The translations under genes were made by a program, and so were the position numbers. DNA of 33,269 nt from Burkholderiaceae bacterium. Its GTDB lineage: Bacteria; Pseudomonadota; Gammaproteobacteria; Burkholderiales; Burkholderiaceae_C. Every line of letters begins with the position of its first letter. Position 1 is the stretch's first letter. The stretch is from positions 1 through 33,269 of the forward strand of contig JAURWR010000116.1 of the NCBI GenBank assembly GCA_030654805.1. The letters run 5' to 3'. The notes under the pieces were generated by a model, which searched no databases, had not been told where the DNA came from, and saw only the letters and a list, made by a program, of their open reading frames with translations. Below, in pieces: positions 1 through 33,269 of this stretch.

Positions 1-151
1 GCCGGCCGGCAAGCGCATGGGCCATGCCGGCGCGCTGATCTCCGGCGGCGCCGACACCGCCGATGCCAAGCTGGCGGTGATGGAAGCCAGCGGCTTCACC
101 GTGACGCGCAACCCGTCCGAGATGGCCAAGCTGCTCAAGAAGTTGCTCTGA
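1..151 (+). CDS. sucD: Succinyl-CoA ligase alpha subunit, C-terminal end (partial)
   Basis: Only the last 49 codons are in the window; the reading frame enters at base 2 and stops with TGA at 149-151. The visible residues contain GKRMGHAGALISGG followed by TADAKLAVMEASG and a Lys/Leu-rich end, the standard C-terminus of the ATP/GDP-forming succinyl-CoA synthetase alpha chain. That enzyme interconverts succinyl-CoA and succinate with substrate-level phosphorylation in the TCA cycle, in the cytoplasm, as a complex with SucC. sucC is expected just upstream, outside the window. The stop codon shares its A with the ATG of the P450 gene (TGATG), so translation of the two genes is probably coupled. 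Confidence 0.93.
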   Translation, partial: PAGKRMGHAGALISGGADTADAKLAVMEASGFTVTRNPSEMAKLLKKLL

Positions 152-1527
152 TGCCCGAGTCGCGCCGGGCCTCGGCGATCCACACGCCGCCGCCCGGCGC
201 ACCCCATGCCCGGGCGCTGCTCGGGCACGCCCTGCTCGACGCAGATTTCCTGCGCGATCCGTACCCGACCTACCGCGTTCTGCGCGAGGCTGAGCCGCTG
301 GTCTGGAGCGACGAGTTCTTCGGCGGCGCCTGGCTGATGTCGCGCCATGCCGATGTCGAGATGGTGCTGCGTGACACGCGCTTTTCAGCGCAGCGCGCCG
401 GTGGCTGGGTCATGCGCACCGAGGAGTCGCGTACCGAGTTGCGCGGCTTCCAGCGCCTGTTCGCCCGGGCGATGATCTTTCTCGATGCGCCTGACCACAC
501 CCGAGTTCGCCAGGTGCTCGCCACCGGCTTCCGGCCGTCTGACCTGCAACGGCTCACGCCGCGCATCGAACGGGCGGTCGCCGAACGTCTCGATGCGGCC
601 GACCCCGCACGCATCTTCGATTTCGTGGCCGCGCTCGCACGTCCGCTGCCCGCCCAGGTGATCGGCATGCTGATGGGCCTCGACGACGAGCCTTCCGACT
701 TCGTCGCATGGTCGGACGAGTTGGCGGTTTTCATCGGCGCTGCGGACCCGAGCCAGGCGCAGGCCCTGCGTGCCCAGGCCGCGCTGCTGGCGATGGCGCG
801 CTATTTCGAATCGTTGCTGGCGCGTCGCCGGGCCGCGCTCGATCGCGGCGGTGACGCACGCGATGACGTCATTGAGCGCCTGGTGCAGGCCGAGCGCTCT
901 GGCGCGATCCACGGCAGTGCCGAACTGATGGCGCAGTGCGTGATGTTGCTGTTCGCTGGCCATGAAACCACGCGCCACCTGCTGGCCAACGGACTGCGCT
1001 TGCTGCTGGCGCACCCCGATGCCTGGCACAGCCTGCGCCGCGACCCGGCCCTGCTGCCCGGTGCGGTGCGCGAACTGCTGCGCTATGACTGTCCGGTTCA
1101 GTACACCGGCCGTCGCGTGGTCACCGATCTCGAATTGCACGGGCAAAGCCTGCGTCGGGGCGACCTCGTGGTGGCGCTGATCGGCGCGGCCAACCGCGAC
1201 CCCGCCCGCCACGAGCGACCGGACGAACTGGACATCGAACGTCGCGCCGGCGCGCCGCTGGCCTTCGGCCTGGGTCCGCATGCGTGCATCGGTGCGGCAT
1301 TGACCCTGATGGAGGCGCAGACGGTCTTCGCGCAGGTGATCGGGCGCTGGCCCGACCTCGCGCTCGTGCCGCCGAGCGCTGCAGCCTGGACCGGCAATCC
1401 GCTGTACCGCGGCGTGACGGAACTGCACCTGCAGCCAGCCACGCTGCTGGCGGGTCAGCCAAGATCGGCGCCTACACTGCCGCCTCGATTCACTGAAGCT
1501 CACCCCGAAACCGCATGCAAGCCTTGA
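151..1527 (+). CDS. Cytochrome P450
   Basis: 458 residues, a typical soluble bacterial class I P450 with no membrane anchor. The I-helix oxygen-activation motif AGHETT is at residues 269-274, the K-helix ExxR at Glu308-Arg311 (ELLR), and the heme-thiolate loop FGLGPHACIG carries the ligand Cys379. All signature residues are present, so the enzyme should bind heme and be active. The substrate cannot be read from sequence; the overall pattern resembles CYP107-like bacterial hydroxylases (inference). No ferredoxin or reductase gene is nearby, so electrons must come from elsewhere. The start overlaps the sucD stop, and the last 13 bases overlap terC, so the gene sits inside a tight transcription unit. 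The last ~25 residues are Pro-rich and run into the terC start region. Confidence 0.95.
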   Translation: MPESRRASAIHTPPPGAPHARALLGHALLDADFLRDPYPTYRVLREAEPLVWSDEFFGGAWLMSRHADVEMVLRDTRFSAQRAGGWVMRTEESRTELRGFQRLFARAMIFLDAPDHTRVRQVLATGFRPSDLQRLTPRIERAVAERLDAADPARIFDFVAALARPLPAQVIGMLMGLDDEPSDFVAWSDELAVFIGAADPSQAQALRAQAALLAMARYFESLLARRRAALDRGGDARDDVIERLVQAERSGAIHGSAELMAQCVMLLFAGHETTRHLLANGLRLLLAHPDAWHSLRRDPALLPGAVRELLRYDCPVQYTGRRVVTDLELHGQSLRRGDLVVALIGAANRDPARHERPDELDIERRAGAPLAFGLGPHACIGAALTLMEAQTVFAQVIGRWPDLALVPPSAAAWTGNPLYRGVTELHLQPATLLAGQPRSAPTLPPRFTEAHPETACKP

Positions 1528-2237
1528 TGACCCCCGAGTTCTGGATCGCGGTCGGCCAGATCATCATGATCGACATCCTGCTCGGCGGCGACAACGCGGT
1601 GGTGATCGCACTGGCCTGTCGCAAGCTGCCACCAGCCCAGCGAACCAAGGGCATCCTGTGGGGCACCGCCGGTGCCATCGTGCTGCGGGTCATCCTGATC
1701 TTCTTCGCGTTGCAGCTGCTCGCGATCCCGTTCCTGAAGGTCGTCGGCGCGGTCCTGCTGCTGTGGATCGGTGTGAAGCTGCTGCTGCCCGAAGACGAGG
1801 ACGGGCATGCCCACGTCGAAGGCAGCGACCGGCTGTGGGGCGCCGTCAAGACCGTCATCGTGGCTGACTTGGTGATGAGCGTCGACAACGTCATCGCCAT
1901 CGCCGGTGCGGCCGAAACCGCCGGTGGCGATCACACGATGCCGCTGGTCATCTTCGGCCTGCTGGTCAGCATCCCGATCATCGTCTGGGGCAGCCAGCTG
2001 GTCATCAAGCTGATGGACCGATACCCCGCGATCATCACCTTCGGTGCGATGCTGCTGGGCTGGATCGCCGGCACGATGGCGGTCAGCGATCCCGCGTTGA
2101 TCAGCCCCGAGGTGTTGCCGCAGCTGCCCAAGCTGCCGGTGAACGATTGGCTCAAGTACGGCGCCGGCGTGGCCGGTGCGCTGCTGGTGCTGCTCATCGG
2201 CAAGACGTTACAGGCACCGCGCGAAGGCAGGGCCTGA
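1515..2237 (+). CDS. TerC-family integral membrane protein (YjbE/YkoY type)
   Basis: 240 residues, mostly hydrophobic, with about seven predicted transmembrane stretches and a charged cytoplasmic loop (LPEDEDGHAHVEGSD) in the middle. Two internal repeats each carry the family's acidic membrane motif: DILLGGDNAVVIALA near the N-terminus and DLVMSVDNVIAIAGA near the centre. TerC-family proteins are linked to metal-ion export, including manganese efflux and metalation of secreted enzymes, and to tellurite resistance. I infer metal transport at the inner membrane without naming the ion. The ATG lies 13 bases inside the P450 gene. The TGA at 2235-2237 overlaps the kinase ATG (TGATG), which suggests translational coupling on both sides. 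There is no room for a yybP-ykoY leader riboswitch. Confidence 0.92.
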   Translation: MQALMTPEFWIAVGQIIMIDILLGGDNAVVIALACRKLPPAQRTKGILWGTAGAIVLRVILIFFALQLLAIPFLKVVGAVLLLWIGVKLLLPEDEDGHAHVEGSDRLWGAVKTVIVADLVMSVDNVIAIAGAAETAGGDHTMPLVIFGLLVSIPIIVWGSQLVIKLMDRYPAIITFGAMLLGWIAGTMAVSDPALISPEVLPQLPKLPVNDWLKYGAGVAGALLVLLIGKTLQAPREGRA

Positions 2238-3571
2238 TGTCCTTCCTGACCAGTTCCGGTGTGGCGTTCCTCTTTGGCGGGCTGCTGGTTCTGGCCCTCG
2301 GTGCCTACTTGTTTCTCGGGTTGCCCCGGTTGTCGTCTGCCGTTGCCTGGGCGCTGACCGGGTCGCTGACGGCGTTGTTGGTCGCGTTTGCAGTCTCTAG
2401 CGCTTTCCTGGCGCCGGGGGCAGGCGCCTGGATCGCTGTGCTGCTGGCCGGTGCCGCAGCCTTGGTGGCGGGGCACGCGGGCTGGGCGCTGGGTCGTGTC
2501 GCTGGGCGCCGGACAGCCCCGACACTTCCGGCGACTGTGGCGCAGGCGGCAGCGCCCCCACCGCCACGCCCGCCGGTCTCGATGCCCGCGGCCACGGTTT
2601 CCACGGCGGCGGCCCCCGACCACACGACCCTCGGCCGATACCGGATCGAACGCCAGCTGGGTCGCGGCGCGATGGGCGCGGTGTACCTCGGGCGCGATCC
2701 GCAGATCGGCCGACAGGTCGCGATCAAGACGATGGCGCTGGCTTCGGAGTTCGAAGGCGCCGAACTCGTCGAGGCGCGCCAGCGTTTCTTCCGCGAGGCC
2801 GAAACCGCCGGCCGGTTGCAGCATCCCGACATCGTGACGATCTTCGACGCCGGTGAAGACCAGGATCTGGCCTACATCGCGATGGAATTCTTGCGCGGAC
2901 ACGACCTGCAACGCCACACGCAGTCGGCCCAGTTGCTGCCGCTGCCGCTGGTTGTTCACATTGGCGAGCGCGTGGCCAACGCGCTGGCGCATGCGCACAC
3001 CCAGGGTGTGGTGCACCGCGACGTCAAGCCCGCCAACGTGATGGTCGATCTGGTGAACGGTGTCGTGAAGGTCACCGATTTCGGCATCGCACGCATCACC
3101 GACTCCAGCCGCACGCGGACCGGCATGGTGCTCGGTACGCCGTCCTTCATGTCACCCGAGCAGATGTCCGGTCGTCGCGTCGACGGGCGCGCCGACCTGT
3201 ACTCGCTGGGCGTCATGCTGTTCCAGTTGCTGACCGGGCAGCTGCCGCATCGCGCCGAATCGATGGCCAAGCTGATGTATGCCATCGCCAATGAGCCGGC
3301 GCCCGATTTGCGCACGCTGCGCCCGGAGATTCCCGAAGCATTGGCGTTGCTGGTGGCCCGGGCGCTTTCCAAGCAGCCCGAAGCTCGCCATGCCGATGGC
3401 CGTCAGATGGCGGCGTCGCTGCGCGACGTGGCGGCCCTGTGGCCCGACAGCGCGCTGACCCTGGGTGGTGCGTCCGCCGCCGCGATCCAGTCCGAATCCC
3501 CCGATTCGGATGCTTTCGCAGCCACCGTGAGAATCCCCCGCACCGATCCAGGTCACAATTCCGACTTGTGA
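2237..3571 (+). CDS. Membrane-anchored Ser/Thr protein kinase (Hanks type)
   Basis: 444 residues from the ATG at 2237; an upstream in-frame start at 2147 would add 30 Arg-rich residues out of terC and is unlikely. Residues 5-90 form about three hydrophobic segments, followed by a Pro/Ala linker (90-128) and a complete kinase domain (about 134-400). The Gly-rich loop is GRGAMGAV (142-149), the ATP-binding Lys is in VAIK (Lys164), the catalytic loop is HRDVKPAN (260-267), DFG is at 281-283 and the P+1 region contains SPEQ. The kinase domain follows the membrane segments, the reverse of PknB-like kinases with extracellular C-terminal sensor domains. No PASTA repeats are present. The downstream PP2C phosphatase and FHA protein are the expected counter-enzyme and phospho-Thr reader. 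Confidence 0.95.
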   Translation: MSFLTSSGVAFLFGGLLVLALGAYLFLGLPRLSSAVAWALTGSLTALLVAFAVSSAFLAPGAGAWIAVLLAGAAALVAGHAGWALGRVAGRRTAPTLPATVAQAAAPPPPRPPVSMPAATVSTAAAPDHTTLGRYRIERQLGRGAMGAVYLGRDPQIGRQVAIKTMALASEFEGAELVEARQRFFREAETAGRLQHPDIVTIFDAGEDQDLAYIAMEFLRGHDLQRHTQSAQLLPLPLVVHIGERVANALAHAHTQGVVHRDVKPANVMVDLVNGVVKVTDFGIARITDSSRTRTGMVLGTPSFMSPEQMSGRRVDGRADLYSLGVMLFQLLTGQLPHRAESMAKLMYAIANEPAPDLRTLRPEIPEALALLVARALSKQPEARHADGRQMAASLRDVAALWPDSALTLGGASAAAIQSESPDSDAFAATVRIPRTDPGHNSDL

Positions 3572-3653
3572 TTGCCCTTGCGCGCGTCGCTGGCGGACCT
3601 CGGCGTTCGCGCTGACGCATCGCCCGTTCCTTGTTCGTGCCGGTCCGAAACTT

Positions 3654-4436
3654 ATGCCGTTCGAGTTTTTCAGCGCCACCGACACCGGCCGCGCGCGCAA
3701 CAACAACGAAGACTCCGTCGCCGTCGACCCCGGTTCATCGCTGGTCGTGCTGGCCGACGGGATGGGCGGCTACAACGCCGGCGAAGTGGCCAGCAACATG
3801 GCCACCTCGTTCATCCTCACCGAACTCGGCCGCTGGCTGACCGAGGCCTCGTCCAACGCCACCGATGCCGATGTCCGGCGCGCGATGGACATCTGCGTCG
3901 ACAACGCCAACCGCGCGATCTTCAATGCCGCCAACTCGAACCCGCAGTACGCCGGCATGGGCACGACGCTGGTGGTTGGCGTTTTCCGTGAGGGCCGGCT
4001 GCTGCTGGGCCATGTCGGCGACTCGCGCGGCTACCGCCTGCGTGCCGGCGAGTTCACGCGCATCACCCACGATCACTCGCTGCTTCAGGAGCAGATCGAC
4101 GCCGGCCTGATCACCGAAGAGCAGGCCGCGTTCTCGTCCAACAAGAACCTGGTCACGCGCGCGGTCGGTGTCGAGGACACGGTGATGCTCGAGACGCACC
4201 TGCACGACCTGCTGCCCGGCGACCTCGTGCTGCTGTGCTCCGACGGCCTGTCCGATATGCTCGACGACGAGCGCATCGGTGCGCTGCTGCAAACGTGCGA
4301 AAGCATCGAAACCGGCGCACGCACCCTGATCGCGGCGGCCAACGAAGCCGGCGGAAAAGATAACATCGCGGTCATTTTGGTGCGCGTTCAGGGTCCCGCC
4401 GGTGCCGCACGGTCCTGGTGGCCGTTCAAACGCTGA
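3654..4436 (+). CDS. PP2C-family Ser/Thr protein phosphatase (Stp/PstP type)
   Basis: 260 residues, the normal size of the bacterial single-domain PPM/PP2C phosphatases. Metal-binding and catalytic motifs occur in order: TGRARNNNEDS near the N-terminus, ADGMGG (Asp35-Gly36), GMGTTLVV, GHVGDSRGYRL, THDHS, CSDGLSDML and GGKDNIAV. The protein is cytoplasmic, with no signal peptide or membrane segment, and ends in a basic WWPFKR tail. It should remove phosphates placed by the adjacent kinase on itself or on the FHA protein. The gene begins 82 bp after the kinase stop and is followed by the FHA gene after 77 bp, so the three are probably co-transcribed. No strong Shine-Dalgarno sequence is visible before this ATG. 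Confidence 0.95.
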   Translation: MPFEFFSATDTGRARNNNEDSVAVDPGSSLVVLADGMGGYNAGEVASNMATSFILTELGRWLTEASSNATDADVRRAMDICVDNANRAIFNAANSNPQYAGMGTTLVVGVFREGRLLLGHVGDSRGYRLRAGEFTRITHDHSLLQEQIDAGLITEEQAAFSSNKNLVTRAVGVEDTVMLETHLHDLLPGDLVLLCSDGLSDMLDDERIGALLQTCESIETGARTLIAAANEAGGKDNIAVILVRVQGPAGAARSWWPFKR

Positions 4437-4513
4437 TCTCGACACCCGCTTCGTTTCAACCGCTCGAGCGGATGGTTTCCACCACGTAGACACAACAACA
4501 GACGAGGTCAAGC

Positions 4514-5167
4514 ATGGGCAAACTGGTGGTATCGCTCGATGGTGTGGTGATCAAGGAAGTGCAGGTCACCAAGGACAAGACCACCCTCGGCCGCCGTCCC
4601 TACAACGACATCGTGATCGACAACCTGGCTGTCAGCGGCGAACACGCCGTGTTGCAGATGCTGGGCGCCGACGTGTTCATCGAAGACCTGAACAGCACCA
4701 ACGGCACCTACATCAACGGCAAGGCCATCAAGAAGCAGCTGCTGGTGCACAACGACACCGTCGAGATCGGCAAGTACAAGATCAAGTACCTCGTGGCCGA
4801 TGGCACCGACTACGAGGCCACGCAGATCATGCGTCCGGCCTCGCATGCTGCGGCTGCTCCGGTGCAGCCGGGCCTTCAGCCCGCGTCCACGTTCGGCTCG
4901 CTGGGCGCCTCGGCGTCGATCAAGGTGCTCAACGGCGCCGCGGCCGGCCGCGAGGTTTCGCTGACCAAGGTCGTCACCACCATCGGCAAGCCCGGCGTGC
5001 AGGTGGCATCGATCACCAAGCGCCCCACCGGGTACGTGTTTGCGCACGTCGAAGGATCGGCCCGGCCCACGGTCAACGGCAATCCGCTGGTGACCGAGAC
5101 CACGCAGCTGAAGGATGGCGACGTGATCGAGCTGGCCGGCACCCAGATGCAGTTCATCAACCGCTAG
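4514..5167 (+). CDS. FHA-domain protein with a second, degenerate FHA-like domain
   Basis: 217 residues. The first FHA domain (about 20-95) has the conserved phosphothreonine pocket: GRR at 26-28, SGEH with Ser41 and His44, and NSTNGTYING with Asn60 and Asn63. A linker rich in Ala/Pro (about 100-135) leads to a second beta-rich domain (136-217) containing TTIGKPGVQVASITKRP and TVNGNPL, which resembles an FHA fold with a weaker pocket. FHA domains bind phospho-Thr peptides, so this is the likely reader or substrate for the upstream kinase/phosphatase pair. A good ribosome binding site (GAGG at 4503-4506) fixes the start. The upstream gap contains a 12-bp perfect palindrome (4460-4471), of unknown meaning. 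Confidence 0.93.
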   Translation: MGKLVVSLDGVVIKEVQVTKDKTTLGRRPYNDIVIDNLAVSGEHAVLQMLGADVFIEDLNSTNGTYINGKAIKKQLLVHNDTVEIGKYKIKYLVADGTDYEATQIMRPASHAAAAPVQPGLQPASTFGSLGASASIKVLNGAAAGREVSLTKVVTTIGKPGVQVASITKRPTGYVFAHVEGSARPTVNGNPLVTETTQLKDGDVIELAGTQMQFINR

Positions 5168-5473
5168 AAGCCGGCGCTTTCTGCTGCGCGAGCCGACCTG
5201 ACGGCTCCGGTGTTCACCGTACCTGGGTACGGTTCCGCTCCCTGACTTTGCAAGAACGGCCACCTCGGCCCGCGGGCGACGAAATCCTCTCGGCCTCTGG
5301 CATGCCTGCCGTGACGCTTTTCACGGCGTCGCCTGCCGGCTGATCGACCGGGGCCCGGGGGCACGGCAAACGAGACTTCCGCACCTTGTGGGCGTGATCG
5401 ACCAGCGGCAGCATCCACGACGCGCGATTCGCGTTCCTGGCTGCCTCCCCGTGTTCGTCTCCTCCTCCACACC
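5168..5473. other. 306-bp non-coding gap with three hairpin-forming palindromes
   Basis: No convincing gene is seen on either strand. The gap contains three separate inverted repeats: GAGCCG/CGGCTC (5190-5195 with 5202-5207), ACCGTACC/GGTACGGT (5216-5223 with 5226-5233, 2-nt loop) and GCCGTGA/TCACGGC (5308-5314 with 5321-5327, 6-nt loop). None is followed by a convincing T-run, although the last has TTT in its loop. The stretch may be a structured intergenic repeat or an mRNA-processing region between the FHA and phosphodiesterase genes. Confidence 0.5.
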
Positions 5474-6271
5474 ATGACCCTGCGCGTGCTCGGCTGTTCC
5501 GGCTCGATCGCGGCAGGGTGCAAGACCACGGCCTTCCTGCTCGACGACGACGTGTTGATCGACGCCGGCACCGGCGTCGGCGACCTGCCGCTCGACGCGC
5601 TGTCGCGCATCGATCACGTGCTGGTCAGCCACTCGCACCTCGATCACGTGCTGTCGATCGCGCTGCTGGCCGACAGCGTGATGCGCTCGCGCGTCGCGCA
5701 GGGCCGTGGGCCGATCCAGGTGCATGCGCTGCCTGAAACCCTGGCCGCCTTGCGCGACCACATCTTCAACGGCGTCATCTGGCCCGACTTCACCCGACTG
5801 CCCAGCGCCGACAACCCGGCGCTGCGTCTGGTGCCGTTCGCGGTCGGTGACGTGCTCACCGTCGGCGCGCGCTATCGACGCGTCGAGGTGTTGCCCGCCG
5901 CCCACACCGTGCCGGCCGTCGGCTTTGCCGTCGAAGGCGAACAGGCGGGCAACGGCGCGGGCTGGTGGGTCTACACCGGCGACACCGGCCCCAACCCGGC
6001 CCTGTGGCGGCGCCTGCGCACGATGAACGTGTCGCACCTGGTGATCGAAACCGCCTTCAGCGACGAAGAGCAGCATCTCGCCCAGATCAGCCGCCATCTG
6101 TGCCCCAGCGCGCTCGGTCGCGAACTGGCGCAACTGGCCGGTGGCGTCGATGTGCGCATCACCCACATCAAGCCCGGCGAGATGTCTGCGGTGATGGCCG
6201 AGATCGGCCGGCTCGACCTGCGGCATCGCGTGCAGGCGCTGGCCGTCGGAGCGGTCATGACGCTGGGCTGA
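5474..6271 (+). CDS. MBL-fold hydrolase, class II 3',5'-cyclic-nucleotide phosphodiesterase type
   Basis: 265 residues of metallo-beta-lactamase fold. The metal-binding motif HSHLDH is at 53-58 (His53, His55, Asp57, His58). A later GDTGPNPALW and an ITHIKPGE segment near the C-terminus supply the remaining Asp and His ligands typical of class II cAMP phosphodiesterases (PDE1/CpdP type) and of the related RNase Z fold. The N-terminus MTLRVLGCSGSIAAG and the Thr/Thr pair after it match the PDE class II group better than RNase Z. The predicted activity is hydrolysis of cAMP or another cyclic nucleotide in the cytoplasm. Substrate is inferred from family only. It follows the kinase-phosphatase-FHA genes on the same strand and is closed by a terminator at 6342-6362. 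No clear Shine-Dalgarno sequence precedes the ATG. Confidence 0.85.
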   Translation: MTLRVLGCSGSIAAGCKTTAFLLDDDVLIDAGTGVGDLPLDALSRIDHVLVSHSHLDHVLSIALLADSVMRSRVAQGRGPIQVHALPETLAALRDHIFNGVIWPDFTRLPSADNPALRLVPFAVGDVLTVGARYRRVEVLPAAHTVPAVGFAVEGEQAGNGAGWWVYTGDTGPNPALWRRLRTMNVSHLVIETAFSDEEQHLAQISRHLCPSALGRELAQLAGGVDVRITHIKPGEMSAVMAEIGRLDLRHRVQALAVGAVMTLG

Positions 6272-6341
6272 GCGGCAGCGCGCTCTGGCGCACAGCCTGG
6301 CCGACGCACGGCAAACCCGATCTGACAATTTCCGTCACCCC

Positions 6342-6362
6342 GGCGCCCGAGGCGCCATTTTT
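6342..6362 (+). terminator. Rho-independent terminator after the phosphodiesterase gene
   Basis: GGCGCC at 6342-6347, a three-base loop CGA, GGCGCC at 6351-6356, then ATTTTT. The stem is 6 GC pairs and is followed by a T-run on the plus strand. It lies 70 bp after the phosphodiesterase stop and just before the sigma-54 promoter of the pilin, so it should insulate pilin transcription from the signalling genes. Confidence 0.7.
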
Positions 6363-6430
6363 CTGCCACCCCAGGTGACCCTTTGTGTCGCCACAGCCGC
6401 TCGAATCGGCAGTATTCACGCCTGAACCCG

Positions 6431-6446
6431 TGGCACGCGGCCTGCA
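6431..6446 (+). promoter_or_regulatory. Sigma-54 (RpoN) promoter for the pilin gene
   Basis: TGGCACG at 6431-6437 and CTGCA at 6442-6446 match the -24/-12 consensus TGGCACG-N4-TTGCW at all but one position. The GG (6432-6433) and GC (6444-6445) dinucleotides are the required 12 bases apart. Transcription would start near 6457, giving a leader of about 34 nt that contains AAGGAG before the pilin ATG. Type IV major pilins are classically transcribed by RpoN with the PilS/PilR two-component system, which fits. Confidence 0.8.
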
Positions 6447-6490
6447 ACTACTCCTTCGTCTTCACCCCCCGATCCAACAAGGAGCTCACC

Positions 6491-6976
6491 ATGCAACGCC
6501 GCGTACAACAAGGTTTCACACTCATTGAATTGATGATCGTCGTCGCGATCATCGGCATCCTGGCCGCGGTCGCGCTGCCGGCTTATCAGGACTACACCCT
6601 GCGAGCCAAGGTGTCTGAAGTGGTGTTGGCGGGCTCGGCTTGCCGCACCACCATCACTGAAGTGATCCAGTCGAACTCCAGCGACGCGAACCCGGCAGCT
6701 GACACGTGGGGCTGCGAACAGAACCCCACTGAGGATGCGGCCAGCGCCCCGACCAAGTACGTCTTGTCTGTCAAGACCAGCGATGCTGGTGTGGTCACTA
6801 TCAAGGCGCGTGGCACGAATAACGTCGATATCGATGGAAAGACGATCACGCTGACCCCCTACTTGAACGACACCACTCCGATCGGAACCGCTGATGTCGG
6901 GGTCCCCGTTTACAAGTGGGTTTGCGCTCCTGGCGACATGCTCGCGAAGTTTCTGCCGGGTTCTTGCCGCGGCTGA
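6491..6976 (+). CDS. pilA: Type IVa major pilin (prepilin)
   Basis: 161 residues from the ATG at 6491, chosen because AAGGAG (6479-6484) sits just upstream and because it gives a normal 8-residue prepilin leader. An in-frame start at 6383 would place 36 extra residues before the leader. The PilD cleavage/N-methylation site is QQG/FTLIE with Glu at +5, followed by the long hydrophobic assembly helix. Four cysteines follow (51, 75, 145, 159); the last pair should close the C-terminal D-loop. The protein ends GSCRG, and a Ser beside the last Cys recalls the O-glycosylated C-terminal Ser of some Pseudomonas pilins (analogy only). It heads a module with two PglL-like ligases and a TfpX-like protein. 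It should be regulated by RpoN and closed by the terminator at 7000-7023. Confidence 0.95.
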
Positions 6977-6999
6977 TGGAATCTTGATTTGATTCCCAG

Positions 7000-7023
7000 G
7001 GGCGGCCGGGAGGCCGCCCTTTT
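7000..7023 (+). terminator. Rho-independent terminator after pilA
   Basis: GGGCGGCC (7000-7007), loop GGGA, GGCCGCCC (7012-7019), followed by TTTT. The 8-bp all-GC stem begins 24 bp after the pilin stop and only 20 bp before the next ATG. It should make the pilin message abundant and discrete, with partial read-through into the ligase gene. Confidence 0.85.
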
Positions 7024-7042
7024 CTGTTTCTGGGCTTGCCGC

Positions 7043-8731
7043 ATGTCTTTCGTCACCCTCGTGTTTGCAGCCTCCCTCGCGCTGGCGGCTTGGTTGACAC
7101 CGAATCACTACTTGCCATGGGTCTCCTACTTCGGCGAGGTGACGATGGCATTCGCGCTGGTGCTTGCCGCTGGCGGGGAGCTGGCGCGCAGCCGCTTTGC
7201 CCGCGTCGAATTCACTCCGCTGCTGACGGCCACCGCGTTGCTGGCCGGGGTGCCGCTGCTGCAGTTGGCCCTGGGCCAGATCCCGTTTGCCGGCGACGCC
7301 TGGATGCCGTTTCTGTACCTGCTCGGCGCAGCCATCGCGATCGACCTCGGCCGCCGGCTGGCCGCGCGCGAGGGCGCGGTCGCCGTGCTGGAGACGCTGG
7401 CCGGGCTGCTGGTCGCGGCCTCGCTCGTCTGCGTGGGGCTGGCGCTGTACCAGTGGCTGGGCCTCGAAGGGCTCGGCATCCTGTCGATCGACGTGCCGCC
7501 GGGCCACCGACCTTTCGCGAATTTCGGGCAACCGAACCACCTGGCCACGCTGCTGTTCCTCGGCCTGGTCGGCACGCTGGTGCTGCACGAACGGGGTCGG
7601 CTGAACGGGCCGGTCACCGCGCTGTGCGCGGTGTTCATCGAGTTCGGCATGTCGATGACCGGTTCGCGCACGGCCTGGCTCGTGACCGCGGCGCTTGTGC
7701 TTGGAATCCTGCTTGCGCAGCGGCGGGCGTCGCTGCGGCTGTCGCGCGCCGGCGGCCTGGCGCTGGGCGTCGCATTCATCGGGCTGCTGGTGGCCTGGCA
7801 ACCACTCAACGACTTGCTGCTGCTCTCGGGCGGTCGCAGCTTCGTGAACCAGGTGCAGGTCGGGCCCCGGCTGCTGCTGTGGCAGACGGCGGTCGATGCG
7901 ATATCGAGCCGACCCTGGTTCGGCTACGGCTGGAACCAGGGGCTGGTGGCACAGGCGCAGGTGGTGATCGACCACCCGGCCGGCGGGCGGTTGATGGGCA
8001 ACGCCCACACGCTGCTGCTCGACCTGATGCTGTGGAACGGCGTGCCGCTGGGTGCTGCGGTGTTCGGCTTTCTCGCCTGGTGGTGGTGGCGTCATGCGCG
8101 CACCTGCCGCGACGCCACGGCGTTCTACCTGCTGGCGGCGATCTCGGGGGTGCTGGTCCACGCGCTGGTCGAGTACCCGCTGAGCTACGCCTATTTCCTG
8201 CTGCCGGTCGCGCTGATGATGGGCGCGCTTGACCAGCACGGCGGTGCCAGCGCGCGCTGGCGCGTGGCCGCACCGTGGGCCTGGGTCGGCACGGCGGTGG
8301 CCACGGCACTGCTGACGATCACGGTGATCGACTATGCGAAGGTCGAGTCCAGCACCCAGGTGCTGCGCTTCGAGGTTGCGCGCATCGGGACCGGGCGCAT
8401 CCAGAGCGTCGCACCGGACCTGCGGGTGCTGACGCAATGGGGCGCTTACCTGAGGTTCGCGCGGATGGAGGAGCCGCGCACCGACTTGTCGGCCGATGAA
8501 CTGGCCTGGATGCGCGCCGTGACCGAACGCTTCCCTTACGCGGAGTCCCAGATGCGCAGCGCGCAGGCGCACGGCCTGAACGGTCGGCCCGATGTTGCCG
8601 CGCTCGAATTGCAGCGGCTGTGCAGCCTGCAAACCGCCAGACGCTGCAAGCAGCAACTGGCGGCATGGAAGGCGCTGGTCGCCACGACGTCACCACAGCT
8701 CGCGGCTGTGACGTTGCCGCGGATTCCGTAG
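7043..8731 (+). CDS. PglL-type O-oligosaccharyltransferase / O-antigen-ligase-like membrane protein (first copy)
   Basis: 562 residues from the ATG at 7043; the longer frame to 6989 would run through the pilA terminator. About eleven to twelve hydrophobic segments fill residues 1-430, followed by a C-terminal soluble region. It has the Wzy/WaaL/PglL hallmarks: FANFGQPNHLATLL (about 155-170), PWFGYGWNQ and the large periplasmic loop motif NAHTLLLDLMLWNG (Asn320, His322). PglL enzymes transfer lipid-linked glycans onto Ser/Thr of periplasmic proteins, and the gene directly follows pilA, so pilin is the likely acceptor. A WaaL or polymerase role cannot be excluded by sequence alone. No good Shine-Dalgarno is seen, in keeping with low expression. 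The C-terminal part contains a motif-poor Ala/Arg-rich helix region ending in a Cys pair. Confidence 0.87.
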   Translation: MSFVTLVFAASLALAAWLTPNHYLPWVSYFGEVTMAFALVLAAGGELARSRFARVEFTPLLTATALLAGVPLLQLALGQIPFAGDAWMPFLYLLGAAIAIDLGRRLAAREGAVAVLETLAGLLVAASLVCVGLALYQWLGLEGLGILSIDVPPGHRPFANFGQPNHLATLLFLGLVGTLVLHERGRLNGPVTALCAVFIEFGMSMTGSRTAWLVTAALVLGILLAQRRASLRLSRAGGLALGVAFIGLLVAWQPLNDLLLLSGGRSFVNQVQVGPRLLLWQTAVDAISSRPWFGYGWNQGLVAQAQVVIDHPAGGRLMGNAHTLLLDLMLWNGVPLGAAVFGFLAWWWWRHARTCRDATAFYLLAAISGVLVHALVEYPLSYAYFLLPVALMMGALDQHGGASARWRVAAPWAWVGTAVATALLTITVIDYAKVESSTQVLRFEVARIGTGRIQSVAPDLRVLTQWGAYLRFARMEEPRTDLSADELAWMRAVTERFPYAESQMRSAQAHGLNGRPDVAALELQRLCSLQTARRCKQQLAAWKALVATTSPQLAAVTLPRIP

Positions 8732-8793
8732 CCGGAATCGTGCGTGCGGACCGAGATTCCTGATTCCTTTCTGTCGAGCTTCTTCACGTCGCC

Positions 8794-9564
8794 ATGAACA
8801 CCCCCCCGCACTCGATCTCCCGTTTCAAGGCCGCCAGCCTGCACTTGTTGGCGAGCGGCGCGGTCGCTGCGCTGTCCGCCGCGCTGGTGTTCCTGATCTG
8901 GTACCCGCCGCCGTATGACACGCTGGCCGGAGGCGCCAGCCTGTTCGTGCTGATCGTCTCGGTCGACGTGGTGCTCGGCCCGGCGCTGACGGCGGTGGCC
9001 GCGAGCCCGGGCAAGTCGCGAAGCTCGCTGCTGCGCGACTTGGCGGTGATCGTCGCGATCCAGCTGGCGGCATTCGGCTACGGGCTGTACACGATGGCGC
9101 TGGCTCGGCCGGTGCTGTTGGCTTTCGAGGTGGATCGCCTGCGCGTGGTCACGGCGGCCGACATCGACGCGACCACGCTCACGCAGGCACCGGTCGGGCT
9201 GCAGTCGCTGTCGTGGATCGGGCCGCGCTTGATCGCCGCGCCGAAGCCGATCGATCCGGCCGAGCAGATGAGCGCCGTGCAACTGGGACTCGCCGGGGTC
9301 GACCTGTCGATGCAGCCGAAGTACTGGCGCGACTACGCCAGTCAGGCCGATGCGGTGTGGCGGGTCGCCCGACCGGTCTCCGTGCTGCTGGCCAAGTACC
9401 CGCAGCTGGCGCCCGATGTGGCCGCCATCGCCCGATCCGCCGGTCAGCCGCCTGCGGCGCTGCGCTTCCTGCCGCTGATGTCGCGTCGCGCGAGCTGGGT
9501 CTCGCTGGTCGCGTCGCCCGGTGCGCAAGTCGTCGGTCATCTGCCGGTGGACGGATTCTTCTGA
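8794..9564 (+). CDS. TfpX/TfpZ-family type IV pilin accessory protein
   Basis: 256 residues. Three hydrophobic segments lie near the N-terminus: about 14-34 (LLASGAVAALSAALVFLIW), 49-68 (LFVLIVSVDVVLGPALTAV) and 79-100. They are followed by a periplasmic domain of about 150 residues with the family's typical LVTAADIDA-like and SWIGPRLIAAPKP segments. TfpX/TfpY/TfpZ proteins are encoded beside certain Pseudomonas and betaproteobacterial pilins and help pilin assembly or surface display, perhaps as pilin-specific chaperones. The position between two PglL genes behind pilA supports the call. The gene starts 62 bp after the first ligase, and the gap carries repeated GGAATC/GATTCC half-sites that can pair in more than one way. 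Confidence 0.85.
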   Translation: MNTPPHSISRFKAASLHLLASGAVAALSAALVFLIWYPPPYDTLAGGASLFVLIVSVDVVLGPALTAVAASPGKSRSSLLRDLAVIVAIQLAAFGYGLYTMALARPVLLAFEVDRLRVVTAADIDATTLTQAPVGLQSLSWIGPRLIAAPKPIDPAEQMSAVQLGLAGVDLSMQPKYWRDYASQADAVWRVARPVSVLLAKYPQLAPDVAAIARSAGQPPAALRFLPLMSRRASWVSLVASPGAQVVGHLPVDGFF

Positions 9565-9641
9565 TCGAGCGCTGACCGAGCTGCCTGCTCACGGGGGGCT
9601 GCGGGGCCGCATTACGATCGTCGTCTTCTCAAGGAAGCGAC

Positions 9642-9704
9642 ATGGCCGAGACACCGATCACCCCACCCGTCCATCTTCGAGGAACCGGTGAATTCGGTGG
9701 CTGA
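9642..9704 (+). CDS. Short leader ORF overlapping the start of the second PglL-like gene
   Basis: ATG at 9642 follows a good Shine-Dalgarno (AAGGAAG, 9632-9638) and opens a 20-codon frame that stops at 9702-9704, 15 bases inside the next gene. The next gene has only a GTG start (9688) with no clear ribosome site. It may be a translational coupler or leader peptide. It may equally mean that the true protein start is here and a frameshift or sequencing error separates the two frames. Confidence 0.3.
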   Translation: MAETPITPPVHLRGTGEFGG

Positions 9705-11547
9705 CATCGTGAGCGCTGCGGGTCGGCCTGACCCGAATCCTTCTTCGATGTCGCGCTGCGAGGCTTCACCTGGCGACCCGGTGTGGCTCACCGTCACCGC
9801 CTGCCTGGCGGTCGTGCCGGCGGCGCTGCTGGCCGTCAACCTGCCGCCTTCGGCGACCTTTCTCAACCAGGCGGCAGCGGTCTCGGGATGGGGCCTGTTT
9901 TGTGCCGTTGTGGCGTGGCGTCTGGCGCCCGCACCGTCGGGCACGTCGGTGCGCTGGGGCGCTGGTCTGAAGGCGCTGTTGGCTGCGCTGGTGTTGTTGA
10001 TGTTGGCCTGTGCGGGTTCGTGGGCGCTGACCGGCCTGCCGGCGTCGCTGGCGCTGTCAGCGATCGGGATGCTGTCGGCGGCCGGGCTGGTGGCTTGCGT
10101 CGGTGCGGCGGCGATGTCTGCCGGCCAGGGTGCAGCGGCTTTTCGTGCGCTGTGCTTGGCGCTGGTGGTGGCGGGCCTGCTCAGCGTGGCCGTGGGCGCG
10201 GTGCAGGTGTTTGCGCCGCACTGGGCCGATGGGCAGTGGATCGCCATCACCGTGTTGGAAGGGCGCGCTGCCGGCAACCTGCGACAGCCCAATCACCTGA
10301 GCAGCCTGTTGCTGTGGTCGTTCATCGCTGCGCTGTGGCTGGCCGAATCGATGGACGGTGCGCGGCTCGCCGCTCGGCCGGGACGCTACACCGGCCTGCT
10401 GGTTGTGGTGCTGGTGCTCATCTTCGGTTTGGTGTTGAGCGCCTCGCGCACCGGCATGCTGGGTGTGCTGGCGTTGGCTGTCTGGGGCGCGCTCGATCGC
10501 AACCTGTCGCGTCGAACCCGGTTGCTGCTGTGCCTCTCGCCGTTGATCTATGCGGTGTGCTGGGTCGGCCTGACGGTCTGGGCCGATGCCAGCGGCCATG
10601 TCTTCGGCGGCGCCGCGCGACTGCGCAGCGAGGCCGACATCTCCAGTTCGCGCTTCGGCATCTGGGCCGACACGCTGGGCCTGATCGCGCAGCGGCCGTG
10701 GTTCGGTGTCGGCTGGGGTGAGTTCAACCTGGCGTGGTCGCTGACGCCGTTTCCCGGGCGGCCGGGCGCGTTCTTTGATCACACCCACAACCTGCTGCTG
10801 CAATTCGTGGTCGAGCTGGGTGTGCCGCTGGCGCTGGTCGTGACGGCGCTGCTGACCAGGTCGTTGTGGCTGGCCTGGAAGGCCGGTGGCGTGACAGAGG
10901 CCGAGCGCGGCCGCGCACCGGCCGCGCTGGTGCGGTTTGCCTGGATGATGGTGTTGCTGGTGGCGTGGCACAGCCTGCTCGAATACCCGCTGTGGTACGC
11001 GTACTTTCTGCTGCCGGCCGCCTTGGCCTGGGGGCTGTGTCTCGGCGTCGAACCGCAGACGGTGCGACCGACGAACCCCGCATCGGCTGCGCGTACTCCC
11101 GCCAGGCCGCTCTGGTTCGCCTCGATGGCGCTGACCGCGGGCGGCGCGTTGTCGGTGATCGACTACATCCCGGTGGTGGCGATCTTCGCGCCCGGTGACG
11201 AAGCCCCGCCACTGGCGGAACGGATCGCCGAGGGGCGGCGCAGCGTGCTGTTCTCGCATCACGCCGACTATGCGGCGGCCACCACCCGCGCCGCACCCGC
11301 CGAGGTGCTGCGCGCCATGGAAGGAGCCCGGCATTTCCTGCTCGACACGCGGCTGATGACGGCTTGGGCGCAGGCGCTGGCCGACAGCGGCGATGTCGAG
11401 CGGGCGAGGCACATCGCCGCGCGGCTGCGCGAATTCCACAACCCGGCATCGATGGAGTTCTTCGCGCCCTGCTCGGAATACTCGACGCCGGCGCCGTTCC
11501 AGTGCGCGCCGCCGGCCACCGTGATGGATGACCGGGATTTCCGCTGA
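9688..11547 (+). CDS. PglL-type O-oligosaccharyltransferase / O-antigen-ligase-like membrane protein (second copy)
   Basis: 619 residues from GTG at 9688; a second in-frame GTG at 9697 is possible. The first ~30 residues are hydrophilic, then about eleven hydrophobic segments follow. Family motifs are present: LRQPNHLSSLLLW (Asn202, His203), SRTGMLG, PWFGVGWGEFNLAW and FFDHTHNLLLQFVVELG (His365 and His367 in the large loop), and HSLLEYPLWYAYFLLPAALA. The C-terminal domain ends with a Cys-containing ECFAPCSEYSTP-like segment characteristic of PglL homologues in Burkholderiales. It has the same architecture as the ligase at 7043-8731 but diverges strongly from it in sequence. One enzyme may serve pilin and the other another acceptor or glycan; which is which cannot be told here. 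Only 57 bp separate it from the GT41 gene. Confidence 0.87.
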   Translation: MNSVADIVSAAGRPDPNPSSMSRCEASPGDPVWLTVTACLAVVPAALLAVNLPPSATFLNQAAAVSGWGLFCAVVAWRLAPAPSGTSVRWGAGLKALLAALVLLMLACAGSWALTGLPASLALSAIGMLSAAGLVACVGAAAMSAGQGAAAFRALCLALVVAGLLSVAVGAVQVFAPHWADGQWIAITVLEGRAAGNLRQPNHLSSLLLWSFIAALWLAESMDGARLAARPGRYTGLLVVVLVLIFGLVLSASRTGMLGVLALAVWGALDRNLSRRTRLLLCLSPLIYAVCWVGLTVWADASGHVFGGAARLRSEADISSSRFGIWADTLGLIAQRPWFGVGWGEFNLAWSLTPFPGRPGAFFDHTHNLLLQFVVELGVPLALVVTALLTRSLWLAWKAGGVTEAERGRAPAALVRFAWMMVLLVAWHSLLEYPLWYAYFLLPAALAWGLCLGVEPQTVRPTNPASAARTPARPLWFASMALTAGGALSVIDYIPVVAIFAPGDEAPPLAERIAEGRRSVLFSHHADYAAATTRAAPAEVLRAMEGARHFLLDTRLMTAWAQALADSGDVERARHIAARLREFHNPASMEFFAPCSEYSTPAPFQCAPPATVMDDRDFR

Positions 11548-11604
11548 GCCGTCGCACCGCGACAGAATGCATCCCGCCGCACCGGCCTGACGAAACACGC
11601 ACCC

Positions 11605-13716
11605 ATGACTTCCCACGATGGATCTGCCGTTGCAGACCTGGATCGCCTCGCCCGACTGCATGCGGCGGGACAGCAGCCGCAGGCCATCGCGCTGGCGACC
11701 GAACTGACTCGGCGGATTCCCCACCACGCTCTTCCTTGGAAGGTCCTGGGCTCGATCTTTCAGGGTGCGGGGCGCCTGCCGGAAGCGCAGCAGTGTCTGG
11801 AATCAGCGCTGAAGATCGCCCCCGATGACGCCGAAGTCAACAACACGCTTGGTGTGGTCTACCTGTCCCAAGGTCGGCTGGACGTGGCGCAGGCGCACTT
11901 CACGAAGGCGGTGACGCTGCAGCCGAAGATGGCCTCGGCTTTCGGCAACCTGGGCATCACGTTGCACGCGCAGGGCGACTTCCGTGGCGCCGAGGCGTGC
12001 TTCCGGGATGCGCTGGCCCTTGTACCGAACAGCCCGCAGAACCTGGCCAACCTGGGTGCCATCCTGCAGGCGCAGCGCCGCCATGCCGAGGCACGTGCCT
12101 GCTTCGAACACGCGCTGGCACGGGCTCCGCAGATGGCTGGAATCCACTGCAATCTCGGCCTGATGTGCATCGAGATGCGCCTCTGGGATCAGGCCGAAGC
12201 CGCTTTCAGAAAGGCCATCGAGCTGCAACCGCAACTGCATCAGGCTCACGAAGGGCTGGGGCGACTGCTGGCAGAAAAAAAGCAATGGGCTGCAGCCGAA
12301 GCCAGCTGCCGGCGGGCCCTGGCGATTGCCCCCCGAGATCCGTCGAGCTTGGCGCAGCTGGGCCTGGTGCTCAGCGAGTCGGGGCGATTGACGGAGGCTG
12401 CCGCGTGTCTGCGCGAGGCCATTCAACTCAAGCCCGACGATGCCTACATCCGCAGCAACTACCTGTTCTGCCTGACACAGGACGAGGACGTCAGCTGGGA
12501 CGAGCTGTTCGAGGCACACAGGGCGTTCGGCGCCCATTACGAAGCGCCTGATCGCGTCCATCCGGAGGCGCACACCAACAACCGAGACCCGGATCGAAAG
12601 TTGCGCGTCGGTTTCGTTTCAGGCGACCTGCGCAGTCACGCGGTGGCCTATTTCATCCACCCGGTGTGGGCCGCGATTGACCGCGAGCAGATCGAGATCC
12701 TCATTTATCACACCTGCGGCGAGCAGGACTTCGTCACGGCGCGTCTGCGCGAGCACTGCCATACCTGGCGGCAAGTGGAGGCGATGACGGATGACGAACT
12801 GGCCGAGCAGATTCGAAGCGACGGGATCGATGTGCTGTTCGACCTGTCCGGCCACACAGCCTACAACCGGCTGCAGGCGTTTTGCCGGAAGCCGGCGCCG
12901 GTCCAGGTGACCTGGCTGGGCTATCCGAACACCACCGGCCTGCTTTCGATGGACTACATGCTGTGCGATCGATTCAATTCGCCGCATGGTTTGTTCGAGC
13001 GTTACTACACCGAAAAATTCGCTCGCATCCCGACGTCGGGCGCGTTTGTCCAGAACCTCGATGCACCGCCCGTTGGCGAACTGCCGATGCTGGCAAGAGG
13101 ACACGTCACCTTCGGCAGTTTCAACCGAATCAGCAAGCTCGGTGACAAGGTGGTCGCCACCTGGGCGCGCGTGATGCATGGCGTTCCCGGGTCCCGGATG
13201 CTGATCGGAAATGTGTCCGACGAGCAGGTGCGTCGCAGCGTGGTCGAGCGATTCGGAAGTCATGGCATCGCGGCCGATCGGCTGGATCTGCGACCTGCCG
13301 TGCCGCTGAACGACTATCTGCGGCTGCACCACGAGGTCGACATGATCCTGGACACCTGGCCCTACACCGGCGGCACCACGACCAACCACGCGCTCTGGAT
13401 GGGTGTCCCGGTGCTGACCATCCAGGGTCCTTCGCGAGCCCACTGCCAGGCCGCGTCCGGCATGGGGAAAATGGGTCTTCCAGAATGGATCGCGACCGAT
13501 CCCGATGATTTCGTCGCGCGCGCCTTGCGGATGGTCAGCGACCCGGGGGCGCTCGCTGAGTTGCGCTCCGGCATGCGCGCGCGTTGGCAAAGCGAGCCCC
13601 TGCGACAACCCTCGATGGTGGCTCGCGGCCTGGAGGCTGCGGCGCGCCAGATGTGGCAACGCTGGTGTCAGGGGCTGCCCGCTGAGCACCTGGACATCAC
13701 GCTGCCGCTGCCTTGA
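11605..13716 (+). CDS. TPR-repeat glycosyltransferase of family GT41 (OGT/SPINDLY-like)
   Basis: 703 residues. Residues about 1-290 form roughly eight tetratricopeptide repeats with recurring NLG, A-x-x-F/C-x-x-A-L and P-x-x-A signatures. The catalytic half starts near LRVGFVSGDLRSH (333-345), with His345 at the position of the N-terminal catalytic-domain His of O-GlcNAc transferase. It then contains VTWLGYPNTTG, FGSFNRISKLGD (Lys511, at the nucleotide-binding Lys position) and DTWPYTGGTTTNHALWMGVP (Asp583 onward), the donor-binding turn. GT41 enzymes move GlcNAc, or in SPINDLY-type relatives fucose, onto Ser/Thr or onto glycans in the cytoplasm. Bacterial homologues often lie beside flagellin or surface-glycan genes. 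The target here is unknown. The stop TGA at 13714-13716 precedes the acyltransferase ATG by 17 bp, so the two genes are probably co-translated. Confidence 0.92.
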   Translation: MTSHDGSAVADLDRLARLHAAGQQPQAIALATELTRRIPHHALPWKVLGSIFQGAGRLPEAQQCLESALKIAPDDAEVNNTLGVVYLSQGRLDVAQAHFTKAVTLQPKMASAFGNLGITLHAQGDFRGAEACFRDALALVPNSPQNLANLGAILQAQRRHAEARACFEHALARAPQMAGIHCNLGLMCIEMRLWDQAEAAFRKAIELQPQLHQAHEGLGRLLAEKKQWAAAEASCRRALAIAPRDPSSLAQLGLVLSESGRLTEAAACLREAIQLKPDDAYIRSNYLFCLTQDEDVSWDELFEAHRAFGAHYEAPDRVHPEAHTNNRDPDRKLRVGFVSGDLRSHAVAYFIHPVWAAIDREQIEILIYHTCGEQDFVTARLREHCHTWRQVEAMTDDELAEQIRSDGIDVLFDLSGHTAYNRLQAFCRKPAPVQVTWLGYPNTTGLLSMDYMLCDRFNSPHGLFERYYTEKFARIPTSGAFVQNLDAPPVGELPMLARGHVTFGSFNRISKLGDKVVATWARVMHGVPGSRMLIGNVSDEQVRRSVVERFGSHGIAADRLDLRPAVPLNDYLRLHHEVDMILDTWPYTGGTTTNHALWMGVPVLTIQGPSRAHCQAASGMGKMGLPEWIATDPDDFVARALRMVSDPGALAELRSGMRARWQSEPLRQPSMVARGLEAAARQMWQRWCQGLPAEHLDITLPLP

Positions 13717-13733
13717 CGAGAGACCACCAGACC

Positions 13734-14396
13734 ATGTCCGCGACCCGCGTTGTCGTTTTCGGTGCGAGCACCTTCTCGAGCCTGGCCTGGTACTGCCTGA
13801 CGCACGACAGTGAGCACGAGGTCGTGGCGTTCACGGTCGACAGCGCCTTCATGACCGGCAGCGTCCATGAAGGCCTGCCCGTGGTGCCGTTCGAAGACCT
13901 GTCGGTGGCCTGCCCACCCGACGACGTCCAGTTGCTGATCCCGATGGGCTACCAGCAGATCAACGGCCTGCGCCGTGCGCGGTACGAAACGGCCAAGTCG
14001 CAGGGCTACCGATTCGTCAGCTATGTCTCGGGTCGGGCCGGCGTGTGGCCCGACCTGCAGGTCGGCGAGAACTGCCTGATCTTCGACCACGCGATCATTC
14101 AGCCGTTCGCGCAGATTGGCGACAACGTGATCGTGCGCAGCGGCGCGATCGTCTCGCATCACTGCGCGCTGGCCAGCCATGTGTTCGTCTCCGCAGGCGC
14201 CCACCTCGGTGGCAACGTCAGCGTCGGAGAGCAAGCCTTCATCGGCCTCGGTGCCGTGTTGAAGCATGGCTTGGCGATCGCCCCCCAAACTTTCGTCGCG
14301 GCCGGTGCGGTGGTGCTCGCCGACACCGAGGCCGACGGCGTGTACATCGGCAACCCGGCTCGTCGCATCAGCCGCGCGGCCCGCGAAACGATCTGA
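13734..14396 (+). CDS. PglD/NeuD-type sugar O- or N-acyltransferase (left-handed beta-helix)
   Basis: 220 residues from the ATG at 13734. The N-terminal half is a small Rossmann-like domain starting VVVFGASTFSSLAWY. The C-terminal half (about 107-205) is built of hexapeptide repeats ([LIV]-G-x-x-x-x) such as VGENCLIFDHAIIQPFAQIG and SVGEQAFIGLGAVL. The likely catalytic His lies in VSHHCALASH (142-143), at the position of the base in PglD. These enzymes use acetyl-CoA or a related donor to acylate a UDP/dTDP-amino sugar. An aminotransferase of the matching DegT class is encoded 3.5 kb away on the other strand (17906-19027), so the pair could make an N-acylated amino sugar; no dehydratase is in the window. 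It lacks the C-terminal lid of longer sialic-acid enzymes. Confidence 0.85.
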   Translation: MSATRVVVFGASTFSSLAWYCLTHDSEHEVVAFTVDSAFMTGSVHEGLPVVPFEDLSVACPPDDVQLLIPMGYQQINGLRRARYETAKSQGYRFVSYVSGRAGVWPDLQVGENCLIFDHAIIQPFAQIGDNVIVRSGAIVSHHCALASHVFVSAGAHLGGNVSVGEQAFIGLGAVLKHGLAIAPQTFVAAGAVVLADTEADGVYIGNPARRISRAARETI

Positions 14397-14589
14397 GCTG
14401 CTCAATGGCATCACGGACTTGGCGATCATGGAAACCGTGTTCAGCATTTGGGCAAATGAGGTTCGTGCCAACCGTCGAGCGGTGCTGGCTTGGCAGAATC
14501 CCCCGAATTTCCAGGAATCTTCCGCCGAAGCTCGAAGCTGAATCCAACCGCATGACCCAAGCCAGTTGTCCTGTGCATTGCGAGCTGAC

Positions 14590-15645
14590 ATGAAGCCCAC
14601 GCTCTTGTTGTTGAGCGGAGGTTCGCTGGTGGGCGAGAACGTGATCGATGCCCTCGGTGATCGTCGCTCGGCCCTGCGTCTGGTCGCGACCAACACGCAA
14701 CCCTGGGCACCGAGCCTCGCACGGGTGGATCGCGTTTGCCTGGCGCCGCCGACGGCGGGAGACCCGCAGTCTTTCAAGACGTTGTTGATGCAACTGGTCG
14801 AAGAAGAGCGACCGGCTCTGGTGATTCCCTGCCGCGACGATGATGTGCAGTGCCTTGCCCATTGGGCAGGTGATCTGCATGACCTCGGCGCACAGTCACT
14901 GGTGGGCAATCCCGCTGCGGCTGCTCACCTCGTCGACAAGTGGCGCAGCGCGCAGTTTTCGGTGGCCCGGGGCCTGCCATTCGCCCGTTCGGCGCCGGCG
15001 GCCGATCCCCTCGCCGTGGAGGCCTTGCTGGGTGAGGTGGGTTGGCCTCTGCTCGTCAAACCCCGCGCAGGCTTTGCGTCGCTCGGCGTGCGCATCCTGC
15101 GCCAGCGGAGCCAACTGGAGGCGGTGCTGGGCGATCCGGCCATGCTGGTGCAGGAATACCTGGGTTCGCGCGAGGCCCTGGTGAGCTATCTGGATGAACT
15201 GGAGCGCCTGGGCGTCCCGCTTTTCAACAGTTTCGAGGAGTCCAAGTACTCGCTGCAAATCTTTATCGGGCCGGCCGGTGACATCGTTGATCACCTGGTG
15301 ACCCGTCATTCAATGAAGCAGGGCAAGAGCGCCCAGGTCGAGGTCTGGGCAGACGCTGAATTGGATGCCCTGGCATTGCATGCGGGCCGGACTTTTTCCG
15401 AAGCGGGTTGGCGCGGCCCGCTCAATGTGCAATGTCAGCGGTGCCCCGATGGCCGGGTCGCGATCTACGAGTACAACGGTCGATTTACCGGAGCGACCAG
15501 TGCCCGAGCGCTGCTGGGCTACGACGAAGTGGGATGGGCACTGGAGCGGTTTGCCGGCTTGCCACTTCATCGACACGGGAACGATCGAGCCCCCGGGCAG
15601 ATCGTCCTGCGCTCGCCACGCTCATTTCTGAAACCGCCACCGTGA
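14590..15645 (+). CDS. ATP-grasp carboxylate-amine ligase-like protein (carbamoyl-phosphate-synthase-like)
   Basis: 351 residues from the ATG at 14590. The N-terminal domain begins MKPTLLLLSGGSLVGENVID, a pre-ATP-grasp Rossmann unit. The ATP-grasp domain follows, with PLLVKPRAGFASLGVRIL (nucleotide-binding Lys), LVQEYL (hinge), and an acidic metal-binding segment ending EYNGRFTGATSA. It is like the CPSase-large-subunit/PylC type found in glycan clusters. Such proteins join a carboxylate to an amine through an acyl-phosphate, so amidation of a sugar or an aminoacyl attachment is plausible; the substrates are unknown. The 193-bp gap upstream has no clear gene. The last 153 bp are repeated at 16901-17053, and the stop codon (CCGTGA) overlaps a possible GTG start of a truncated downstream frame. 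This copy is full length and should be functional. Confidence 0.85.
   Translation: MKPTLLLLSGGSLVGENVIDALGDRRSALRLVATNTQPWAPSLARVDRVCLAPPTAGDPQSFKTLLMQLVEEERPALVIPCRDDDVQCLAHWAGDLHDLGAQSLVGNPAAAAHLVDKWRSAQFSVARGLPFARSAPAADPLAVEALLGEVGWPLLVKPRAGFASLGVRILRQRSQLEAVLGDPAMLVQEYLGSREALVSYLDELERLGVPLFNSFEESKYSLQIFIGPAGDIVDHLVTRHSMKQGKSAQVEVWADAELDALALHAGRTFSEAGWRGPLNVQCQRCPDGRVAIYEYNGRFTGATSARALLGYDEVGWALERFAGLPLHRHGNDRAPGQIVLRSPRSFLKPPP
15493..15645 (+). repeat. Direct repeat, left copy (3' end of the ATP-grasp gene)
   Basis: Bases 15493-15645 match 16901-17053 with 5 substitutions in 153 bp and no gaps (offset 1,408). The identity ends exactly at the stop codon on the right and falls away at 15487-15493 on the left. 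Differences are at 15501, 15563, 15591, 15613 and 15642; four are silent in the reading frame and one changes Ser to Ala. Confidence 0.97.
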
Positions 15646-15803
15646 CGAGACCGCACCTTCCGGCTGGTAGGCCGCAGGGCAACCTCCGGGTCGGCATTGC
15701 ATCACCCGTCTGGTTGGGCCTGGAGGCGAACCAAGCAATCCACCGTTCTATAAAAGCGCATCGAATTATTATTTCGTGCCATCCGGATCGAAATTTATAT
15801 TGA
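15642..15803 (+). pseudogene. Possible truncated 5' end of a gene cut off by the foreign insert
   Basis: A GTG at 15642 overlaps the ATP-grasp stop (GTGA) and opens a frame reading VTRPHLPAGRPQGNLRVGIA and then SPVWLGLEANQAI, in the same high-GC style as its neighbours. The frame then runs into AT-rich sequence at about 15745 and stops at 15801-15803. The LRVGIASPVW start looks like the first beta strand of a Rossmann or glycosyltransferase fold, but too little is left to identify it. It may be a real gene remnant or chance; the change of base composition at 15745 is the firm observation. Confidence 0.4.
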
Positions 15804-16644
15804 GGGCGGCGAGGGCATTTTTGTATAAGAGTTTAGATAAGGTTTCCCTGGAAAATGGCAGACTTTTAAAATTATCAACGAATGCTTTCACGGGGGTTAA
15901 TGGATACGCAGATCCAAAAAGAAACTTATTTGAAAACCCCTCAAAATCTTTATTTATTGCTCGAAGCCAGTCTTCATGCCCCAAATGCCATAAATAACCT
16001 TCGGGACTCAACCAAATATTATTTCTTCTCATGGCCATCACAATAGCCTCTCTTACATAGGGATAACATCCGTGGGCGCATATTATCCTCAAAGAGGGAA
16101 ATTTTTCCGCTATGATTTCGATATGGTGAGGATCAGCATAGTTTAAATACTTCCCGCCTTTCAGCCCTGAGGTTTGAATTATGATGGTGCAGTTCAATTC
16201 CTGAAGCAGTCTGTAAAGATCATCAAGACTCTCATCGGAAGGGTAACAACCAGGTGCTCTGCCAGGCTCTATGCTGAAAACATTTATTCCCAATTCATAA
16301 TGGCATCTCAGGACTTCGTCGAGGCAATGGTGAAAATTATTGCTTACATCTAAACCCCCGCAAGCGATGAATTTTTTCGGGTGCCGTTTTTGAATTTCTG
16401 CAAGTTCATCGTTACTTGTCGTGCGATCCGAAAAATTGTATTTCCCTAGTGTGGCGCCTGGATTAAATCCGGATGCGGATACTGCCATCGTGATGCCTGC
16501 TTCTTCTATTTCCTTGAAGAAGGAATCCTCCGTCCCTTCCCTTAAAGACTCTATCAAGTGAAGTCTTCCATTCTTGCTGAGTTGCTCTCTGTAGTAATCG
16601 GCTGATTTGCCGCCTGTAAATCTGCATCTGACATCGATTATCAT
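15769..16644 (-). CDS. Amidohydrolase-fold (TIM-barrel) protein with altered metal-site motifs
   Basis: 291 residues; ATG at 16642-16644, with a weak GAGG upstream. The fold is recognisable from MIIDVRCRF at the start, IICAHGCYP (His191) and FLFGSAYPLTP near the end, as in Amidohydro_2 proteins. The usual DxHxH is replaced by Asp4-x-Arg6-x-Arg8, and the expected GSDYP Asp is Ala246, so the binuclear or mononuclear metal site is largely missing. Some amidohydrolase relatives are known to me with similar R-x-R and G-[ST]-A-Y-P features, so this may be a distinct subfamily and not decay; that is recollection. Codon use (many AAA, ATT, TTT, AGA) is unlike the rest of the window, which points to recent transfer from an AT-richer donor. 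The frame is intact and has no internal stops. The substrate is unknown. Confidence 0.75.
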   Translation of the reverse strand: MIIDVRCRFTGGKSADYYREQLSKNGRLHLIESLREGTEDSFFKEIEEAGITMAVSASGFNPGATLGKYNFSDRTTSNDELAEIQKRHPKKFIACGGLDVSNNFHHCLDEVLRCHYELGINVFSIEPGRAPGCYPSDESLDDLYRLLQELNCTIIIQTSGLKGGKYLNYADPHHIEIIAEKFPSLRIICAHGCYPYVREAIVMAMRRNNIWLSPEGYLWHLGHEDWLRAINKDFEGFSNKFLFGSAYPLTPVKAFVDNFKSLPFSRETLSKLLYKNALAALNINFDPDGTK

Positions 16645-16900
16645 TTTCGCTCAAGCCTCATTGCTTGTTTGTTTTCGAGAATAAAGACAATGGATCCGTG
16701 TGGTTTGGACTTCATTTCTTATCGATCATTCGGTGGCTCATGGGGTGAGCATTCGAGGTTCAACTCCAATCCGGCGCGAAATTGCTCAGCCGACAAGGCT
16801 GAGCGGAAAGCAACTCTTGCATGTCGCATGTCGCATGCCGACTGGAGCAGTCGCGTGTGAGCGTGCCGACGGTGTCGGGGGCGCGAGGCAAACAATCGGG
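16645..16900. other. Right flank of the foreign insert, no gene seen
   Basis: Composition shifts from AT-rich (to about 16740) back to GC-rich. It holds a perfect 8-bp inverted repeat GCTCAGCC/GGCTGAGC (16784-16791 with 16797-16804, 5-nt loop) and a short tandem GCATGTC run at 16818-16836. On the minus strand the hairpin is followed by AATTT, too weak to call a terminator. The region upstream of the amidohydrolase ATG should contain its promoter, but no clear -35/-10 pair could be chosen. Confidence 0.5.
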
Positions 16901-17053
16901 GCGACCAGCGCCCGAGCGCTGCTGGGCTACGACGAAGTGGGATGGGCACTGGAGCGGTTTGCCGGCTTGCCCCTTCATCGACACGGGAACGATCGAGCTC
17001 CCGGGCAGATCGTCCTGCGCGCGCCACGCTCATTTCTGAAACCGCCACCTTGA
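16901..17053 (+). pseudogene. Orphan 3' tail of the ATP-grasp gene (right direct-repeat copy)
   Basis: This 153-bp copy encodes the last 50 residues of the ATP-grasp protein (ATSARALLGYDE to FLKPPP) and keeps its frame and stop. It has no start or upstream domain of its own. An open frame from 16700 runs into it, but those upstream codons look like nothing known. The tail stops 2 bp before the PhyH ATG, so it marks the original junction between an ATP-grasp gene and PhyH. Confidence 0.9.
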
Positions 17054-17055
17054 GC

Positions 17056-17865
17056 ATGATCACGCATGCTGCGACAGACAACATGACTTACCACCGAGAC
17101 GGGTTTCACATCGCGCGCCAGGTCCTGTCCTCTCGCTACCTCGATGCCCTGGAACATGCCATTTTTGAACCCATCGCGTTGCAGGCTGCGCACGTGCTGG
17201 GGCGTCGGTTCACGATCGAGGATCCCCTGGCCGTGCGCCAAGCGCTCATGCGCGATTTGAAGGAACAGGCACCCGACCGGTATCTCAGTGCGCTGAAGGT
17301 CTCGCAACTGGATGTCGCGGTCTTGTCTGCCGCGGCTGAACCGGCGTTGCAGGCCGTGCTCAGGGACCTCGGACTGCAGCATCCCGTCGTGGCCCTGAAG
17401 CCGTACCCCATCGTCATCGCCGCCGACTTGCACTTCGAGGGTGGGTACAACATTCGTCCGCCTCACCAGGAGTGGCCAGTCATGCAGGGTTCGCACAATG
17501 GCCTGGTGGTCTGGTTTCCTTTGCACGATGTGGGCGAAGAGCACAGCAGCTTGGATATGTACCCGGGAAGTCATCTTGGCGGCGTCTTGCCTTACGACGT
17601 ATCTCGCTGCGGGTCCAGAGTGCATGACTCTGCGCTGACGATGCAGCCGGTGCGCCTGGCTTTGCGTCGCGGTGACCTGGTTGCCTTTTCGGCATTCACC
17701 GTCCATCGCTCCAGCCCCGAAGGCGACGCCTTGCGAGTGGCTTTCAGCATCCGGTTCAATGACCTTGCCGAGCCTGGCTTCATCGACCGCGCCTATCCCG
17801 ATACGTCGAGCTTCAGCATCTCCCGCGAGCCGCTCGACGAACTGGATCACCGGTTCCAGCCGTGA
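17056..17865 (+). CDS. Phytanoyl-CoA dioxygenase (PhyH) family, Fe(II)/2-oxoglutarate oxygenase
   Basis: 269 residues from the ATG at 17056; a second in-frame ATG at 17083 gives MTYHRDGFHIARQVL, which matches the usual PhyH N-terminus better and is a real alternative. The double-stranded beta-helix has the iron ligands His137-x-Glu139 in PPHQEWPVMQGS and distal His217 in FTVHRSSP, with Arg227 (RVAFSIRF) for 2-oxoglutarate. Most PhyH relatives have HxD, so HxE is a small variation known from other 2OG oxygenases. PhyH-type enzymes hydroxylate varied small molecules, and those in glycan clusters are thought to act on sugar or acyl groups. The substrate is unknown. It begins 2 bp after the orphan ATP-grasp tail, pointing to an old ATP-grasp-PhyH operon. 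Confidence 0.88.
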   Translation: MITHAATDNMTYHRDGFHIARQVLSSRYLDALEHAIFEPIALQAAHVLGRRFTIEDPLAVRQALMRDLKEQAPDRYLSALKVSQLDVAVLSAAAEPALQAVLRDLGLQHPVVALKPYPIVIAADLHFEGGYNIRPPHQEWPVMQGSHNGLVVWFPLHDVGEEHSSLDMYPGSHLGGVLPYDVSRCGSRVHDSALTMQPVRLALRRGDLVAFSAFTVHRSSPEGDALRVAFSIRFNDLAEPGFIDRAYPDTSSFSISREPLDELDHRFQP

Positions 17866-17905
17866 GTCGCATTACTTCGGGCCCAAATACCTCTGGCGCG
17901 TCTAT

Positions 17906-19027
17906 TCAGCCCGCCCGACAGGACCGGATCAGCTCGATCACCCGCATCACGTCGTCGTCCGGCAGCGCCGGGTAGATCGGCAGGCACAGCACCTCGCGTG
18001 CGGCTTTCGCCGCGTGCGGCAGGTGCTCCGGTGCGGCCGAAGGCAGGTCGCGGTACATCGGCATGTCGCTCAGCAAGGGGTAGAAATAGCGCCGCGCATA
18101 GACGCTCTGCTCGCGCAGGCGCGCATAGACCGCATCTCGGCCGACAGGAAAACCGCTGCCGATGAAGATCGGGTAGTACGAGTGATTGGGTTGTGTGTCG
18201 GGCAACCTGAACGGCAGGCGGATGCCGTCCAGCGAGCGCAGGCCTTCGTCGTACAGGCTCGCGATCTGCGCACGACGCGCGATCAATCGATCGACATGTG
18301 TCAACTGCAGCAGCCCGAGCGCTGCCTGCACCTCGTTCATCTTGCCGTTGATGCCGGCCGCCAGCACGGTCACTTCGTTGGCGAAACCGAAATTCTTCAG
18401 GTGGTCGATGCGCTTCTTGGTCGCTGCGTCTGCGCAGACGATCGCGCCACCTTCGAGGGTCGTGTAGACCTTGGTGGCGTGAAAGCTCAGCACCGACAGG
18501 TCGCCGTGGTTGAGCAGGCTTTCGCCCCGGTACCGCACGCCGAACGCATGCGCGGCGTCGTAGATCACCTTCAATCCGTGGGTGTCGGCGATCTGCTGGA
18601 TGCGATCGACATCGCACGGCGTGCCGTAGCAGTGCACCGGCATGATCGCGGTGGTCCGTGGCGTGATGGCCTGCTCGATGCTCTCGGGGGTCAGGTTGCA
18701 GGTGATCGGATCGATGTCCGCGAACACCGGTGTCAGGTTGTTCCACATCACCGAATGCGCGGTTGCGGCGAACGAGTACGGCGTGGTGATCACCTCGCCG
18801 GTCACCTGCAGCGTCTGCAATGCCGTCAGCAGCCCGAGCGTGCCGTTGGTGAACAGCGACAGATGCTTGATGCCCAGGTGCTCGACCAGCGCCGCTTCCA
18901 GCCGCTGGTGAAACGGCCCGCCGTTGGTCAGCACCTTCGCGTCCCAGATCTCGCGCAGGTACGGAATGAAGTCGTCCAGCGGGGGGAGGAAGGGCTGGGT
19001 GACGTAGATGGGCTTGTCGGCGCTCAC
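17906..19027 (-). CDS. DegT/DnrJ/EryC1/StrS-family PLP-dependent sugar aminotransferase
   Basis: 373 residues. The PLP Schiff-base Lys is Lys186 in SFHATKVYTTLEGG, and the pyridine-nitrogen Asp is Asp157 in IYDAAHAFGV. The N-terminus IYVTQPFLPPLDDFIPYL and the TPYSFAATAHS segment are typical of enzymes that aminate keto-sugar nucleotides (VioA/FdtB/WecE/PglE type). It should turn a dTDP- or UDP-4-keto (or 3-keto) deoxysugar into an amino sugar with glutamate as donor. It converges on PhyH (40 bp between stops) and follows moaC on the minus strand after 45 bp. It is a natural partner of the PglD-like acyltransferase at 13734-14396. The position of the amino group cannot be read from the sequence. 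Confidence 0.93.
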   Translation of the reverse strand: MSADKPIYVTQPFLPPLDDFIPYLREIWDAKVLTNGGPFHQRLEAALVEHLGIKHLSLFTNGTLGLLTALQTLQVTGEVITTPYSFAATAHSVMWNNLTPVFADIDPITCNLTPESIEQAITPRTTAIMPVHCYGTPCDVDRIQQIADTHGLKVIYDAAHAFGVRYRGESLLNHGDLSVLSFHATKVYTTLEGGAIVCADAATKKRIDHLKNFGFANEVTVLAAGINGKMNEVQAALGLLQLTHVDRLIARRAQIASLYDEGLRSLDGIRLPFRLPDTQPNHSYYPIFIGSGFPVGRDAVYARLREQSVYARRYFYPLLSDMPMYRDLPSAAPEHLPHAAKAAREVLCLPIYPALPDDDVMRVIELIRSCRAG

Positions 19028-19072
19028 GGCGTGTCGATGGGTTGAATCAGCGGTCGATTGGACACCATGCCT

Positions 19073-19594
19073 TCAGGCGGGCGCCGTCCAGTCCCCCGAC
19101 TTTCCGCCGTGCTTCTCGAGCACCCGGATCTGCCCCATCACCATGCCGCGGTCGGCGGCCTTGCACATGTCGTAGATGGTGAGCAGGCCGATCTGCACGG
19201 CGGTCAACGCTTCCATCTCGACACCGGTTCGCCCCAGGGTTTCGACCTGCGCGGTGCAGGTGACCCGGCTGGCGGCGCGATCGATCTCGAAGTCGACCGC
19301 CACGCGGGTGATCGGCAACGGGTGGCACAGCGGGATCAGCTCGGCGGTGCGCTTGGCGGCCTGGATGGCTGCGATGCGGGCCACGCCGAGCACGTCGCCT
19401 TTCCGGGCCTGTCCGCCCTCGATCAGCGCCAGCGTGGACGCCAGCATGTGGATCTCGCCACTCGCGCGTGCGATGCGGTGGGTTTCGGCCTTGGCCGATA
19501 CATCGACCATGTGCGCCTGCCCGGTCGCATCGAAATGCGTCAGCGGTGACGCCGACGCAGGCGTGGATGAAGGAACGTCTGCAGGTGCAGTCAT
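19073..19594 (-). CDS. moaC: Cyclic pyranopterin monophosphate synthase
   Basis: 173 residues from the ATG at 19592-19594; a TTG at 19606 would add only four residues and is less likely. After a variable 20-residue start come the MoaC hallmarks: [14 protein letters not shown] (29-42), [15 protein letters not shown] (81-95), GVEMEALTA (124-132) and [12 protein letters not shown] (140-151). The Lys and His residues in these motifs form the active site. MoaC converts the 3',8-cyclo-GTP product of MoaA into cyclic pyranopterin monophosphate, the first pterin intermediate of molybdenum cofactor synthesis, in the cytoplasm as a hexamer. No other moa gene is near. It is divergent from bepA, and a TATGAT at 19627-19632 (minus strand) could be its -10 box. 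Confidence 0.96.
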
Positions 19595-19779
19595 GGTGCG
19601 AAACAAAGCAGCAAAGTGAGGCTGGCATCATAGTGAGCCCATGCGCTGAAGCCAGCCGGCTGCGGCCTTGCGAGCGACGAACCTGAACTCAACGGCGTGC
19701 CAGTGGTCTCACCGTCGCCTCTGCTGCGAAAGTCCCCTTGACCCACATCCCTTCCACCGCCTGCGATCCTCACGCAGCC

Positions 19780-21483
19780 ATGCGCCCGGCAGCCGTTGTT
19801 CGGGACGCGTCGCGGCCGTTGCTTCAGCGAGTGATGGTGGGCCTGCTCGGCGTGTCGCTGTTCGGCAGCGTGGTGTCGCCTGCGGCCCAGGCGCAGGTGA
19901 ACCTGCCGGCGCTGGGTGACACCGCTTCCGAGGACTTCAACATCGGCACCGAGCGGCACCTGGGCGACGCGATCATGCGGGACATCCGGCGTGACCCCGA
20001 TTACCTCGACGACCCGATCCTGCTGGAGTACCTGCAGTCGCTGTGGCAGCCGCTGCTGGCCGCCGCCCGACTTCGGGGTGACCTCGGCGAGGAACTGAGC
20101 CAGCGCTTCGCCTACCAGCCTTTTCTGGTGCGCGATCGCAGCGTCAATGCGTTCGCACTGCCCGGCGGCTACATGGGCGTGCACCTGGGGCTGATGGCGA
20201 TCACGCAGACTCGCGATGAACTGGCGTCTGTGATGGCCCACGAGATGACCCACATCAACCAGCGCCACATCGCGCGCGGCTTTGCGAACAGCAAGCGGCA
20301 GTCGTTGATCAGCGCCGCAGCCATGATCATCGGCGTGCTGGCGGCCACCCGATCGGGTGGAGGCGACGCCGCCAACGCGATGATCGCCGGCGGTCAGGCC
20401 GTGGGCATCCAGGGGCAGTTGAATTTCTCTCGCGACATGGAGCGGGAGGCCGACCGCATCGGCTCGCAGATGATGTCCAGCGCCGGCTTCGAGCCAGCGG
20501 GCATGGCGTCGATGTTCGAGCGGCTGCAGCAGTCCTCTCGCCTCAATGACAACGGCGGCTATCCGTACCTGCGCAGCCACCCGCTGACCACCGAACGCAT
20601 CGGCGAGGCGCGGGCCCGTCTCGGGACGGCCGGCCTCACATCGACACCTCCACTGGTGAGCTCGCCGTCGACGGCGCTCGAACACAGCGCCGCGCTGGCC
20701 CGGGCTCGCGTGCTGATGGACACGCGCGTGGATTCTTTGCGCCGCTGGCAGGGCCTCGATGGCGAAGGCCGTGCCGCCGTTAACGCGACGCTGTCCGAGC
20801 GCTTCGCCGACGCCTATTCCAGTGCATTGGCATCGAGCCTGCTGCGCGACTGGGCGCGTGCCGACGCATCGATGAAGAAGGCGCTGGACGTGGCCCACGG
20901 CGGATCGACGGCGGTGGCTTCGATCGCCGACGTGGCCGCAGCGGGTGCGTTGCCTCAACGCGACCTGCGTGCCGAACGATCGGTGACGCTGTTGAGGGTG
21001 GAGTCGCTGCTTCAACGCGGTGAACCGGTGCAGGCCCAGGCTGCGCTGGCACCGCTGATGCGGACCGTCGGCCCGCTGGCGCCCGATGCCTCCACCACCT
21101 CGCGTCCGGTCATGCTGCTGAACGCCCGGATCGCGCTGGTTCCAGGGCGATCCCAGGACGACAGCCCGCCGCTGCGATCGAGTGCGGACCAGTTGCAGAC
21201 CTGGGTGGCAAGCTACCCGGACGATGCCGAGGCCTGGTCGATGCTGGGTCGTGTCTCCGCGCAGCTCGGATGGGCGCTGCGGTCATTGCGCGCCGAAGCC
21301 GAGTCACGCTATGCGTCGGGCGACCTGCCAGGTGCGATCGACCGGCTGAAGGCTGGTCAGCGCCTGGCCCGCAGCGGCAGCAGCGCGGTCGACTTCGTCG
21401 AGTCCTCGGTCATCGATTCGCGGCTGCGCACGATCGGGGCGCAACGCCGTCAACTTCTCACGGAACAATTGGGGTACCAGTAG
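19780..21483 (+). CDS. bepA: BepA-like M48 metalloprotease, periplasmic
   Basis: 567 residues from the ATG at 19780; an upstream TTG (19738) is less likely because it pushes the signal sequence inward. A signal peptide with cleavage at about AQA/QV (38/39) exports it to the periplasm. The zinc motif HEMTH (154-158) is in SVMAHEMTHINQRH, with the third ligand expected in EREADRIGSQ. The C-terminal third is helical and Ala-rich, like the TPR domain of BepA/YfgC. In E. coli BepA promotes correct LptD and BAM assembly and degrades stalled outer-membrane proteins; the same role is inferred here. It is followed after 19 bp by the alpha-2-macroglobulin gene, so both probably belong to one envelope operon. 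Confidence 0.93.
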   Translation: MRPAAVVRDASRPLLQRVMVGLLGVSLFGSVVSPAAQAQVNLPALGDTASEDFNIGTERHLGDAIMRDIRRDPDYLDDPILLEYLQSLWQPLLAAARLRGDLGEELSQRFAYQPFLVRDRSVNAFALPGGYMGVHLGLMAITQTRDELASVMAHEMTHINQRHIARGFANSKRQSLISAAAMIIGVLAATRSGGGDAANAMIAGGQAVGIQGQLNFSRDMEREADRIGSQMMSSAGFEPAGMASMFERLQQSSRLNDNGGYPYLRSHPLTTERIGEARARLGTAGLTSTPPLVSSPSTALEHSAALARARVLMDTRVDSLRRWQGLDGEGRAAVNATLSERFADAYSSALASSLLRDWARADASMKKALDVAHGGSTAVASIADVAAAGALPQRDLRAERSVTLLRVESLLQRGEPVQAQAALAPLMRTVGPLAPDASTTSRPVMLLNARIALVPGRSQDDSPPLRSSADQLQTWVASYPDDAEAWSMLGRVSAQLGWALRSLRAEAESRYASGDLPGAIDRLKAGQRLARSGSSAVDFVESSVIDSRLRTIGAQRRQLLTEQLGYQ

Positions 21484-21502
21484 ACAAGGCCATCGAGGCG
21501 AG

Positions 21503-24500
21503 GTGCACGTGGTACGAGCTTGGATCCGGAGGTGGGGACCTGCGCTGCTGGCGCTCGCGACGTTGACCAGCATCGCTGCCGATGCCGCGACGATCGTCAA
21601 CGTCAGCCCGCAGGGCGAAGTGGCGCAGGTGCGGCAGCTGGCGGTCACGTTTTCCGACGCGGTCGTCGCCTTCGGTGACCCGCGCCTGCCCGATCCGATG
21701 GGGGTGTCCTGCGCGGGTGCCTCGGCCCGGGGCACAGGACTCTGGACCAGCGATCGCCACTGGGTCTTCAACTTCGAGCAGCCGCTGCCGCCCGGTGTGC
21801 GCTGCGTCGCACAGGTTCGTACCGACTGGAAGCCGCGCGTGGCGGGTGCCGCCGCCGATGCTGCTCTGACCGGCACCAGCTCTTTCAGCTTCAGCACCGG
21901 CGGGCCGGCGGTGGAATCGATCCAGCCCTTCGACGGCGCGACGATCGAGGAGGACCAGCACTTCCTGATCGACATCAACGGTGCCGCCACCGACAGCAGC
22001 GTCGCGGCCCACGCCTGGTGCGAGGTCGAGGGACTCGGCGACCGGCTGCCGGTGCGTATCGTGACCGGTGCACTGCGCGAGCGCATCGTCGCGGCCGCCG
22101 GTCCGCGTGCGCTGAAGGATGCGAAGCGCGAGGCCGAGCGCCAGTCGCGGCTGATCGTGCTGACCTGCCCGCGGCCGCTGCCGAGCGACACACCGATGCG
22201 CCTGGTGTGGGGCCGCGGCATCGCTGCAGCGGTGAACCCCGGCGTGGCGACGCGCGTCGAGCAGCGTTTTGCCTACCGGGTGCGCCCGGCCTTCAAGGCC
22301 GAGTTCAGCTGCGAGCGTGAACGCGCCACCGCGCCCTGCCTGCCGATCCGCCCGCTCGTGCTGCGGTTTTCCGCGCCGATCGATCGCAAGCTGGCCGAGC
22401 AGGTGCGGCTGGTTCCGGCCGGTGGCAAGTCGATCGCGCCGGTCTTCGACAAGGACGACAAGGACCCCGAGGTCAGCTCCATCACGCTCGCGCTGCGGGT
22501 GGCTGAGAACGCGGCCTACACGGTCGAGCTGCCGTCGAACCTGAAGGATGCCGCAGGGCGCGTGCTCGCGAACGCCGGCGCGTTCCCGATGAAGGTGAGC
22601 ACGGGTGACGCGCCGCCCATCGCCAAGTTCCCGGCCGCCCCGTTCGGGATCGTCGAGCGCTTCGGTGACGCGTCGAGTCCGGGCGCAGCATCGGCACCGC
22701 CGCCGATGCTGCCGCTCACCCTGCGCCATGTGCAGGGCGATCTGCGCTCGTCGGCTCCCGGCGGCGCGGTTCGGGTCAAGCGACTTCAGTCCGATGCCGA
22801 GATGCTGGCCTGGTACGACAAGCTGCACCGCTTCCACGAGTCCGAGCTCAGTGCCCAGGAGGCCGGCCTGCCGAAGGCGCAGTGGGTCACCACCGAGTCG
22901 CTCGTCGACGAGCGCGGACGATCCACCCGGCAGCAGGTCGAGCGCCGTGTCCAGACGCGCACGCTGTCGCTGCTGAAGGCCGACACCAGCGCGAAGCGAC
23001 TCGATCTGCCCCAGCTGAACGGCGGCGACCCGCGTCCGTTCGAGGTGGTCGGCCTGCCGCTCGCGGAGCCGGGCTACCACGTGGTCGAGATCGAATCGGC
23101 GCGCCTCGGTCAGTCGCTGCTCGATCCGCGTGCGCCGATGTATGTGCGCACCGGCGTGCTGGTTACCAATCTCGGGGTGCACGTGAAGCTCGGCCGCGAG
23201 AACAGCGCGGTGTGGGTCACCTCGCTCGACCGCGGGCGGCCGGTGGAAGGCGCCGACGTGGCGATCAACGACTGCTTCGGAAAGCGGCTGTGGGCCGGTC
23301 GAACCGATGCGCGCGGCCTGGCGATCGTCAAGCTCGCCCTCGATCTGCAGGTCGGCGAATGCCCGAACGAAGCGGGCTACTTCGTGACCGCCCGCAAGGC
23401 CGATGCCGACCCGCGCGCGCCCCAGGTGATCGACACCGCCTTCGTGTTCACCAGTTGGCAGAAGGGCATCGAGCCGTGGCGCTTCAACCTGCCGACCGGC
23501 AACGGCTCCGAGCGCGATGCCGTCGCCCACACGGTGTTCGACCGAACGCTGCTACGCGCTGGCGAAACGGTTTCCATGAAGCATTTCTTGCGCGCCGAAA
23601 CCTCGGCGGGTCTCGCGCCGTGGGATGCCGCTTCGCTGCCCACACGCATCAAGATCGTCCACCAGGGCAGCGGCCAGCAGATCGTGCAGCCTCTGCTGTG
23701 GAACGGCACGCGCCACGCGCTGTCGACCTGGAACATCCCGCCGGCTGCCAAGCTCGGCCTGTACGAGGTCATGCTGGAGCGCGATGTCGTCAACGAACGC
23801 CATCGCAGCAGCTGGAGCAGCGGCAGCTTCCGTGTTGAGGAGTTCCGGCTGCCGCTCGTCGATGCGCGCCTGAGCGGTCCGAGCCAGGTGCCGATCGCGC
23901 CGCGCGAGTTGCCCTTGAGCGTGCAGATGGCCTACCTGTCGGGTGGCGCGATGGCGAAGTCGCCGGCGGCGGTGTCGGCGCTGCTGAAGCCGCACGTGCC
24001 GGCCTTTCCCGGCCACGACGGGTTCAGCTTCGAGCCCCCGCGCGAGGCGGCTGCGGACGGCGACTCCGAAGACGAAGCCGCCACGGCACAGGGCGCGGAT
24101 CGGCTGGTCGCCGACAAGCTCCCGCTGACCACCGATGCGCAGGGCGCGGCCACGGTGTTGCTCAAGGACCTGCCGCCGCTGACGCGCCCCAGCGAACTGC
24201 ACAGCGAGCTGACCTACACCGACCCGAACGGCGAGATTCAGACGGTGTCGAGCCGCATCGACCTGTGGCCGAGTGCGGTGGTGCTCGGCATCAAGACGCG
24301 CGCGTGGGCCAGCCAGCGCGGCGGCAGTGTCCAGTTCAATGTGCTGGCGCTCGACACGCGCGGCCAGCCGATTCGCGGCCAGCGCGTCGAGGTGCGGGGC
24401 CGCCTCTCGCAGACGCTGAGCAACCGGACCCGCATCGTCGGCGGCTTCTACGCCTACGACAACCGCACCGAGCTGAAGGACCTCGGCGTGGTCTGCAGTG

Positions 24501-27500
24501 GCAGCACCGACGAACGCGGTGGTCTGGCCTGCGACGCCACGCTGTCGGCGGCCGGTCAGGTCGAGCTGATCGCGCAGGCCAAGGACGCGGCGGGCCGCAC
24601 GGCACAGGCCGCGACCGGCGTGTGGATCACGAAGCAGGGCGAACTGTGGTTCGGGCAGGACAACGACGACCGCATCGACCTGCTGCCGGAAAAGCCGCGC
24701 TACGAGTCCGGAGAAACCGCGCGGTTGCAGGTGCGCATGCCCTACCGCGAGGCGACTGCGCTGGTCACCGTCGAGCGCGAGGGGCTGCTCGACACCCGGG
24801 TCGTCACGCTGCGCGGTGACGACCCGACGCTGTCGATCAAGATCGAGAAATCGTGGGGGCCGAATGTGTATGTCGGCGTGCTGGCGCTGCGCGGCCGGCT
24901 GCGCGAGGTGCCCTGGTATTCGTTCTTCACCTGGGGCTGGAAGGAGCCGCTGAGCTGGGCGCGTTCGTTCTGGTACGACGGACGCGAGTACCAGGCTCCC
25001 ACCGCGATGGTCGACCTGGCCAAGCCGTCGTTCAAGTTCGGCGTCGCGGCGCTGCAGGTCGGCATCGCAGCCCATGAACTGAAAGTCAGCGTCACGACCG
25101 ATCGTCCGCAGTACGCGGTGCGACAGAAGGTCCAGGCACGCATCAAGGTGACGCAATCGGCCGACGGCCAGATTCCCGCGCCGGCCGGTACCGAGGTGGC
25201 GTTCGCGGCCGTCGACGAGAGCCTGCTCGAGCTGCGCCCGAACGAGTCCTGGGACCTGCTGAACGGCATGATCCGCAGCCGGGCCTGGGGCGTCGAGACC
25301 AGCACCGCGCAGGGCGAGATCATCGGCCGGCGCCACTACGGCCGCAAGGCGGTGGCGGCCGGCGGTGGCGGAGGCCGCGGCGGTACGCGCGAGCTGTTCG
25401 ACACGCTGCTGCTGTGGAAGGCGGTGGTCGTGCTCGATGCCCGGGGCGAGGCCACGGTCGAGGTGCCGCTGAACGATTCGCTGACGCGCTTTCGGCTGGT
25501 CGCCATCGCCGACGGGCCGGTCGACGCGGCCACGCCGACCTTCGGCACCGGCAGCACGACGGTGCGGGTGACGCAGGACCTGCAACTGCTGGCCGGGCTG
25601 CCGCCGCTGGTGCGAGGCGGGGATCGGTTCAGCGCGCTGCTGACGTTGCGCAACACGACGGCACGCGAGATGAAGGTGCGGGCGACGCTCGCCGGCACGG
25701 CGAACGGCGGCGCGACCGAGATCGTTCGCACCCCTTTGTCGTTCGCACCGCAGGACATGTTGTTGCCGGCCGGGTCGGCGAAGGAGATCGCCTGGCCGGT
25801 CGAGGTGCCGATCGACGCGTTCAGCATCGTCTGGGATGCTGCGGTGGAGACCGTCGCTGCCTCGGGCGCTGCGGCGGCGAATGACCGCATCAAGGTCACG
25901 CAGCTCGTCGCCGAAGCCGTGCCGGTGCGGGTGATGCAGGCCACGATCGCGCGGCTCGACGGCCCGTACTCGCTGCCTGTCGCGGCGCCGGCCGAGGCGC
26001 TGCCCGAGAGCGGTGTCAAGCGCGGCGGCCTGCGGATCGCGCTGCAACCTCGGCTCGGCAGCGCGCTGCCCGGGCTGCGGCGCTACTTCGAGACCTACCC
26101 CTACTCGTGCCTCGAGCAGAAGGCCGCCAAGGCATTGGGGCTTGGCGACGCAGCTCTCTGGAGCACGCTGGTCGAGATGCTGCCGACCTACCTCGACGCC
26201 GACGGACTCGCCAGCTACTTCCCGCCGCGTCCGGGCGACGCACCAGCTGGCAACGACCGGCTCACTGCGCAGCTGGTCGCGACGGCGCACGAGGCCGGTT
26301 ACGCGCTGCCCGATGCGGCGCGCAATGCGATGCTTGCCGGCCTCACGGCCTTTGTCGAAGGCCGCATCGAGCGCCGGCTGTGGGCGCCCGCATCGGCGCA
26401 GGGCATGAACCTCGCGGTGCGCAAGCTCGCGGCGCTCGACGCGCTGGCGCGCCACGGCCGCGTGCAGGCCCGCATGCTGGGCTCGATCAACGCGACGCCC
26501 CAGCTATGGCCGACCGCGGCGGTGATCGACTGGTTCAATCTGCTGCGGCGCCTGCGGGCGCAGGACATCGCCGTCCCCGATCACGTCAGGCGCATCGAGC
26601 AGGCACAGCAGATCGTGCGCAGCCGCCTGGCACTGGGCGGCACGACGCTGAAGTTCAGCGACGAGGCCGGCGACCACTGGTGGTGGCTGATGGACAGCGC
26701 CGATGCGAACGCGGCGCGGCTGATCCTGGCGGTGCTCGACGAGCCGGCCTGGCGCGACGAGTTGCCGCGCCTGGTGGTCGGCGCGCTGGGCCGCCAGCGA
26801 GACGGTGCGTGGTCGACCACCACCGCCAACCTGTGGGGCGCGATCGCGCTCGACAAGTTCTCGGCGAAGTTCGAGTCGCAGGCGCTGACGGGATCGAGCA
26901 CGGTGCGGATCGACGCGAAGCCCTCGGGTGCCGCGTCGACGGCGCCTGCGCTGGCCGCCGGCGCCGTCGACTGGACGAAGCAGCCCGCAGGCGGATCGGT
27001 GACGCTGCCGTGGCCTGCCGCGCCGGCCACACTGTCGGTCCACCAGCAGGGCAGAGGCGCGCCCTGGCTGACGGTGCAGAGCCTCGCGGCGATCGCACCG
27101 AAAGGACCCGTTCGCGCGGGCTACGGCCTCACGCGTCACATCACGGCGGTGTCGCGGAAGGACCCGTCGCGCTGGTCGCGCGGCGATGTGCTGCGCGTGC
27201 GACTGGAGATCGACGCGCAGACCGACATGAGCTGGGTCGTCGTCAGCGACCCGGTGCCGGGAGGCGCGACGCTGCTGGGCTCGGGGCTCGGTCGCGACAG
27301 CGCGATCGCGGCGCAGAGCCGATCGAGCGAAGCAGACACCGACTTTGGCGACGCCTGGACGGCCTACGACGAGCGCAGCTTCGAGGCCTTTCGCCGCTAC
27401 TACGGCCAGCTGCCGCGCGGTCGGCATGTCGTCGAATACACCCTGCGCCTGAACGCAGCCGGCCGCTTTGCGCTGCCGCCAACACGCATCGAGGCGATGT

Positions 27501-27556
27501 ACGCGCCCGAGACCTTCGGCGAACTGCCGAACGTTGCCATCGACGTGGCGCCGTGA
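21503..27556 (+). CDS. Bacterial alpha-2-macroglobulin family protein (YfhM/MG-domain type)
   Basis: 2,017 residues from GTG at 21503; GTG at 21509 gives MVRAWIRRW and is an equal alternative. The signal peptide ends near AADA/ATIV with no Cys, so it is not a lipoprotein, unlike E. coli YfhM (ECAM). The middle contains macroglobulin-like domains, a Gly-rich stretch (AAGGGGGRGGTRE), and the thioester motif CLEQ at 1536-1539 in YPYSCLEQKAAKAL, so covalent trapping of proteases should be possible. It is longer than YfhM (about 1,650). Such proteins are thought to protect the periplasm against foreign proteases. The bait region cannot be located by eye. The stop overlaps the pbpC GTG by four bases (GTGA), the usual A2M-PBP1C pairing. 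Confidence 0.95.
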   Translation: MHVVRAWIRRWGPALLALATLTSIAADAATIVNVSPQGEVAQVRQLAVTFSDAVVAFGDPRLPDPMGVSCAGASARGTGLWTSDRHWVFNFEQPLPPGVRCVAQVRTDWKPRVAGAAADAALTGTSSFSFSTGGPAVESIQPFDGATIEEDQHFLIDINGAATDSSVAAHAWCEVEGLGDRLPVRIVTGALRERIVAAAGPRALKDAKREAERQSRLIVLTCPRPLPSDTPMRLVWGRGIAAAVNPGVATRVEQRFAYRVRPAFKAEFSCERERATAPCLPIRPLVLRFSAPIDRKLAEQVRLVPAGGKSIAPVFDKDDKDPEVSSITLALRVAENAAYTVELPSNLKDAAGRVLANAGAFPMKVSTGDAPPIAKFPAAPFGIVERFGDASSPGAASAPPPMLPLTLRHVQGDLRSSAPGGAVRVKRLQSDAEMLAWYDKLHRFHESELSAQEAGLPKAQWVTTESLVDERGRSTRQQVERRVQTRTLSLLKADTSAKRLDLPQLNGGDPRPFEVVGLPLAEPGYHVVEIESARLGQSLLDPRAPMYVRTGVLVTNLGVHVKLGRENSAVWVTSLDRGRPVEGADVAINDCFGKRLWAGRTDARGLAIVKLALDLQVGECPNEAGYFVTARKADADPRAPQVIDTAFVFTSWQKGIEPWRFNLPTGNGSERDAVAHTVFDRTLLRAGETVSMKHFLRAETSAGLAPWDAASLPTRIKIVHQGSGQQIVQPLLWNGTRHALSTWNIPPAAKLGLYEVMLERDVVNERHRSSWSSGSFRVEEFRLPLVDARLSGPSQVPIAPRELPLSVQMAYLSGGAMAKSPAAVSALLKPHVPAFPGHDGFSFEPPREAAADGDSEDEAATAQGADRLVADKLPLTTDAQGAATVLLKDLPPLTRPSELHSELTYTDPNGEIQTVSSRIDLWPSAVVLGIKTRAWASQRGGSVQFNVLALDTRGQPIRGQRVEVRGRLSQTLSNRTRIVGGFYAYDNRTELKDLGVVCSGSTDERGGLACDATLSAAGQVELIAQAKDAAGRTAQAATGVWITKQGELWFGQDNDDRIDLLPEKPRYESGETARLQVRMPYREATALVTVEREGLLDTRVVTLRGDDPTLSIKIEKSWGPNVYVGVLALRGRLREVPWYSFFTWGWKEPLSWARSFWYDGREYQAPTAMVDLAKPSFKFGVAALQVGIAAHELKVSVTTDRPQYAVRQKVQARIKVTQSADGQIPAPAGTEVAFAAVDESLLELRPNESWDLLNGMIRSRAWGVETSTAQGEIIGRRHYGRKAVAAGGGGGRGGTRELFDTLLLWKAVVVLDARGEATVEVPLNDSLTRFRLVAIADGPVDAATPTFGTGSTTVRVTQDLQLLAGLPPLVRGGDRFSALLTLRNTTAREMKVRATLAGTANGGATEIVRTPLSFAPQDMLLPAGSAKEIAWPVEVPIDAFSIVWDAAVETVAASGAAAANDRIKVTQLVAEAVPVRVMQATIARLDGPYSLPVAAPAEALPESGVKRGGLRIALQPRLGSALPGLRRYFETYPYSCLEQKAAKALGLGDAALWSTLVEMLPTYLDADGLASYFPPRPGDAPAGNDRLTAQLVATAHEAGYALPDAARNAMLAGLTAFVEGRIERRLWAPASAQGMNLAVRKLAALDALARHGRVQARMLGSINATPQLWPTAAVIDWFNLLRRLRAQDIAVPDHVRRIEQAQQIVRSRLALGGTTLKFSDEAGDHWWWLMDSADANAARLILAVLDEPAWRDELPRLVVGALGRQRDGAWSTTTANLWGAIALDKFSAKFESQALTGSSTVRIDAKPSGAASTAPALAAGAVDWTKQPAGGSVTLPWPAAPATLSVHQQGRGAPWLTVQSLAAIAPKGPVRAGYGLTRHITAVSRKDPSRWSRGDVLRVRLEIDAQTDMSWVVVSDPVPGGATLLGSGLGRDSAIAAQSRSSEADTDFGDAWTAYDERSFEAFRRYYGQLPRGRHVVEYTLRLNAAGRFALPPTRIEAMYAPETFGELPNVAIDVAP

Positions 27557-29712
27557 AGCGCGTCGTCTGTGCCGCTGCGCTGCTGCTGGCGCTGGAAGCC
27601 GGCGCGGTCGTGCCGCGCTTCGAAGATGTGCGCGCGCTGCACGCGCCGTCCGACACCACGCTGCTCGACCGTCATGGCACGCCGATCCAGACGCTGCGCA
27701 CCGACAGCTCGGTGCGGCGCCTGCCGTGGCTGCCGCTGAGCGAGATGTCGCCGGCCCTGTTGCACGCGATCGTGTTCAGCGAAGACCGCCATTTCCACGA
27801 ACACAGCGGTGTCGATTGGGGCGCCTTGGCGAGCAGTGCGTGGGCCAACGCGTGGAACACCCGAACACGCGGCGCATCGACGCTCACGATGCAGCTGGCC
27901 GGCCTGCTCGACGCGCGTCTGGAGCGGCCGGTCGGTGGACGCAGCGTGACGCAGAAGCTCGGCCAGATCGTGCGCGCGCGCGAGCTCGAAGCACGCTGGA
28001 GCAAGGCGCAGATCCTCGAGGCGTACCTGAACAGCGTGCCCTGGCGTGGCGAACTGGTGGGCATCAACGCGCTGTCGCAGACGCTCTTCGGCAAGCGTGC
28101 CAGCGGGCTCGACACGCACGAGGCCGCGGTGGCGGCGGCGCTGGTGCGCGGCCCGAACGCGAGCGCAGCGGTCGTCACGCAGCGCAGCTGTGGCGTGCTG
28201 CAGGCGCAGGGCATGAGCTGTACCGGACTGTCCGCGCTCGTCGAGCTTGCGCTGGTGCGACGCGGCGGACCGGTCCTCGGCGAGCAGCTGGCGCCGCATG
28301 CCGCGCGGTACGCGCTGTCGTCCGTCAGGAAGCCGCCGGCGACGCTGCGATCCACGCTCGACGCGTCCACGCAGCGTGTGGCGAACGCGGCGCTGCGCCA
28401 GCAGCTCGTGGAGCTGTCGGGACGACAGGTCGAGGACGGCGCGGTGCTGGTGCTCGACAACGCCAGCGGCGAGGTGCTGGCCTGGGTCGGCTCCAGCGGC
28501 GACCTGTCGGACGCAGCCCAGGTCGACGGCGTGCTGGCGCGGCGCCAGCCGGGATCGACGCTGAAGCCTTTCGTCTACGGGCTCGCGTTCGAGCAGCGAC
28601 TGATCACGCCGGCCAGCCTGCTCGACGACTCGCCCGCGCAACTCGCCACCGCCACCGGTCTGTACCTGCCGCAGAACTACGACCGAACTTTCAAGGGCTG
28701 GGTCAGCGCGCGCACCGCGCTCGCGTCGAGCCTCAATGTTCCGGCCGTGCGCGTGGGGGCGATGCTGGGTGCCGATGCGCTGTGGGCGCGGCTCAACGCC
28801 TTCGGCTTCGAACTGCCGGAAAGCGGCGGCTACTACGGGGATTCGCTGGCGCTCGGCAGTGCCGACGTGACCTTGCTGGCGCTCACGAATGCGTATCGCG
28901 CGCTGGCCAACGGCGGCGTGCTGTCGCCGGTCACGCTGCGGAGGACCTTGCGCGCGTCAGCGGGCGCACCCGCTGCCCGGGCCGCACCGAAACGCGTCGC
29001 GAGCGCGGCGGCGACGTACCTCGTCACCGACATCCTGTCAGACAACAACGCGCGCGTCCTGACCTTCGGGCTCGACAGCGCGCTGGCCTTGCGCGGCCCG
29101 GTCGCGGTGAAGACCGGCACCAGCAAGGACCTGCGCGACAACTGGTGCATCGGCTACTCCGACCATTTCACGGTCGGCGTGTGGGTCGGCAACGCGAGCG
29201 GCGCACCGATGCACGACGTGAGCGGCGTCAGCGGTGCCGCGCCGGTGTGGCGCACGGTGATGCAGCACCTGCACGCGGTCGTACCGGCGAATCGGGCGGC
29301 GGCGCCGGCGGGTGTCGTCGTCGCACGCACCCGCTTCGAGGGCGCCCGGGAACCGGTGCGCGACGAACTGTTCCTCGCCGGAACCGAATCGACGCGGCTG
29401 CACCCGAACATGCAGGCCACACCCGGGTCGATGTCGATGGCAAGCACCTTCGGCATCCGCTCACCGCGCGAAGGAAGCCTTTACGCGATCGATCCCGACA
29501 TGCCGCCGCGCGCCCAGCGGATCACGTTCGAAGGCGAAGCGGGCACCTGGGTGCTGGATGGTCAGGTCGTGGGGCGAGGCGCGAGGTGGCAGTGGGCACC
29601 CTGGCCCGGCCGCCACCAGTTGACATTGCGCGGACGTGAGGGTCAGACGCTGCAGACGGTGCGCTTCGAGGTGCGCGGCGCCGCCGTCAAATCGGCAGCG
29701 GCGGCTCGCTGA
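27553..29712 (+). CDS. pbpC: Penicillin-binding protein 1C (bifunctional transglycosylase/transpeptidase)
   Basis: 719 residues from the GTG at 27553, which overlaps the preceding stop (GTGA). A single N-terminal membrane segment (about 3-19) is followed by the GT51 transglycosylase domain with HAIVFSEDRHFHEHSGVD (catalytic Glu77) and GASTLTMQLAGLL. The transpeptidase has STLK (Ser335), SLN (393-395) and KTGTS (520-524), and all active residues are intact. A C-terminal PBP1C domain (about 615-719) follows, containing LYAIDPDMPPRAQRI and WVLDGQVVG. It polymerises and cross-links peptidoglycan in the periplasm; its binding to the neighbouring alpha-2-macroglobulin is an inference from gene pairing in many Gram-negatives. 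The stop is 6 bp from the end of the convergent YvlD-like gene. Confidence 0.96.
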   Translation: MKRVVCAAALLLALEAGAVVPRFEDVRALHAPSDTTLLDRHGTPIQTLRTDSSVRRLPWLPLSEMSPALLHAIVFSEDRHFHEHSGVDWGALASSAWANAWNTRTRGASTLTMQLAGLLDARLERPVGGRSVTQKLGQIVRARELEARWSKAQILEAYLNSVPWRGELVGINALSQTLFGKRASGLDTHEAAVAAALVRGPNASAAVVTQRSCGVLQAQGMSCTGLSALVELALVRRGGPVLGEQLAPHAARYALSSVRKPPATLRSTLDASTQRVANAALRQQLVELSGRQVEDGAVLVLDNASGEVLAWVGSSGDLSDAAQVDGVLARRQPGSTLKPFVYGLAFEQRLITPASLLDDSPAQLATATGLYLPQNYDRTFKGWVSARTALASSLNVPAVRVGAMLGADALWARLNAFGFELPESGGYYGDSLALGSADVTLLALTNAYRALANGGVLSPVTLRRTLRASAGAPAARAAPKRVASAAATYLVTDILSDNNARVLTFGLDSALALRGPVAVKTGTSKDLRDNWCIGYSDHFTVGVWVGNASGAPMHDVSGVSGAAPVWRTVMQHLHAVVPANRAAAPAGVVVARTRFEGAREPVRDELFLAGTESTRLHPNMQATPGSMSMASTFGIRSPREGSLYAIDPDMPPRAQRITFEGEAGTWVLDGQVVGRGARWQWAPWPGRHQLTLRGREGQTLQTVRFEVRGAAVKSAAAAR

Positions 29713-29718
29713 ACCCGG

Positions 29719-30075
29719 TCACGACTTCGAGGAAAAGACCCGCTCCATCGCCACGTCGATGACCATGCCGCACAGGCTGTAGATCAGCGAACCGATCAGC
29801 GCAGCCTTGAAGCCTGTGACGTTGAAGCCCGACAGCAGGTTCGCGGCGAAATAGAACATCAGCGCGTTGATCACGAACAGGAACAAGCCCAGCGTGATCA
29901 GAGTGACCGGCAAGGTCAGCAGCACCAGCACGGGCCGCAGCAGCGTGTTGAGCAGCCCGAGCACGAAGGCCGCGATCATGGCGGAGCCGAAGCTCTGCAC
30001 CGAGACGCCGGGGTACAGGTAGGCCACCAGCAGCAAGGCGGCGGCAAGCAGGAGCCAGCGAACGATGATCTTCAT
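29719..30075 (-). CDS. Phage-holin-4_2/YvlD-family small membrane protein
   Basis: 118 residues with four hydrophobic segments: about 4-20, 28-46, 54-78 and 87-107. LGLLNTLLRPVLVLLTLPVT followed by LGLFLFVINALMFY is the signature of the DUF360/YvlD family (also called phage holin family 4, superfamily IV). The N-terminus MKIIVRWLLLAAALLL suggests the first helix is uncleaved. The family is widespread in bacteria and its function is not settled; no phage genes are nearby, so a holin role is not implied. It converges on pbpC with only 6 bp between the stops, and its ATG faces a 406-bp gap. Confidence 0.88.
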   Translation of the reverse strand: MKIIVRWLLLAAALLLVAYLYPGVSVQSFGSAMIAAFVLGLLNTLLRPVLVLLTLPVTLITLGLFLFVINALMFYFAANLLSGFNVTGFKAALIGSLIYSLCGMVIDVAMERVFSSKS

Positions 30076-30481
30076 TCGCGGAGGATAACTCCCGAGCGCC
30101 TTCGGCGCCGCAGCTCCGGTGTCGATGGTTGCGGTTATCCCCCGGGTTCCACAGCGTCAAGAGTTTGCTGATGGGCGCCTGCAGTTGCCTGTCTGGGATG
30201 TCGTTCGATGGGTGCTGGGGTTCCGCGCAAGTTCGATGAATTGCCGCCTGCGCACCACGCAGTGTGTCGACAACATGCGCCATTCGCGTGCCACTTCGTG
30301 ACGCGGACACGACAAACCGCATGCCCAGCCTCAAGAAAGCGTGTTTCTCCTGGGAAACGTGCTTCTCAATGCCCAGGGCAGGCAGTACGATCGGCGGCGC
30401 ACGAAAGCTGAGACGATGAGGACTCATGCGGTTCTCCACCAGCCCGGCACATCAACCCCTTATTTGATGGAGAGATTTGAA
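30076..30481. other. 406-bp divergent intergenic gap before the SWIB gene
   Basis: No convincing gene is seen on either strand; the open frames here have no family resemblance. The gap must contain the promoters of both the YvlD-like gene (minus) and the SWIB gene (plus). A good ribosome site GGAGAG (30469-30474) lies before the SWIB ATG. A 5-bp dyad GTTTC/GAAAC flanks TCCTGG at about 30341-30356. No confident -35/-10 pair could be chosen. Confidence 0.5.
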
Positions 30482-30862
30482 ATGGCAACTGCGAAGAAGG
30501 CTCCGGCCAAAGCGGCTCCGGCTAAGAAAGCGGCCCCTGCAAAGAAGGCCACAGTCGCGAAGACGGTGACGGCCAAATCTGCGGCGACCAAGACCGCAGC
30601 ACCTGCGAAGAAGCGCTCGCCGAATGCCGCGTTCATGAAGGCGGTTACGCCGAGCCCACAACTGGCAGCAATCATCGGATCGACCCCGATGCCACGCACC
30701 GAAGTGACGAAGAAGCTGTGGGAGTACATCAAGGCGAACAAGCTTCAGGATGCTGCCAAGAAGACCAACATCAACGCCGACGCCAAGCTGAAGGAAATCT
30801 TCAAGAAGGCCCAGGTCTCGATGTTCGAGATGACCAAGCTGGTCAGTGCTCATCTGAGCTGA
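30482..30862 (+). CDS. SWIB/MDM2-domain DNA-binding-like protein with H1-like basic tail
   Basis: 126 residues from the ATG at 30482, chosen because GGAGAG lies 7 bases upstream and because earlier in-frame starts (30341) add an unrelated stretch. Residues 2-46 are almost wholly Ala, Lys, Pro, Thr and Val in AAPAKKA-type repeats, like eukaryotic histone H1 tails. Residues about 47-126 form a SWIB domain, recognisable from the LAAIIGSTPMPRTEVTKKLW and YIKANKLQDA segments. Proteins with this plan are common in Burkholderiales and Chlamydiae and are thought to compact or organise the nucleoid. The AT-poor tail is subject to repeat-length variation. The gene is closed by the hairpin at 30910-30938. 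Confidence 0.92.
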   Translation: MATAKKAPAKAAPAKKAAPAKKATVAKTVTAKSAATKTAAPAKKRSPNAAFMKAVTPSPQLAAIIGSTPMPRTEVTKKLWEYIKANKLQDAAKKTNINADAKLKEIFKKAQVSMFEMTKLVSAHLS

Positions 30863-30909
30863 ACGTCTGTATCGGTGAACGCGGCGCACCCGCGCTGTGG
30901 ATCGACAAG

Positions 30910-30938
30910 AAAAAGCCGGCGCAAGACGCCGGCTTTTT
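30910..30938. terminator. Bidirectional Rho-independent terminator
   Basis: AAAAA then GCCGGCG (30915-30921), loop CAAGA, CGCCGGC (30927-30933), then TTTTT. With A-runs and T-runs on both sides it can end transcription from the SWIB gene on the plus strand and from the isomerase gene on the minus strand, which converge here. Confidence 0.9.
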
Positions 30939-30969
30939 CTTGTGCGCCGTGTCTATTCGCCAGCGGCTG

Positions 30970-31575
30970 CTACCCGCGTGCGAGTCTGCGCTGCACGAAA
31001 TCCAGCCGATCTTGTCCCCAGAATATCTCGCCGTCGATGACGTAACTGGGCGCACCGAACACGCCGGCTTCGATCGCCCGTGCCGAGTCGGCTTCGTATC
31101 GGGCATGCGCTGCCTGTGAGTACGAATCTTCCATTCGTCGCGCCGGCAGGCCGAGTGAGGCAAGCATCGCGGCCAGCACGTGGGCGTCGGCGGTGTTCAC
31201 GTCGTCGACCCACACCCCGCGCAGCACCGCGCCGGTCAGTGCGAGCGCCGCCTCGGTGCCATCGTGCATGTCGACCGCGACGATCAACCGAGCTGCATCG
31301 TCTCCCGACACCGGGAAGTACTTCGGTTGCAACTTGATCGGCTGGCCGAGCGCTTCGCTGAAGCGCTTGAGTTCGAGCAGTCGGTAGGCCTGTCGCTGCG
31401 GAGCGCGCTTCGACAGCGGTACGCCGCCGGTCACCGGAAACACCTTGCCACCGAGGTCGACCGGAAGCACGCGGACCGTCGCTTTCGCGGTGCGGGCGAT
31501 CTCGCAGAAGCGCTCGTGGCCCAGGTAGGTCCATGGCGACTGCGGTGACAGGTAATAGTCGACGGTCAGGCTCAT
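30970..31575 (-). CDS. 2-hydroxychromene-2-carboxylate isomerase / DsbA-like (GST kappa-type) protein
   Basis: 201 residues. The thioredoxin-fold start MSLTVDYYLSPQSPWTYLGH has the catalytic Ser in SPQSPW in place of a CxxC, the kappa-GST/HCCA isomerase pattern. Later motifs include IKLQPKYFPV, and the C-terminal FGAPSYVIDGEIFWGQDRLDF shared by NahD and DsbA-like oxidoreductases. The known reaction is glutathione-dependent isomerisation of 2-hydroxychromene-2-carboxylate in naphthalene catabolism, but no aromatic catabolic genes are here, so a general detoxifying role is as likely. The gene follows prfC by 56 bp on the same strand. Its Shine-Dalgarno GGAGG lies in one arm of a hairpin at 31577-31600. 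Confidence 0.88.
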   Translation of the reverse strand: MSLTVDYYLSPQSPWTYLGHERFCEIARTAKATVRVLPVDLGGKVFPVTGGVPLSKRAPQRQAYRLLELKRFSEALGQPIKLQPKYFPVSGDDAARLIVAVDMHDGTEAALALTGAVLRGVWVDDVNTADAHVLAAMLASLGLPARRMEDSYSQAAHARYEADSARAIEAGVFGAPSYVIDGEIFWGQDRLDFVQRRLARG

Positions 31576-31576
31576 G

Positions 31577-31600
31577 GCGCCTCCGGGAGCAGGGAGGCGC
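31577..31600 (-). promoter_or_regulatory. Hairpin that can hide the isomerase ribosome binding site
   Basis: Read on the minus strand: GCGCCTCC, an 8-nt loop, then GGAGGCGC. The 8-bp stem is perfect and ends one base before the ATG (31575). The 3' arm contains GGAG, the Shine-Dalgarno. No T-run follows, so a terminator is unlikely. The fold could reduce translation until opened by a ribosome, protein or heat. Confidence 0.55.
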
Positions 31601-31631
31601 AGTCTAGTCAGAGTCGATGACGCTCTGTTTG

Positions 31632-33269
31632 TCAGCCGTCAAGTTGCTTCTGAAACACCAGCCCCGCGTGTTCGCGCAGCGCATGGAACTTGATCTTCGG
31701 CCAGTTGGCCTCGATGGCGCGCAGCTCGGGCGCGTACTCGACCAGCACCGTGGGCGCGTCGACCGCGTCGTAGGCCACGCGATGCGAGTTGCCGTCGATG
31801 AAGCGCTTGAGCTCGCGCTCGTCGGCCGCCGCGCCTTCGCCCGTCTCGCACGTGACCCAGCGGGCCACCTGGAAGCGGCTCGGCATGATGCGCGCCTTGA
31901 CGCCGTACACGTGCTCGAGCCGGTGTGCGACGACTTCGAACTGCAGCTGCCCGACCGCACCCAGCAGCAGCACCGTGCCGCCGACCGGGCGAAACACCTG
32001 GATCGCGCCTTCTTCGCCGAGCTGCGTCAGGCCGGCCTTCAGCTGCTTGGTCTTCAGTGGATCGGCGACCTCGACCGAGCGGAACATCTCCGGCGCGAAG
32101 AACGGCAGTCCGGTGAACTGCAGCGCCTCGCCTTCGGTCAGCGTGTCGCCGAGTTGCAGCACGCCGTGGTTCGGGATGCCGATGATGTCGCCGGCATAGG
32201 CTTCATCGAGCAGTTCGCGGCGCTGGCTGAGAAAGCTGACCACGGTGTTCGGCCGCAGCTCCTTGCCCGAGCGCACGACCTTCAACCGCATGCCGCGCTC
32301 GAAATGGCCCGAGGCCACGCGCAGGAAGGCGATGCGGTCGCGGTGCGCCGGGTCCATGTTCGCCTGGATCTTGAAGACGACGCCAGTGAACTTCGGTTCG
32401 GCCGGCGTCACTTCGCGCTGGATCGCCATGCGCGGTCCCGGCGATGGCGCCAGATCGACCAGTGCGTCAAGCACCTCGCGCACGCCGAAGTTGTTGACCG
32501 CCGAGCCGAAGAACATCGGCGTCTGCCGACCGGCCAGGAATTCAGCTCGGTCGAACGGTGGCGCCGCGTCGGTCAGCAGTTCGATCTCGCCATGCGCCTG
32601 TTCGTACTGCATGCCGAAGCGTTCGGCATACGCCGGGTTGTCGAGACCGACCAGGATTTCGTCGTTGCGGTGATCGCGGTCCTCGCCCGGGCTGAACACG
32701 CGCATCTGCTTCTCGCGCAGATCCATCACGCCGTGGAACTGCTTGCCCATGCCGACCGGCCAGGTGAACGGCACGACCTCCATGCCCAGTTCGCGCTCGA
32801 TCTCGTCCATCAGCACCAGCGGGTCTTTCACCTCGCGGTCCATCTTGTTGACGAAAGTCAGGATCGGCGTGTTGCGTGCGCGGCAGACTTGCAGCAGCCG
32901 GCGCGTCTGCGGTTCGACGCCGTTGGCCGCGTCGATGACCATCAGCGCGGCGTCCACCGCCGTCAGCACGCGGTAGGTGTCTTCGGAGAAATCCTGGTGG
33001 CCCGGCGTGTCGAGCAAGTTGATGACGCAGTCGCGGTATTCCATCTGCATCACGCTCGACGCGACCGAGATGCCGCGCTGCTTCTCGATCTCCATCCAGT
33101 CGGACGTGGCGTGGCGCGTCGCCTTGCGTGCCTTCACGCTGCCGGCGATCTGGATCGCACCGGAAAACAGCAGCAGCTTCTCGGTCAGCGTGGTCTTGCC
33201 GGCATCGGGGTGGGAAATGATCGCGAAGGTGCGGCGGCGCCGGACTTCCTTGTCGAGCGCGGACGGAGT
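31632..33269 (-). CDS. prfC: Peptide chain release factor 3 (N-terminus outside the window)
   Basis: The open frame continues to the right edge; only the first few codons are missing. The GTPase motifs appear in order: HPDAGKTT (G1), LDTPGHQDF (G3) and NKMD (G4). The typical RF3 linker ATRHATSDWMEIEKQRGISV follows the G1 region. The visible part is about 545 residues, against about 530 in E. coli. RF3 is a class II release factor that uses GTP to remove RF1 or RF2 from the ribosome after peptide release, in the cytoplasm. An internal GTG at 33137 starts a shorter open frame, but conserved residues upstream show it is not the start. The stop TGA is at 31632-31634, and 56 bp later the isomerase begins. 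Confidence 0.97.
   Translation of the reverse strand, partial: TPSALDKEVRRRRTFAIISHPDAGKTTLTEKLLLFSGAIQIAGSVKARKATRHATSDWMEIEKQRGISVASSVMQMEYRDCVINLLDTPGHQDFSEDTYRVLTAVDAALMVIDAANGVEPQTRRLLQVCRARNTPILTFVNKMDREVKDPLVLMDEIERELGMEVVPFTWPVGMGKQFHGVMDLREKQMRVFSPGEDRDHRNDEILVGLDNPAYAERFGMQYEQAHGEIELLTDAAPPFDRAEFLAGRQTPMFFGSAVNNFGVREVLDALVDLAPSPGPRMAIQREVTPAEPKFTGVVFKIQANMDPAHRDRIAFLRVASGHFERGMRLKVVRSGKELRPNTVVSFLSQRRELLDEAYAGDIIGIPNHGVLQLGDTLTEGEALQFTGLPFFAPEMFRSVEVADPLKTKQLKAGLTQLGEEGAIQVFRPVGGTVLLLGAVGQLQFEVVAHRLEHVYGVKARIMPSRFQVARWVTCETGEGAAADERELKRFIDGNSHRVAYDAVDAPTVLVEYAPELRAIEANWPKIKFHALREHAGLVFQKQLDG

Follow-up and report, generated by a model that had tools for sequence, protein, structure and literature searches.

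The last 157 bp of an ATP-grasp ligase gene are present twice in the window (the whole stretch of DNA analyzed, 33,269 nucleotides, which is one whole contig of a Burkholderiaceae genome), and between the two copies lies a gene for an amidohydrolase-like protein whose history differs from that of its flanks. Our data suggest that this structure is probably the scar of a one-sided recombination event in a variable surface-glycan gene cluster. The surrounding genes encode an O-antigen-ligase-type protein, a GT41 glycosyltransferase, a NeuD-type acetyltransferase, the ATP-grasp ligase, the amidohydrolase-like protein, a PhyH-family dioxygenase and a DegT aminotransferase, and the cluster looks like one of surface-glycan or glycosylation type. 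The features of the locus are listed below; the sister is genome G001, from the same genus.

13713-14396, + strand: NeuD-type sugar acetyltransferase (TIGR03570 above its cut-off; 89% amino acid identity in the sister; part of a left flank common to the sister genome)
14566-15645, + strand: intact ATP-grasp ligase gene, carbamoyl-phosphate-synthase-like (likely start ATG 14590; 87% amino acid identity in the sister)
15489-15645, + strand: left repeat copy, the 3' end of the intact ATP-grasp gene (repeat search)
15646-15768: spacer from the ATP-grasp stop to the amidohydrolase stop (G+C host-like as far as about 15720)
15769-16644, - strand: amidohydrolase-like gene (PF04909), convergent with the ATP-grasp gene (GC3 0.42)
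16645-16896: upstream spacer of the amidohydrolase gene, present once in the genome, ending at a putative non-homologous junction (16896/16897)
16897-17053, + strand: right repeat copy, the truncated 3' end of an ATP-grasp allele, with its stop codon (TGA, 17051-17053) kept
17056-17865, + strand: PhyH-family dioxygenase gene (PF05721, E 2.1e-11, run on 17044-17865), its ATG 2 bp past the stop of the right copy
17906-19027, - strand: DegT-type sugar aminotransferase (88% amino acid identity in the sister; part of a right flank common to the sister genome)

The intact ATP-grasp gene matched the NCBIfam model PRK12767-like with E 1.2e-37 and 129.5 bits, below the family cut-off of 218. The repeat search found its end again without gaps and with six mismatches, at a spacing of 1,408 bp; the longest exact run within the 157 bp is 62 bp. 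The earlier note had described a 153-bp version at the same offset (15493-15645 and 16901-17053, five differing positions), which is confirmed and extends to 157 bp. Across the window, at seed 14 and minimum 45, only one other direct repeat is listed, of 49 bp at 71% identity, so that a chance origin of the long repeat is excluded. Five of the six differences between the copies are synonymous and in third position, and the remaining one changes S to A. With all codon positions equally likely, at least five third-position differences out of six would occur with P = 0.018, a value based on six sites only. The pattern is a weak hint that both copies may have diverged while coding, although the left copy alone, lying in a working gene, would show a third-position excess anyway; within the limits of six sites, it weakens the view of the right copy as a decayed duplicate of the left. 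The sister backs neither copy consistently: its letter is that of the right copy at 15492 and 15501, that of the left copy at 15591 and 15613, and that of neither at 15564, while site 15642 lies outside the ungapped match and, in a MAFFT alignment, has the letter of the right copy in the sister.

At its downstream end the right copy meets the PhyH gene exactly as had been noted before, and this junction (TGA-gc-ATG) looks like that of a native operon. A 117-aa frame with a GTG start also occupies 16700-17053, in frame with the right copy and ending at the same stop; it could keep PhyH translation coupled, or be due to chance.

The amidohydrolase-like gene is the only ORF of at least 100 aa wholly between the copies, in agreement with the single opposite-strand gene seen earlier. 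Its 291-aa product belongs to PF04909 (Amidohydro_2; E 2.3e-20, 74 bits against a cut-off of 26.4), and its nearest solved relative is 3irs (E 7.4e-51). Its GC3 is 0.42, compared with 0.72 for ATP-grasp, 0.74 for PhyH, 0.86 for NeuD and 0.87 for DegT, which supports a compositionally foreign core of the segment. The low G+C had been thought to cover the whole 1.25 kb between the copies; in 40-bp steps it is real from about 15760 to about 16720-16760, but the edges of the segment are host-like (15640-15719, and from 16840 on). Amidohydro_2 proteins usually carry N-terminal HxH metal ligands, and an Asp is usual near the C-terminal end of the family. The HxH ligands are absent here, the motif I-x-D-x-R-C-R being invariant at that place in all 12 aligned sequences, and the alignment has A, S or C at the position of the Asp. 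From these residues, the protein may bind no metal.

Among 14 other genomes of the genus, only the sister has the locus at high score (ATP-grasp and DegT genes), and it has neither the structure of the window nor an empty site. Its contig matches the window DNA at 83% over 11523-15631 and at 87-88% over 17906-27621. Between these flanks it carries a convergent amidohydrolase gene (75% DNA identity), then a WbqC gene and a hexapeptide transferase gene, then the same DegT gene; WbqC and the transferase thus stand where the window has the second gene end and PhyH, and the sister has a single ATP-grasp end and no PhyH match. The junction of the two convergent genes is also unlike that of the window, since the sister amidohydrolase frame passes its expected end and continues into the ATP-grasp end with an overlap of 24 bp (L029, 5878-6891 against 6868-7947). 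The sister WbqC ORF (L029, 5253-5894) matches only positions 1-110 of a 218-position profile, so it may be broken or misassembled.

The genes of the locus do not share one history. Comparing window and sister at fourfold sites, identity was 0.858 in ATP-grasp codons 1-260 (148 sites) and 0.726 in DegT (179 sites), against 0.353 in the amidohydrolase between them (85 sites; Fisher P = 3.7e-15 against the ATP-grasp body). Furthermore, in 27 of the 28 pairs among eight loci the amidohydrolase was the better conserved of the two partners, the exception being the pair of window and sister (79% for the amidohydrolase vs 87% for ATP-grasp). Together these data indicate that simple descent from the ancestor common to the two genomes does not account for the two amidohydrolase alleles. 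Each is nevertheless the closest neighbour of the other in a tree of 13 sequences (support 95); an old allele swap would fit, and so would separate imports of the alleles from related donors of low G+C. The ATP-grasp end is also divergent (codons 261-359, 0.667 over 45 sites; P = 0.008 against its own body). At sites differing between window and sister, eight outgroups favoured window, sister and neither in 7, 7 and 7 cases for codons 1-260, and in 10, 4 and 12 cases for the end, a slight sign that the sister end may be the more changed one. Since the divergence from the sister is common to both copies in the window, it gives no date for the event.

The amidohydrolase is commonly accompanied by an ATP-grasp gene. 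A scan of genome contigs gave seven relatives at 66-81% identity, sister included, and in all seven, from several phyla, a homologous ATP-grasp gene (37-87% identical to that of the window) adjoins the amidohydrolase gene. We took four more distant relatives as well, with neighbours established by tblastn throughout. ATP-grasp was adjacent in two (L051 and L052, 49-51%) and lacking nearby in the other two, L053 (45-46%, on a 6.8-kb contig) and the Hydrogenophaga plasmid L055 (42-43%), which makes nine of 11 outside loci. The reverse did not hold: no amidohydrolase relative was found in five other ATP-grasp stretches (32-40%; L036, L037, L048, L049 and L050, the last only 3.6 kb long), and the tie therefore runs from the amidohydrolase to one kind of ATP-grasp. 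The trapped gene is thus the usual partner of that kind of ATP-grasp, in the sister as elsewhere, and we reject the view of it as an unrelated foreign passenger. The proposal that a foreign gene had been captured by an ATP-grasp-PhyH operon stands as regards composition, separate allele history and the native-looking PhyH junction, but not as regards the relation of the gene to its neighbour.

The pair (L028-L034, L051, L052) is often near glycosyltransferase genes, and its two frames overlap by 4 bp in Pseudohoeflea (L034) and in G530 (L051). By tblastn, none of the nine loci carrying the pair has a truncated second ATP-grasp end, and two of them (L032 and L051) have a further ATP-grasp paralogue. 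The source genome itself has a second ATP-grasp gene elsewhere (L036, 2728-3897, on contig C126 of G000), 38% identical; the sister has a counterpart of this second gene, and the two are 78% identical.

All three genes are rare in the samples searched. ATP-grasp was found in four of 399 genomes of the family at 1e-15, and the amidohydrolase in four of 399 genomes of the order at 1e-60, the source genome included in both counts; in a sample of 295 genomes of the Algoriphagus family, the amidohydrolase was present in one, the genome at the centre of the sample itself. PhyH was absent from the 14 other genomes of the genus at 1e-3, and beyond its own genome was found at 1e-25 in a single genome, 31% identical, among 369 of the class, and in seven plasmid records (at most 32.8%). 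It also gave no match at 1e-8 in seven genomes, the sister and the six of the other amidohydrolase relatives, where an empty answer shows little.

We infer an event of the following kind. Two related strains would have differed in the module that follows a common ATP-grasp gene: the partner amidohydrolase in one, and in the other PhyH, starting 2 bp past the ATP-grasp stop. One strain would then have received DNA from the other, in either direction, so that either the amidohydrolase or the PhyH side could be the newcomer. Homology, within either the ATP-grasp gene or the DegT flank, would have guided the joining of one end. The other would have been joined illegitimately, without homology, at 16896/16897, leaving no more than the final 157 bp of the second ATP-grasp allele. 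The product would be both alternative downstream modules in a row, together with a second, truncated gene end. The same product would also result from a single crossover involving a small circle that bears the gene end and the amidohydrolase. Consistent with this reading, the new DNA is flanked by a partial duplication of the target gene end, one copy within the intact gene and one truncated, the segment differs from its flanks in history, the third-position differences are as expected of alleles of a working gene, and PhyH starts directly behind the gene end. On the other side, only one relative with the locus is available for comparison, and the window and sister amidohydrolases, being mutual nearest kin, would also fit a gene long shared by both whose alleles were replaced later. 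No genome was found in which PhyH directly follows this ATP-grasp gene, which leaves the second parent hypothetical.

The same repeat could have arisen in situ, by a tandem duplication or a template switch that copied the gene end within one lineage, the copies diverging afterwards. The gapless alignment of 157 bp at 96% identity is what such an event would leave. However, a simple duplication leaves the separate history of the amidohydrolase unexplained, and old repeat copies tend to collapse through recombination, as a pair of this age should have tended to do. That all but one of the differences are synonymous, though the right copy is a fragment, is a further, weak argument, and we consider an origin in situ rather unlikely.

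An assembly chimera of two strain haplotypes would join just such modules of two strains, and the assembly (3.87 Mb in 131 contigs, 3.87% contamination, with the window as one whole contig) leaves room for it. Yet the sequence before the right copy does not overlap the ATP-grasp gene at the corresponding point, and hence there is no shared stretch that would invite a false join; moreover, the window is free of N, and the genome has just one copy of the spacer upstream of the amidohydrolase gene. We therefore regard a chimera as unlikely.

A dedicated mobile cassette or switch using the gene end as its site of integration and excision is very improbable: the unit of 1,408 bp is flanked by repeats and its loss would leave the ATP-grasp frame intact, but between the copies there is no recombinase-sized ORF besides the amidohydrolase, the upstream spacer occurs once in the genome, neither the segment nor the region has a plasmid DNA match and the repeat has no phage DNA match, the two proteins have no viral-contig relatives, the amidohydrolase-like protein has a single plasmid relative, 42% identical and with no ATP-grasp within 7 kb on either side, and the sister carries the amidohydrolase without a second gene end. 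By ORF and inverted-repeat searches, neither a recombinase gene nor the defined ends of a transposon, integron cassette or integrative element were identified, in line with the earlier remark that no transposase or integrase is visible. No inverted repeat of at least 16 bp pairs the two borders of the segment; small inverted repeats lie inside the right spacer, the best being an 8-bp hairpin at 16784-16804. Promoter and terminator scans were close to chance (two found against a shuffle mean of 1.7, and three against 2.0), and the single Rfam match was far below the gathering score. Joined across the copies, the window sequence yields an intact ATP-grasp frame of 359 aa followed by PhyH, which agrees, as regards the frame, with the earlier expectation that loss of 1,408 bp would restore the old junction. 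Recombination between the copies could thus remove the segment, as a possibility rather than an occurrence; the further suggestion that the locus switches finds no support, with no recombinase gene between the copies and no empty site seen.

A one-sided recombination scar would belong to the ordinary evolution of a surface-glycan cluster, and to a known kind of event. A broader and rather doubtful idea is that the site behind ATP-grasp is swapped repeatedly, the sister species separately importing partner-amidohydrolase alleles with the gene end as homology anchor, so that the ligase would stay while its partners are exchanged between distant hosts. The pair itself, an ATP-grasp ligase and an amidohydrolase-like protein that lacks the metal motif usual in its family, met in several phyla, may be of more use than the scar. 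Narrow full-text searches for the pair brought up, at most, papers on Leptospira and Sinorhizobium in which each term occurs once, which is no proof that the pair is undescribed, and a search for literature on such gene remnants found none.

Insertion-duplication and homology-facilitated illegitimate recombination have reportedly been treated in papers on Acinetobacter, Pseudomonas stutzeri and Streptococcus. The proposed scar resembles what such laboratory systems produce by single crossover, with homology on one side and copies of the end of the target gene flanking the insert. After E. coli conjugation, a PCR product of the duplication was reported in 56 of 60 Lac- clones, and 14 sequenced clones had lacZ-end duplications of 109-950 bp (157 bp here), which the authors attribute to single crossovers of trimmed circles (PMC3240628). 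The donor is known there, whereas here we infer event, donor and direction. Homology-facilitated illegitimate recombination is described as rare where measured (PMC3240628, PMC5361080), a point against the proposed event. A second likeness is to the T6SS immunity arrays of Vibrio and to orphaned Rhs 3' ends, in which module exchange behind a conserved anchor pushes older 3' material downstream; for the immunity-gene arrays, the authors offer a related explanation, qualified by "perhaps" (PMC5361080). Unlike these, the window has a glycan-cluster enzyme gene and one remnant, and no toxin or immunity gene. Finally, small variable segments flanked by direct repeats have been described, with 10-18% of the segments so flanked (PMC2884548); those were compared among the strains of one species, whereas the window was compared with a sister genome rather than a conspecific strain.
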